NCBI GenBank assembly: GCA_030374765.1
Contig: JARGXX010000003.1
Coordinates: 1,550,001 to 1,614,000, forward strand
DNA from: Agarophyton chilense
Lineage: Eukaryota; Rhodophyta; Florideophyceae; Gracilariales; Gracilariaceae
Direction: 5' to 3'
DNA: 64,000 nucleotides
Below, piece by piece: positions 1 to 64,000 of this stretch. Position 1 is the first letter of the stretch; each line of letters begins with the position of its first letter. The position numbers were made by a program, and so were the translations under genes. The notes beneath the pieces were generated by a model. That model made no database searches. It was given only the letters and a program-made list of their open reading frames with translations, and was not told the DNA's origin.

Positions 1-1290
1 TCGAGCGATGATGTCCACTACGGCTTTCATGCGTACAAAATCTAGTCTGCCAACCTGCTCGCATACAGCTTTCTTTTCCTCAAAAGACAGTTCGATCTGC
101 TTCATCTTATTCAGTTCTACAGACATTTCAAGCATTGCCTTTCTCCGTTTCGTCAGATCGTCGTGTTGTACTTCAAGTTCCATGACGATCGCGCTCTTCC
201 GGCCGCGTTTCTTCTCCATGCCCTCTGTGGATACGAATGTAAAGGTCACTTCCCCAATTCCAGTGTCGTGTTCGTCACTACTCACGCTGCTGGTATTTAC
301 CAATGTGCCCCTTCTTTCTTTTCGTTGCTTCGCTAGCAGATCGTTGAGTGCTTCTTGCACTGCTCGAGCTTTTTCTTGTTTAAGACGTGCAGCCCACTCA
401 GCCTCTTTCTTTCGCAACTCTTCTTGTCGTCTTCTTTCAGCTTCTTTCGCCTCCCTCCTCACCTTTTCAAGCGCCGCCGCCGCTTTTTTCGCTTGGGAGG
501 CTGCCAGTGCGGCCTCTTCTTCCGCTGCCTTGCGTCGTTTCCTTTCATTCTCACGCTTTCGCTCAATCTCGCGACGTTCCTTCTCCTTCTCACGAGCGAT
601 ATGTGCTTCGTTTTCAATGATCTGTGAGCTTATATCATCCAATAGTCTCTTTGCTGTATCGTACAACCCGCTACTCGGCTCGTTGTACTCCATGCAGTTC
701 TGAAAGATCAAACGCAAGTCTTTCGCCATAGCTTTGCAATCGAATGCATAGGTATCGTTTTTCTTATCGTGGAGGATATACTTGTCGCCTTGCATGTTTC
801 TCTTGACGGTTCCCAGGTCCATTGGATGCTTGATTTTATCCAGATAGCCGGGAACGTCCTCGAGGCTCCAAAGCGTGAGAACGGGCTCGGAAAAGTCCTG
901 ACATTCAGGCTTTTCCAAGAGTTCGAGTAACATGCCCTCATAGAAAGCCCATTGCGCGGTGCTGCGCACAGCGCGAGCAGATGTGAGAGATTCGCGTTCG
1001 GTGCGCTTACGTTTCTTGTTGGGGCGGTTTGAGGAAGGGGCCATGTCCATTCCCTTCCCCTGCTCAATCAGCTCTTCATCGTCTTCCGGCGGGGAGGCCG
1101 CGGGAGGAGAAACAGAACGCCCAGAGGAGGAACGACGGGCCTTCTGGTTTCGCGCCATATCGCTCTGGGTGGAAGGAAGGAGAGAAGGCTGGGGAGCCGA
1201 GAGAACGATGGGAGAAGTTGCGCAAATCGAAGGGGCGGGCGGGGTGGGGATGGCTTTGACAAGTCCGCCTGCCGGACTGTGACAAGACAT
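1..1290 (-). CDS. BET-family bromodomain protein, C-terminus beyond the window edge
   Basis: An uninterrupted minus-strand frame runs from an ATG at 1290 to the left edge (430 codons, no stop), so the C-terminus lies outside. Order: a low-complexity basic N-terminus with a KKRKR nuclear signal, one bromodomain (about residues 115-230), a long Glu/Arg/Lys/Ala coiled coil (about 230-330), and the start of an extraterminal (NET) domain at about 397-430 (LSFEEKKAVCEQVGRLD). The bromodomain shows the ZA-loop HPMDLGTV motif and the acetyl-lysine-binding Asn in CMEYNEPSS. One bromodomain plus NET is the plant/algal GTE-type BET arrangement. The family binds acetylated histones and promotes transcription. 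A second in-frame ATG at 1158 is an alternative start. It is divergent from the ZFC3H1-like gene. Confidence 0.9.
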   Translation of the reverse strand, partial: MSCHSPAGGLVKAIPTPPAPSICATSPIVLSAPQPSLLPSTQSDMARNQKARRSSSGRSVSPPAASPPEDDEELIEQGKGMDMAPSSNRPNKKRKRTERESLTSARAVRSTAQWAFYEGMLLELLEKPECQDFSEPVLTLWSLEDVPGYLDKIKHPMDLGTVKRNMQGDKYILHDKKNDTYAFDCKAMAKDLRLIFQNCMEYNEPSSGLYDTAKRLLDDISSQIIENEAHIAREKEKERREIERKRENERKRRKAAEEEAALAASQAKKAAAALEKVRREAKEAERRRQEELRKKEAEWAARLKQEKARAVQEALNDLLAKQRKERRGTLVNTSSVSSDEHDTGIGEVTFTFVSTEGMEKKRGRKSAIVMELEVQHDDLTKRRKAMLEMSVELNKMKQIELSFEEKKAVCEQVGRLDFVRMKAVVDIIAR

Positions 1291-1708
1291 GGTGTCTCTC
1301 TCGTGCTCAAAAACAGAAGAATGCAAAAGGCTGAACCAAACCCAAAAAACCAGGCTGAATTTGCGCTCTCGCGCGGCGCATTTCTGCAATCAAACTACGC
1401 AACGAGGCAGTGTCTCGCCGTGCCTCCGCCCTTTCGTGAGTCCCTTTTGCACACGTTTCCCGCACAGTCTTTCGGCCTCTTTCAAGACGACGTTGGCGGC
1501 GTTCGCCACTCTCAACAGCCCCAACGGACCACCTCATCGCCCGCGAGCTTGACCACCGTTGCCATTGCACTTCCTCCCCCTCGCTACGCACCGCTTGGCG
1601 GCACCGCCTTTTTTTCCTTCTTCCTCTCACCTGGTAGCTGTTTCCCCGCCTCCAGTAAAGCACTGCCCCCGGCGTGCTCATTTATCCCCGTACGTTGTGC
1701 TGCTGTTG
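1291..1708. promoter_or_regulatory. Divergent intergenic region between BET and ZFC3H1-like genes
   Basis: These 418 bp separate the two outward-facing start codons, so the region should hold both promoters and 5' leaders. It is pyrimidine-rich toward the right gene. No clear TATA element or named motif was recognised. The zinc-finger gene's frame stays open upstream to about 1559, but no ATG lies in that extension. Confidence 0.4.
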
Positions 1709-4700
1709 ATGGCGATGACCCTGATACCAAGTATGCGCACGGCGGCAGCAATCGGGGACTCCGACTTCGTAGACCTCGATGACCCCAACGATTTCATGCA
1801 GGTTCGTCAATCCCCTTCATTCGAGACCCCAACGTACTGGAACAACAACATCAATCCCCCCGCATCTCAACTCCCTCCGCCCCTCCCGCACTTACAGCAC
1901 GCCCATCATTTCTATGATGTCGGCATAACCTCCGCCCACCAGCCCCAACCGCTCGCCATGCCCGTCGCCCAGTCGTTGCAAATTCCACAGCTGCACCACG
2001 TTTCGCAGCCGCCCGTTCTCCACCAAAGGAATGCTCTCCTCCAACATGGAAACCTTCTCCAGCAGGGAAACACTCTTCTCCAACAGGGAAACACTCTTCT
2101 CCATGATCCACCTCCGGGCCTCATGACAGTGCACGCGCCCCCGCCAGACGTTTTATCCGTTCACCATGGCCAACCCAATGTTCTTCCCATCCATGCTGCT
2201 CAACCACATCCTTTCATGCACATTCCACAGCCGCCTGCCCCACCCCTACATCACCTTCCGCAACAGGCGATTCATCCCGCCATCCTGCAACGACCCCGAG
2301 CACCACTTGTCCCTCGCCCTTCATATGGACCTAACCCCGTACTGCATAGACAGTCGCTGCCCATGACACGCCGCATCCCTTCCCATCATATTCATCGTCG
2401 CCCACCCGCTCCATCCCCACCGCCTCCTCCACCGCCGCCACCGCCACCACCTCCCCCTCCACTCCCATCTGCAGATACACCTCCGCCGCAGCATTCACCA
2501 CCCACATCGCCTCCTCCCCCACGAAAGAAGCCGTCGCTGGCAGAGTTGCGTCGTCGGGCTCTTCAAGGAATGCGCCGCACCAGTTCTATCACTCCGAACG
2601 CCTCTAGTAGCAGTCTGCCTGCGGTGGGATTCACAAGCTTTTCGCTCCCCACGTTATCGAAGCACGGTGCTGCTGACTCTCAGATTATCTTTGAGTTTTC
2701 AAGTTCAGATGAAGAATCAGATGATGAGATTCTCCCTGGACGGAGCAGAGAGATGCCTGAATCACCCATCGCAACTCGAAAGAAGGCTATTGAGGATATG
2801 AAGATTCGTGTTGTGAGACTTGGGCAATGTCCATCAATGCTTACGAGGAGTTCTGATCAAAAAACATTTTCGGAGCAAAGACCTGAAGGTTCTCCATCTG
2901 TTGCTCTTCTACCTTCCACGAAATCACCTTCTCCGGTGCCTCCTTCAACTCCAGCTCTCTCCCTCAAGCCGGGAGACCCGAGTTCCCTTATACCCGTCAA
3001 TTCTGTCGAAAATGATGCATCAGATTCAATTTTGCAGAGATCCGGCACTCCTCCTGGTGTCCAAGCCAAGGGCCAGACTCCCACCTCGAAAGCAAAGATG
3101 GAAGAGATAGTCCAATTGCGTCGTCAAATTCAACAGATTGAGCATCGCATTGCACAACAAAAGGCCGGGCGACAGAGGATAGAACAAGGGGTAGACAGTC
3201 AGCTACTCTCAAAGAAGCCACCATCGCCTTTAACAGATGCACCTGCAAACCCTCTTAAACGGTTTGCAAGCTCGCTTAAATCTCACGGGACACGGACCGA
3301 TTCCGAAAAGCGTCGCAGATACTACACTGACGCCCAACGGAACAAAGCTCCAATTAGTAGCGCCATTCCGAGCGTCTCAGATTCAAGCTCACCTTTGGTT
3401 TCACCAAGTGGAGCGACTGAATCCACTTCAAGTTCAATATCTGATCAGGCCTCTAAGCCTGCTCTTTGGAAGGAAAACTCCGTCCAAAAGTCTGCTTTAC
3501 CGAACCACACTGATGCCGCCAATACACGACTAATAGATGATTTGCGAACAGAGCTCGAGGAATCCAAGAAGAAGTTAGATTCAGAGCGCGATGCAAATCG
3601 CCTGCTTCAGGCTGCTGACGTGTCTGTGGCGGAGGCGTTTGCAAAGCTCAGCTTTAAACGAAGTCGTCTGAAATCGGTTCAAGACGAGATGCGCAGAGTC
3701 CAAACTGACCTTGTCACCGCTGAAGAAGAGTACAAAGCAACAATTAGTGCCGCCCAAAGAGTAAAGGCGTCCTTGGGTGTGGACGTATCAGAAAACAAAT
3801 ACGCTGCCCAAGATGTTTGTGCTGCAGCAACCGAGCACTCAACTACTTCGCAGGATGTCAATCTCAACAATCAAGAATTTTCGCCAGGTATGGAAAGTCC
3901 CGATGCCCAGCAGCTTATCAGGTACAATCCATATCCACTCAAGCTCGGCCTAGCACTTAAAGAGCAAGGTGAAAGCAATGAGAGAGAAAGCGAAATGTGT
4001 TTTCAGTCTGACCCAATTTTGCGACCATCACCATATACTCCATCACCGACAGTCATGTATAATAGTGTCCTCACTGGATTGAAAGCGTACGCTTTAAGCA
4101 CCTCTTTTCCTTCTACCCCTGGAAGCTTGATAACTTCGTGACTCTTGCGTCCACGATGTGCTTCGAGGGGCCGTCGGCACGTACCGTACACAACAACGGT
4201 TTTCGAATAGCTGACAGATCTAACGTTTGTGTTCCAATTTTTACTTCGATTTTGTGCGACTCGCGTATCTGCCTCACCGTCAATTTCACTTGTTCATTCT
4301 TGGACCATTTCTGAACACATTATCTTGTCATTCTCATACGGGTATATCTTCGCCGAAATCCTGTTACGTACAATGCATGCGTTTTATGACATTCATCTTC
4401 GCAATCTAATTTTCCCTGACCAATTTATTTATCTTTTTTGCGCAGATATATCTTGAGAATACCGAAGTACGCCAAAGCAACAGACCGCAGAAGTTTTAGT
4501 CCCTTGTCTCTTTCATGGTCCAACAAGTTGAATCCGGAAAAGGCCCTCTGTCCACAGGAGCTTCGAGGACAATGTTCAAATAGGAAGTGCATATACCAAC
4601 ATCTCCGGCACCCAATCAACCGAAATGTTCACGCACTTAATGTCATTGACATAATCCAGAAGTATATCACGGAAGATACATGGAAATCGGCGGAAAGAAA

Positions 4701-4848
4701 CGTCGTTGCTGCCAAATTAGCTATTTACGAAGGTAAGAATCAAAACGTAGACGATATCGTATTCCATCTCATCTCCTTCTTGTGTCCAGCATCAAGCAAG
4801 CTTCCACTTGCACCCATAACTCAAGCCCATGACAATAGACAGACCTAG
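1709..4848 (+). CDS. ZFC3H1/Red1-like zinc-finger protein (nuclear RNA decay), two exons
   Basis: Proposed exons are 1709-4086 and 4446-4848 (926 aa). The N-terminus is Pro/His/Gln-rich with a polyproline run, followed by coiled coils (about residues 460-500 and 610-690). Exon 2 encodes the diagnostic C-x7-C-x4-C-x3-H zinc finger (C828, C836, C841, H845; CPQELRGQC then CIYQH) of the ZFC3H1 family. In human ZFC3H1 and yeast Red1 this links poly(A)-tail factors to the MTR4-exosome. Splicing at GC|GTACGC (4086/4087) to CGCAG|A (4445/4446) joins LKA to YILRIPKY, matching the family block that precedes the finger. A donor at 4138 is in the same phase and is the alternative. A GTAAGA at 4733 could start a further 57-bp in-frame intron. 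The ATG at 1709 is the first in frame. It is much shorter than the animal protein. Confidence 0.8.
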
Positions 4849-5075
4849 TCAGACCTTCGCAAACAATGCCGCTCATGCTTATGTCTTGGACGAGTGCTTT
4901 ATACTTATAGCTCTCATACAATGATCTTCAGTGCTGTTTCCGTCAATTAGATCGAAGGCCATAACTAGAGGCATAGAAGTAGACTTCTCCCTTATAAAGA
5001 CAGTCGTCTGTGCTTGTTAGCATCCATACATTCAGAAATCAAGTAGCACCCAATAAGCTTGAGCTTGGCAACTTC

Positions 5076-6629
5076 TCATTCCCACTCGATTGTTCCGGGA
5101 GGCTTCGAAGTGATATCATAAGTGACTCTGTTTACACCAGAAATCTCGTTTACAATCCTGGAGGATATCTTTCGGAGCAACGGAGTAGGTAAATCCACCC
5201 AATCGGCTGTCATAAAATCTTTTGTCCTCACCGCTCTGAGCACGATAACCTCTTCGTATGTGCGCTTATCGCCCATTACTCCCACAGCCTTCACTGGCAG
5301 CAGCGCCGCAAAAGCTTGCCCAATTTCCCGATACAGCCCAGCTGATCGAAGTTCATGGATGAAAATAGTATCCGCCTCACGAAGAGCTCTCAGCCTTTTT
5401 GCAGTGACCTCGCCCAAGATGCGAATGGCCAATCCAGGTCCTGGAAATGGGTGTCTATAAATACTTTCGCTCTCGATACTCAACTCTAATCCAAGCTTTC
5501 GCACTTCATCTTTGAACAAGAAACGAAGGGGTTCTATGAGCTGTAGTTTCATATGAGCTGGTAATCCACCTACATTATGATGGGTTTTGATCGTTGCTGA
5601 TGGACCTTTGTGGCTGACGGATTCGATCACGTCCGGGTATAAGGTGCCTTGCAATAAGAAGTCAGCTTTTAGCCTGGACGCTTCCACTTCAAAGCATTCG
5701 ATAAAGGTGTTGCCAATGATTTTCCTTTTCTTTTCCGGATCTGTTACACCCTGTAGCTTTTGAAGAAACGTTTCGGTGGCGTCGATGAGTTTAAGATTCA
5801 CTCCACATCGATTAGCCAAGCGGTCCATAACTTCCACGGCTTCATTTTTCCTCAAAACACCATTATCAACCAAAAATGCATGGAATTGATCACCGATAGC
5901 TTCCTTCATAAGTACTGCTGCGACAGTTGAGTCCACACCACCGGAAACAGCTCCAATCACCATACCGTCTCCAACTTTCTCCCGAATAGCCACCTTTGCT
6001 TCGGCGAGAAAATCCGACATTGACCAATCACATTTGCCCTTGCATATCTTGGTTACAAAGTTACGAAGTATATCCGTACCAAACTGAGTATGCGTGACCT
6101 CCGGGTGAAACTGGAGTCCGTAAAGCTTCCGCTTTTTGTCTGCCACTGCAGCGTGCTCTGTATTATTAGTGGTGGCAATGTCGCAAAAACTTTCGGGGAG
6201 CTTTGATAGTTTATCTCCATGGCTCATCCAAACGTCAAAACTGTGATCGATTCCATCGAAAAGGCCATATCCGTTGGATGTTCGGATTTCTGCATAGCCA
6301 TATTCTCTCTTCTCCCCTGGTAGTACCTCTCCACCAAGGACATGGGCCATTTCCTGGAGACCATAGCAAATACCTAGAACTGGAACACCCAAGTCAAAAA
6401 TTCCTTCGGCAGCATGCGGAGAACCTTTTTCATAGACGGAAGAAGGACCTCCAGACAATATAATTCCAATTGGTTTCAGAGCGCGGATTTCGGACACACT
6501 GCGATCATAGGGATGAAGCTCGCAGTACACATTGCATTCTCGCAGACGACGGGCGATTAGATGTGTGTACTGTGAGCCAAAATCTAGGATTATAACAAGT
6601 TCATGGTTCGCGGTGAACAGGTCTTCCAT
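5076..6629 (-). CDS. guaA: GMP synthase (glutamine-hydrolysing)
   Basis: A complete intronless 517-aa protein catalyses XMP + ATP + Gln to GMP, the last step of guanine nucleotide synthesis. An N-terminal class I glutamine amidotransferase carries the nucleophile Cys88 in GICYGLQ and the H175/E177 pair in FHPEVTH. It is followed by an ATP pyrophosphatase domain with the PP-loop SGGVDS (229-234) and a C-terminal dimerisation domain ending in KPPGTIEWE. The length matches bacterial-type GuaA and not the longer animal enzyme. The ATG at 6629 starts directly before the amidotransferase strand. It converges on the zinc-finger gene (227 bp between stops). The symbol follows bacterial usage. Confidence 0.97.
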   Translation of the reverse strand: MEDLFTANHELVIILDFGSQYTHLIARRLRECNVYCELHPYDRSVSEIRALKPIGIILSGGPSSVYEKGSPHAAEGIFDLGVPVLGICYGLQEMAHVLGGEVLPGEKREYGYAEIRTSNGYGLFDGIDHSFDVWMSHGDKLSKLPESFCDIATTNNTEHAAVADKKRKLYGLQFHPEVTHTQFGTDILRNFVTKICKGKCDWSMSDFLAEAKVAIREKVGDGMVIGAVSGGVDSTVAAVLMKEAIGDQFHAFLVDNGVLRKNEAVEVMDRLANRCGVNLKLIDATETFLQKLQGVTDPEKKRKIIGNTFIECFEVEASRLKADFLLQGTLYPDVIESVSHKGPSATIKTHHNVGGLPAHMKLQLIEPLRFLFKDEVRKLGLELSIESESIYRHPFPGPGLAIRILGEVTAKRLRALREADTIFIHELRSAGLYREIGQAFAALLPVKAVGVMGDKRTYEEVIVLRAVRTKDFMTADWVDLPTPLLRKISSRIVNEISGVNRVTYDITSKPPGTIEWE

Positions 6630-7175
6630 TTTTATGAGCTCGAAGTGACGAGTGACGAATTTGCAAGAGTGAATAGGTCTATCTTCCTTTATACAGTCAA
6701 ACGTTTCATGAAATCCTCTTGTCTCGTCGCCTCAAGGATGTGAGTTATTTTGATACATCCATTCAACTCTCACCACGTGGGCACAAAATGATCAAATACT
6801 GTACCTGTCTTCGATATATCCCTGATACAGTATCCATTCCACTCTTTCGTCTTCGATGTCTTGGTCCGGGCCTATCGCTTTCCCTTGGTAGATCCGAATC
6901 GCGGTGTGTTTCATAGTGTGAAGGCCCAGTAGAAGCATTGCCATCTGTAAAGAATCTTTTCAATGGTATGTGGGTTTCATGTTTCCGTATCCTGATCATC
7001 CTCTCTGTTTGATTTGCTACCCAAACCTGAGGTCCAGTTCTAGGTTTTGACAATCCAAGTTTTCCTACCATTTACTTCAAACAGAGCATTGGTGGCTCTG
7101 CTCTCAGTCCATTTTTGCGGAACAAGATCATTTGACCGATACTCTGCTAGAACGTAACGAGGAAACCACTCAGAG
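6630..7175. promoter_or_regulatory. Divergent promoter region, GMP synthase / Rab escort protein
   Basis: These 546 bp lie between two divergent start codons. A CACGTG E-box/G-box core is visible near 6775. Short open frames on both strands have no recognisable content and are treated as chance. No TATA box could be assigned. Confidence 0.4.
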
Positions 7176-8951
7176 ATGTCAAGTGGCACGCAATCTCAGC
7201 TTTTGACGGAAACGGATTTCGATGTGGTTATCGTCGGGACTGATCTTCCTCAGGCAATTCTCGCCGCCGCTTTGTCAATTGCTGGTTCTCGAGTACTACA
7301 TCTAGATTCAAATGAGTTTTATGGAGGGAAATGGGCGACAGTTCAGTTAAGCCTGTTGGAAAGCGTGATTTTTGAAGCTGAACAGGACACACATGATCAA
7401 GGCACATCCTTACATACTTCCCAACAATTGGACTCTGCCATCGGTGAGTATTTCTCCGAGTATGAACTCCAACCGTTTCTTTCTCTGTCCCTTCATGATC
7501 AACTCTTCCCTCTAGGGGTTCGACGACTTCCCTGTAGTCGATCTGCTGAGAACTTGTCTTCTATTCAGTCATGCTTGTTAGATCTTGTCCCTCGCCCAAT
7601 CATGTCTGCAGGAAACATGATCGAGCTGCTGGTACGCACTAATGTTGGGCACTACGTAGACTTTCGCGCAATAGACGCATTATATGTCCAATTTACAGGA
7701 TCTACTGGTCTGCGCCGCGTACCTGGAAGCCGCGCAGATGTTTTTCAGAATTCATTCATAACTATGCCAGAGAAGAGGCTTATGATGCGATACGTGACCA
7801 GATGCTATGAGAGTATATCAGCTCAGAGAGAAAGGGATATCGACGCAAACGAAAGCTGTAGTGAAAATGATGAAGATGAGAATGTGTCCCTTCAAGAAGA
7901 TATGGATACGATGAGGTTAACTCCTAAGTTGCAGACATTTCTAACCCAGTCTATCTTGTTTTCTGTTGGTGACGCGCAGTTTTCGAAACGAGAGGGGATG
8001 AATCGTGTCTACGAATACCAGGCTTCTGTCATGCGTTTTGGCACCAAAACACCATTCCTTTATCCTAATTTCGGAACTGGGGAACTCTCTCAAGCATTTT
8101 GTAGACTGTGTGCGGTCCACGGTGGTACCTATGTCTTACGCCGCCGAACTACAGGACTCGTCAAACCTAAAGTGGGAGGTGTGGAATCCAGCTCCAAAAT
8201 TGACGAACATCGACTTGGGATCATTACAAATACTGGGGACATTGTGCGAACAAAACATGTATTCATACCTAGAGCTCTCAAACACCGAGAAAAAAAAGAT
8301 CCTCCAGATGTTTGGCACGCCATTGTAGTGCTTGACGACAGTGTTTTAAAACCTAGTCAACCGGAACGTGTCATGATAACGATCCCCCGAGAAACTCTTG
8401 GCAATAACACGTCCGCCGTCCGCATGAGACAGTTGGATAGCTCGGTCATGGTCTGTCCACAAGGAATATACATTCTGTACGCAGAAACCATTGAAGAGGG
8501 AGGTACAGAGCAAGACCTGATCAGAGTTCTTGAAAGTTATGTTAGTCTGAATACGTCTGCAGAGCGTAAGCAGGAGAACGCAAATAGTGACGACAGGAAT
8601 GTCAGTGATAATCGCGGCACCAATCGAGGCGAAACAGATTCCAGGGCTCACGTTGCGCCCAATTGTCTGTGGGGTATATCTTTTGCACGGCCACACGTCA
8701 AAAGCGAGACCGTTTCGACAGAACATGTTGCTCCTATGTCAGTAAGTGAGAGAGAACACGACGCCAATAATCCAGTGCTCGAAGCCCAGAAGTTCTTTAA
8801 ATTGGTGCATCCTGAGGGCGAATTTCTTCCGAGTAAGGAGAACGAGGGAGAGCACAAGGGAAACGGAAGTGCTTATCCTGACGAGATTACCAGTGATGCT
8901 ACCGGACAGAATGCGATGCGAAGAAAACTAGGCCCAGAAACGTATCCATGA
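7176..8951 (+). CDS. Rab escort protein (Rab geranylgeranyltransferase component A)
   Basis: A 591-aa intronless GDI-superfamily protein. The N-terminal Rossmann-like block DVVIVGTDLPQAILAAA followed by LDSNEFYGGKW (about residues 15-52) is typical of REP, where GDI itself has a GLKE-type loop. The Rab-binding platform (PFLYPNFGTGELSQAF, near residue 290) and the C-terminal AQKFFKLVHPEGEFLP motif also fit REP/CHM. An acidic insert near 220-245 separates the two halves, as in other REPs. The protein presents newly made Rab GTPases to the prenyl transferase in the cytosol. The ATG at 7176 sits just before the conserved strand. Confidence in REP over GDI rests on length and the C-terminal motif. 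Confidence 0.85.
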   Translation: MSSGTQSQLLTETDFDVVIVGTDLPQAILAAALSIAGSRVLHLDSNEFYGGKWATVQLSLLESVIFEAEQDTHDQGTSLHTSQQLDSAIGEYFSEYELQPFLSLSLHDQLFPLGVRRLPCSRSAENLSSIQSCLLDLVPRPIMSAGNMIELLVRTNVGHYVDFRAIDALYVQFTGSTGLRRVPGSRADVFQNSFITMPEKRLMMRYVTRCYESISAQRERDIDANESCSENDEDENVSLQEDMDTMRLTPKLQTFLTQSILFSVGDAQFSKREGMNRVYEYQASVMRFGTKTPFLYPNFGTGELSQAFCRLCAVHGGTYVLRRRTTGLVKPKVGGVESSSKIDEHRLGIITNTGDIVRTKHVFIPRALKHREKKDPPDVWHAIVVLDDSVLKPSQPERVMITIPRETLGNNTSAVRMRQLDSSVMVCPQGIYILYAETIEEGGTEQDLIRVLESYVSLNTSAERKQENANSDDRNVSDNRGTNRGETDSRAHVAPNCLWGISFARPHVKSETVSTEHVAPMSVSEREHDANNPVLEAQKFFKLVHPEGEFLPSKENEGEHKGNGSAYPDEITSDATGQNAMRRKLGPETYP

Positions 8952-9219
8952 ATTCGAAAAGGAAACAGTAGTTATGACCAGCCCAGTGAACGTTTGTATG
9001 TATCCATGACGTATTCCTCTGCGGCCTCCACCAGCCTCGCTTGTACATAGGAGCGAATCAAAGACAGATCTGCAAGCCTATTGCTCTCCACGTTTATGAC
9101 AACTACACGCTGTTGCCGTCAGCGGTTTCAATCGTAACTTATCTAAACAAACCATGTCCACGTAGCTCAGGTGACAGCGTGGTAGGTGGCAGTTCTCTTG
9201 CATTTAACGGATTCCTTTT

Positions 9220-11460
9220 TCATGTGGTAACTGATAACCGTTTCCATAGAGATGAACTTAGTTCCATTGCTTCCGAAATTTGATCTGAGTGCTTTTCTAA
9301 CGCAATCTTGATCTGATGCATTTCCTTACTTCCAAGTTCGACCCTCTTCTGGCTTCTTTTCGACTGGAGCCTTCCAGAAAACGGGGCCGGGTCTCGCCAC
9401 GAACGAGTACTTTCGCTATTCGTAAACAAGGACCTGTTTCCGCTGGCATCGTTCTCGTTGAACAGTAAACGTTGACTTTTGGACTGTATCGCCGCTGCCA
9501 GTTCGGCTGTTCTTGCACGAAAAGCAGACAAACGACGCTTCTTCTGTCGCAGAATTGCCAATCTCTCCAGCTCCAGCTTGCTCAGTTGAGCGCTTCCCAT
9601 CTCGAGATGTTCGAAAACAGTTTTCACGCGACCTTTAAGCGACTCTGTTCTTTCCGCAACATGATTCAGTTTGAGGCGCAGTTCCTGTTCAGAACGATCG
9701 GAATCTGCAAGCACCGCTTTTAGCTTGTTGATATCGCTCGCGTTGCTTTCGGAGCGATCACTAATAGCATGCGTCCATTCCAGAAGCAAACTGGCAACAT
9801 TTCCAAGGGAGTCACCGATTCCAGGTTGCTGGTTGTTGCCCGTCAGAACTTCAACTCGCTTTTCAAGATACGGGAGAGTGCTTGCGAACGAAGTAATGGT
9901 AGACACTTTTCCCAAAGTCCCATCTGCTACTCTTCCAAATTGATCACGCAAGGATTCTACATGCCGCAACGCATGAACAACGTTTTCAGCAAGCTCCCTA
10001 AAGCCATGCGCGCGCAGATTCTGCTGAGATTCTGAGAACGGTCGATCAGGTAACAAGGTAGGAAGATCGACCTGCAGACTGTGCCAGCGGAGTGGATCGG
10101 TTACATGAAAAGTGCCGTCCGCCAGAAGAACAATGGCGACAGGTCCGTCACCACGTACGTAGTGCGACATGATCGCGCGTATGCTAGAGTGCGAAGAGCC
10201 GTCCGGATTATGAACGGTGAAGAGCTCACGCAACGTAGAAGTGGGACATCTCTCTAGGGCAAGCGCATCTTGGAGCAGGGACAAAAATGAAAAAGTAAGC
10301 GAGTAGACAGCAGTGGCAGTTGCGAAAAAAAATGTATCGGCATGGGAAGCAACCGGTGTGAGACTGACGGCAGATTCAAAGGCAATTCGTTCGAAGCACA
10401 GAAACGCGGGCGCAACAGACTGTGCGCACGAAGCGTACTCTTTGCTGGCGAGTAACAAGCCTTCTCCAGCAGGTTGACTTGACAAGAACCAATTGGCCTC
10501 CACCTGCTCCATGGCTACTAGCACATATACATTTCCGCTTTCAGAAACGCGCAACAAAACGGGCTGTTTGGTAGTGGTGATCCGTACAAGCTGAGTAAAT
10601 TGCTCGCCGTTGTGGTCCTTTTGAATATGAAGTGGGCCCTGGAAAAGAAGAGGGGCGGGCTTGAACTCTCTGACGGCAACCATTTCATTGCCGCTTTGCT
10701 CAAACACGGAATCCAAGAAGACAAGTTGCAGGCGAGCTTGACGAAGAGCCCAAGGCATTTGAGGATCTCCAAAACTAAGTCGCCTGCTCGTATTGGGTGA
10801 AGAGGGTGTTTCCGAGGAATGTGCACTTAGAACAGCCTTTGCAGAACGCCGGAGTTTACGAAACTGGTCGAGAGATATCCTGGTTGCTATGGGAGCAATT
10901 GGGGCGGCGACATAGACGCTTCCATCCTCAGCTAGGACATAGACAGCCAGGGCGTGCCAACCGACGCCCGACGCACACACAAAGGACACAGGTGGGGCAC
11001 CAGCAGTAACGACCTGTATTCTCTGGCGTTCAATGGCGGCGGCTTCGGCACTTATGGCATCAAACACCCTCAAACAATAGTCCGAAGTAAGCAACATCAA
11101 GAACGCCGGGGCAGAAGGCAGCCATTGAACGTGGAGAATACGAAGTGCGGGGCGCGTTTCAAACAGGGTTGTACCGACTTGGTAGCAAACGCCGCTGTGC
11201 TGATGCAGGACCGCAACGCGCCTGGAAGACACCAGAGCCGTATAGGGCCCACTGACGAGCTCGTAGAGCGGGGAGAAAGGCAGGGTTGTATATCGTGGCA
11301 TGGCTCTCTGGTTGAGCGGAATCATTTGCATGATATTGTCCGCGACGACTGCGGCGTGGGTCGGAGAGAGCGAGGGGAGGATGCGCGGCGGATGTATGAG
11401 GGCGGAATCATTATCGGGTGGGACGCGCTGGGAGCGCAGGTGAGTGCGTAGAGGGAGCAT
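9220..11460 (-). CDS. Nup88/Nup82-like nucleoporin
   Basis: A 746-aa intronless protein. Residues about 40-460 are rich in beta-strands and read as a seven-bladed propeller; FLMLLTSDYCLRVFDA is the WD-like strand conserved in Nup88/Nup82. Residues about 490-740 form long coiled coils with regular heptads. A propeller followed by a coiled-coil tail is the Nup88 layout; in other eukaryotes this subunit anchors Nup214/Nup159 and Nup62-type partners on the cytoplasmic face of the pore. It converges on the REP gene (268 bp apart). The identification rests on architecture and the propeller motif, not on a unique signature. Another propeller/coiled-coil protein is possible. Confidence 0.6.
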   Translation of the reverse strand: MLPLRTHLRSQRVPPDNDSALIHPPRILPSLSPTHAAVVADNIMQMIPLNQRAMPRYTTLPFSPLYELVSGPYTALVSSRRVAVLHQHSGVCYQVGTTLFETRPALRILHVQWLPSAPAFLMLLTSDYCLRVFDAISAEAAAIERQRIQVVTAGAPPVSFVCASGVGWHALAVYVLAEDGSVYVAAPIAPIATRISLDQFRKLRRSAKAVLSAHSSETPSSPNTSRRLSFGDPQMPWALRQARLQLVFLDSVFEQSGNEMVAVREFKPAPLLFQGPLHIQKDHNGEQFTQLVRITTTKQPVLLRVSESGNVYVLVAMEQVEANWFLSSQPAGEGLLLASKEYASCAQSVAPAFLCFERIAFESAVSLTPVASHADTFFFATATAVYSLTFSFLSLLQDALALERCPTSTLRELFTVHNPDGSSHSSIRAIMSHYVRGDGPVAIVLLADGTFHVTDPLRWHSLQVDLPTLLPDRPFSESQQNLRAHGFRELAENVVHALRHVESLRDQFGRVADGTLGKVSTITSFASTLPYLEKRVEVLTGNNQQPGIGDSLGNVASLLLEWTHAISDRSESNASDINKLKAVLADSDRSEQELRLKLNHVAERTESLKGRVKTVFEHLEMGSAQLSKLELERLAILRQKKRRLSAFRARTAELAAAIQSKSQRLLFNENDASGNRSLFTNSESTRSWRDPAPFSGRLQSKRSQKRVELGSKEMHQIKIALEKHSDQISEAMELSSSLWKRLSVTT

Positions 11461-11805
11461 CGGTGCGTCTTTGGCGGAGAGAGATGAAGATTCGTGGGAG
11501 AAGGGGACGACGGATCAAGGGCGTTGACTCAAGACATGCGTGTGGCTGTCGGCAGTGCGGCAGGTTTGGAGAAATTGCAGTTGAAAGTTTGAAAGCGGAT
11601 TTTGATGAGCGTCCTCTTTTCTGTACATACAGTACCCTGCTCTGTACGAAGGTACAGCCGGCCATCATCCAGTGTGTATGTACGTTTGGTACTTTAGTAT
11701 TTATGCGCCCTGAAAAGCGGAGATGATGATCGCACACCGTACGCCTCACACCGTAGGCGAAGCAAACTGTGGCGCACTCGTTCACCGGCGCAAACTATAG
11801 ACACA
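11461..11805. promoter_or_regulatory. Divergent intergenic region, Nup88-like / membrane protein
   Basis: These 345 bp separate two divergent genes. Several TGTAC/GTAC words cluster at about 11625-11690 (TCTGTACATAC, CTGTACGAAGGTACAG, TGTATGTACG). The middle one is a partial inverted repeat, so it could be a factor-binding site. No protein-coding content was recognised. Confidence 0.3.
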
Positions 11806-12213
11806 ATGCAATCATTGTTGAAAAACACATTGGCGTTCATATTGGGACTCGTGACGAGCTCCGTAGTAATGTCTGCGGTGCAATCGTTGGGGAGTCGCGC
11901 GTTCCCGGTGTCGCCGTCCCCCGAATCGCCGATGAAACACGTACTATCGCCGCCGCTGGGGGCGTATCTGTTCATGGAGGCGTCGTATATACTCGGGAGC
12001 ATCCTCGGAGGATTTGTGCTCGCTAAGCTGGCATGCAGCCACACGGGGGAGCTTATTATGGCGCTTGGAATCGTGTTGACAGTGTTTGGGGTGCAGAACG
12101 TGATCACGATTGCGCATCCGTTGTGGTTTGCCGTGGTTTCGCTGTGCACGTTTTTGCCGGGCGTTCATTATGGAGCCAAACTGGCGCACACCGGCGGGTC
12201 GGAGTTTGTTTGA
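11806..12213 (+). CDS. Small four-helix integral membrane protein, bacterial-type family
   Basis: A 135-aa protein with four hydrophobic segments (about residues 5-27, 48-72, 76-98, 100-122). The glycine-rich start (LLKNTLAFILGLVTSSVV), a Pro-rich loop, a second helix with GSILGGFVLAKLA, and PLWFAVVSLCTFLPGVHYGAKLA resemble small uncharacterised membrane proteins that I recall mainly from bacteria, such as Bacteroidetes. I know no function for them. No signal or transit peptide is apparent beyond the first helix. It has no intron, and the ATG at 11806 is the first in frame. Bacterial ancestry is an inference from recalled resemblance. Confidence 0.7.
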   Translation: MQSLLKNTLAFILGLVTSSVVMSAVQSLGSRAFPVSPSPESPMKHVLSPPLGAYLFMEASYILGSILGGFVLAKLACSHTGELIMALGIVLTVFGVQNVITIAHPLWFAVVSLCTFLPGVHYGAKLAHTGGSEFV

Positions 12214-12593
12214 GCTGCGCCACTTGTGGCCTCGTGGTGTGTAACCGTAATCTGCCGCGCCGCCTCGCAGCTATCTACACATAGAAAGCTCTCTAGCTAG
12301 AGAGAGGGCGCTGTTGCCAGACTTGGGTAAACACCCAACAGACATTAGTTTCCATTGAAAGGATGGCCTTGGTCGTAAACAAAACTGTGCAGATACTGTA
12401 TGCATGCAAAGTGGTGGATCACCCGCAATGCAGCACACGTGTAATGGCGCGTGATAGCGCGCCCAACCAACGAAAAGGAAAAAGCGTCGTACATAACCTG
12501 TTGATCTTGTCCGCTTTTTCAGCAAAATGTCTATCCCCTTCCTTCTCCCCCAACCCCGCCGTGCGTCTCTTTCACGCGCTCCCCGCCGCAACG
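12214..12593. promoter_or_regulatory. Intergenic region upstream of PDCD5, with a 16-bp palindrome
   Basis: This 380-bp gap lies between two same-strand genes. It holds the perfect palindrome CTCTCTAGCTAGAGAG at 12289-12304, 76 bp after the upstream stop codon. It could be a protein-binding site or a 3'-end hairpin. Downstream, to the PDCD5 ATG, is pyrimidine-rich leader sequence. No other gene was seen. Confidence 0.35.
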
Positions 12594-13097
12594 ATGGACC
12601 AAGACGCGCAACTCGAGCAATGGCGCGCGCAGCGCCTGGCTCAGCTGCGTGCCGGCGCCGGCGCCGGCGCCGGCGCTAGCACGCCTGACTCGGGGGCGGC
12701 CGCGGAAGCGCCGGCCTCGCAGCAGGAGCTCGAGATGCGTCGCAAGCAGCAAGAGTAAGTACGCCACCGCCAACATTCGCCACCGCACGCGCCACCAAGC
12801 CAAGCGCGCCACTGACCAACGTCCCACTCGGCCACATCACCGTAGAGCGCAGCAAGAGCAACGGCGGCTGATTCTCAACCAGATCCTCACGCCCGAGGCG
12901 CGCGAGAAGCTAGCAAACATTCGCCTTGTCAAGCCGCAACGCGCGCAGCAGGTAGAGACATATCTCATCAACTCAGCGCAGGGCGCGCAGCTGAATTCGC
13001 GCATCACTGAGGCACAGGTGAAGGACATTCTGCGCTCGCTTACGGAACAAACACGCACTCGTACAAAAGTAACCATCGTGAGAAGGAAGGCGTTGTT

Positions 13098-13129
<32 letters not shown>

Positions 13130-13137
13130 ATTTTTAG
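12594..13137 (+). CDS. PDCD5: PDCD5/TFAR19 family DNA-binding protein, two exons
   Basis: Exons 12594-12754 and 12846-13137 give a 150-aa protein. The 91-bp intron has GA|GTAAGT and CCGTAG|A boundaries in matching phase. The join restores the family block QEAQQEQRRLILNQIL, then LTPEARE and KPQRAQQVE, the three-helix core of PDCD5. The C-terminus is basic and then ends in a polyaspartate run before a final Phe. An Ala-Gly repeat in the N-terminal part is encoded by a GGCGCC tandem repeat. The family acts in apoptosis-linked transcription in animals and binds DNA in archaea. The stop codon overlaps that of the convergent glutathione synthetase gene. Confidence 0.93.
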
Positions 13138-14846
13138 TTGGCATCATCACCATCACCAGCATCATCATCAAACAGTAAAACACTGTCCAGCAGAGCGACG
13201 CCGGCCGACACTCCACCGTCGTCCTTTGCGGCCGGTTTACTTCGCAACAGCGTGCCGGCCAAGTCATTGTGCACTTCGTCATCGCCCACGCTGATGTGTA
13301 CGCCGTACACGCCCAGCTCGGAAACGACCTGTTCGCACGTGCAAACGCCGTCTCGCACGGTGACATTGTCAAATTGCGGCGGCGTGATCCTGTCCATGAG
13401 CACGAAAGCGGAGCGTTCATGCGCGCTCATGCGCAGCAGCGCGTTCTTCATGTCGCTCGCATACAAGTTATTGCCACCGCCCTCGCGTTGCGGCTTGAGC
13501 ACGTAGTGCATCTCGTTGTGCACGGCGTCGTGCACCGCGCGACGCGCCTGCACCTCGTCCTCACGCTCATCCAGCGAGTACTGGCGCGCAAAGGTGGCGC
13601 GGACATCGGCGGCGGCGGCGGTGGGTAGGAAGCGCTCCAGCTCGTCCGGACGGTCCAGAAGTTGTTGCAGCTTCTTGGTCCCGACGAGCTGCACGGCGAC
13701 GGACGGGCAGTTGGCGGCGGTGCTACGCTCCAGCATCTCGCGCGCACGCCACTCGGCGGCGGACGGATAATCTTTGGGAGCATAGCCTGCGCGGAAGTAC
13801 ACGACGGAGACGACGAGAGGGGCGGGACGCGCTCGCAGACGCAGAGTGAGGTGTGAGCGCTCATCCAGGGCGGCGCAGCTCGCCAGCTGGGTCAGCGAAA
13901 GACGCAGCATCTCCACGCGATGACGGTGCCACAGTGCGTGACGCAGCTGGTTTTGATCGGCGGCGTTGCGTTCGTCAGGTTGCACTACCATGACGAGCAC
14001 GACGGGCGCGTGCGGTGGCGGGGCGCTCTCGCGCACGAAGGCGGCGTGTGCGGCGGCAAGAGCGTCAGGCAACGCGACGGCGGCGTCAGGAGCGTCGCGC
14101 GGCAGACGATACGGCGGCAGACGGCGCGGAGCGGCCGGCGTGGCGGCCGGATGCTCGGCAAGAAAGCGGTGCATGGCGGCGACGCGCGTGCCAAGACAGG
14201 CGTAGCTCGCGGCAATGCAGTTAAGCTCGACCATGCGTAACGCGTAGCAACCGGCGGCGTCGACATGCATGAAGTAGTCATAGCGACAGATGGACAGACG
14301 CACGCGGCGGTGGCGGTCGTGGTGGTCTTCGACGTCGCCGTCATTGTGCTCCTCCTCGTCGCGAAGCAGGGCGAGGAGGCGGGCGGTGAAGGGATCGGCG
14401 GCGGCAGTGGCAGCCAGCGCGGCGCGCAGGTAGGCGGGACGGGCGGCGACGCGACGCACCAGCGCGTTGAGGTGCGGCGTGATGCGTAGAGCGTGCGCGT
14501 GCGCCGCGGCGTGGAACGGACTCGGCCACAACGTGAAGGGGGCGTGCGTGAGGGACGCGGCGCGCGCGCCCGCATGCATCACCATTCCGTGTGACTCGGC
14601 GTACGCCAGTGCCTCGGCCGCGGCCGCGGCGGTGGCGGCGGCGCGAGCGTCGGCGCTCTCCGCCGCTGGCTTGGCGGCTGTGGCGACGCCCGCGTCGGCT
14701 TCCGCGGCGGCCGGCGCCATTGGGGCACGGCGGATGCGACGGCGCGGCGGCGACGGGGAGATAACGTACGATGACAAAGGCGAGATCAGCGCACAGGCGT
14801 CGAGCGATGGGTGTGCCGCGTGTGTGCGCGTGGCTGCCATTGCCAA
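13134..14846 (-). CDS. GSS: Glutathione synthetase, eukaryotic type
   Basis: A 570-aa intronless enzyme joining gamma-glutamylcysteine and glycine with ATP. Eukaryotic signatures are HAPFTLWPSPF near residue 100, a substrate-binding ELNCIAASYACLGTRV block (about 210-225) and the glycine-rich ATP-grasp loop KPQREGGGNNLY near 460. Family members are about 470-500 aa. The excess is an Ala-rich, Arg/Ser-rich N-terminus that could be a plastid or mitochondrial transit peptide; an internal Met at residue 43 is the alternative cytosolic start. Codon use is very GC-rich, like its neighbours. The stop (13134-13136) overlaps the PDCD5 stop on the other strand. Confidence 0.93.
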   Translation of the reverse strand: MAMAATRTHAAHPSLDACALISPLSSYVISPSPPRRRIRRAPMAPAAAEADAGVATAAKPAAESADARAAATAAAAAEALAYAESHGMVMHAGARAASLTHAPFTLWPSPFHAAAHAHALRITPHLNALVRRVAARPAYLRAALAATAAADPFTARLLALLRDEEEHNDGDVEDHHDRHRRVRLSICRYDYFMHVDAAGCYALRMVELNCIAASYACLGTRVAAMHRFLAEHPAATPAAPRRLPPYRLPRDAPDAAVALPDALAAAHAAFVRESAPPPHAPVVLVMVVQPDERNAADQNQLRHALWHRHRVEMLRLSLTQLASCAALDERSHLTLRLRARPAPLVVSVVYFRAGYAPKDYPSAAEWRAREMLERSTAANCPSVAVQLVGTKKLQQLLDRPDELERFLPTAAAADVRATFARQYSLDEREDEVQARRAVHDAVHNEMHYVLKPQREGGGNNLYASDMKNALLRMSAHERSAFVLMDRITPPQFDNVTVRDGVCTCEQVVSELGVYGVHISVGDDEVHNDLAGTLLRSKPAAKDDGGVSAGVALLDSVLLFDDDAGDGDDAN

Positions 14847-15009
14847 ACGGTGCCTTCGTACAGTACGAAACTGCCCAGTAAATACTCACTCGAAGCGAAA
14901 AAACACCGACGCGAAAAAGCGCCGAAGCGAAAGGAGCCGAAGCGAAAAGCTCAGCGAACCGAAAGCGCGCGTGGGTGGTCGCAACGCAAGCAACCGCGAA
15001 ACACGCACA

Positions 15010-15023
15010 ATGTCCGAGTCCGA

Positions 15024-15059
<36 letters not shown>

Positions 15060-15603
15060 AAGCACCGAGAAGGAGGGAGCGGCGGCAGCGGCGCCGTCGG
15101 AAGCGCACGGCGGCCAAGGGCCGGGCTACGTGTGGACGCAGACGTTGAGCGAGGTGGGCGTGTCGCTGCGCGTGCCTGCAGACACTACGCGCGCGCACGT
15201 CAAGTGCGTCATCGAGCCGCACTCGGTGGATGTGAGCGTGCGCGACAAGTCTCTGTTGCATGGGCGTTTCCCGCACGCCGTGCGCGTGGACGATAGTTTC
15301 TGGCAATTGGACCGCGCCGACGCCACCATCACGCTTCATCTGGAGAAGGTCGACGCGCTCAACTGGTGGGCTTGTGTGATACAGGGCCACGCACGCATCG
15401 ACGTGGCCGCCATTCAGCCCGATAACAGCCGCCTGGACGATCTGGACGCCGAGACGCGCGCCATGGTGGAGAAGATGATGTACGACCAGCGGCAGAAGGC
15501 GGCTGGACTGCCCACCAGCGACCAGCAGCAGAAACTCAAGCTGTTTGAAAAGTTCAAGCAGCAACACCCGGACATGGACTTTAGCCAAGCCAAGTTACAG
15601 TGA
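15010..15603 (+). CDS. NudC-type CS-domain co-chaperone
   Basis: A 197-aa protein. A Ser-Glu/Ser-Ala repeat (residues 2-18) comes from a GTCCGC hexanucleotide array. It is followed by a CS/p23-like domain (about 42-135) with GYVWTQTLSEV and the NudC-typical WQLDRADATITLHLEK and NWWACV, then a C-terminal helix ending in KQQHPDMDFSQAKL, the diagnostic NudC tail. NudC proteins work with Hsp90 and dynein/LIS1. The ATG at 15010 is chosen because the open frame upstream overlaps the glutathione synthetase gene and has no family similarity. The divergent start codons are 163 bp apart. Confidence 0.92.
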
Positions 15604-15664
15604 GTGCACGCATCGCAAGGGACAAATCGAATGCACGTAGAGAGATATATATATTTACATTACG

Positions 15665-15670
15665 AATAAA
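15665..15670 (+). terminator. Candidate polyadenylation signal of the NudC gene
   Basis: AATAAA occurs 62 bp after the stop codon, preceded by an AT-rich stretch (ATATATATATTTA). It is the canonical eukaryotic signal. Cleavage would fall close to the stop codon of the convergent gene at 15703. Confidence 0.5.
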
Positions 15671-15702
15671 GTTGTTAAAAGGATGCGCTCTCGAACAAGT
15701 CG

Positions 15703-16143
15703 CTATGTACCGGCGGCGGCAGTCGTGGTGGGCGCAGTAGACGTTCTCTTTGCGGAGCGCGCGCGCAGTGCATGGCGTCGAAGTGCCAATTGTGCACGCG
15801 CGCGCTGTTTGGCGCGAACCATGGTCTTCACGATGGCGTTTACATCTTTCTCGAGCAGACGCACGCGGTCAAGCAACAGGGCGCTGGCGAGCTTGCCCTT
15901 TGCACCCACAAAGCCACGTTCACGAACCATGATGCCGCCGCGCCGCCGCGCCTCGGCGGCCAGAAGCGCAACGCCAACCACGTCGGCGTCCATGCGAGGC
16001 GCTGTGCCGGGCACGACGACTGTGCGCCATGTGGACTTGAGCGCCTTTGGTAGCGTGGGTGGGCGTCGTGGCGAGCTGCGCGCGGCGCTTGTCGGAAGCG
16101 CTAGCGGTAGCTCGAGCGGCAGCAACGGAAGAATTGGACGCAT
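15703..16143 (-). CDS. Small basic coiled-coil protein, unrecognised
   Basis: A 146-aa frame starting MRPILPLLPLEL, with a Pro/Ala-rich first third. The block WRTVVVPGTAPRMDADVVGVA then runs into a predicted helix with Leu heptads (LLLDRVRLLEKDVNAIVKTM) and a basic tail (RAKQRARAQLALRRHALRAR). The GC-rich codon use matches the adjacent genes, and it converges on NudC with 99 bp between stops, so it is probably real. The helix layout recalls small subunits of multiprotein complexes, but no family was recognised. A hexanucleotide repeat lies directly upstream of its start. Confidence 0.55.
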   Translation of the reverse strand: MRPILPLLPLELPLALPTSAARSSPRRPPTLPKALKSTWRTVVVPGTAPRMDADVVGVALLAAEARRRGGIMVRERGFVGAKGKLASALLLDRVRLLEKDVNAIVKTMVRAKQRARAQLALRRHALRARSAKRTSTAPTTTAAAGT

Positions 16144-16144
16144 T

Positions 16145-16187
16145 TGAGCGTGAGCGTGAGCGTGAGCGTGAGCGTGAGCGTGAGCGA
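16145..16187. repeat. GAGCGT hexanucleotide microsatellite
   Basis: About seven tandem GAGCGT units lie immediately upstream of the start codon of the small coiled-coil gene, in its probable promoter or 5' leader. Similar GC-rich hexamers are in frame in PDCD5 and NudC nearby. Confidence 0.9.
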
Positions 16188-18438
16188 CGGAGGATGACAG
16201 ATACGGGCGGCGTTGAGTACGTTAGGGCGAGGACGTAGGTAATAACAGGGAGGGAGATATACGCTAAAGATAAGGTCAGAGAGCACGAGGGCGGCGGACG
16301 AAAAGGCTTTAAATGTGTGCGCAGCAGGGCGCGAAACGTGAGCAAAGGCGTGAAGAGCGAGCGACGTGGGCGAAAATGTGGTTTTAGGGCTTGCACGCTG
16401 GCAAAAAAGGAGTGTGCGCCACCACGCGCCGTCATTGGTGTTTGCGCTCCGTCCTGACGACGACAACCAAGCGCACGGCGGCGGTGCGTTTGGCGTTCAA
16501 AATGACGCTCAAAACGGCTTGGAAAAATGGCACATTTGTTAGCTCAAATCCTCCGCCACACAGAGCCGTTCTCAGATATTCCACCCCTCAAAATGGCGCC
16601 GCCGCCGACCAATGGGGCGCCACCAACGCAAAATGTCGTCGCTCATAAATAAAAATTATTTCCAGCACCAATACTATTTCGCTCGCTCTCGTGCGCCCCT
16701 CAAAAAATGCCACTCGTTAAGCTCTGTAATCGTGCCACACCCACACGTCACCCAACTCCGTGTCCCATGCATCCTTACATGATGTATGCAAATGATTCAT
16801 CACTGCCGCTCGTTTGCCCATTTCACTACTAGAATGTCGAATGCTTACATCACTAGTGCGGCCAAAGTAGGCCACCTCAACAAAACCTCAAGTATTTAAA
16901 CAACGTTTTTCCGGCCCCATTGTTTGAAGCGCAGAACACCAAACAAAGCACATCATCCTCGTGCCTATCATGAACGCGCTCTTTTCATAAATATCCATCG
17001 TCTTCACTGCTCCCCATCGCACGTTCTCTACGCGTCTTGCCCTGCATCCTACCATGCACACCGACTTGGACCACACACGTTTAGCCTCATCAGATGCCCT
17101 GCATATCAATCAATGCACTAAATTCAGTCGGTTTGGTGATTCAAACACCAAAATTCTAAAACCCCTATAACTCTCATATCATTTGCACTTCGATGCCAAC
17201 ATTTCATTTGATGCTCTTTGTTTCTACTGCAAACAGTTTCTTGTCTCTTATACCAAACAACCCGTGCTGACCAAAATCCGAGACACTTCACCCTTTTAAT
17301 TGCCGAAACCTCTGCACACCCAGTAAAGCCAAACAGTGCCTCTAAGCTCAAAGGCAATTTTCTAACACAGTACGTTTCAAAAATGTATGTCCCTTGACAA
17401 AAACTGCGCCAAAAAGGTATTTCATCTACTGTAGCGCACATTTCACACCAAATAAAAACCACAAAGTCAAAAAAACTGTTTCAAAAACTATACCCTTTAT
17501 ACAATCATTAGCTCAATTATGGCTTGCGGTCCGCCTCTGAAACGTTCTAAACAGCTGCAAATCATAGAATTAGTTGCTCAAGGTATGATAACAGCAGATA
17601 AAGCGCAAAAACGCAAGCGCAGCCTAATCCAAATCATTCACTTCAAGAAAAACCCGGCTAAATACTGAACAAAGCGTTTAACCTGCCGCCTTACGTCACT
17701 TACTCCAGCAAGTGAGCGTGTAATTCAGAAACACCCGGTGCCCTAACACTTCATCTCGTGGTAAAATTGTTAAAACATCTAAATTTGCCTTTATTGGGAT
17801 TAAATATATATAAAGTGAAGATAAATGTTCTTATTTGTTCTAGTACAAAAAACTCTTTTTTCATAATAAAGATAACTGCAACAACAAGCTTGTTACTTGT
17901 TGTTCTAAACCAATTTCTTGTAAAACCGAACCAAATATGGTTATCTTTTCTGACTAAAGCAGTTCAACGTTGATTTTCTATATTTCTTTAACTGCTATCG
18001 GCATGATCTACACAAATAAACAAATAATATGTAAAGAAGAATTCAGGAAAGGCATCATTCATGGTTTGGGCTAGAAGTCTTACGAAAAGAGCAACCGATA
18101 TGGTATTTTTTTTAAAATAATATGGCCTATGGGGAGAATTTTGAGGTTCTAGAAAACTGTTTGTCATCTTTTTCATACTGTGTTGACAGAAAAGAGTTTA
18201 TTGTTTTGAAAAGCTAATGCACCTGCGCAAAAGTCTAATTATATGAAGCAGGGGTTTATTAGTCTACATTTGATGGTTTTTCAATGGCTTGTGCGATCTC
18301 CAAAATTTATGTTTATCTAGAATACTAAAAGAATGTTGGTCGGGATGGTTCATGGGCAAGGAAGACAATTTTATACAGTTTTTTTATTTACAAAATTGTA
18401 TAAAATCCTTTTATAGAATCAAGGTCAAAGCTTTTTAT
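16188..18438. other. Gene-poor transition, becoming AT-rich
   Basis: After about 16.6 kb, GC content falls sharply and no convincing gene is seen. Open frames here (for example on the minus strand at 17124-17462) have no recognisable domain. Stop-interrupted plus-strand stretches near 17.2 kb contain Cys pairs (LCFYCKQFL) but no continuous frame. The region may be decayed mobile or extrachromosomal DNA. Its right end is the border of chromovirus 1. Confidence 0.4.
17519..17668 (+). CDS. Possible 49-aa helix-turn-helix-like peptide
   Basis: A short ATG-initiated frame reads MACGPPLKRSKQLQIIELVA and continues with a second basic helix. The pattern of a basic start, a helix and a short turn is what small helix-turn-helix DNA-binding segments look like. 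There is no upstream signal, no neighbour of known function and no recognised family. It could be the remnant of a transposase or replication protein, or chance. Confidence 0.2.
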   Translation: MACGPPLKRSKQLQIIELVAQGMITADKAQKRKRSLIQIIHFKKNPAKY

Positions 18439-19834
18439 TGTCGTACAATCATCTCTGGGGTATGCTACTGTCTTGTCTCGAGAGCGTGGTGACGCTCAAC
18501 CTTAGAAGGTAGACGTTATAAACCTTGATGGTAACAGGGCACCGTGAAAACCCGCATGGCCAAACGGCGGGGCAACTTGCCTATACCGTGTAGGTGGAAG
18601 ATGGTAGGCGTCCACGCGCGGGAAAGCCTGTGTCGTAGTTGAGAAACGGTGAACCAAAAGGTAAAGTCGTGACCCAAGTGGTGTCTGTTTTTATCAGATT
18701 AGGATATGGGAGGTGCAGTTCTCTATATGCAGTGGACTGCACTCCCCAGATCACCCGGGAGGTGCCAGCAAGGCACGGTCTCTGACCTAGTGTCAGAGAC
18801 CTGGCCAGCAGTGGCTACAGTGCCAGGTGGCCACGCCACTACTGTACTAAAATAAATATAATTACAAATACAAGTACTAACTGTAGGACAACGCTTGGAG
18901 CGGAGACACCACGAAGATGTTCGGGATCTTCCTCTCTTGAGAGACACGCCTCAGGCGGAGGAGACGCGTCCCAGCGGAGCACAGAAACAGATCCACTTTG
19001 GAAAGGCACGACGGAGTCGGGTGTAAGACCGAGGCCAATCCCGCGGGATATACCTAGAGTGTTTAAGTGAGCACGGCACAGTCCGGGGTGTGACCAATCC
19101 TAGGCGGAGCGGAACCACGGCGATTGTTGGAAAAGGAGCAAGGAAACACTCGTATGAGGTGCACGAGTGGGGTGAGTGGGGCTGCCACTCACGAGAGCCA
19201 AAAAGGAGAACAAGAGGAAAACGGGGGTGAAACCATATACAGGGGCGAGACTACGACAAGTGTCGGCGATTAAATATGAACCCACGGTGGTGGTAGCACT
19301 CTGGTTGACAGAAGGGTGGATGAACTAACGTGCAACGGTCGCTCACGCAGTATGCGGTGAAGACGCGCCGAAGGCGAAAAGTTCAGAGCCAAGACTCCCT
19401 CCTTGGGATCCCCCAAGAGGGTGTTTACTGGGGAGCAGTGCTCAACCTCCTAGGTAGTGTGGTGCGCGGCCCCTGACAGTGGGCGCGCGCCCGAAAAATA
19501 GACACTAAATAGCGATAGCGTAGCTAAATAAATACTGAAAATTACTAAATAATACAAACCATTAGGTAGAATCCGGGCCACGTGTGGCACGCCTCACACT
19601 CGAGCATCGGCATCCGTGCAGTCCACGTGTTCCACCAGTGCGCACCTCCAGTCCTAACCGGCCGTCGGCACGCAATAGCGGTATAGCTTGTCACAGACCA
19701 AGCTAGTCCTCAAGCGAGCGAAATCTCTAAGTTTTGGGAAGAAACCCCCTTGAAGGGCATTGCAGTTCACTAACAATTACTCAACCAGAAGGTACATGTC
19801 AACACTACACGTGGCTGGCAACACCTAGATGGCA
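18439..19834 (-). repeat. 3' LTR of chromovirus 1, split by a solo LTR
   Basis: The LTR segments are 18439-18881 and 19775-19834 (503 bp once the 888-bp insertion and one target copy are removed). On the plus strand it starts TGTCGTACAATC and ends GATGGCA, giving TG...CA ends. It contains hairpin-forming sequence, including the perfect inverted repeat GGTCTCTGAC-CTAGT-GTCAGAGACC near 18778-18802 and a GTGCAGT/ACTGCAC stem just before it. Confidence 0.9.
18882..19769 (+). repeat. 888-bp solo LTR (family 2), plus orientation
   Basis: It begins TGTAGGACAACG, ends GCAGTTCA, and is flanked by the 5-bp duplication CTAAC (18877-18881 and 19770-19774). Removing it with one CTAAC restores continuity with the intact right LTR of chromovirus 1. 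It matches 27116-28003 in inverse orientation over its whole length. The orientation label is relative only, because no internal region of this family is present. Confidence 0.9.
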
Positions 19835-20990
19835 GAAACCGTTCCTACCCGTGAGGCACGCCCCGTGTCTCATTCCATAAAACCATAGAGTTGTAGCGAG
19901 CGACAGCGGCCCGGGCATCGGAGTGGTGTCTGTACGCAACGTGCGATCCCTAGAGGTTCAGAACTCGGCGCCAGTATCGGTTGGGGAGAGCGCGCGACGA
20001 CGTCGGCGCACGAATTGAGCGACAACCATTCAGGTAAGGACTGTAATGAGGGCGATGCAGTGTAACTAGCGCGCTCGCGGACCCCTTTTCGGTAGTGGCC
20101 CTGCTTGCTTTCGATTCTGCTTCTGCATAGCCGTCTGTCTAACCAAGTTGGTATCCCACCTTTCCCGGTTGCTCAAACTTCATTTCCCTCCTAGGTCCCT
20201 GCGCGCGCCGTCCCGCCTCGTCGTTCCCACAGCTTGACAACCCTTCAGGTATTTCTGCCCTTATTTGGCGGCGTCGCGACCGTAACCGTGCTGTCCGGCT
20301 TTCCCTGAAGGTTTCCTGGCTTCTGGACCTTTCAGGTTTCGTCTAACTTGTAAAGATTGACTCGGGGCGCCGGTGGGGCCTGAGCCTGCTTCGATACAAC
20401 CATTGAGGTGTTGGCCTGGGTCCGCGGTGGAAGCTTCCGGTTGTGAGACCTTATTGGTGTTGAGCGGCCCCGTCGGTAATTGCGCTACCTTTTTCCGGTT
20501 TGGCATTCCGGTTTACCCTCGAGGCGATGACAGGATCGGGCCGCCTCCAAGCACGCGTTCGAACCCATTCGGTGCCACGTCGATGCACCTCGCACCGCAT
20601 CGTGGATTCGTCACCGCTACCTCGAAGGGGTGGGTCGTCCCCACAAGCAGCACCAGCGCTCGAGAGATGTGAGATGCGGGTCACCATCGAGGTTGAAAAA
20701 GTCGGCGATTCCGAGGAGATTGATACCCCTGCAGTTATGCCTTTAAGGTCGGATTGGTCCCGCTCCACGATACCTCAAAGGCCTGGCACCTTTCGCGACC
20801 GTACGCTGGCAACTGTTGCACTTGAAAGATCGATGTCGGTACACCGGAAAGGTTGGATACGTTGGCCGTCTCCTCAGAACGGACCGAGGAGGCGCCACTT
20901 CAGAAGGATGAATACCCGCTGGTGTTCACCGCGGCGGTGGAGGTCGAGTCATCACCTCGTTCGTCCGGTCGAGCTACGGCCTTCCCAACC
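19835..20990 (+). promoter_or_regulatory. Leader-like region upstream of the antisense gene
   Basis: This stretch lies between the left LTR and the first frame of the plus-strand accessory gene. It holds a consensus splice donor CAG|GTAAGG near 20035, a pyrimidine tract with CTCCTAG|G near 20190, and further CAG|GT junctions near 20250 and 20335. That is what a spliced 5' leader transcribed rightward from the LTR would look like. Broken frames from 20373 to 20850 may be upstream exons or decayed coding sequence. Confidence 0.35.
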
Positions 20991-22993
20991 ATGTCAGGTA
21001 GCGGCCCATCGCGTGGCCGTGGACGCGGTGGTATTTCCAAGAAGGTGACTCGCTCGACTTCTCGAACGCCTGCCAACATTGGTTTTTGCAGCGTGCATGT
21101 CCCTGCGACACAGTTCTCCCCTGGGACTCCGGGGTGACCCATACCAACGCAGTGGTGGACTTCCTCCGACAAAACAAACCAGTTGGGCTCACAATCTCGC
21201 GTTTGGTGCGGCGAGCCGGACGACGAGTCAGTACGGACCTTTTGGTAGTACCTTCGACCAGGTGACGAACAATGAACTGTTGAAGCACTATTGGCCCGTG
21301 GCGGTGGGAAATTCTTCATTGCCGGCAGCTCTTACCAGACCACAATTAGATACCTACTTGGGTTTGTCCCGTTGGGACTGCGAGCGCCTTCGCTCTTTTC
21401 CATTGCTTTTGAAGAAATGGGAGCAAGAGTCTCAACCTCGTCAGGGTTGACTGGAATGTTACCATAGTCGGCAGCGTCACACACCTTTGATGTATTTCAT
21501 CCCGCCGATATATCCGAGCGACTTGCCGTATGTGCGCATCGAACCGGAGCTGGATTATTACCGTCTAGTGGTCGTGCAAGTGTTCCAGTACCCGTCTATT
21601 CCGGAGACTTACCTTCCGGTTTCACCTGACATGGTTTCCCTGAATCGGCCTTTCACCACTATCAATTGGGCTGACCGTAGTAGGTGGGGCGAGGATGCAG
21701 CGACGGAGAGTCGGCGTTCGCACTCGAAACTCTTACACTCGCGTTATGCATATGTTTCATATCGTCGAGTACTTCTCACAACCTACGAAGGGCAGACGCG
21801 ATTGGTACGTGCTTCGGCCAGAGTGGTGGAAGTTCTATGAGGTTCCGTTGTCGCTGAGCGTGCCCACTCCGACGGTTTTGGCGTACTTCTGGAGTCAGAT
21901 TTCGCGGAACCTAGAGCGGTATTACCTCATTTGGTCGATTGCCCCCTCGGAGTGGACCGTGTTGGTTGCCATCCTGGCTCTGGAAGTCGCCCGTTACGGT
22001 ATCGATTGGGATTGTCGCAATCGCGACTCGGACATATACCGAGATGGTGTTCAACCTGTAGGTCACAACTTTTTCATACCTCCGAGGGTTGCCCAGGATA
22101 TTTCACGATTTGGTTACGAGAACATCGTGTAGGGGACCGATTATACCCTGAAGGAATTGGACCCGTATCTCGAGCAGAGCAAGAATTACCATTGGGATTA
22201 CCATTAAAGTTTAGAGGCTTTCGATCCCGCAACTTGGGAGATTGTGCCTCGCCACACCCAGTATTATCCCGGGGAGCCTCCTCCTTATGGAGCTCCAGCC
22301 AGCCCCAAACCTTATCACGGTACTGTGGAGACACCAGTTGGTTGTTATACTTCTCCCTTCCCGTCCGAGCCGTTACTTCAAGGTCGTAAGTCGCCTATCC
22401 CTACGGGTGTGAGTCCTTCTCAACCGAGCTCCTCGCGAGTTGCTGTTCCGGTTCGACCTCTGTTGGCGGGTATTGCTAGTTCTCCGCCTCAACCTATGAT
22501 TGATTCTCCGTCCGTGGTCGTTTTTCTGGCTCGAATTCGCCAGTCTTGCGTCACCAACTTTCAGAGGGCTGGGCCTACCTGCGTGGTTGCTGCATTAACG
22601 CTCCTTGAAGGTTTGCTGCCGCGCCATGCGCAATACATGAAGGCGCTGAATCAACTTGGTGAGTTCCGGAATCAGTTCCAATTGGACATGTACCAACTGG
22701 CCACCCGTCAGGTCGCCAATCTGGCAAGCGTCTCTGCCGCTGCGCCATCTGATACTTTGACGGATCCCCTTTTAGGTGCTAACTTGAACCCTACGGTTTT
22801 GCAACCAGCTCCGGCGGTTCCTTTCATTCATCCTCTTTTGGTTTCCACTCCTCTCCCCAGTGGCGGGGCTACCGCTCCTTCGCTACCTCCTAGGTCGATG
22901 GCTCCTAGCATTTCTGCAAAATTTCTTCCGTGGGTGGTCAATAACACGGGTCCTCCTGATTACATTGCTCCTAAACCGACAGGTCCTTCTTAA
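20991..22993 (+). pseudogene. Antisense accessory gene of chromovirus 1 (unknown protein family)
   Basis: Reads opposite to gag-pol and ends 160 bp from the integrase stop. It is continuous as protein only across frame changes near 21135, 21250, 21440 and 21740 and stops near 22130 and 22206, so this copy is damaged. It starts with an Arg/Gly-rich segment (SGSGPSRGRGRGG), passes through aromatic-rich alpha/beta-like sequence (SVPTPTVLAYFWSQ, SEWTVL, LALEVARYG, FGYENIV), and ends with a Pro-rich linker, a helical segment (LLPRHAQYMKALNQ) and a Pro/Ser tail. No known domain was recognised. The same blocks recur at 35.6-38.0 kb and 54.9-56.1 kb. Confidence 0.65.
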
Positions 22994-23153
22994 AGTAAAT
23001 TGTTGTCTCTTCTTGTCTCCTCTACTGTTACATTTGGGTGTCCTTTCGTGTCCTCCCTTGTAGGCAATCTGACACGCATATTCGTCCACCTTCTGCGGAA
23101 AACGACGTCTTTTCTCCCCCTTCCTTAGGCCTGAGTACAAAGAAGGTCTAAGG

Positions 23154-23699
23154 TTAACCGTCTGCAGGCATCGGCTCCTTGCGACGGCGCCAATACCTGA
23201 TACGGAAGTGTGGGGGTATTGCGGCTGGGGGTTCGAGGGTGTTTCTTTCTGGGCCCCAGCCGTACCACCTGACGGTGTACTTCAGACCATTGTAGGTTCG
23301 CGTGTGGCCCACCAGACGGTCAACTTGATATTCCTCTGAGGTTTGGTCCTGATCTTTCGGAGGAACGCTACCTCGAGGATTCATATGTTCCGAGTTGGGA
23401 GCTTCGTGTGTGGGAGCCGGGTCGGGAGCTCCCATGGTTACCGTTTGTGGTTCAATTTCCGTCCCTGTTAGAGGGTTTTAATCCGGATCATCAAGTTGAC
23501 GGTCATCGTTCACATCAATTGGGGTGGGGTCCTCCGAGGGTCGAGTGCGCAGAGCTACAGCTCTGGGCTCTCGGACTGAAGTACCTGCCTCAATGCGATG
23601 TTGAACCGTTTCAGGTGCTACTGTAATACGTGCAATTGATATCGTATTCGGTATTCCATCTTGTTCAACCGTAACAGTGTGGTCTGATGCGTTCAATAG
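23154..23699 (-). pseudogene. Integrase C-terminus with chromodomain, chromovirus 1
   Basis: The fragment at 23478-23696 reads NASDHTVTVEQDGIPNTISI and matches the strand-rich end of Ty3/gypsy integrases. In another frame, 23154-23435 reads EEYQVDRLVGH, GLKYTVRWYGWGPERNTLEP and RIRYWRRRKE, a chromodomain with the aromatic/acidic pattern of chromoviruses. In such elements it directs integration to chromatin carrying particular marks. A frameshift separates the two parts. The integrase catalytic core is missing; the sequence jumps directly to RT at about 23700. Confidence 0.85.
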
Positions 23700-24040
23700 T
23701 TATCCTGTACGAATCCCTGACGGTCACGCTATTGAGCCTCTTGTAGTCCACACAGAACCTCATACGGTTATCCCCTTTCTTCTGAACCAGAACCACGGGA
23801 CTAGCCTAATCTGAGTTGGCTGGTTCAATTACACCTTCTTGGAGCATTCGATCCACTTCTTTGAGTTCTACCTCTCTCGCCTTCGGACCTGCTCGGTATG
23901 GTTGCTGATAAATCGGCTTCGAGTCAGGGAGGAGCTCGATGCGATGCTGTGTGGCCTTAATTTGGCCCAGATGGCCTGACCACATAGTTTCAAACTCCTC
24001 CAGAAGGTCGAGAATACGGCCCCGCAGTTCGCCGTTATCT
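23700..24040 (-). pseudogene. Reverse transcriptase N-terminus, truncated
   Basis: The minus strand reads QHRIELLPDSKPIYQQPYR, AREVELKEVDRMLQEGVIEP, then VVLVQKKGDNRMRFCVDYKR and LNSVTVRDSY. These are the first motifs of a Ty3/gypsy RT. One stop replaces the usual residue near SPWASPV. The sequence ends before the catalytic YxDD region, at the deletion junction with the integrase tail. It continues from the protease frame just upstream. Confidence 0.85.
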
Positions 24041-24919
24041 TCACCGATCTGGACTGTACCGTTTCCTCTCAGGGTCAGGTTCCTCTTCTTTGTCTACCGA
24101 TGCCTTATCGGTTAGCTTTGATTCCAAGTTGGTATTTGTCGATACCTTTGTGGTTGTGGACGCATTTACGCACCCCCCTTCTTTATCGAAGGCGAGCTCG
24201 CCGGGATCAGTGTGAGCTACGGTGAAGACCCCTTGTGGTGCCGGTAGTGCGATGCCTACATTGGTATTTTTCGGCAACTTCACGTCGTGACTGCTGAAGA
24301 TACTGAGACACCCCTTAAAGGGTTGATTTGGGATGTTGTCGACAATCCCGTTGGCCATCGAGGTGAGGTGTCGATGTGCTAACCTCGGATGGTTTTGTAG
24401 TATGACCAGCCCGTGGGTCGCACACGACACCGGTACCAATATTTGGTGCATTGGGTTGATAACAACCTGTTTGGTAATGTGCACTTTGTTGGAGACCATT
24501 TCGGTGGATTTTGTCTTCTTCGGTTTGACGAACCATCCCCGTTTGGTTTCCGTATTACCTAAAATGGCAATTCGTCCCCCGTGACGTAGGGCGACGGTAC
24601 GGGAACCAGGAAGGATTGCTTTGACATGTCTGTCAATGAAGTTCGAACCTAGAAGGCAGTCTGTCGGTAAACGGTCGACAACAAAGAATTGCAGTCTTAC
24701 CTTGAGGTGTCCGAGCTGCACCACAGTGGTGAGCATACCTCGAAGGTTTAACGGGCGCTCATTTGCATGAACCAGCGGGTTTTTGTCCGGAGGTCGGCTC
24801 AAGTTCCGAAGTACCGCCTCAGGTATGACGCGGGAGTTCATGACGTTTGGGTCGGCCCCCATATCCAACACGCAGGTGTCTGGAACCGCAAGGCGATCGA
24901 AGAAACACATTTTAAGCAC
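24041..24919 (-). CDS. Retropepsin-like aspartic protease region
   Basis: A 292-aa frame with a retroviral-type aspartic protease fold near its start: CVLDMGADPNVMNS (flap strand and active Asp, with Met where Ser/Thr is usual), RGMLTTVVQLGHLKVRLQF and DCLLGSNFIDRH, the second conserved motif. A linker rich in charged residues leads to RT. The DMG triad in place of D(S/T)G suggests an inactive or altered protease. It follows gag on the same strand. Confidence 0.8.
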   Translation of the reverse strand: MLKMCFFDRLAVPDTCVLDMGADPNVMNSRVIPEAVLRNLSRPPDKNPLVHANERPLNLRGMLTTVVQLGHLKVRLQFFVVDRLPTDCLLGSNFIDRHVKAILPGSRTVALRHGGRIAILGNTETKRGWFVKPKKTKSTEMVSNKVHITKQVVINPMHQILVPVSCATHGLVILQNHPRLAHRHLTSMANGIVDNIPNQPFKGCLSIFSSHDVKLPKNTNVGIALPAPQGVFTVAHTDPGELAFDKEGGCVNASTTTKVSTNTNLESKLTDKASVDKEEEPDPERKRYSPDR

Positions 24920-25036
24920 TTACTTTATTGTTGTTGTACTTCATATGACAAACCGGACCTGGTTGTGACGTGACCTCTTCCACCTTCAAGGTTCTGGGTA
25001 TCGATTGGCCTTCCGATTCCAGGTTGGGTTCGGCCA

Positions 25037-28000
25037 TTACGCCAACCGTTCGGTGTTTTCCTCCTGTACGGGAGGGGTTGAGTCCAAGTTTGGTGTTTCC
25101 TTGATGGTATTGACTTGTACCGTTGTACGGGGTTGGAACCTATTTGTTGCTTGCGTTGAAGACCCATAGAGGCGTTGGTGATTCCGCATGCAATCGGGAA
25201 TCAACTGGTCTCTCATCCCTGGAGGTAAGTTAGCGCAATTGTTTGTCAAATGGTCTGTCGCGAAACAAAACCAGCAAACGAGGCCTCCAGTTTGGGGGTC
25301 TCGCGTTACCATTGAGGGGGACCTCGAAACCTGGTTGGTAGGAGCAGTGGCGTAGGATGTGGGTGGCGAGTTATGGGAGCTCGCTTCCTGCATCCTATGC
25401 GAGCTCACCGCACTTGGCGGCGATTGTACTGAGTGTGGTGTACGCGTTGATGACCAATTTCCTACCGTCGAGGGTTTCGAGAACCGCCCCTTGGTCGCTA
25501 CCAAGTGGATAGCGGTTCCTGTAGGTACTTCGATGTGCGAGCTACCCTCTGAGGTTGTTGTGTCTTCAATTTCCAAGACAGACCTTTTCGATTTATCTTT
25601 CAAGGTTGGAGGCACGGCCGGTCTCTTTCCCAGCCGAAGGGTATCTCCAATGCCCTGGGAGTATCGAGCAGCCCATTTTAGTCTACCTTTCGGTTAATGG
25701 CCAGTTAATTGCGTACCTGGGAACGGATCGCTTTGGCGACATTGTCGGCAAATAGCAACTTTAACCTAGAGGTAGTGAACACATTACCACAACGGCTTGC
25801 CAGATTCCAAAGCGCGAGCGAAAACTGCGATTCGGTTTGCACAGACCTTCGATGGTAAGCGAGGACTTCCGATTAGGCCTCTTGGACAACCTCATCGGTG
25901 GCGTATGTTTCCAAAAGGAAATTGACCACCTCTGGGTATTACTCCAACATCTCTGTGGCATTCTCATCCATCGCTAAGGTATTGCCGCGGAGCCTACCCT
26001 GCAGCAAGTAGTATGCTTGTACTTTAAGGTAAAACTGAAATTGCCACATAGCAGCGCCCTCGGAAAAACAATTTTGGTCACATGCAATCTTGAACTTCTG
26101 TAGAAACTCAATCACCGCAATAGGATCTGTACCTGTGAAGGTTGTGTCACCCATTTGGAAGCTGAGCTTCTTGTGGTGTTTATTAATATTCTGAGCGACC
26201 TCTTGGGTGTATTCAGAAGACTTGTTGATCAACCGATAAGTCCTGTAATCAACCGCTTTGGTGAACATATCGTTCAACGGTTGGTGCACCTCCAGGTCCA
26301 TTTCGGTCTCCGACTCCGAGTCGGGCGACTCATTGTATCGCTTTTTACCCTTTCGGTTCTTTTTCGACGACCTCTTCGTCGACCTGTTCGGTTTCTTCTT
26401 CTTCTTATCTTTACGGTCATCATCCGACGATGAACTCGTATCGGAACTAGGGTCTGACGAGTCGGGGTCTGAATCATCCTCTCGATTCTTTCCACTCTTC
26501 GTCCTCCGCTTCTTCCCTTTTCGGTTTCTTCGTCGCTCATCCAATGAGTCAGACGAATCGTCCTTGGGACCACCTCCATGGGTATCCTTTTGGACGAAAC
26601 CAGTAATTGGTGGCAGATAGATGTCTTCAGGATCTACCTTCCCCGGGACCTCTTGACTCTGCCTTGGACCTTGTAGGTACTCACTATCAGTAGGTATGTG
26701 TTTAAAATGGGTGGAATGACCCATTTGGAACCCTTGTGGTATGCGCTTTGTAATGTTCACCTGTGTAGGTCGGGATTCTGCGAATTCCTCGGAAACTCAA
26801 AGGTCCTTCACAGCGCGGTAAACATGCTCCCTAGAATCTGTAAAGAGATACTGTTTCACCATTTCAGTGATCCTGTCCGATAGCTCTTGAGCTGCTCGGT
26901 CAAGCACAATACGGGTATATGCATCGACGTCCATTGAAAGCAGAACCATCCAGGTATCCGACTTCTCCTTTACGGTGAATGCATCCTCGCCTGCGAGGGT
27001 GACGAGCGCTTTCGATCGCTCTTCGAGCTGAGGCCATAGCTCATCCGCTGCAACCTCAATTGCTAATTCCCTTTGAGTTTCCGTTTCCATAGGCGGCGGA
27101 CCATGTACCTTTACGTGAAGTGCAATGCCTTTCAAGGGGGTTTCTTCCCAGGACTTAGAGATTTCGCTCGCTTGAGGACTAGCTTGGTCTATGACAAGCT
27201 ATACCGCTATTGCGTGCCGACGGCCGGTTAGGACCCGAGGTGCGTACTGGTGGAACACGTGGACTGCACGGATGCCGACGCTCGAGTGCGAGGCGTGCCA
27301 CACGTGGCCCGGATTCTACCTAATGTTTAGTATTATTCAGTAATTTTCAGTATTTATTTAGCTACGCTATCGCTATTTACTGTCTATTTTTCGGGCGCGC
27401 GCCCACTGTCAGGGACCGCGCGCCACACTACTTAGGAGGTTGAGCACTGCTCCCCAGTAAACACCCTCTTGGGAGATCCCAAGGAGGGAGTCTTGGCTCT
27501 GAACTTTTCGCCTTCGGCGCGTCTTCACCGCATACTGCGTTAGCGCCCGTTGCACGTTAGTTCATCCACCTTTCTGTCAACCAGAGTGCTACCGCCACCG
27601 TGGGTTCATATTTAATAGCCGACACTTGTCGTAGCCTCGCCCCTGTATAGGGTTTTGCCCCAGTTTTCCTCTTGTTCTCCTTTTTGGCTCTCGTGAGTGG
27701 GCGCCTCACTCACCTCGCTCGTCCACCTCATACGAGTGTTTCCTCGCTCCTTTTCCAACAATCGCCGTGGTACCACTCCGCCTAGGATTGGTCACACCCC
27801 GGACTGTGCCGTGCTCGCCTAAACACTCTAGGTATATCCCGCCGGATTGGCCTCGGTCTTACACCCTACTTCGTCGTGCCTTTTCAGAGTGGCTCTGTTT
27901 CTGTGCTCCGCTGGTACCCGTCTCCTCCGCCTGAGGCGTGTCTCTCAAGAGAGGAAGATCCCGAACATCTTCGTGGTGTCTCCGCTCCAAGCGTTGTCCT

Positions 28001-28211
28001 TCATTACGGTTTTGTCCCGAGGTTGCCAGAGCAGCTTCTCGGGGTTCTCCAAAATCGATTGAGCCGATGGGGCTCCTTTAAAACCTTTATGGCTTGGCGG
28101 GGCGCTTGCACCACGCGTATTCATTTTAGGTCGTGCCATTTGTGACCAATAGTGGTATCCTGTATTGCTTTGCGGTATTTCCTGAAACCAAATAGGTGTA
28201 CGAGCCTCCAA
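25037..28211 (-). pseudogene. gag of chromovirus 1, interrupted by a solo LTR
   Basis: The gag reading runs from about 28211 to 25037. Its first about 70 codons (to DKTV) and KVHGPPPMETETQ are in frame once the solo LTR at 27116-28003 and one CGTAA duplication are ignored. One in-frame stop (26797), a very Lys/Ser/Asp-rich region (26300-26600), a capsid-like helical part (FQFYLKVQAYYLLQGRLRG) and frame changes near 25940 and 25615 follow. A CCHC-type zinc knuckle CWFCFATDHLTNNC lies near 25240-25290 and supports the call. Confidence 0.8.
27116..28003 (-). repeat. 888-bp solo LTR (family 2), minus orientation, inside gag
   Basis: The inverse-complement counterpart of 18882-19769, also exactly 888 bp. 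On the minus strand it begins TGAAGGACAACG and ends GCACTTCA. The 5-bp duplication (TTACG on the plus strand, 27111-27115 and 28004-28008) is perfect and differs from the CTAAC of the other copy, so the two are separate insertions and not the ends of one element. Confidence 0.92.
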
Positions 28212-28263
28212 TCCTTCTCGGAATCTCGTGTGAACCGTGAAGGTACGACGAATCCTAAAAAAA

Positions 28264-28283
28264 CTTTCTGAGTCGGGAGACCA
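28264..28283 (-). other. Primer-binding site of chromovirus 1
   Basis: Minus-strand sequence TGGTCTCCCGACTCAG starts three bases after the 5' LTR ends. A TGG-initiated site next to the LTR is what a tRNA-primed Ty3/gypsy element needs, pairing with a tRNA ending ...GGGAGACCA. The matching tRNA was not identified. Confidence 0.75.
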
Positions 28284-28286
28284 AAA

Positions 28287-28789
28287 TTTCGTACAATCAC
28301 CTCTGAGGTATGCTACTGTCTTGTCTCGGGAGCGTGGTGACGCTCAACCTTAGAAGGTAGACGTAATAAACTTCGATGGTAACAGGGCACCGTGAAAACC
28401 CGCAGGGGTAAACAGCGGGGCAACTAGCCCGTACCGTGTAGGTGAACGATGGTAGGCGTCGACGCGCGGGAAAGCCTGTGTCGTAGTTGAAAAACGATGA
28501 ACCAAAAGGTATAGTCATGACCCAAGTTGTGTCTGTCTCTATCAGATTAGGATGGGGGAGGTGCAGTTTCCTATATGCAGTGGACTGCACTCTCCAGATC
28601 ACCCGGGAGGTGCCCGCCAGGCACGGTCTCTGACCTAGTGTCATAGACCTGGCCAGCAGTGGCTACAGTGCCAGATGGCCACGCCAATACTGTACTAAAA
28701 TAAATATAATTACAAATACAAATACTAACAATTACTCAACCAGAAGGTAGATGTCAACACTACACGTGGCTGACAACACCTAGATGGTA
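28287..28789 (-). repeat. 5' LTR of chromovirus 1
   Basis: A 503-bp direct repeat of the left LTR, with scattered substitutions including both terminal dinucleotides (TT and TA where the left copy keeps TG and CA). The same stem-loop sequences are present, with one mismatch in the GGTCTCTGAC stem. Relative to pol it is the promoter-bearing LTR. Confidence 0.9.
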
Positions 28790-29849
28790 GCTGGCCCGGA
28801 GCTGCATGGCCGATGATCCCTCGCATCCATCACTTACAAGGTCAGTGTAGTATATTGACATCCTGAATGGTCAGCCCTTCGGCCACTATACGATATTTAT
28901 AGGCGTTATTAATGCTTAAGAAGCTAAAATAAACTGCTGAACTCCCGTTAGAGTGAAATGTATGTAATAAAGATTATGTTTTTGAAACAGTATATTTGCG
29001 TCAAATTCTTCATACTGAATTTATTAGTTTTACTGTAGCCAAAAAGTCGTTTTTTGGAAATTTTGGGCTAGGGATATGATTTTGAAACAGACTTTATATG
29101 CCAAAATTCTCACCTTCAATTGCCGATATACATATATAAAATATCTAAGATAATTTGGCGCATTCTTGCAGGTCTTCTGTATCTATGAAGGAAACCATGA
29201 CACCTGACACCGCCTAAAATTGGCGAATGATTTTATTTGGAAAGTTCGACTCCCTCATACTATCACCTTGTTTTTCTTGACTCCTTCAACCTCTTCTACA
29301 CCAGAGACGTTCTCGTGATTGACTTATTTTATTTTTTCTATCTCATTGGTCACCCCCTTTTTCGCTTTAGTCGGTCACGTTAGTCATGTTTTCCTGCAAC
29401 TTTACTTTACGTGCTACGACATGTACAAGCTGCTTGATACTGTTTTCGGTAGAATGTAGTAGGCCAGTCTGTATCATCGAGATGCTCTTAACCTCATCTG
29501 AAACTAACACACGAATGGTTTCTGTCATCTCTAAGGTTCCAGTCATCAACTTCTGACTTTTTTCCGTTCTCCGCGTTCTAAATCACCAAACAGGCACTCT
29601 GCTGGCGCTGATGATGCTTTCAACGAAAATGCTGCTCTCGAAATGATATTGAAAAGTACAGCGCCCACAAAATCAGTGTGTTCTTTATCTTTTTGTCAGT
29701 ACTCCAGCGTTTCACTTGTAGCATGAAGTATATTTTTGTATAACGATCTTTGCATCACTTTGTGAAAAAGATTAAAACTGATAACTTGTTAGAAAGAACT
29801 TTAAATCAAACTGATACTAAGCTCAACGGCTTCCCGAATGAAAACTTGA
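28790..29849. other. AT-rich stretch without recognised features
   Basis: Flank of chromovirus 1. The sequence has many stops in all frames, homopolymer runs and no domain that could be read. It is probably decayed repeat or plain intergenic DNA. Confidence 0.5.
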
Positions 29850-31130
29850 TACAGCATGTCTAAGTAGGATAGTCGGTCGTTTAGCATCCCAGCTAAAAAA
29901 TCCAGACAGCACTCGTTGACATGAAGGAGAGCAGCAATATGAAAAAACACCAATTATTGATGCTTATTTGTATGCCAATATAATGGAGCATCACTATCCG
30001 TTCTACTCGGAGACCATTAACGCATCTGCACCATCTACCTGTTTCCAAAGTGTTCCCAGACGCTTCTGTAATCTGTTCGCAATTTTTACAGCCAGAGAGC
30101 GAGCATGGTGTTTCTGTAAGCGACAAGTGCGGGCTTGATCCCGTGCCTGATCTGCAGAGGCTACAGATGCACGTGCTGGTGTAGAAAAGAGTATCATATA
30201 ATCATTCACGATGTTTCCAAAAAGGTCGAGGTTTTACCGGGCAGTACTGCTTTGGACCATGGAACCGTACATAATTTCGAGATCTCGTACAGTTTATGAA
30301 GCAGCCTCAGTGCGAGAGACATGGTAACCTTATTGTCGGCCTCAAGCTATCGGGCACCTCGACGAACCTTTGCAAGTACAGCGATAAATTCTGCATGTAC
30401 AACTTTCTGCTCAGTAGAAAATCTGAGAAGGACTTCAACAGAAACGTTCAGCTCTTGTCGCACAGCAGGGTTTCTTTCTATTCTCGAAAAATAAAGTGAC
30501 GTTGTACCCAAGCGGGAATGCCATCCTGTAGGAATATCATGCTTCAGGCGATTGAGCCGATACCGAGAAACGCCCTCCTCGAGTTATTCGCTTAGGAATG
30601 TCTGCGCAGCTTTAGGATGGAAAGTGAAGTACGAATTGACTTTGTTTACATTCTTCAAGTTTTTTATCTACACACTGCCTTGTTTGAACAAATCTTTGAC
30701 CATCAGGGCAAATGCATGAACCACATAACCAACGGAGCCGACATAAATCGTCAATATATCAAACTCTGGTGCTGTAGATGCCCCATTTTCCCTGGTTCAG
30801 GTATGCACTTTGATTTATACATATCCTTCAATAGTAGTTTGCGCAAGAATCTTTTCGGTGATGGCACACAGTTGCTCAGCCGTTTTGTTTTCTGACGATT
30901 TATCCAACTTTTCAATAGGTACAGAGCAGAGTTTCCCATTTTCATTCACATGATGCCATTTCATGCCAATAATAGGAGCACCAAGAGTGGCGCTTCATCC
31001 ATCTACTGTCAAACAACCGGTCTTGGCCGCTGCGACCCAGCTTTTGAGAACACGACAGATAGCACTGTAACAGTTGAAGAGCATCAAACTATTCCTTTCC
31101 TGCTTGCATTCTGCGGATGTCCATTACAAA
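29850..31130 (-). pseudogene. hAT-family transposase remnant
   Basis: With stops and frameshifts ignored, the minus strand reads LTVDG followed, after a stop, by SATLGAPIIGMKWHHVNENG (the hAT RNase H-like core), AEQLCAITEKILAQTTIEGY, VGSVGYVVHAFALMVKDL, and RLKHDIPTGWHSRL, which matches the RLKQDVPTRWNST motif of hAT transposases. A C-terminal dimerisation-like region extends to about 29.85 kb. There are many disabling changes, so the copy is old. Terminal repeats were not found. Confidence 0.65.
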
Positions 31131-34100
31131 CATCTACCAGACCTTGGAGAAGAGGAGATGTCATCCTTGACATTGGAGTCTCACATGTACATGGAAATAG
31201 TGTGACTGCAACCGATTGCAAAAGCTATGAGGTGATCAGAGAGATCTCAGACCTTTGCTTAGTACTACTAGACGCACCATTGTTGCTGAAGAAAAATTTC
31301 CTGACACTTTTCTGCTCTTTCATTTGAAACAGCCGCTCCTTTTCCCTCCGTAGTGTAGTACGGATGACGAGGTCATTAGCATTAGTTGCCCCTAAACGTT
31401 CAAGTGTCTTAAACGTTTCTCCATGTCTCGTCCTGTATTGTGTAAGGACGTTTCTCGCACATGAGACCTTCTAGAAACTACAGTTTACAGCATAAAAAAA
31501 GCTCGTATACAAATAACAAAAAACTTTTACACCAACGCCTCAATCCAGTACATTTTAGCGCCAGAAAGCCCGTTGTCCTCGCCAAAAGTAAAAAAAGTAT
31601 GCTCTTACAACGAATCGAACATACGGCCAAACGCAGTTTTGTTCTCGATTGGAAACATATCAAAGCGTATATGGCTCCAAAAGCACACAACTGCCGCAAA
31701 AAAAACCAAAAACCCCTTCTCCATGACGAATTCTGGAGGTCGTTTTTGCGCATAACCAAACAATAATATATCTTAAGAATCAAGAAAATGCATAATTCGC
31801 AGTGAAACATGTTGTTGTCCGATATGGACATTTCACCACTGGTACCCGATGTAGTCTGATATGGGCGTTTGGCCACTGTTGCCCGATACGTAAGTTTGGT
31901 CCCGACGGTCCAAGATAAACATTTGGCTTACCTTGTCCGATACAGACTTTTTGCTTCTACACCGCGCTCAATTTTGAGTACTGGGGCAATGAAGCTTTAG
32001 TTTTGATTTGTTCGGAACTTAGAAGGCTGGAGGCCACGTTGCTACAACGAGTAGAACTTCAGATTCTTGTAGAGCGAACTGCGACAGTATATCATCGGTA
32101 GCTTCGACGCACTAACTTCTGCATCTACGATAAGAAATTTAAACTATTCACAAACGCTGGATCTTCACTTGCGGCAACCTAAACGCACCGATTCAAACCT
32201 TTTTCGAGACCCTTCTATAGTTTGGAACTTGGATGAAATTACAATTAGTGCCACCTAAAACAAACAAGTCTCGATTTTCACTGTATTAAAATCAAACTCT
32301 GAAAAGAAGGCGCCACAGCATCCTAAATAATTTAACTCATGTTACAGCAGTAGTCGTTTCATCCGCGTCTGGATTAGTAGCCCCACCGGTCTTTGTCATT
32401 GTGGAAATGAAGTTTATGCGACGCTGGAGATATCTCACGGCAGTAGCGAAGAAAAACGAACTTTTCTCGTCGCTCTAATTGATCGCTTCTAATCATTGGA
32501 CTTCCTTGGATTCCAAAATATTTTCTTGAACGAGAAGGTCGATGACAAGGGCTCTCAAAAAATCTTCAGTTTTTTAATTTCATAATTTTTGCCGCAGTCT
32601 TTTTGATCCTAATGAACCAGTTCTCTTAATGCTGGACGGGAATTGATTGAGGCGCAGAGAGAAGTGGATATTTTTACTACGAAATGTCAAATGTAGTTTT
32701 CAGACATTTTTCTGCGATCAAATCTCCTGTCCTTCAACCCTGCGACTCGCCCATCATTATAATTCTCATGAAGTGCAATCTTCTGTAAGATTGTTTTCAA
32801 AGACTTGACATTTTTCGCGTATGTGGGAGTTATGTTAAGCGCCGCATTATGCGGAATATAACTTCCCATTAGCCTTTTCTTATTAATGGAAAATGGATAC
32901 TATTTGAGAAGCAAGAGTACTTCTTTCTCAATACCATATTTAATTTGTGAGAGCCATACCATATTTCTTACAGCTTGATTCAGAATAAGTAAGATTTAAG
33001 AGAACGATTTTCAGGATTTCACAAAATACCTGCTTCTGTTCAACGTTAAATACAACACTCCTATCTTCCCCCTCCCTACCGAGCAGGACACAAAAAAGTC
33101 TAAGAGAAGTGACGAGAGCATTGCATCGCACGCTGACAAACCTGCAGGGTCACTTGGTGTATCCAAGAGCGATGTCGTCACTCCGACTTTCTCTCTTTCT
33201 TCTGTCACTGCAATCCAGAAACCAACTCTTTTTGTAATGAATAAGGTCCAAACGACATGGGTGACTCTGCAGATTATAGCACTCAGCGCACCATTACAAA
33301 ACTGGAAGACTCTCGACGTTACGTGCGCTCATGAGGTCACCGATGCGCACATGCCTCACATCCCTGATGCCACCAAGCTAAAGAAATTGAACGATCTTGG
33401 AATGAGCCGAAGATGGCGATACATGTTGTACATCACCACTGGTAACATACGAAATGTTGCTTACAGCATTAATATATCTCGAAGAAGGCCCAATATGAGT
33501 CGATGACCAACGGAAATGAGGGAGATGGGCCAGTGGCGAAGCCTCGCGGAAACGACGGCAACGCACAACACTTGCTCCATCAATTTGGAATAGAATACAG
33601 ACAAACGGCTTACGAGCGGAAATTGACGACTGATGATGACGCCGGTAAAGCATCTCCGGGACACTGGCGTCTCGCGCTCAGAAACAGCAATGGAATCAGG
33701 AGCGAAGAGAGTCGTTTGAGCGAAACAAGAAGCGTCTCTTGAACGAGAGAGAGCAGCGCGAGGGTCGCCAGTACGCAGTCGATCTGCAACTCTTACGCGT
33801 GCAAATACGCATTTCCAACGCAGAAAAATCGAGTGTTACGCTTCACCACCCCCAAACTGAGCAGTTCGGCATCCTTACTGACCCACTTTCCAGCAGCGGG
33901 AACTTTGCCACGCGAGATTTCGCAACCTCTCTGCTTCTGACGTTACCTAATGCTTCCTTGGTGATCAATTATACTCTTCTGACTACTGCTGTGGCTGTTG
34001 AACAGCCTATTCAACCCTCCAAATCGCCACCATCTACGCCCAGAGAGGTTTGTCTGATCAATGGTGCTGAGAAGGAACGGATCGGAGATGACGACAGCGG

Positions 34101-35111
34101 TGAGGCCTTGATTATACCGTAAATATCCGCGTCTTTGTAATATCTTTTGAATTTGAGTAAATAAAACAGGCTGCGGTGTTTTGCTCTCCGATACAATTCG
34201 CATATGAGTCTGACTCTGAATCCGAACGTCACAGATGTCTCTCGAGCTTCTTGCAATAGTTTTCTCTAGTTTGCAACGCAAATTCTTGTTGTCTAAACTG
34301 CCCATTCCAAATCAATGCAGCAGTAGTGTGCGCGATAGAGAAAAGCTTTTTTAAGGCCATCTTCCAAGAAAAACGCAGTACCTGTTTTTCACGAACGCGA
34401 TGTCCCATCCGTTACCCATCTTCGGGTTTCTGATGTAGTAGTGGTGAGCAGCACGATACATTCCGTCAGTGCATTCGTTGCGTTTGTTCAAAACGACTAA
34501 AACCCATCTCCAGCAAACCCGATGTCGGTCATACCATGCTTGCCATCATTGAAGGATTCCGGCCGGTTCTGATATTTCTAAGAGTTCGTTTACATGTTCC
34601 GGTCACCGTCCACCCCTTTATCGGATGTTTTCAATTGAATAAAGAATCCGAAGAGATCGCAAAACACCACGATGGCCAATGGGTGCGTTTTTTTGTTTTC
34701 ATCATATACCCTCTCCTGCTCGCGGTTTCATTTAGGCCGTCAGCACTCATTCTTATTTCCGTCTACTTAGAGCACGCACTTCGGAAACCCAATGACGAAA
34801 CCCTCTGCTGCCGATAGATCTCCAGCAGATGGCCATTTGATATACTTTGGCTCCTGTTCGTCCAAAAACATTAAAACGGCTCATTGAAAGTTGCGAAAGA
34901 AGTTAGGGATGAAGCCTAGCCAGAGAAAAAACCGACACGCAACGCATTATAACCCAATCCCTTCTTCGTTAGGGATACCAAGCAAGTCGAGGAACAAGAA
35001 GAGCAATTTCATGGTGCTCAGTTTTTCGTTCTCGTGGATCAGGCTTTTCAGTATTATGCTTTCTATTGGCATCCATAGGTTGAGCTATCGCGTTTGCAGA
35101 GACGGGATGAA
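31131..35111. other. Decayed repeat DNA with short open frames
   Basis: No intact gene is seen. Around 31810-31950 a degenerate unit with CCGATA/CCACT words recurs (GTCCGATATGGACATTT, TCTGATATGGGCGTTT, TGCCCGATACGTAAG). From 33237 to 34122 plus-strand frames in changing phase encode an Arg/Glu-rich helical stretch (RRESFERNKKRLLNEREQRE) and then ordinary-looking sequence. This could be a frameshifted gene, but no family was recognised. Frames at 34536-34817 and 34891-35130 have no readable content. Confidence 0.4.
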
Positions 35112-35283
35112 CATCAAACGGAATATATGACTGAGCGCATCATATCTGCAGGTCGGGGAGAACATGGAACTATGCGCTATCGCGACCGTTGGTTCGGCTA
35201 AACACCTGAGGAAGATACTTCGAAAGAGCCTCAAACCATTCCAGCTAATTTCATTACCCGCTATTGGCGCAAAATTGGCAGCA
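35112..35283 (+). pseudogene. Chromodomain end of integrase, chromovirus 2
   Basis: The plus strand reads EYMTERIISAGRGEHGTMRY, then RDRWFG, a stop, TPEEDTSKEP and IPANFITRYWRKIG. The order of the aromatic and acidic positions and the closing RYWRK block are those of the chromovirus chromodomain also seen at 23.2 kb. The stop in the middle shows decay. Upstream integrase sequence was not recognised. The frame continues downstream with a Thr/Arg-rich tail toward the convergent accessory gene. Confidence 0.75.
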
Positions 35284-35596
35284 CGGAGCTCAGCCTCCAG
35301 GAGGGGGCAACCATTGAGCCAAATAATCCGAAAACGCCTCCTGACACGACAGTTCGCCGGAGCACGACGGTTCGTCGTAGCGCCCGCATCGGGGAACAAA
35401 GCCAGTCCTCAGGCGACACCAGAAGAAGACCAGAGACACTCTCAATGTTTTATACCGTCCCGCGGCACGCACGTTTGAGATACAGGAGCGACCTTGGAAA
35501 ACCACAAGCATTACTTTATTTGACCAACTATCAGAGACCTAACAGCCCTCGCCATGACCTCAAGGTTCGTGGGGGCGCTCCAAACACCAACAGGAC

Positions 35597-38030
35597 TTAT
35601 TGGTGCGTCGCAGGAGTAATTCCGTCGGATTCATTCGAGCCTGCAGGGTCGAAACCGGGACTAGGGTCACCCGAGAAGCCTACTGTACCACTAGGACCGG
35701 CCCCGGCAAGCCGAGCACGCTTCTTCGGCGGAGACTCACCTGAAGAACTATTCCCACCATTGGAAGCCTCCCAGTAACTCAAACGTAGACCATACCGGGC
35801 ATCCAAGTCAGTAGTAACCCTCTGGGACATCATCTTTTCATTCTGCTGCAGGATATTGACCATAACGGTATTCAGATCCTGAGCCTGTTGGACAACCGCG
35901 GCGTAGCGCGCCAAGCGACGCGCCCAGGAGCAAGTTTTTCTTAGGACTGTCGCAATGTCCATCGAGGCCGTTATGCCATTGGTACGGCAGACATGACGGA
36001 AATCCTCGGCTGCAGCCGTGACAGAAGCAGGAAAGTACGGCAACGGAGAGGACGGGGGGATGTCGACGCCCCCAGTGGACGTTTTAAAAAGTGCCTTGCC
36101 TACAGGACTTTCGGCTTCGACAGTAACCTCGCCAGGAGGGATGTCCACTTGGGCGAAGGGCGGCTCATATGAGATTTCATCCTGAGGAGCAGCACCCGGA
36201 AGAGCTGGAGGAGGGGAGGCGGTCAGCAACACAACAGCGGACTCTACCGGAGGATTGACGCCCTCCATGGGTAGGACGAAGGGATCTTCACCAAATGATT
36301 CTACATCGGACATACCAGAAAGAACCAACGCTGTGGCTTCCACATCAGTCTCGAAGCACAGGGGGTCAAAACTAATGGGCTTCGGATACTATTCGGGCAC
36401 ATGACGCCTCGAAAGGTCGCCTGGATGATTCCTCAAAGGCTTGGCGCGATGGGCACGAGCGTCATTCCGAACCTGCGGATGCAGCGGAATCGGCGTGAAT
36501 TAGTCGGCATCGTGGTCATAGCAAAGGAACCCGGGAGTCTTGCCCCACTCAACCTGTAAGACATTATCCAAAAGGGCTTCGGCCTCCTCCACGTCGAACT
36601 GGGTCCCACGGACGATGTTTTGGATGCCCAGGTTCCTTAGGAATCGGACCATGATGTCAGGGAGCAGAATTAAACGACTTCGAATTCCGGGCATGTTCTC
36701 GTCCTTCCATACACTCCAATCCTCCGAACGTATATTACTACGGCCGCCGTATTTCGCGGTTTCCAGGAAAGCCATTGTAACGCAATGACGGGTGTGTCAG
36801 CGTACGGGTCTAGATCGGTGGTAGCGTGGTAGAGCGGTTCCTAAGGTTCGAATCCTTGACGGTCGCACTCCCAGAGTACTTGGTGCAATGGGATGGCGTT
36901 TACTGCGTAGTCCGAAAGGTTGGAGCTACGGAAACGATGGCTTGAAGACCAAATGTTGGAAGTAATATACCAAAGAGGGTTATTTAGTATCCTAACGGTG
37001 CCTACCGTACTCTAAGGGAGAAGCGTCACTCGAGCCAATTAAATAGTACTGGTGAGGCGCTGAGATCTCCCTGGCACTGGAATGCTAATCTATTACACAA
37101 ATTAAAAAAAACTAATAATCTACATGAGTCCACCTGAGGTCAACCCGTCCACATGTCACCTGTAAGAGTCCTCAGGGCCTGTAGTCTTACAGGGCTCAAC
37201 CGTTATCATCGCTCCTTCACAGAAATAGAGGACATCACGCCGATCTCAACGCAATGTACCTGCCAGAACAAACAAGACCTTGGGTTGTTGTCGTCACCCA
37301 TGAGTTGGGATGAATGGTGCGCCACCACGGACGGCGTGGGGACCAAAAAGAGCGTCGAGACACGCCAGTACATCGCCCGTTGCTTCCCATCCGCACGAAA
37401 CATCGAGAGATATAACTGAGGACGCTTGTCGGCACTCATGTCGTGAAATTCAACCTGGTGCCAGCAGAAGAAGAACTCCAGGGACTGACGTAAACAACCA
37501 TCGGGCTCGTGCATCTCGTTCCAATAGACCTTCTCCCATATCCAAAAACAGGTGGTCATATGGCGAACCGCAGCACATGAGCGCTAAGAGGTTGTGACTT
37601 GTCGAAGAAAATCTCACATGAGGCGAGATGAAGTGCGTGTATAGGTCCGAAAGGAGTTTGTTGACCCTGAACTGGTATTGGCTTCCTCCTCGCAGCGGAC
37701 GTACGGCATGTCCGCTTGGATGAGGTTGCGACACCGCGTCGCCGAACGCGGATCCTCAGGACAATGCAACCATCGATTATACCACGAGACGCTGCGCACG
37801 TTCTTGGTGCCACTCCGGAAATGGGGTATCTTGGCAAACCTTCGGGCGTCGAGATACATATGACAGAACCTTTGGTATTCTTCCCCAGAAGACGGAAGAA
37901 TGGCCTGGCGCACTTCCCGCAGACTCCGTCCGATGGGATGGTCATAGCGGTGCCCGGGACGTTCGTAAGCCACTTGGTAACCCGAAGAGCTCCCCGCTTG
38001 GTTGTTCGAAGCCATTGTGCCGCTGCCCAC
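35597..38030 (-). pseudogene. Antisense accessory gene of chromovirus 2, split by an LTR-like repeat
   Basis: The minus-strand pieces 38030-37614, 37734-37450, 37559-37220, 36775-36500 and 36343-35597 follow the order of the accessory protein at 21-23 kb. Matching blocks are ADMPYV, LVPTPSVVAHHSSQ, AFLETAKYG, LGIQNIV and a C-terminal helical part (RRLARYAAVVQQAQDLN) with a Pro/Ser/Gly tail. A 443-bp repeat (36777-37219) separates VMSSIS from MAFLETAKYG, positions that are adjacent in the other copy. The 248-aa C-terminal frame starts with its own ATG and is intact. Function unknown. Confidence 0.65.
36777..37219 (+). repeat. 443-bp LTR-like repeat (family 3) with tRNA-type boxes
   Basis: It begins TGTAACGCAATGA, ends GCTCCTTCA and is the inverse complement of 38569-39011, with the same length. 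Near 36823 it contains TGGTAGAGCGG (A-box-like) and GGTTCGAATCC (a perfect B-box), separated by only about 7 bp, as in a tRNA without its anticodon arm. A CCTGTAAGA/TCTTACAGG stem lies near the inner end. No flanking duplication is visible. It could be a solo LTR or a tRNA-derived short interspersed element. Confidence 0.75.
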
Positions 38031-38568
38031 AGGCTGGTCCGCCGGGAAATTGATAGGAAAGCCGACTGAAGCGACAAAGTCCGGAGGGAGATGAGCCTAT
38101 CCGACGGGCTTATAAGGCGAGTTCGGCGTCGCGCGCCACCAATGGAAAAGTACCACAATGTGCAGAAGAGCTGACGGAATTGACCCGAGCGGACTGTCAG
38201 GCTTGAACCACGGTTGACGAGGCGCGGACGGTCGCCAAAGAAAGAACGGAGACTAAGGAAGTCCCCAATGAACGTCAGGGGGGAAGAAGCCGATGGACCA
38301 TTCCAGCAACGCGACGCGAGGAATGCGCCAGCGATATACCTATGGCCAGCGCTCACGGCGCGCGGGAGTTTCGGTCCTTAGGCCAATTGATCGCGACCCC
38401 GGCGCCAATGGTCAACTCATGGTTCCCCGCATCCCCGCCTGCGATGACGACGCGACGTCCCGTCGCGCTTATTGGTACTGGAAGCAACAAAGCGCTCGCG
38501 TCCCCTGGGTCAATCACGAGGCCATCTGGACTTCGCCGTGACGGTCGAATCCTAAGGTGGGATATATA

Positions 38569-39011
38569 TGAAGAAGCAACGATAACGGCTAAGCCCTGTA
38601 AGCCGCCGGGCCCTAAGGACTCTTACAGGCGACATGTAGACCGGTCGACATCAGGTGGACTCATGTAGATTATTAATTTTTTTAATTAGTGTAATAGATT
38701 AGCATTACAGAGCCAGGGAGATCTCTGCACCTGGCCAGTACTATTAACTTGGCTCGAGTGACGCTTCTCCCTTAGAGTACGGTAGGCACCGTTAGGACAT
38801 TAAATAACCCCCTTTGCTATATTAGTTCCACCCTTTGGTCTTCAAGCCATCATTTCCGTAGCTCCAACCTTTGGGACTACGCAGTAAACGCCAGCCCAGT
38901 GCACCAAGTACTCTGGGAGTGCGACTGTCAAGGATTCGAACCTTAGGAACCGCTCTACCACGCTACCACCGGTCGAGACCCGTGCGCTGATCCACCATTC
39001 ATTGCGTTACA
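38569..39011 (-). repeat. 443-bp LTR-like repeat (family 3), inverted copy
   Basis: The inverted partner of 36777-37219, keeping both tRNA-type boxes and the TG...CA ends. The right border abuts the RT thumb of chromovirus 3 (PRYSHIAAPLNALLRKGQP). The left border abuts sequence that does not continue that RT. The copy therefore sits at a rearrangement junction, not as a simple insertion into RT. Confidence 0.75.
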
Positions 39012-39370
39012 ATTCCCCGCTACTCGCACATTGCAGCTCCATTGAACGCATTGTTGCGTAAAGGACAGCCTGTTAAGCTCGAGGAATTCGGACCCAGGGA
39101 ACACGAAGCCTTCAAGACTTTGAAGACAAAACTCGTCACAGCACCAATATGGGCATTGCCCAAACCCAACCTACCCTATTCTCTGGATACCGACTCCAGT
39201 GAGTATCAGGTAGGGTGTGCTCTTTTTTTCGGACCCATCCGGACGATCAGAGAAAACTTATCGGTTCCTGGTCACGAACGTTGAAAGTTGCAGAGAAGAA
39301 TTACTCCGTATCAGGAAAGGACTTCATTGCGGTAGTGTGGGCGCTGACTACTTTATGACCCTATCTCCAG
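39012..39370 (+). pseudogene. RT thumb and RNase H start, chromovirus 3 (left part)
   Basis: The plus strand reads PRYSHIAAPLNALLRKGQP, AFKTLKTKLVTAPIWALP and YSLDTDSSEYQVGCALF (RNase H first Asp), then in a shifted frame AEKNYSVSGKDFIAVVWALT and PYLQ. The reading stops at CTCCAG, where the 14-kb DNA transposon is inserted. It resumes with GETLTIHTDQSSLRW at 53383. Decay by stop and frameshift is present in addition to the insertion. Confidence 0.85.
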
Positions 39371-39393
39371 CGTCTGTGTTCTCGGAATGCTAG
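39371..39393 (+). repeat. Left terminal inverted repeat
   Basis: It begins CGTCTG and contains TGTTCTCGGAATGCTAG. It matches the complement of 53360-53382 at 22 of 23 positions. The preceding CAG is the target duplication. Confidence 0.9.
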
Positions 39394-40048
39394 ATAAGTG
39401 TACTAGATAGCTAGTTTTGTAAATAAAAAGCCAAAAAATCTAAGAATTTTGCAGATTGCACTAGTTCGGCACCTGAAAAAAAAAATTTTTGGAAAAAATA
39501 ACTCCATGCATCTTAGTGTTTTGACCACTTAATGCAGTTTAATCTGCATTTTCAGTTTACTGGTCACTTTTGACCGCTCTAGGTGGAGATCCATACCAAG
39601 GCAGTCGTCAGTAACTTCTACCTCCTTACTGGCCCTTTTGCTTACTAGGCTCCAGCGTTCCACCGGGAGGGTATTTGACGTTGAAAAAGTCCACCACCGC
39701 ATTCTCAACCTCGTCCACCTCTCCACTGCTCAAGTTTCTCACACCCGGCTGCCCCACCACACACACATTCCCACCCTTCTTCTCCACATCCTTACCAACC
39801 CTCCTCTTCTTCAGCCGACTCTCTCCAACTCCTCTTCCTTTCCATTCCTCTCTCCCCTTCTTCATCCCAGCCGGTTCCTCGCGTCTCCCTGGCGTCACCG
39901 GCGACCCTTTCGCTCTCCCCCTCTCCTCTCCCACCTCCTTCAGATACTCTGAAACAACTGTTCAAAGAGCGGTATCATATCGTTACCTATGTGCAGCGTA
40001 CAAGGAAGACTAGCAAATTGGAACGCCTTTACTAAGATGTTCAGTTAG
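39394..40048. other. Left subterminal region of the transposon, with a possible small minus-strand frame
   Basis: It holds CTAGTTTT at 39411-39418 and CACTAGTT near 39460, motifs repeated at the other end of the element. A minus-strand frame at 39934-39626 encodes a Lys/Arg/Glu-rich peptide followed by SSGEVDEVENAVVDFFNVKY. Its purine-rich coding strand resembles the cargo genes, so it may be a small gene or a terminal exon, but no family is recognised. Confidence 0.35.
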
Positions 40049-40876
40049 CAAACACTCTTCACATCGACCTTAACGTTCACAATCACACTAACTACACTCT
40101 TCGGAGTTATAGACCCAGCTCTGCAATATACGCTTCCATTCAGATTCAACTCTCTCCTTCGGTTCATTCTCATAACGCTATTGAGGTGTTCTATCCAAAG
40201 CCTGCTACACATTCTCTTAATCGAAGGAGGCGTACAATGTATAAACGCGTTATACGGGTCTCTACAAACTACGCCGTTCAATCCAAACCAGCGATATACC
40301 TGGAAGAAACGAGCCTTTCTGGAATTCGGGGCTCTACTCCTTACTCTACTCATCCCCCTCAACGCCATACTTTTCCTCGTTCACCGCTTCATTCCAGTCA
40401 GCGGTACCCTTTCATCAGACGTGAAGACAAATTGTATCGCCTTCTCCACAGGAGGGGCCGCAGTTGGCGCTTTGGCATATCTTCTCCAGCTTGTTTCTAT
40501 ATCCTTCTTTCCAGAGTCCTATCTTAACACAAAGTTCACAATGACCCTGGAACCACGGAGAACCTCTTTTATGAACCTCGTGCTTGGCGCCCTCTCCCAC
40601 TCTTTTCAACAGGCTTTATTCATATCCAGTCCGGCTGTAACCTTCCGACTACTCGGTATGAGGCTGTCGGCATGCACTTTCGCTGCACTCTCTTCAACCG
40701 CCTTTTCCACATCTTGCATTGAGGGCCCTGGTGTTCCTATACTGCTTGGTAACACAGTGGATGTCGTAATCTTGATATCTTCGACAGTTGTCAATCACTA
40801 TGAGAAAGTGAAAGCAAGTGCTGCTCTCACGCGTTTCAATCCAGTTGTTCAGGAGTTTCTACTGAAAGACGACTGA
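40049..40876 (+). CDS. Multipass membrane protein, probable last exon
   Basis: The open frame runs from a TTAG|C acceptor-like site at 40048/40049 to a stop at 40876 without an early ATG, so a spliced 5' exon is likely. It encodes five or more hydrophobic stretches (for example FILITLL, FLEFGALLLTLLIPLNAILF, ALAYLLQLVSISFF, SFMNLVLGALSHSF, ILLGNTVDVVILISSTVV) and ends in VVQEFLLKDD. No family was recognised. It lies on the opposite strand from, and convergent with, the dioxygenase-like gene. A membrane protein is unexpected cargo for a DNA transposon. Confidence 0.5.
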   Translation, partial: QTLFTSTLTFTITLTTLFGVIDPALQYTLPFRFNSLLRFILITLLRCSIQSLLHILLIEGGVQCINALYGSLQTTPFNPNQRYTWKKRAFLEFGALLLTLLIPLNAILFLVHRFIPVSGTLSSDVKTNCIAFSTGGAAVGALAYLLQLVSISFFPESYLNTKFTMTLEPRRTSFMNLVLGALSHSFQQALFISSPAVTFRLLGMRLSACTFAALSSTAFSTSCIEGPGVPILLGNTVDVVILISSTVVNHYEKVKASAALTRFNPVVQEFLLKDD

Positions 40877-40957
40877 TCACTATTACAAGAAAAGGGGACT
40901 ACTCCACATATTACCTCAAATTGTACTCTTTATTGTTCAATAGGTAACAGATAGTAT

Positions 40958-43318
40958 CTAGTCGTCGTCGTCATCCATTATCATACCGCCGTCTTCATAG
41001 TCTCCATCTGTGTTAGCCGAGTTGAGACCCATCCCAGGTTCATCATCCTCTTCTTCATACTCCTCTTCCCCAATTTTAACAACTTCCATTTTATAATCTT
41101 CATCCAACTCCTCATCCTCATCTACCTGGACGTCTTCATCATCACCCTTGTTGGAATCATCCTCTTCGAACTTAGGCCGAAATGCTGGTTGCCTATGCAC
41201 TGCGTCTGGTAGCTTGTACCCATCCGGTACCAAGTACATGTGATACCTCATGCAAACTTCCTTAACCAATGCATCCTCGTATCCAGCTCCAGCATGAAAC
41301 ACATCTCCTCTTCCAATAAAAATGGAGTACGGCGGAATCCTGAACTTCCTCACTACCATCGTCCGAGACAGCCGCTTCAAGCTCCTGTCGTCGGGCACGT
41401 ACATGTTATGTGACCTCTCACAAACCCAAAGGATGAACGAACTCGCTCCCGACGCCATCATGAAGAACCCTGGAACCTCTTCGACGTTCTTCTCGGCATC
41501 GGTCAGTCCTCGAAAGTCCGTATGTAACACCTGCCTTGGACAGCCCTCCGCCGTACACAGCACTCGCCCCCCTGTTTCAGGGGCATACATCTCTTCTTCC
41601 CCGACCGGTTGTTGCACAACCGAAGAGCGGCCGCAATCTGTCCAAACCTCGCATCCAACAATGCCCTTTTCCTCATCATTAACACGTTGTTCTCGTCCCC
41701 CTCCACAGAATCCACAATCCCCACCTTCGTCGTAATGTACCGCCCAACTCCCCTCATTCTATCTCCAGCGTCTCTCTCCTCACTAGCGTTGATTATAGGG
41801 TCCCATTTCTTTCTATTCCCTTCAATCGTCAAGTCCGGCTGGTTCAAGAAATCCGTCTGGAAGAACTCTAGCAAAGTCCCAGTCACATCCCCATCGAAGT
41901 TTACCCCCCTCTTCTTCGCCTCATCCGCCATCCCCTCGTCCGTGGCAAACTCTTCCAGCACACAAAATCCTTTCTCCATCAGCTCACTTCTCTTAGTCGC
42001 GAAGTACTCGCGGGCCAAGTCATCCCTCTCCATTGCTGCCATCCATACCGCCTGCTCTTCATTCACAGGGTGGTCCTTCGTCGGTAGAATCACCCCAAGA
42101 ACCGGTTCTTTCGTGGAACCCAGTTCCTTGTGCCTGTTATGAGCAGCACGCCAATAAACCGCATGGTGCACACTTTTCAAGTCTTCTACCCTCAAGCACT
42201 CCGCCCTGTGCTTGTTCCGTAGGTAAATCATCTGCATCCAGAGGTGCTGATGCTTCACTCCATTTTCACCCGCCAGCCACTCGCTCGGAAGTGCATTCAC
42301 CAAGTACACCCACGACATACCCGACCCCCCCACATACGGTCTCGCCCTCTTCAGCCCCTTCGGAACACCCTCCGGATTATTGTCTTCGAAGCCACGAATT
42401 TGCACACCTTCCTCCTCTTCGTCCCCTACAAATGCACCCTGCCCCCCGTCATCATCCAGTTCATCCTCACTCGATGAGAAAACATTGAGTACATGTTCCT
42501 CCAAGAAGCGCTTCAGCTCTTTCCTGCTCATCTTCTTGAACACATCCACAACGTCAGCCGGTATTTGAGCCGCAGATGTGCCCACCGTCTTTCCCCTCTT
42601 CCTCTTCCGCTTTAAAGGCTGTTCATACTCGCGTTCATCATCACTAATGACCACAGCCTTTCTCTTCCCCTTTCTCTGTCTAGGTTCCATCACTCTCTCA
42701 CCCGCAGCATCCAGGCCGCGCTCAGTACCTTTTCTAGTTCGTGTGATGCGTCTGGGAACCACGGTTTCCTGGTAGGGTACAGACTCCCCAGCACTAGACG
42801 AAGGAAGATTCACAGAAGGTGGCACCTCCACCACATCCTTCTCCGCACTTGGGGACGCCAGACTCACTTTCAGACCGCCTTCAATCCGCCTTTGTGCGAT
42901 TTTCATCTTCTTCGACACCAACCCCGGCCACCACCGCTTCGGACCAATGAGCTCCATCTTCGCCGTTTGCATGCAAAGGTACTCCCTTAAAGACACCTCG
43001 TTCTTTGCCATCACAATTGTGCTGTCTCGAACCTTCCCCGCCGTCAGACCCTTCTCCTTTCCCGCCCTTTCGCATATTTGGAACATTCCTATGGCGCATT
43101 GGAAGAACTGCGTTCGCGTCTCCTGGAAACGTCCCATATTCCCCGTAGAACCCATCCTCACCCTCACATGTAGCTGCCACCCAGGTGTACACGGTGCATT
43201 CTGTCGGCAGACAGAGGTGCGCGAGAACTTCATCGGGACTCCCGATGAAGTCGAAGTGCTCCTCTGACGGGCGACAAAATGCAACCAGGATAGCTGCGAA
43301 GTCGTTCCGCAACAACTG
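40958..43318 (-). CDS. 2OG-Fe(II) dioxygenase-like nuclear protein, frame-interrupted
   Basis: A minus-strand gene read in three pieces. The first has RNDFAAILVAFCRPSEEH and LCLPTECTVYTWVAATCE (43315-43100). From about 43.1 kb to 41.62 kb the second has FQICERAGKEKGLTAGKV, a basic/acidic linker with KRKRKRGK and the N-terminal part of a dioxygenase-like fold (LMEKGFCVLEEF). The third (41617-40958) carries the H-x-D pair (LHTDF), a distal His in FHAGAGY and an Arg in RYHMY, the order of Fe(II) and 2-oxoglutarate ligands, then a polyacidic tail. A one-base frame change joins pieces two and three. The fold resembles phytanoyl-CoA-dioxygenase-type enzymes. The substrate is unknown; nucleic acid or histone demethylation is a hypothesis. 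Confidence 0.6.
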
Positions 43319-43449
43319 TTCTTCCGTGCGCGCTCCTCAACCGTACTCACAATCTTTCCGTACCCACCCGCACCCACCCGCACCCGCTGCTCTCTTTCAC
43401 TCAGGCTCTCGTGACGACCGCCCGTGAGGTTGTTTGAACACGTACATAA

Positions 43450-45807
43450 ATGGCTCCAGAACCCACGAGAACTTCTTCATCGCCTGCGGCAGACACCTTC
43501 CAAATGGGTAAACTGTTTGGTACGGGGGATGAAGTTATCAGGGCGTGTCTGGATTTGCGTGATCGTTACGCATCAACGAGGCGGAAGGAAGATGAGCCGC
43601 GAAAAGTGGGGCACACTGCATTCATCGATTTCGCAATTGCCAATCGCCACATCCTACCGGAGACCACGAAGTTTTTTTATACTCTCCTAGGTCCCGACCA
43701 CACCAATTACACAGAAGATGAGCTCCGAGTTGTAGGAATGAGGGGCTCGAACTGTCAGAATTATTTCTCGGCGAGGTTGCTGGATATAAGGGATGGGGAC
43801 CTGGATAGGCGCGTGAGGGACTTTTGGAACGCGTACGAGGCGGTGGAGTTCAAGGACATCCCGAAGAATGTCACTTTGACAGAGTTCTTCAAAGGTCTGG
43901 ATACAACCCGAAAGAAGGCGAGCAAAAGCCAGGCTCCATTCGCGACCGACTTTCCGACAATGTTCCAGAGGTTGCTGTTCCTCATGTGTATTCAGTCGGT
44001 CTTTATGGAGAAGAGAAGAGTCTCCCGTAAGCAAAGAAAGCGGGACAGAACCTACGATACGCCATTTTCGAAGGTGGCGATTTATGACAAACCAGTAGCT
44101 CAGCGTGTGGGCTTTGGTGTGCAGCTCGTCAATAACGCGTTGGACAGCTTCACCCAGTATTTGGGATTCCCTGGCGTGGAATTCATGGTTTTGCCCTTTA
44201 TCCATATACGATATTCTGATATGCAGTTCCAGGCAATCGGAAACAGAAGGGATGGGTTCTCTCACAAGGACATGGCCCAACGACTCCTTCCTGGTAAAAA
44301 CCGTACTTTATTGGAGGAGAATGTCGTCCCATGGGCGTTGAACCTGCCGGAGTACGTTGACACTCCACTTCGTATGTTGGCCAAAGAGTTTCTCGCTGAC
44401 TTGCACAAAGTGGTGGTGAATGAGCAGCTTTACTCTATATCAGCTCCGGAAAGATGGGACGTTCTAAAACCGTTTACATACACTTTGCCTAGAGTGTTTG
44501 CGGAGAGATTCGACTGCTTCTCGAACTCTCTTATCTCTACCATCTCGGAATACATATCGCCACTAAAGCTGCGAGGGAGTGTGGAGGTGGAAGTGGTGGC
44601 TGCAACAAAGGCGGAACCTACTATGGTTATGGAAGAAGACGAGATAGAAGTTATACCCCCTGAGAAAGATTCGGAGGCTCCGGCGGTGGAGGGTGGAGAG
44701 GGAGTGGAGGGTGGGACCGGGAATGAGGAAGAGAACATGGCTGTTGGACAGCATTCGTCCACAGCTGGACCAAGGTCGGTCGAATCTGAGTCGGTGGATA
44801 TTCTGCCGCCTCACGACCTTACTTCTCTGGATGATATAATGTCTCTCCAAAAGTGGGAGTCGGAGATGGAAAAGCACTGTCGAATGCACAATTGTACTTT
44901 CGAGAACCTGGTGGAGATTGACGAGACATTGCGCAGCAATGGGGTCTCTCCGATAGGGAAAGTGCAGTTGGTTCTCATGGACCCGCCGTATAATATACGT
45001 GCGAAGAAGTACAGGAAAAACAGCTGGTACGACGTTCTTAACTGGCAAGACATGGTAAAGACGGCGAAGCTCATCTCTAAACTTCTGCGTCCGGGAGGGC
45101 ATTTCGTTATATTCTGCGCGATTGGCCAGGTGAACGAATGGAAAGAAGTGTTGGGTCGAATTGGTGCAAAGGATGAGAATGGACAGAAGAGCAGGTCGTT
45201 TGTCGTGGACAAGGTCCAGCTGCACTTCATTCGCTCTCAAGGCAATCCGATGCGTAATCCCGGACGTAGTTCGTGCTCCCTGTTTCCCAGAACAGAGTAC
45301 GCCATTCATGGAGTTCGCAGCGGGTTTTCCTACGCCGAACAACATGGCATGGTGAACTATGAGAACTTCAGCTATGTACCATCGCGATATCCGGGTTACG
45401 ATAGCGTGATTGACCAAGTGCCTCCCATGTCGAATGGTGAAACACTTCTATGGAGAAGGAATAATGCCAAAGGAGCAGTTACGTATCAGAATGTGCGGGC
45501 GGAACAGAAGTCACGCGCTTTGCTGAAGGAGCTCATCAGCAGGTTTTCTCAGCCGGGAGACATAGTGGTGGACCTCTTCGCCGGAACATTTTCAACGGCC
45601 ATGGCATGCATGGAAATGGAAAAGCACCGTCAGTTTCTAGGGTGTGAGCCAGATCCGCAGTGCTTTGCTCATGCAAAGCACGCCGCTACAGTGAAATTTG
45701 CGTCATGCATGCGAAACAACGAGACGGACATTCATATAACGCAGGATGTTCGGAACGCTGTGACTCGAGTGACATGCTTGTTTCCGGACGTCGTCATAAA
45801 GCGTTAG
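43450..45807 (+). CDS. DNA N6-adenine-type methyltransferase with novel N-terminal region
   Basis: 785 aa with a clean ATG. The C-terminal third is an AdoMet-dependent amino-methyltransferase in permuted order: the catalytic DPPYNI at residues 511-516 (motif IV) precedes VVDLFAGTFSTAMA (Asp708, motif I) and FLGCEPDP. This order and the DPPY motif fit N6-adenine/N4-cytosine DNA methyltransferases of the bacterial beta type; the eukaryotic MT-A70 group has DPPW. Residues 1-470 (GKLFGTGDEVIRACLDLRDR and onward) are not recognised. An acidic linker (about 390-460) joins the halves. It is divergent from the dioxygenase-like gene across about 130 bp, and the SET gene follows 39 bp after its stop. 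Confidence 0.85.
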   Translation: MAPEPTRTSSSPAADTFQMGKLFGTGDEVIRACLDLRDRYASTRRKEDEPRKVGHTAFIDFAIANRHILPETTKFFYTLLGPDHTNYTEDELRVVGMRGSNCQNYFSARLLDIRDGDLDRRVRDFWNAYEAVEFKDIPKNVTLTEFFKGLDTTRKKASKSQAPFATDFPTMFQRLLFLMCIQSVFMEKRRVSRKQRKRDRTYDTPFSKVAIYDKPVAQRVGFGVQLVNNALDSFTQYLGFPGVEFMVLPFIHIRYSDMQFQAIGNRRDGFSHKDMAQRLLPGKNRTLLEENVVPWALNLPEYVDTPLRMLAKEFLADLHKVVVNEQLYSISAPERWDVLKPFTYTLPRVFAERFDCFSNSLISTISEYISPLKLRGSVEVEVVAATKAEPTMVMEEDEIEVIPPEKDSEAPAVEGGEGVEGGTGNEEENMAVGQHSSTAGPRSVESESVDILPPHDLTSLDDIMSLQKWESEMEKHCRMHNCTFENLVEIDETLRSNGVSPIGKVQLVLMDPPYNIRAKKYRKNSWYDVLNWQDMVKTAKLISKLLRPGGHFVIFCAIGQVNEWKEVLGRIGAKDENGQKSRSFVVDKVQLHFIRSQGNPMRNPGRSSCSLFPRTEYAIHGVRSGFSYAEQHGMVNYENFSYVPSRYPGYDSVIDQVPPMSNGETLLWRRNNAKGAVTYQNVRAEQKSRALLKELISRFSQPGDIVVDLFAGTFSTAMACMEMEKHRQFLGCEPDPQCFAHAKHAATVKFASCMRNNETDIHITQDVRNAVTRVTCLFPDVVIKR

Positions 45808-45846
45808 AAGTCCTGGAAAACACCTACCGGATTTCCCGAGCATCAG

Positions 45847-46560
45847 ATGTTTCCACCCCATATCGTGGATTTTCTCTCCTCCAGGTGGCAGGATAAGAAT
45901 ATATCGGAGATTGGGCGACGGCAGGCGCTGTATGAGTGGCCAAGAAGTTTTCAAGGAAAGATGTCACTGTTGGATTGGAATGCTAATCTGGCAGTGGAGG
46001 CGACATTATGTGGTTGTCGGATTGCAAATGCTGGAGTTGGTGTGCACACAAGACGCCGGGTGATACAAGGTGAGACTGTTTGTTACTTTTACGGGACTTT
46101 GGTGTACCATGATCTTTCAAAGCGGAAGGAAGTTCATAAGGCATACGGAGGGGGGCTATTGAAAGCGACTGATGATCGTTTTCGGCAGTACGCGATGGAG
46201 ATAAGCGTCCGAGGGGAAGTGTTTCACAAGCCACCAGGAAGAATTAGTGGGGTGTCTCTTATTCCGGTGTGGATTGTCCCTGCTCCATTTTGCTTGGGGG
46301 GAACAATTAACGATCCCAAGTATGTGGAAGGGGATAGGGACAGGGATGCGGTTGAAGACGGGTTAATGAGACGCCGAACTGCAAATGTTCGGGTCATCAG
46401 AACTCTGGGGACGGGGCGGACCCCATTTCAGTTGAGAGACTATAGATTGCTTTCTGTGCAAGCAATTCGAGATATAGAAATAAGAGAGGAGCTGTTCAAG
46501 GATTATGGGACAGAGTATATCTGGAGTATGAATAACACGCCAGTCATAGTAATCGATTAA
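45847..46560 (+). CDS. SET-domain protein
   Basis: 237 aa. SET core features are GVGVHTRRRVIQGETVCYFY near residues 63-82 (the N-terminal GxG/start strand), TANVRVIR near 177-184 in place of the usual NHxCxPN, and AIRDIEIREELFKDYGTEY (about 208-226), the RDIxxGEEL..DYG..Y motif. The Asn of the NHxC turn may be served by TINDPK or ANV. No post-SET cysteines are visible, as in compact SET proteins of protists. Family members methylate lysines of histones or other proteins. It lies directly downstream of the methyltransferase on the same strand, so coordinated expression is likely. Confidence 0.75.
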   Translation: MFPPHIVDFLSSRWQDKNISEIGRRQALYEWPRSFQGKMSLLDWNANLAVEATLCGCRIANAGVGVHTRRRVIQGETVCYFYGTLVYHDLSKRKEVHKAYGGGLLKATDDRFRQYAMEISVRGEVFHKPPGRISGVSLIPVWIVPAPFCLGGTINDPKYVEGDRDRDAVEDGLMRRRTANVRVIRTLGTGRTPFQLRDYRLLSVQAIRDIEIREELFKDYGTEYIWSMNNTPVIVID

Positions 46561-46884
46561 AAGTGCATCGCTTTTGTTACTTTAATTCATTGTATTGTAC
46601 CAGATATTGTGGGCTTTTACTATGTTTGTCGCTACATATGACGTCAAAGCGTGACGTAGTACATATGCTAAAGGAAAGTCATGTACACCGAAGGAGAATA
46701 CTTTTCCAATATCTGGTGCGTTCTAGCGCATATTTAAAATATCTGAAAAGTTTGGGGGTTTTCTGAGAACACGAAAAGGGTGGAGGTATATTTTTGGAAG
46801 CAGAATGTTTCGAATCTTTTCTCCCATCCATCGCATTGCAACGCGTGGAAAACCATACCACGATCGCTCTCTCTCTCTTCAACC

Positions 46885-48618
46885 ATGGCTCCGAAGCGCA
46901 AATCGAGAAGTGAGAACACTAGCGGGCGCGGTACAAAATCACGGCGGCATGGAGGGGATGCGGAGGGCGGAAGGGACAAGGGGCGTAGGCTCCAGGGCGC
47001 GAGTGGAGAGAAGGGAAGCGTGCGCTTGAGAGGTAGATCAAGGCAAGATTGTGGCGAAGGAGAGGCGAGTAGGGGCAAAGGAAAGGCTGTTCGCGCAAAG
47101 GAGACGGTGACGGAGGAGAGTTCGGAGCAAATCACGTCGCGTACGGGAGAGATGGTGCGGAGCGGCGATGGAAAACGGGATGGCGTGCGAAGCAACCGCA
47201 CGCGTGTACTTAGAAGTGGATTGCGGGGGAGGGTGAGCAGAGCTCCAGGAAGGACAAGGAGAGGGGATGCATCCGAGCGGACTCTAAGTGCTGTACTCAC
47301 GTCTTCAGCTGATGTGGAGCCGGTAAATCCATGCTCTGCACCTGAAGGAGGTGAAGAGATTCCGAATGAGAGGACGAAGGGGCGTAAGGAGGGAGAGAGA
47401 ATGTTTGGAGAACGTGGATCCCGCCTCAGAGGCGTTGAAGAAGCAGGGGCATCGTTTACGGGTATGAGGGAAGAGGACGGTGATGATGAGATACAGAAAG
47501 GGAGAATAGAGAGTAGCCGTAGTGGGGAGGTTAGAATAGGTGGACCCAGTAGTGGTCTAATCGCGGGCGCAAGAGTCGTTCGAGAGAGAACAGAAGGAGA
47601 GAGTGTTGGAGTTACCGCGGGGGAACAGGCGGAAAGATGGGAGGGGGCGAACTTGGATTACGTGGAAGAAAGGAGAGAGCGTGCAAGGGAAAGAATTGGG
47701 AGTGTTCGAGTTACAGGAAGAAGAGCGATAGACGAAAGGGAAGGCAGAGAAGTGCATGTGAGTGAGGGGGGGAGAATGGGGTTTGCTGGAGGAAGAACAC
47801 GTGGTTCAGGGGAGGAAGGCGATGGAAGAGTACCAGTTCTTTCTCATCAGAGAGAAGATGTCGAGCGTTTGCCACCGAGGAGAGGGGTGGGTTTGAGAGT
47901 TGAAGGGTTTGAGGTGAACGCAAGGCGAAGGACGTCGGAATGTATGCGAGTAAAGAGAAACATTGTATTCACAAGGAATAATGATAACGGGGAGAATGCG
48001 AATTTAAATGTCGAGGAGAACGCCGTCCGTATAGTGGAAGATGAAGCAAATGATGATGAAATAGGTTTGTTGCCGCGGTCGATGCTAATTGAGAACATGA
48101 ATGTGTTGAAGGGACAAATGGGACGTATGAAAGAAGACAGCTACAGTGTGATGGTAAGTTTGAAAATGACCCAAACGGAGCTGTATCGGGCGAGGGAGGA
48201 AATGAAGCAGCAGAATGTGCTGATTGAGAGTTTTAGGGAGGCGTTGAAAGGTAGAATCGCTGGGGAAGAGAGGGGGGAGGGAGGCGTGACGCGGCGACGA
48301 AAGTATGACATTGGAGTGCAGGAATGCTTTTATGGATTTGCACGTCGTGTGTATGATAGGATTCTTCATTATGCAAAACTGGAGGCATCGGAACTTTGCT
48401 TCGACACCGAGAATGTGGGTCGAAGCTGGATGAATAGAAGTGAGGCGGTTGGGGAGAGTAGGGAGGAAAGTTTGTTTGTGATGGGAGAGAAGGAAATGGT
48501 TCCGAGATGTCCAATTGAGGTTGCATATGAGATGAGACCGTATACGCCGTCGACAGAGGGCGGGAGCCATTCGTTGTTGAAGCACGTGGTAGAGACTGAG
48601 TTAATGGGAGAGAAATGA
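46885..48618 (+). CDS. Large basic/acidic low-complexity protein, N-terminal part
   Basis: 577 aa from the ATG in CAACCATGG at 46885. The first 400 residues are Arg/Gly/Glu-rich, starting MAPKRKSRSENTSGRGTKSR, consistent with a nuclear, possibly DNA- or RNA-binding disordered region. A coiled coil follows (about 400-460, VLKGQMGRMKEDSYSVMVSL). After GVTRRRKYDIGVQECFYGFA the sequence becomes globular. The TGA at 48616 ends this frame, but the same frame stays open after it and continues as the next entry. No family was recognised. Confidence 0.55.
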   Translation: MAPKRKSRSENTSGRGTKSRRHGGDAEGGRDKGRRLQGASGEKGSVRLRGRSRQDCGEGEASRGKGKAVRAKETVTEESSEQITSRTGEMVRSGDGKRDGVRSNRTRVLRSGLRGRVSRAPGRTRRGDASERTLSAVLTSSADVEPVNPCSAPEGGEEIPNERTKGRKEGERMFGERGSRLRGVEEAGASFTGMREEDGDDEIQKGRIESSRSGEVRIGGPSSGLIAGARVVRERTEGESVGVTAGEQAERWEGANLDYVEERRERARERIGSVRVTGRRAIDEREGREVHVSEGGRMGFAGGRTRGSGEEGDGRVPVLSHQREDVERLPPRRGVGLRVEGFEVNARRRTSECMRVKRNIVFTRNNDNGENANLNVEENAVRIVEDEANDDEIGLLPRSMLIENMNVLKGQMGRMKEDSYSVMVSLKMTQTELYRAREEMKQQNVLIESFREALKGRIAGEERGEGGVTRRRKYDIGVQECFYGFARRVYDRILHYAKLEASELCFDTENVGRSWMNRSEAVGESREESLFVMGEKEMVPRCPIEVAYEMRPYTPSTEGGSHSLLKHVVETELMGEK

Positions 48619-48654
48619 GAGTCGATAAGGGAAGCGGGGAGGAGAGAGGAGTGC

Positions 48655-49518
48655 GTGGAAAATGTAAGTGCGGATAGGTTCTTGAGACAGAGAATGAAGC
48701 ACACATTGAGCGATGTGGTTGGGGTGCGGAAGCGAGCAGCGCGTGATAAGCTGTTTTCCATGCTTGGATATGATTTGATCGCGAAACGAGCTAAGGTGAC
48801 TGAAGGGACGGAGCTTTGGGCGGGGTTGAAGAAGCAGATTGAGGAGGAGCAGGAGAAGTTGATGGGGTCGGGGGAGGATGGGAGAGGTAAGCTGTATGCG
48901 TGGAAAACGAGTGCGATTGATGATATTACTTATTCTGGATCGAAGGTGTCTGAGAACTTGCAGGACTTTGGTGAGGCAGATATGTATTTTCGAACTCAGG
49001 TGTCGTTGAAAGTGTTGGAGGAGTTTATGGGCTACGCGGTAGAGAGTCACAGAAATGGAGAAAGGCAGTATGTGGATGGGACGGTGATGCATCTTGCGCG
49101 ACTTGATGCATGGATTGGATGTGTGGTGACCACGATGGATAGAGACGTTGGGCGGGGAGGCCAAAGCCAACTTTTGTTCTCGACGCTGTTTGGGAGGTTT
49201 CTGCCACTGGCTGTTGAGGACATATTGAGGGTTGCCTGGAACATGGTGAAGGATGAGTATGCTGAGGAGTTTGAGAATGATGGATTCTGTGGAGGGAATC
49301 GTAGAGATGTGAGTGGGAATAAGGAGAGAATCGCGACGGTTGGGCTATGGATACCGTCGAGAGAGAAAATCTATCTGGCGATAAGGGAGGAGTTTTTCAT
49401 GGAGAATCTCACGAGAAGACTTGGAGCGGTGTTAGATTGCTATATAGCGTCATGTGGACCAGAAGAACCACGGTTCAAGCGCTTAGCGTTGGGGAGTAGG
49501 CAAGGAGTGGGAGAGTGA
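48655..49518 (+). CDS. Globular C-terminal part in the same frame
   Basis: About 287 aa in the same phase as the preceding frame, separated only by one TGA and 36 bp. Content is helical and ordinary (KRAARDKLFSMLGYDLIAKR, FRTQVSLKVLEEFMGYAVES, AVEDILRVAWNMVKDEY), unlike low-complexity sequence. There is no ATG at its beginning, so it is probably the C-terminal part of one roughly 880-aa protein. The TGA is then either a mutation, removed by a small intron, or read through. Function unknown. It converges on the transposase (87 bp apart). Confidence 0.5.
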   Translation: MENVSADRFLRQRMKHTLSDVVGVRKRAARDKLFSMLGYDLIAKRAKVTEGTELWAGLKKQIEEEQEKLMGSGEDGRGKLYAWKTSAIDDITYSGSKVSENLQDFGEADMYFRTQVSLKVLEEFMGYAVESHRNGERQYVDGTVMHLARLDAWIGCVVTTMDRDVGRGGQSQLLFSTLFGRFLPLAVEDILRVAWNMVKDEYAEEFENDGFCGGNRRDVSGNKERIATVGLWIPSREKIYLAIREEFFMENLTRRLGAVLDCYIASCGPEEPRFKRLALGSRQGVGE

Positions 49519-49605
49519 TAAGGTACGGGGGAATAAGGGGGTAAGGAGGTGGAGCAAGATGGGGGTCGGCTATGGAAGAAAAGCAGCGGTGACTATTTTA
49601 TTGGA

Positions 49606-52600
49606 TCATGTGCCTTGGGAGGTATTATTATGGGTGCCACCCAGTGGTGGTGTTGTGCCACCAGTGGTGGTGTTGGAGAAGTAGGGCTTGGCAGTTGGGT
49701 CTCGGTAGAATCTGTTGAGGTAAAATCGATGGAAGCGCCAGTGCAATCGAGGGGTGAAGGGGGGTGCGGGGTAGTTTTGGCGAAGTACATGAACGGGGCC
49801 GAGAATGGAAGAGGATGGTACGAGGCCGAACCAGGGGGAGACGTTGTCGGAGTTGGAAGTGTTTGAGATAGGAAGGGGGTGGGCGGTGTGGTTTTGTTCG
49901 TCGTCTGTTGCCCATCGGAGGCAGATGCAATTGAGAGAGACATCGACTTGATCCTGGGGTGGAACGAGTTCGAGGAACTGAACGAAGGCGAACTCGTTAT
50001 GAGTGGAAGGGGAAGAAGGGGTGGTGAAGCGAAGAAGAGAGTTGAGCTTGCAGACCCAGGCGGTGGGAGTGGGGTTGGAGAAGCTGGAACCGGCAACGAG
50101 GATGTGGGAGAACTTTGGGGTTTTAGAGGGACCGAAGGAGGGAGCAGCGAAGATACGTTGAATGAGTGGGAGAGGGGGATCTTTGACGGCGAGCTCGTTT
50201 CGATCGGCGATGTAGTCGTCTAGGGTTGGGGTGAAGCCGCCGACGACGTATGCGGAATTGACGAATGTGAGACGGGTTTGGCGGAGAGTGGGGGAGTCCT
50301 GGTTGAGAGCTAGTGTTTCGAGTGTGAGTGTGACGAAGGAGGGGAGTGCGAGGGTTCCAATCTGTGAGATGATGGCGATAGTGTCTGGGGAGAAGAGGTC
50401 CTGAAGGGAAGAGATTGTTGAGTGGGGGTTTGCTCGAAGGAATTTGTGAGCGGTGATGAGATCGGAAAAGGAGGTGTGCTTGCCATCACGGACGAAACCT
50501 GGTTTGCGGGCTTGGAAGGGAGGAGGAGGGGCATGGGAGGATGAGGTGACGGAAGGATCAGCGGAGAGAGAAATCCAATTGTTGACGGCATCGGAGCGTT
50601 CGATGGCACGGATGGTTTCGTTGTGCGCGGTGGGTCTGCGCTTGGAGGTTCGGGAGTAATGTGCTTTGAAGAGGGTATGGGCTTGTTCGAAGATGCCTGC
50701 ATCGTTGAAGTGGAGACCCCCAAAGCGTCGAATGTCGTCTACGATGTGATCGAGGAGGTGGAATTTGAGGGTGCCAAGGTTGGAGGTATGGTATGGACCG
50801 AGAACATCGACAGCTCTGTGCTTGAAGGAATGGATTTGGGAGGCGAGTTTGGCAAGACGAGAAGTGGTCCATTCGGGGACGGAGTTGTAGCACATGGAGG
50901 TGAGGAGGAGGTCTGTGTACTTGGAGAAGACGGTTGTGATGGGAGCGGAATTGGCTTCGTCACAGCAGCGGTCGAAGAAGGCGCCGATGAAGGGGAAGAC
51001 CATGTCGAGGGCGCGGTAGTCTTTTGCTTCTAGCATGCCGCGGACGCCGTCAGTTGTGAAGAAGACGTTGAGGGACTGCCCGCTTTCGGAAGTAGAGAAG
51101 TCGATGTGGAGGCCGGTAGCTGGGGAATGATTTTCGATGGTGGTAAGGATGAAGTTGGAGTGCTTGAGGATGGAGGTGCGGACGGAGTGGAAGGAACGGC
51201 GGGAGTTTGTGGAGCTGATGGTGGTGAAGAGGTGTTCTGATCTGAGACGTTCGATGGCGGCGAGCTTGATGAGTTTGGAAACGCCGAGGTGGAAGTTGTG
51301 GAGGGGTTCGAAGGGGAAGATGTTGTATGGGGTGAGGAGGAGAGTGATGTTGAAAAGGGGGTAAGACTCGAAGAGGGAGGGGTATTTTGCGAGGGAGAGG
51401 GAGTGGAGTGCTTGGAGAGCTTGTTCCTTGAAGTTGCGCGAGACTCTTGGCTTGCGGGCGAGGAGAGCTGCTTCGGAGTCCTTGAGGAGGGAGAAGTGTT
51501 TGTTGGGGGCTGCAAGGGTGAGGGGAAGAGATCGAGGGGGATGGGCGTGAGAGTGTTGGTGGAGCTGTGAGCGAGGGACAGAGCATCTGTAGCAGGGCTG
51601 CTGGGGGCGGGTGCCGTGGGAGATGGCGAGAATATCCTTTGCCTCGGGAATGTCTGCGCAGTAGCTGGCGATGATGGGGTGGCATTGACGAAAAACGCCG
51701 TCGGCGTCGCGGAAGGGGAAACCGGGGAGGGCGGAAGAGAAGAGAGGTTGAAGGAGGGAGGAGATGGTCTGCTGTATGAGTTCCATTTTTGTTTGGCGGG
51801 GGATGGAGGAGGAATGAGTGATGATATCTGCATCTGGAGAAGGAGTGATTGGGGTGAAGGAGGTGGGAAGATAGCCGAGAAGTGTGAGATTGTCGGAGAT
51901 GCAATTGCGGCGAAAGGAGTCGGAGAAGTTGAGAAGGGTGATGTGGAGGGGGTAAAAGGTGATGGAAGAAGATTTGAGAGAGGTAGAGGACTTGTCGGAG
52001 TAGATTTGGACGAGGCCGATGAAGGAGTCGATACCGGAGGAGTGAGGGAGATGCCAGACGATGTTATCTTTTGTGGACTGCATGATGGCGGTCTTGAGTG
52101 CGGGGACGACTTTTGAGCCGAGGGTGGCTGCCATGGGGTGTGCGAAGGCGGGGGAGCCGGAGGCGGATGTTTGGGAGATGGGGTGGAAAAAGGTGTTCTT
52201 GAAGTGTGCGAAGGCGAGCTGTTGTTTGAGGACATAAATTGCGTCTTTCTGGAAGAGGGTTGCGGAGAAGCGTTTGTGGGGATCGAAGATGGTGGAGGGG
52301 GCGAAACCAATGGACCTGATTCTCTGGTGGAAGAGGTCTGCCTGGAGCTCGAGGCATTGCTTTGCGGAGGAGACTGAGTTCCGGAATGTTGATTCGGAGA
52401 AGTGGGGATCATTAAGGAGAGTGATGATTTCGTCAGCCTTTCGTTGTCCAAGCTTGGAGGCGATGGAGGAGATGTAGAGGACCATTTTCTCCAGGTGGGG
52501 GTTGTCGAGGGGGGGAGTGGAAGGAGGGAGGGGGGAGAGAGCGAGAGAGGAGGGGGAACCGAGAGGGGCAGTGGCGACGTGGATGGCGTCCTGGGTGTGG

Positions 52601-53073
52601 AGGGAGAGAGGGAGCTGGTCTTGGAGGTAGGAGTCATGGTGTGCAAGAGGGACGTTGTGGGAAGGGCGATGTGAGGGAGGAGGATGAGGGGGGAGTTGTG
52701 AGGTGGACTTGTGGCGTTTTGTGCGGGGGGGAAGTTGGGTTACTTTCCGCCAGGGGAGAAGAAGCGCTTGTTGGCGGAGAGGCGATGAGGGCACCTTCTC
52801 TGGTGCCGCTGGAGGGCGGGGATTTCTCGGGCGAAGAAGGAGCAACCGTTGAAGCAGCAGGAAGGCATGGTGGGTGGAGGAGAGGTGGTGGGAAAGAAGT
52901 TGGTGGGGGGCGTAGACGGAGAGAGAGTATGGCGCACACAGGGCACGTGACAGGGGAGGCCGGTGGAGAATAATATAGACTGCAAGGCACGTGAGGTCTG
53001 CCAGGTCGGGCTGCGATTCTATTGCGATTGATATGGATGGTACTAAATGTTCAATTTCTATTTTGAGGTCCAT
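49606..53073 (-). CDS. Plavaka/CACTA-like transposase
   Basis: The 1155-aa frame includes FRQCHPIIASYCADIPEAKD (first catalytic Asp region, D near residue 474), the zinc-binding PCYRCSVPRSQL, FEPLHNFHLGVSKLI, and LKFHLLDHIVDDIRRFGGLH followed by EQAHTLFKAHYSRTSKRR. These are ordered as in Plavaka/Tnp2-type transposases of the CACTA superfamily. The true start is probably the ATG at about 52868 in another frame, which encodes a Cys/His finger (CCFNGCSFFAREIPALQRHQ); an intron or frameshift must join it to the main frame near 52.7 kb. The product would bind the terminal repeats and cut and paste the element. The C-terminal part appears intact. Confidence 0.75.
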   Translation of the reverse strand: MDLKIEIEHLVPSISIAIESQPDLADLTCLAVYIILHRPPLSRALCAPYSLSVYAPHQLLSHHLSSTHHAFLLLQRLLLLRPRNPRPPAAPEKVPSSPLRQQALLLPWRKVTQLPPRTKRHKSTSQLPPHPPPSHRPSHNVPLAHHDSYLQDQLPLSLHTQDAIHVATAPLGSPSSLALSPLPPSTPPLDNPHLEKMVLYISSIASKLGQRKADEIITLLNDPHFSESTFRNSVSSAKQCLELQADLFHQRIRSIGFAPSTIFDPHKRFSATLFQKDAIYVLKQQLAFAHFKNTFFHPISQTSASGSPAFAHPMAATLGSKVVPALKTAIMQSTKDNIVWHLPHSSGIDSFIGLVQIYSDKSSTSLKSSSITFYPLHITLLNFSDSFRRNCISDNLTLLGYLPTSFTPITPSPDADIITHSSSIPRQTKMELIQQTISSLLQPLFSSALPGFPFRDADGVFRQCHPIIASYCADIPEAKDILAISHGTRPQQPCYRCSVPRSQLHQHSHAHPPRSLPLTLAAPNKHFSLLKDSEAALLARKPRVSRNFKEQALQALHSLSLAKYPSLFESYPLFNITLLLTPYNIFPFEPLHNFHLGVSKLIKLAAIERLRSEHLFTTISSTNSRRSFHSVRTSILKHSNFILTTIENHSPATGLHIDFSTSESGQSLNVFFTTDGVRGMLEAKDYRALDMVFPFIGAFFDRCCDEANSAPITTVFSKYTDLLLTSMCYNSVPEWTTSRLAKLASQIHSFKHRAVDVLGPYHTSNLGTLKFHLLDHIVDDIRRFGGLHFNDAGIFEQAHTLFKAHYSRTSKRRPTAHNETIRAIERSDAVNNWISLSADPSVTSSSHAPPPPFQARKPGFVRDGKHTSFSDLITAHKFLRANPHSTISSLQDLFSPDTIAIISQIGTLALPSFVTLTLETLALNQDSPTLRQTRLTFVNSAYVVGGFTPTLDDYIADRNELAVKDPPLPLIQRIFAAPSFGPSKTPKFSHILVAGSSFSNPTPTAWVCKLNSLLRFTTPSSPSTHNEFAFVQFLELVPPQDQVDVSLNCICLRWATDDEQNHTAHPLPISNTSNSDNVSPWFGLVPSSSILGPVHVLRQNYPAPPFTPRLHWRFHRFYLNRFYRDPTAKPYFSNTTTGGTTPPLGGTHNNTSQGT

Positions 53074-53359
53074 TTTGGGACCGGTTTTTTGTACTAATCT
53101 GTCAATCTAGAGCGCACAAAGATTGAATCTGCTCCTGCACCACTTTTCTACTTTTACCTTTAAACTGCGGCGACAGAAAGATTCACGCTAGTTTTACCTC
53201 CATCAAAACTAGAAAAACTGCAGATATGTGCTAGTTTTCCTTCCCATACAAACTAGCACTAATGAACGAATGAAAATATTTTCGGAAATAAACACCTCCA
53301 AATTTGGATAAATTCACGGGTTTTCGGTCATTTCAATTCGTCCTTTTTTGACCACTGAA
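53074..53359. other. Right subterminal region of the transposon
   Basis: An AT-rich, non-coding stretch with CTAGTTTT at 53188-53195 and 53231-53238, its complement AAAACTAG at 53205-53212, and AAACTAG near 53251. The same word occurs near the left end. Repeated subterminal motifs are typical transposase-binding sites in CACTA elements. Confidence 0.5.
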
Positions 53360-53382
53360 CTAGCATTCCGAGAACACTGACG
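53360..53382 (-). repeat. Right terminal inverted repeat
   Basis: CTAGCATTCCGAGAACA followed by CTGACG, the complement of 39371-39393 with one mismatch. The CAG that follows is the target duplication, and then the RNase H reading resumes. Confidence 0.9.
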
Positions 53383-54811
53383 CAGGGAGAAACACTTACC
53401 ATCCATACGGATCAATCGTCCCTACGATGGTCATTATCACTAACAGACCTCTCCGGGAGGTCAACACGTTGGCGCTTACGCCTGTCTGATTTCGATTTCG
53501 AAGTTAAATATAAGAAGGGACTGGCTAATATACAGGCCGACGCTTTCTAGCGATTGGAAGCTTTAGGGGAAACCCAAGGAGAAATCGATGACGATTTGCC
53601 GTGTTTTTCAATGGAGATGAATAACGATGAAACGCAACTTGAAGATCAAGAAGATGAAGTGGATTACTCCCAATTGGACCCTCTAATGCTAACCCATGGA
53701 ACTGAACCTCCTGATCAACTTGAGCGTTCCTCGATCACGGAGCTCTGCAATGAGAAACTAACGGAGAACTTCTGTACAGCGATACGCTCCCGTCTTAACG
53801 GGGGGGGGGAGGATTTGCCCTTTTCGCTCAGTGGGCGAAGCTATCTGGACACCCAGGAGGAACAAAGTTGTTTATAACCCTAAGAAAAGGGACTTCTATT
53901 GGCCAACGTTGGCAATGGACTGCCATGCTATGGTGAAGCTATTCAGAACGTGCTCGATGAATCGCGTGAAACTCTTTAAGAAGATGAAAAATACGACCCT
54001 ATTCCCGGCGAAGGCGCCTCTACAATTGGTCAGTATCGACATACTTGGAGAGCTAATTCGTTCCTATCAATTATATCGCTACCTATTGGTAATTACGGAT
54101 CGATTCGCAAAACTTGTACGGACTGTAACGTTGAAGAAGATACCCGCCTCGGTAATAGCTGAGGCTTTCATAAAACACTGGTTGTATGTGTACGGGCCTC
54201 CGGAAGTTCTGCTATCAGATAATGGAAAACAGTTTGTCGCTAAGTTCTTTCAGAAAGAACTTTGCCAAACGTGTGCGATGAATCGCGTCAAGCTCTTTAA
54301 GAAGAGGAAAAAGATGACCCTTTTCCCGGCGAAGGCGCCTCTACAATTGGTCAGCATCGACATACTTGGAGAGCTAGTTCGTTCCAATCAAGGATATCGC
54401 TACCTATTGGTAATAACGGATCGATTCTCAAAACTTGTACGGACTGTACCGTTGAAGAACATAACCGCCGCGGTAGTAGCTCAGGCTTTCCTCAAACACT
54501 GGGTGTATGTGTACGGACCGCCGGAAGTTCTGCTATCAGATAATGGAAAGCAGTTTCTTGTTAAGCTCTTTCAGAGCGTTTGCCGAATAATGGGCATCAA
54601 GAACGTGTTCACCACGACTTACCACCAACAGTGTAATGGTCAGGTGGAACGCTACAACCGTATGTTATTAGCCGCTCTTCGGCATTACATCGCGGATCAC
54701 CCGAAAGAGTTGGACATGTACGCAGACACACTTTGTTATCTGTTATGCGTACAACACGCATGTGCATACGTCTACAAAGGCGGCTCCTTTTCAGCTCGTG
54801 ATATCACGTAG
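53383..54811 (+). pseudogene. RNase H end and integrase, chromovirus 3 (right part)
   Basis: It continues 39012-39370: LTIHTDQSSLRWSLSLTDLS, RLRLSDFDFEVKYKKGLANI, a linker rich in Asp/Glu, then an integrase with HHCC remains (LSGHPGGTKL, FYWPTLAMDCHAM) and a core with VSIDILGEL, YGPPEVLLSDNGKQF and a QVERYNR motif. The core's first part occurs twice in tandem. Frameshifts near 53545, 53850 and 54760 and stops mark it as decayed. The integrase C-terminus and chromodomain were not clearly found beyond 54.8 kb, where the convergent accessory gene begins. Confidence 0.85.
53947..54588 (+). repeat. 321-bp in-frame tandem duplication in integrase
   Basis: Units 53947-54267 and 54268-54588 both start at AACGTG before CGATGAATCGCGT and encode MNRVKLFKK through LLSDNGKQF. 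The offset of 321 bp is exactly 107 codons, so the frame is kept. The copies have diverged by scattered substitutions, so the duplication is not recent. It doubles the first catalytic Asp region. Confidence 0.9.
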
Positions 54812-54906
54812 CTAGATGGCGAACCCTTGTGCATCTAGCGGATTGCTTCAATAGAACCCCATGCCAGTCGATATTGTTGATCAAGTCTACCAAGAGTAGG
54901 AATTCG

Positions 54907-56139
54907 TCATAATTGGCACGGAATCCCCACACAAGGGAAAGATCGAGTTGTCTCGTATATCTCCGCGCTGTTGGCGACAGGTACAAAACACAATAGGTAT
55001 CGTAGGCGTTCCAAAAGATATACGCCGCCATCTTGGAAGTGAAATTGGAGAACATGATCGCCCATTATCCCGAGAACAGTTAGTTGATCAACGCGGAACC
55101 GATATAGGATATGGCAAAAGGATGTTCCACCAGACATCCACGAGGGCTCTCGGTTTTCGCCCAGTGTTATGGCAGCGCGACGTAGCGTCCAATGCGAGCA
55201 TTCCGCCTAATTCGACCAATCTCGATCATTCGGTATGGAACCAGGTACCCCAAGCGGGATCTCGTACGTCGTTCCCAACAAGGATAATCCCAGTATGGAA
55301 TGTCTCTCTTATAGAGGAAGCGGAAGTCCGCACGGAGCAAGGGCCAACGAAAGCAGAGTGCCGCGTTGCGTACATCGCGTAAGGCGCTCCATTCGTCGAC
55401 GTCGACCTCGTATAAGGTCTCAATGTACGAGTATCCTTCGCCATTCATGCGAGCAATCCAGGGATTTAGATTCCAATCTCCAGTGAGAACGACCGTGCTA
55501 ATGAACCGGTGCAGACGCTGTTATATCGGCTTGGTGAACCGAGCTCGGGCTTTGTCCATACTTTCGTTGGTATACCGGGCAGTCGTGTTATCTGGCCAAG
55601 CACAGAAAGTAAGCCAATCGTGGCTGCGGATAGCCGCATACGAAAGGCCATCGGGGAGGTAACCGCTGAAGACGTATCGGTTGATAAACGCGTCATCGCG
55701 AAGAGCGACTGGGTCAAACCAGGGAGCCTGTGCGATGGGGTCAGCATCGTCGATAGGATCTCTTCCCAACAGGTCCACGGGATGAGGATGGCTGCGTTGA
55801 GTCCAACGAGACGGCGCTCGAATGATCCCAGCGAATGGTAGTAACGATTCATTCAGCATCACACCTGAATATGAAGGCTGTAAGAGCATGGAAAGGAAAC
55901 CAACGCGAGGAGACCGCATTGATCGGAAGACCGAAGGCGCCGCAGCTTGCAAGTAGAAGCCACTGCTGGCCTAAGGGCCATCTGAGGGTACGTCTTCGTT
56001 GTTGGAGTTGTGCGTCGCGGAAGGATTCATCGCTGATCGAATCGAAACAGAATTCTGTGAATCGTCTGACGTCAAGCAGAAGTTGGTGTACTTTCGTGGA
56101 GACAAGGAGATTTCGAAAGGCCGATACATGTTCCGGCAT
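54907..56139 (-). pseudogene. Antisense accessory gene of chromovirus 3
   Basis: Minus-strand frames at 56139-55849, 55952-55521, 55448-55167 and 55137-54907 form one damaged gene. Blocks shared with the copies at 21-23 and 36-38 kb are DEWSALRDVRNAAL (SEWTVLVAILALEV in copy 1), DFRFLYKRDIPYWD (DSDIYRDGVQP) and YLVPYRMIEIGRI (FIPPRVAQDISRF). A TGDWNLNPWIARM segment before these briefly suggests an exonuclease-like fold, but the other copies do not keep the catalytic residues. It is convergent with the integrase, as in copies 1 and 2. Confidence 0.55.
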
Positions 56140-57004
56140 ATCAAGACGTCTTGCGTCGTCTATGCTTCGCGCTTAACAGGGGGGATGTGTAGTATTCTAC
56201 TACCCTCGGAATACCGATGGAATAATTTTCGTCTAAGTACGATGATACTCATAGGTGAGTGCAACAGCTATGATGAAGTTATGAAGCGGCATCCTGCAGA
56301 TAGCCAGCAAGGTGGTATGTTACACGTGAGATCTCGGCCTGAAACGGCGCATCCGATTCGACCCTTTGTAGGGAAATACCGGATTGGCGATGGCGCATAT
56401 AGTGGGTAGCCAAGTGGCAACCAAACCTACCCTTCTTAGGTGGAAGACCATTTATAGCTAATTATCCGTACTGTAGAGGGGTTAATGGGCAAACAAAGTG
56501 ATATCTAGATATTGTTATGTGCGGCGCTCACCCCCTTGCACAGTACATAAGGCACAGAGTGGAGCGCCGACTCCAAAGTAATGGAGACAACAACGGGCTT
56601 ACCAACGGTTTTGTTCCTTGTTCAGTATACCTTATCCAGAGATCCGGACGAGCTACAACAAGTAGTTGTCCGATCCGTAGTACCAACCACCCTCATTGGC
56701 GAGTGGGGCCTTACCACCCCCATTCTAGCTCGCTAGTGTTTTGCTCGACCAAATCTTCCCCTTAGCCGCAAGCAGCAATTTGGCAGTCCCAAACACCATT
56801 GCAGGTGTCTGCTCTCTCCGTTAGAGCGGATACTACACTCCTACCATTACCTGGGGCGCTCAAGTTTTAACAGGCTTCTTCAAAATCTATTAGGCTGCTT
56901 TTGGCCGCGGAGATACGAATCCCACCTCAGTCCTAGGTCTGAGTTCGTCTCAATCTCCCGTCCACACTGATTAAGGGATATTAAACTCCGAACATCTTTA
57001 TGAG
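56140..57004. other. Intergenic repeat DNA, possible LTR remnant
   Basis: No coding content was recognised. Around 56513 a TGTTATGTGCGGCGCTC start and CACAGAGTGGAGCGCCGACT contain complementary GGCGCTC/GAGCGCC words, as in LTR hairpins. A second copy was not found in the window, so it stays unassigned. Confidence 0.3.
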
Positions 57005-60000
57005 ATAAATATGAACTCGCCGTATCGAATGGCGTTGCTCACATTGAGCCGGACGAACCTTTTACGGTTCTGGTTGTCAATCTGGGCCCTACACCGAAAT
57101 TACTGGTAAAAACCCAAGTTACTCTGTCGACCATGTCTTGATTCACCGCCATTGCCCCTACTAAGTTGGCAGCAGCTGATGTACTCTATCTCATACGATC
57201 TCAGAAGGAAGAGCACGGTGTCACTTTATCATCGACTAATCTGGACAGACAACCTTCCGAAGCCGAGAAAACCCTTATCCCAACGAGCTTTGACCAGATA
57301 GACCCCGTGAGAGAACTGGAGTAGCTAGACCTCGCCTATGTGCCTAAATCGCACCTTGAACGCCTCCGTGACATGTGACGAGAGTTTATAACAATTGAAA
57401 ATGGCTCTCTTGGTAAGATTATTACAACGGAACACCGAATAAACTTTTAGCCGAATTCTGGACTGGTTGTTCAACACCCTTACATGGCAGGCCCCAAAGA
57501 TGGTCAAGAGAAACAGTTCCAAGGGAACAAAATACTCTGAGCTGAATTGATCGAACTGGCGAAGTCACCGTGGGAATTCCCAATTGTTGTGGCTCCGAAA
57601 CCTGATGGGTCCTGGCATTTCTGTATCGACTACCGTTTCTTGAACAACGTAACCGTTAAAGACGGGTATCCCATGCCTTGAATGGATCAGTAAAGTGACC
57701 CGCTCGGCATTTCTAACGGTTTTTAAGCTTCGGACGCCAATTAGTGATACTTGCAAGTTCCCGTCAAAAACTGGACCAGAACAAGACTGATTTTTGGTCA
57801 ATCGGGACTGTGTTGTTCTAAACTAACGCTTTTTTGTCTGACTAATGCTCTGGCTTCCTTTCAGCTTGCTCTGGCTATCCTAGTGGCCCGCTTCAAGTGG
57901 CGTACATTCTTTGTTTATCTCGACGATATCATTGTTTTCTCAGATTGTCTGTATGACCACATCACCCATGTCAGTAATACTATGACCACGTTACGTGAGG
58001 CTAGAAGTATAATCAAGTTATGAAATTGCAGCTCCTCCACAGGTACTGTTAAGTATTTTGGTCGCATTATCCGTCCAGGACACGTTTCGTATCGGAAAAA
58101 GCTCGAGTGAAATCGCTTAGCCTATTGATAGAGCCTATAACTCAAAAATAACTACGCTCTTTTTTAGAATTTATAAACGTCTACCAACGTCTTAAACCCA
58201 GCTTCGAAGAAATAGCCCAATCGCTAACCGAGCTTCTGCGGGGAGGGCAACCACCTAAATTGGAACCCTTCACGGTTGCCCAGGCATATGATTTTAAATC
58301 TCCTACGTAGGCCACCACATCACCACTGATCTTATCCTTTTGGAATCCCGTAATACCGGTTGGAGTGGACACAGACGCAAGTGGCTTCCAAGTCGTTTTT
58401 GCTCTCTTTCCGACAAATGCGAAACAAAACCGAATCCCATCGGGTATTGGTCACGTTCGCTAAATATACACGAACGCAAGTACTCCGAGTCGAAGAAGTA
58501 GTGTCTCGCCGTTGTGCGGGTCTTCTCTACTGCCGCCTATCTTATGCGTGTGCATTTTACTGCCTGCACAGAGCAATTCTTCTTCCAATGGCTTCTAATC
58601 GTCTTGCAACCATCAGACCACTAAATGAAGTAGATATTACGCATAATTATGTATGAATTCGAAGTGATCTACAGAAAGGGCATGCACCACGTGCAAGGGA
58701 ATGCACAGTCACGTTAAACCACTCATGGAGAAGCTCTGGGTCCCGATGATGAGAATATTCGTTGCTTCACCGTTGGTGATCGAGCACTGGACGAACCGGA
58801 TTGGTTACACAATAACTGGCCTGAAACTCCCAATTGGATGCGAAATGGCACGCACATCTTGTCGCTGACAAAACTGAAAAGCCCTAATCTGGTAATTTTG
58901 TACTGATACCCCCGGAAAAGATGGTTTGAGAACAGCAAAGTGACCCCTTCTGTACGAATAGACGAGCATGTTTTAATGGTGGCGCACAACCTTTTATCGA
59001 AATGAATGATATTGGTTACCTTGCCAAGACGGTACAATCATCCGGACAAGTAGTGGATCCACAAACTCCACAATATATAGTTTTGCATCTATCTCAAAAT
59101 GCAACACTTCAAGGACAGGCCGGTGGACGAAATAACTACCTCACTTTTCGAAGGAACTTTTATTGGCCCGCCATGGCAGTTAACTGCAAGGCAGCAGTGC
59201 GGTTTTGTACGGAATGTACTAGAAATTGCTTGAAATAGCTCAAACACTCAATAAATCTGAAGCTTTTCCCTGCATGGGCTCCTCTCTAGTTTGTAGCAAT
59301 CAACATTCTTGGCCCACTACTAACCACCCAACGTGGAAACAAATTAAGAATTTTTATTACCGATCATTTCTTGAAGTTAGTTCGGACGGCACCTTTAAGA
59401 AAGATATCCACTTTCATGGTTTCCGAAGGTATTGTAACCCACTATGTATTTCTCTACGGTACGCCAGTTCATCTTCTGTCCGATAACGGAAAACAATTTT
59501 CATCTCGGTTTTTCCAGTACGTGTGTCGGATTCTGAACTTATAAAAATTTTCGCAACGCCTTCCTGCCTCCAATTCAATGGACCAAACGATCAATTTAAA
59601 CAAACGCTACTCGAATCACTTTGATATTAAGTGGGCTATGAACCCAAACGTTGCGATCTGTTTACTGATGCGGTTACGTTTTCTTGCAGTACGCCGGTAC
59701 AGCGTACAATTGGTTCGAATCCATTTGAATTGGTGCGGTCCCTCCGTACGTCCTCTATCGCGTCGTAGCCCTAGCCTAGACTGGAAGAATTCTTTTCCGT
59801 AAAGAATTACGGCCAAAAGTGGAAAGAGTGGCCGACCAAGTTTATTTCATCCGGACGCAGTTCAATGGCCTCTGTCAAGTCGCAAACAAGCGTGATTTTG
59901 AATGTCGCCTACGGATACAAGTCCACTGATCAAATAGGAAGACTGTGCTTCCATCCGTAGAAATCATTAAAATCCTGATAGTTAAAAACGCTACAAATTT

Positions 60001-60330
60001 TCGCCTTTCTTGGACGACTTATATAAGGTCGTCTCGGTCAAGTACGATGCTGTCGACTTAGAAATGGCCAACGCTCAAGAACGCATCTGCCTCGACCGCG
60101 TTTTCACTGCCCCCCACCGTTTTAAGAAGTAACCTCTGTTGGTACACAACCCACAACCGTAAATAATGGTCTGCGGCACACATAGGTGGCTCAGCCCTCT
60201 TCATTGGGTACAAGACCTTCTTTCTTGCCACATACTTCTCGAAAGAGCTCTGATTCGCTGCTCTTGTTGGAAACTACCCAGAATAGTCTCTCTGTAAAGC
60301 TGCAGCATGGTGTCTAAAGTCACTGGTTAG
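57005..60330 (+). pseudogene. Ty3/gypsy pol remnant (element 4)
   Basis: Across many stops the plus strand reads, in order: a region before RT (LDLAYVPKSHLERLRDM), the RT start (AELIELAKSPWEFPIVVAPK, FCIDYRFLNNVTVKDGYP), the RT active-site block FFVYLDDIIVFS near 57915-57950, RNase H (VDTDASGFQVVFALF), and integrase (RNFYWPAMAVNC, FVAINILGPLLTTQRGN, LYGTPVHLLSDNGKQFSSRF, YGQKWKEWPTKFI). It is clearly related to the other chromovirus-type elements but strongly decayed. Limits are approximate, and its LTRs were not identified. Confidence 0.75.
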
Positions 60331-61374
60331 AAGACTCTAATACTCCCTCCGCCACTCCATCTGAGGAGGGAGAGAAAGATATTAAGGTAGACCACGACAA
60401 TTCTGTTAAGGAAGAGCCAGTCACGGGTGACTTCAACGTAGAAAGAGTAATTAACTAGTGACCAACTGAAGCAGAGACCTCGAAAAGAGTACGCCGTCCC
60501 GCCAATGCTCCCCAAGGAGATAAAATCTATTCGCGTTTCCGACACTTTGGAAAAAGCAATACCGAAACTTCGGAAGAAAAAGTTGGAAGCGGTAATGTAC
60601 CTTCAACGAGTCTGAACTCACCGAAAACGATACCACGAAAGCTGTCAAGTGAGGAGGCGGAACAGGCCATGGCACAGAGCACTCTGATTCTTGAGTTAGA
60701 ACGCGCACGTGACAGAACTATCTTCACCTCAGGAATTATACCAAGTAGCGCACGAGCTGGAGTCTCTCCAGTGCACGGCACGTACTGGCACAACTGCCTC
60801 CTTTTTCAACTTTCTCACCGTCAGGACGGAGATTAGCACGTGTGCTCGTGGAGTGCGACCCAGAACCTCATATTGGAGAGGAGTGTGCGTCACAAACATC
60901 GCCCAGCCGGATCATCCACGAGAAGTAAATTGCTGTAGACCATATTTTAGAACATTCATACAATCAGGGTTGTTTCATTCTGTACCTTGTTTGTTGGTAT
61001 GGCTATTTTCCCGAGACAAACTCAGAGGAATCGATTCTGCATCTTTCACGTTCGAAACCGTTTTCATATCTCCGGCGAGCGTGGAAAGGGATCCATGCAA
61101 TGATCTTTAACGCCTGTGTAGGAAAGTAGAACCACTGTGGTGGGAGAGGAGGACGACAAAAATGAGAAGAAAGAATATAGAAGAGTGATCTTGAAGATTT
61201 ATTAAGAAGCAAGAAGACTGCACAATTAACTTGGTCTTATTTGATTACATTGGTACGGTATCCAGAATTTAGAAAATACCATACATTGAGAAGCTAAAAG
61301 CTACTTTCTGTATTATCATCCACATTTGGCTTGATATATTTACCACCTGAATAATTTTTATTGAAAGCGGTAAA
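60331..61374. other. Decayed sequence, probably retrotransposon-derived
   Basis: Short frames in changing phase contain Glu/Lys-rich stretches. Around 60850-60940, LVECDPEPHIGEECASQTSP is readable but not assignable. No structural RNA, intact gene or repeat border was recognised. Confidence 0.3.
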
Positions 61375-62029
61375 TCAAAGATGAGCGCAGCTCGGCAATT
61401 TCAACATTGGCAGCGCTACGCAGCAGCCATACATCACGAAGTAAATGGGAGAATACGACCGTCTGACCCGCTGGAGCGACACTTGTCCCGCCTGTAACGG
61501 AGACACCCGATTCGGAATGCCCACTGGCGAAGCCAGAGATTCACCAAAACCTACAACGACAGGAGTAGCCCCAGCATGACTTTTCACATTTAATGATGGC
61601 GCGATATGGTTTCGTAGCTTTTTGTAGCTCCTTTATAGCTTGGCGTTCATTCGATTTAGCGGACGGTACCCCATTATTGGGTTCATTTTCAAGTATCGGA
61701 TCCTCACCGTCGTAGAGGAGGTAATACTAGTCCATCTTAACAAAACCGGTAGGATGGCTCTCCTAGATATACAGAGGAGCAAACTGAAGTTGGTTCGCCT
61801 TTTCTGAAGGGATCCCATGTCTATCTCGTAGATTGAAATAGATTAATTCACCGCCGAGCAGAGTTTGATGTTTTTCTGACAGATCCTGCGCCCGGCCACG
61901 AGTTTCAAGTCCACTTTGTAGGAAAAGGAATGAATTCCATAAAACTTTGTCGATGAAATCGAGAAATTGTCGCCAACTCTTGGGCGTTGATTTCACCATG
62001 TAGTGGGATGCGCAATTCAACGCCACAAA
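61375..62029 (-). pseudogene. Integrase C-terminal fragment of another LTR retrotransposon
   Basis: The minus strand reads FVALNCASHYMVKSTP, then LSEKHQTLLGGELIYFNLRD followed by RHGIPSEKANQLQFAPL. This is the pattern of the post-core region of some Ty3/gypsy integrases (VYLNLRDGYRIP...K.G). A stop and frameshifts follow toward 61.4 kb. The copia LTR begins exactly where this frame ends, so the copia element was inserted into it. Confidence 0.5.
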
Positions 62030-62390
62030 TGTCGGAGCAGACTCGCAGTAGGATAAATCAGGGTCCGTCCTGGTCTAGAACCTCCCAGAGGATGGCAATT
62101 GCTGTTCTTATAGCCTACTTGGTGAACAAAACGGACGGACGCCCGGGCCGAGGAGTTTAGGGAAAGTATTACTCGTAATAATTGATGAACGGAGGTTCTG
62201 GCTTTCGAAACGACCTATTTTACCCCCTTGGAATGTGTGAACAAGGAGGGATACTCTTTACTCCTCCGGTAAGTCGACGGCGGAGGGCTTCTATATAAGG
62301 AAGTCTTTTTATTGGCACGTGTCGTTTGTGTGCGGTTTGACTGAGATGGCTCATGCTTCCATCAGCGTGGAATCGTGCTGCGGTTTGACA
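62030..62390 (-). repeat. 3' LTR of the Ty1/copia element
   Basis: 361 bp bounded on the plus strand by TGTCGGAGCAG and CGGTTTGACA (TG...CA), placed by the polypurine tract on its right. It contains TTATATAG on the minus strand as a possible TATA element. The partner LTR lies beyond the window, so the left border is inferred from the terminal dinucleotide and the end of the interrupted frame. Confidence 0.65.
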
Positions 62391-62400
62391 CTCCCCTTCA
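62391..62400 (-). other. Polypurine tract of the copia element
   Basis: Minus-strand TGAAGGGGAG directly precedes the LTR start TGTCAAACCG. Its place between the pol stop and the LTR is that expected for plus-strand priming in Ty1/copia elements. Confidence 0.75.
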
Positions 62401-62435
62401 CGGTGATGGAGGGATGAGGCGTAGCTGGTTCTATA

Positions 62436-64000
62436 TCACGAGCGTTTCGCTGGCTGTGGGGCTTGCTTGGGTTGTGCCACTATGTTTAAGGCTGCGCGGA
62501 GTTTATGGAAGGCTTGCTTGTCGAGGGGTTTGGTGAGAATATCTGCGAGCATTTCCGTGCTTGCGATATCTTGGTCTGCAATTCGGGTTTACTTCACAAG
62601 ATCTTGCAAGAAGTGGCAGCGAATATCGATGAACTTACGCCGTTTGGTTGGTGCCGTTTGTTTGGCCACCTGTATCGCTGCGTTGTTGTCAACAAATAGG
62701 GTGGATGGGCCGGTGGGTTGCTGTCCAATGTCGGAGAGCAGTCGTCTGAGTCAAAGAGTTTGTTGAGCTGCACAGGAGGCTGCTAGGTACTCCACCTCGC
62801 ATGTAGATAGGAGGACTCTTTTTTGTGTACCCCATTGCCACATGATGGGGCTGGAAGTGAGAAAGTGTACAATACCAGTATAGGATTTGTGGTTTCGGGA
62901 GCTCGCGAAGCTGGCATCGGCGTGGGTTGTGACTGGCTCGTATGGTACGCGTTTGTATAGGATTCCAAAGCGTTCAATTCCGCGGAGGTACTGGAGGAGA
63001 TGGCGCAGTTGTCCCTAGTTTTGGGCGGTTGGAGTGCGCATAGATACCGCAAGTCTACTCGTCGCGTGTACGATGTCGGGCCTGGTAGAGTCAGCGAAGT
63101 ATCGCAGTTCGCAGACGGTCTGTCTGAAGGTGTGGGCTTTGTCTGGTGTAAGGGGTTCTTATAATATTGTGGGCGTAGTGTCGGATGTGTGTAGGTAAGG
63201 GGTGAGCTCTGGATTGCATTCGTGCAGATTGTGCTTTGTGAGTATGTTGCGGATCGTGTTTGGTTGAGAGATGTGAATTGATCCGTTATCCAAATGCTGA
63301 ATTGACCAGTTCAGAAAGAGCGCCGGAGTCTCGAGACGACGGGTTGTGTATCGTCTGCTGAGTTGGTTGTAGAGTGTGGTGGTTAGAAGTTCACTTGATG
63401 AGGCTAGTAGAAAGTCATCGATGGTGATGGATATGAATATATGGCCTTGCTCGGTGTGTTTCAGGAAAGGGCATGGATCGCTGGTGGTTTGTGTATAGCC
63501 GTGCGACTGTAGATAGTTAACAAGGCCCTCAAAGTATATATGGGACGCTTGTGGTATACCATAAAGGTTACCGATGAGTTAGCCAGCAATGTCGGGATGC
63601 TTGTATATGCCGTTGAAGCGTGCTAGCTGTCGGACGAAAACCAGTGTGTCGTGGGTGTATTGTTCGTGTAGGAAGGCCGCTGAGATTTCGAAATATTCGA
63701 TGTGCAGACTAAAAGCTTCTGAGAGACAGAGGATTGTGCATATAGGGGGGCGCTCGACCGTGTATGTGGTAACATGATCTGGGTCGAAGTGTTCGTGGGG
63801 TTTCATGATGTACCCTCGAACGTTGCAGCGTGCCTTGTAGCGTTCTATGTTCCCATCCTCGTTTTTCTTGTATCGATAGGTCATCTTTAGGGGGACGGGT
63901 TTTGTGTTCCCGGGTAGTTGGGAGTTTGGGATCCAGTATACGGTGTTGTTGGCGTCCATTGTGTCCAGTTCGGTATCGTGGGCTGTGGCCCAGTGTTCGG
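62436..64000 (-). pseudogene. Ty1/copia RT and RNase H, running off the right edge
   Basis: One frame from the window edge to a TGA at 62436-62438, broken by only four in-frame stops (the first at 63579). The RVT_2-type RT reads EHWATAHDTELDTMDANNT, IERYKARCNVRGYI, HIEYFEISAAFLHEQ and, after the first stop, FISITIDDFLLASSS (the DD active site). RNase H follows with YTGIVHFLTSSPIMW, STCEVEYLAASCAA, LFVDNNAAIQVAKQ and KFIDIRCHFLQDLV. Few stops suggest a fairly recent insertion. Integrase and gag would lie to the right of the window. Confidence 0.9.

Follow-up and report, generated by a model that had tools for sequence, protein, structure and literature searches.

A probable red-algal DNA transposon with a Plavaka-type transposase and two predicted two-part DNA- and chromatin-marking proteins

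Both oxygenase and SET genes are already known as transposon cargo. TET-bearing Plavaka transposons (PlavakaB) have been described from Agaricales (Kojima 2025, PMC12730594), and the available text of the same study also ties PE-type enzymes to TET/JBP by structure alone and describes HarbingerS and MuDR elements of oomycetes that carry SET genes. In bdelloid rotifers, the available text of PMC8885841 presents N4CMT as a captured bacterial methyltransferase with a chromodomain, proposed to work with SETDB1. Among phage and bacterial DNA methyltransferases (PHROG 67 and 498; L091 and L093), some have a ParB-like N-terminus.

The element described here resembles each of these systems in part. 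With the TET-bearing Plavaka elements, as far as they are described in PMC12730594, it shares a transposase of Plavaka type, target duplications of 2 or 3 bp and a dioxygenase as cargo, but its host looks like a red alga, its ends read CGTC...GACG instead of CATCA...TGATG, its dioxygenase is joined to a ParB-like part and has no detected TET/JBP likeness, and the available text reports no methyltransferase-SET fusion for the fungal elements. As in the oomycete elements, a SET gene lies inside a DNA transposon; the transposase groups there are others, and a DNA methyltransferase fusion is not mentioned in the available parts of PMC12730594. Like N4CMT as portrayed in the accessible text of PMC8885841, it combines a permuted amino-methyltransferase of bacterial type with a chromatin domain; the rotifers lack C5-methyltransferases, and the present host shows no match to them. 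N4CMT, however, belongs to the host genome and has a histone-reading chromodomain, whereas the present gene sits on a transposon and has a predicted histone-writing SET domain. The methyltransferase matches PHROG 67 (E 2.4e-26), but in the element it is the dioxygenase, not the methyltransferase as in some of the phage and bacterial enzymes, that is joined to a ParB-like part, and the matches found are distant (22-29% identical among the rows listed). No description of this gene set was found in the literature searched. We give an even chance to the reading that this is a red-algal DNA transposon with a Plavaka-type transposase, encoding two two-part chromatin- and DNA-marking proteins.

Ends, target sites and state of the window copy

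The element lies within the window, the whole 64,000-nucleotide stretch of DNA that was analysed, where the following features were recognised.

39368..39370, no strand: target duplication CAG, left (flank reading)
39371..39393, + strand: left inverted end, 23 bp (sequence, genome-wide end search)
39371..39942, + strand: 572 bp of left terminal sequence, after which 2.3 kb of the C10 copy are deleted
40049..40876, + strand: 275-codon hydrophobic frame running from stop to stop, possibly encoding a membrane protein
40958..43176, - strand: ParB-dioxygenase remnant, equivalent to residues 490-1228 of the 1228-residue C10 protein
43450..45804, + strand: methyltransferase part of the methyltransferase-SET frame (N-terminal region and N6_N4 DNA methylase domain, DPPY before DLFAGT)
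45805..45807, + strand: TAG stop splitting methyltransferase from SET; TCG in the C2 copy
45808..46560, + strand: SET part of the methyltransferase-SET frame, with a 21-bp deletion
46885..49518, + strand: charged frame, 877 codons in the C2 copy, interrupted in the window copy by TGA at 48616-48618
49606..52868, - strand: Plavaka transposase; the C2 protein has 1087 residues
53360..53382, - strand: right inverted end, 23 bp (sequence, end search)
53383..53385, no strand: target duplication CAG, right (flank reading, empty-site query)

The left end CGTCTGTGTTCTCGGAATGCTAG (39371-39393) and the right end CTAGCATTCCGAGAACACTGACG (53360-53382) are complementary at 22 of 23 positions, in agreement with the 23-bp inverted ends of the original prediction, and the termini are CGTC...GACG (CGTCTGTG...CACTGACG). 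With up to three mismatches allowed, a query that also takes in right ends, the left-end sequence matches the 79.8-Mb assembly 485 times, 247 in forward and 238 in reverse orientation; its reversed control matches 5 times. Among the 88 left and 96 right ends listed there are 61 left-right pairs, spanning 3.0-23.6 kb and clustering at 15.4-16.2 and 17.9-18.9 kb. The complete transposon is about 18-19 kb long; the predicted 14-kb element (39371-53382) is a real transposon copy, but a shortened and inactivated derivative.

None of the four long genes is intact here. The transposase is frameshifted, its N-terminus (up to about 52725) being out of frame with the remainder; the ParB-dioxygenase has lost its ParB half and carries a frameshift between about 41566 and 41602; the methyltransferase-SET and charged frames contain the stops given above. 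The 21-bp deletion in the SET part is common to seven others of the 30 fetched loci, and 22 of 40 scored left-end matches stop where the 572-bp terminal stretch of the window copy stops, and 18 share its deletion junction. Instead of the at least five genes first counted beside the transposase, there are by our count four genes or remnants: the hydrophobic frame, the ParB-dioxygenase remnant, the methyltransferase-SET frame and the charged frame. Neither the hydrophobic frame, whose first Met in C10 comes only at codon 165, nor the charged frame has a family match, and an Rfam search of the window gave no match. Fuller copies also hold a reductase-like frame, with a weak ApbA_C hint (E 0.026) and one PDB match at E 0.9.

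CAG adjoins both ends of the window copy, and an empty-site query made from its flanks was crossed by all 40 scored flank matches. This 3-bp target duplication had been correctly predicted for the window copy; as a general rule it does not hold, since all 15 further copies for which the two ends were read have 2 bp (TA 6, TT 3, CA 2, AA 2, TG 2), leaving the window copy the only one of 16 with three bases. The tally was made by eye from 18 copies, of which 16 were kept and two left out (C12a, right end not found; C10b, right end not read).

The single transposase gene predicted for the element is indeed there and is of Plavaka type (PF18759, E 2.9e-22; 79.8 bits, cut-off 26.3), one of 123 scored matches among 235 candidates in the genome. 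Duplications of 2 bp, or 3 bp in the window copy, agree with the Plavaka pattern, while the ends match neither of the Plavaka termini of PMC12730594, TGT..ACA (A) or CATCA..TGATG (B), and we therefore speak of a Plavaka-type transposase rather than of a PlavakaA or PlavakaB member. The Plavaka half of the proposed CACTA/Plavaka likeness thus stands for the transposase; CACTA/EnSpm membership is rejected, the ends being CGTC...GACG and not CACTA-type, and the 3-bp duplication not general. The CMCT clade has C(2)C and H(3-4)H motifs; inspection by eye showed a CQRC in the C2 transposase. The N-terminus of the transposase likewise looks zinc-finger-like by eye.

The two predicted fused proteins

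In better copies the DNA methyltransferase and SET parts form one open frame of 1043 codons, which is stop-free in 12 of the 30 loci that score best among 57. The DNA methyltransferase predicted as cargo is borne out by an N6_N4 methylase domain in the window (PF01555, E 1.1e-18) and by its co-location with the element ends. A putative SET domain, also predicted as cargo, belongs to the same frame; its PF00856 scores lie below the cut-off of 22.4 bits (18.4 bits, E 0.003, in the window copy; 21.3 bits in a further search). Seven of 21 homologues found at E<=0.001 have a precomputed PF00856 match. In an alignment of 19 of these 21 (24-49% identical; P0020 and P0021 left out), the PP of DPPY, H551, D704, G712 and T713 are invariant, D511 and Y514 of DPPY are nearly so, and G889, Y893 and N986 are invariant in the SET part.

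With PF01555 and DPPY before the FxG motif, the enzyme has the features of beta-class amino DNA methyltransferases. Its best PDB relatives are the adenine enzymes DpnA, CcrM, RsrI and MboIIA, and DPPY rather than SPPY presumably points to adenine rather than N4-cytosine; on the strength of this motif and of the nearest solved relatives, N6-methyladenine is the most likely mark. A different substrate is quite improbable: the enzyme might act on N4-cytosine, RNA or protein, and the SET domain on a protein other than a histone, for example the transposase, a reading for which the N4-cytosine enzyme PvuII, among the weaker PDB matches (E 0.0033), can be cited, and against which stand both the adenine specificity of the best relatives and the DPPY motif as we read it.

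The second protein joins a dioxygenase-like part and a ParB-like part in one frame of 1247 codons in the C10 copy, also listed at 1247 codons without a stop in the C117, C86, C12, C99 and C105 copies, and the two parts are likewise joined in two homologues (P0022 and P0024). The dioxygenase predicted as cargo is dioxygenase-like in the window by motif alone: H-x-D is present in all five aligned rows, and HAG and R in all four rows reaching that far, an H-x-D...H...R pattern that we take to be that of a 2-oxoglutarate Fe(II) dioxygenase. Family and structure searches of this part gave no significant Pfam or PDB match (two weak matches, E 0.49 and 1.3), a PF06035 hint (E 0.065-0.19) was dropped as below the cut-off, and the TET/JBP identity suggested at first was not borne out by sequence and profile searches of Pfam and PDB, which gave no such match. 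The ParB likeness is weak (hhalign probability 44, E 2.3e-4, 64 columns against the ParB-like N-termini of L091 and L093), with the dioxygenase part giving probability 0.2 and E 0.25 as a control. The element's own ParB-like part has no Pfam match, and its PDB matches to SAC1 (E 0.66-0.93) and 1vk1 (E 1.5) are not significant.

A viral or prokaryotic home for the whole cargo proteins was considered and rejected on distant or partial matches. Viral contigs gave no relatives to the inner methyltransferase piece or to the ParB-dioxygenase and one distant locus to the methyltransferase-SET profile; a contig search of genomes gave three distant bacterial loci (22-24% identical); a phage search gave 48 records, all below 60% identity and short of 80% query coverage.

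Linkage of the cargo and its possible role

Other copies with the same ends and cargo, proposed as a check, were found in the host genome: 30 of 57 scored methyltransferase copies lie, correctly oriented, between listed left and right ends, 24 have a single listed end nearby and 3 have none, the end lists being capped or limited in mismatches. This supports the view that the transposon moves its cargo along. A Plavaka match lies within 12 kb of 51 of the 57 copies. Conversely, 51 of the 123 scored Plavaka matches have a scored methyltransferase nearby, contrary to the possibility first raised that the transposase is never accompanied by this cargo; 45 have the element's right end and no scored methyltransferase, and 27 have neither. 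The cargo is optional within the element family. As to cargo genes residing outside the element, this does not apply to the methyltransferase (54 of 57 near one or both listed ends) but does to a relative of the ParB-dioxygenase, which adjoins a telomere in the host genome. This second family was taken as 22 places at 35-36% identity, weaker or partial matches (25-45%), many with stops, being left out. Over 1195 codons, the element's protein and the telomere-side relative differ by a dN of 0.63 and a dS of 3.1, near saturation; the dioxygenase part taken separately has a dN of 0.39, with dS not computable.

The enzyme activities, their substrates, aiming by the ParB-like part and any benefit to the element are predicted from sequence. 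The methyltransferase fused to SET would write a DNA mark and a histone-lysine mark at one place; the ParB-dioxygenase would oxidise a base or another substrate, and would remove or change the methyltransferase's mark. Tentatively, and as somewhat less likely than not, the pair may act in trans on the element's own copies, so that host silencing is avoided or transcription and transposition are timed. A still bolder version is unlikely: a self-contained epigenetic system on a transposon, in a genome without C5-DNA-methylation enzymes, with the methyltransferase-SET protein writing, a ParB-aimed protein editing and relatives of the latter kept by the host at its telomeres, would make the element a main source of DNA methylation in the alga. 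The C5-DNA-methyltransferase family (PF00145) had no match in the host, in a search that ignores introns and whose control responds in 10 of 14 prokaryotic control genomes, so that a split host gene could be missed. From the lack of MT-A70 matches nothing follows, the control being silent too.

A single methyltransferase-SET protein on a mobile element would tie DNA marking directly to histone marking, with the parasite instead of the host as the source of both; such an element may come equipped to mark DNA and chromatin by itself. Similar copies number in the dozens, and in at least two of them (C10 and C117) the transposase, methyltransferase-SET and ParB-dioxygenase frames are all open, which makes transposon-borne chromatin marks testable.

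The modification genes could instead have been picked up and ride along without a role in the element's life cycle, which we hold to be improbable. Such passengers would suit the 45 matches without a scored methyltransferase, the four broken genes of the window copy and the drift between copies: nonsynonymous over synonymous change, observed over expected, is 0.89 over the 30 best-scoring of 57 loci and 1.03 over the 12 stop-free ones. Copies within the genome drift as if unconstrained, and purifying selection between them was looked for over the 30 loci and not found. Neutral drift after insertion is, however, also expected of a transposon protein acting in trans. Against passengers, homologues with 24-49% identity retain the fused frame and its key residues, and the divergence of the ParB-dioxygenase from its telomere-side relative (dN 0.63 against near-saturated dS) points the same way. 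The 12 stop-free loci speak against passengers too, but circularly, because they were picked for that state.

Equally improbable is that the methyltransferase-SET protein keeps copy number down by repressing its own element or rivals of it. According to the available text of PMC8885841, bdelloid rotifers, which have no C5-methyltransferases, mark transposons by a captured bacterial methyltransferase, and the present host likewise has no C5-methyltransferase match; against this, the gene is carried by the transposon instead of being a fixed host gene, and the element, with its 485 end matches, is abundant. Compared with such silencing, action on the element's own behalf remains the preferred reading.

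The fungal setting first proposed, a CACTA/Plavaka element with a TET/JBP enzyme such as those reported, in the text available, from Agaricus bisporus and Gymnopus confluens (PMC12730594), can practically be dismissed, since the dioxygenase has no TET/JBP match in Pfam or PDB, the one homologue with a named organism comes from the red alga Gracilaria domingensis, and the host genome encodes light-harvesting proteins.

Element ends, target duplication and copy number

Both the inverted ends and the duplicated CAG that the original prediction placed at the window copy are present in the sequence. When the two window flanks, joined with a single CAG, were used as an empty-site query, the junction was crossed in all 40 scored matches (149 candidates; 86–90% identity), crossing being judged at the level of the alignment. 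Since these matches run through the joined flanks, they show insertion with target duplication at the window site. The 3-bp length of that duplication stands for the window copy but does not extend to the others: ends were taken from 18 copies, 16 of which, including the window copy, had both ends read, and in the remaining 15 of these the duplication is invariably 2 bp. By eye, RNase H- and integrase-like frames lie before 39368 and after 53385, and the window element looks as though it was inserted inside a putative Gypsy-type retroelement.

Searching the host assembly (79.76 Mb) for further copies with the same ends, as had been proposed, returned 485 occurrences of the left-end sequence with up to three mismatches, against 5 for a reversed control, a count that takes in right ends, which differ from left ends by one base. 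A 31-base pattern specific to the right end occurs 96 times with at most one mismatch, against 0 for the control. Pairing each end with the nearest fitting one within 30 kb, a rule applied to the lists as a whole, gave 61 pairs of 3.0 to 23.6 kb from 88 listed left and 96 listed right ends, and among these the lengths cluster at 15.4–16.2 and 17.9–18.9 kb. Because only listed or mismatch-limited ends entered the pairing, an end left without a partner does not imply that the partner is missing.

Damage to the window copy and open frames elsewhere

The window copy is a damaged element. Relative to the copy on contig C10 (sequence L073), two stretches are missing from it: about 2.3 kb close to the left end (L073 571–2879) and about 2.5 kb from the interior (L073 6117–8579). 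Frameshifts affect its transposase, close to the N-terminus, and the remnant of the dioxygenase; a TAG stands between methyltransferase and SET, and a TGA interrupts the long charged frame. The left deletion is common to several copies: of the left-end matches (158 candidates, 40 scored), 22 end at 572 and 18, including the window copy and its duplicate, extend over all 1001 bases.

In better copies, methyltransferase and SET form a single stop-free frame (MTase-SET) of 1036 or 1043 codons, found in 12 loci among the 30 with the best scores (57 scored, 210 candidates). The ParB-like and dioxygenase parts likewise form one 1247-codon frame in C10, with stop-free frames of this length also listed in C117, C86, C12 (copy at 172515), C99 (1436079) and C105 (1414401). 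The C2 copy, used as the reference for MTase-SET, transposase and charged frame, has a ParB-dioxygenase gene interrupted by stops; the transposase, MTase-SET and ParB-dioxygenase frames are all open in C10 and in C117.

Two duplications were also observed. The window element reappears, together with its left flank (window 37871–41871), 38.1 kb further downstream on its contig (C3:1625976–1629975), with 1498 of 1500 flank positions identical and, in the element part, 2480 identities, 19 mismatches and two gaps; this repeat has the look of a segmental or assembly duplication near the contig end, not of a second insertion. At C77:806123–811600, two methyltransferase copies on opposite strands, less than 1 kb apart and sharing the same two stops, are an inverted duplication.

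Cargo conservation and possible role

MTase-SET has 21 homologous proteins at E≤0.001, 19 of which were aligned. Across these 19, the PP of DPPY is invariant and its D and Y almost so; D704, D708, G712 and T713 in the DLFAGT region and G889, Y893 and N986 in the SET part are invariant too. Homologues of the ParB-dioxygenase comprise P0022 (41% identity to the dioxygenase query), P0023 from Gracilaria domingensis (33%) and P0024 (27% across 264 residues), the last joined to a DGHHR stretch. The ParB-like part is named provisionally, from a DGxHR motif, a profile comparison that was middling in strength and had a clean control, and one weak ParBc_2 match; the putative dioxygenase is named from its H-x-D...H...R pattern.

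This anatomy fits a transposon that would carry both an enzyme writing marks on DNA and histones and an oxygenase aimed by the ParB-like part. Conservation across distant homologues argues that the cargo probably has a role somewhere. As to its effect on the element, the preference, at low confidence, is for escape from silencing or timing over repression. Neutral drift between copies is compatible with trans-acting proteins, yet equally with passenger cargo.

The expectation that this gene set was undescribed held within the parts of the literature searched (subscription papers, supplements and outside preprints lie beyond that scope), which yielded no paper on Gracilaria together with Plavaka, nor any bringing together at least four of the themes transposon, adenine methyltransferase, SET, fungi and TET JBP. 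The host genome gave no match to the C5-DNA-methyltransferase family (PF00145) in a search that ignores introns and whose control, found in 10 of 14 genomes, comprised prokaryotes throughout. Were the family missing here, this would not be a trait of red algae at large: DNMT3 is reported for Cyanidioschyzon and Galdieria (PMC9998398). A methylation-machinery survey of 180 species includes three red algae (PMC10538959).

The host genome also contains nine matches to light-harvesting proteins. The one tested is closest to PDB 7y5e, an entry from the red alga Porphyridium, followed by Lhcr-type and other algal proteins. Together with the homologue from Gracilaria domingensis, these proteins indicate a red-algal host.

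A second gene family near contig ends

Relatives of the ParB-dioxygenase gene form a second family, of which 22 places in the assembly were taken for comparison. A member on C95 (1–9500; L074) is a 1335-codon open frame with 41% identity over 1195 codons, situated 1.7 kb inward of a 2.1-kb telomere repeat and reading toward it; it is flanked left and right by direct repeats, an arrangement resembling a Y'-type subtelomeric unit, and no element ends lie within L074. Of the 22 places, all 17 on contigs above 300 kb, six of which make up one array, point toward the nearest contig end, 1.8–52 kb away; on contigs below 60 kb, one of five does and four do not. Telomere repeat units stand at the two ends of C95 and at the beginning of C76; none was seen in the 60 terminal bases read for C116, C96, C103, C33, C98 and C92. 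Sequence from the ends of C116, C103, C98 and C32 aligns within the C95 unit. As contigs tend to break at repeats, the clustering near contig ends may in part be an assembly effect. On C21 (639192–667037), six copies stand in tandem at a spacing of 4.8–5.6 kb.
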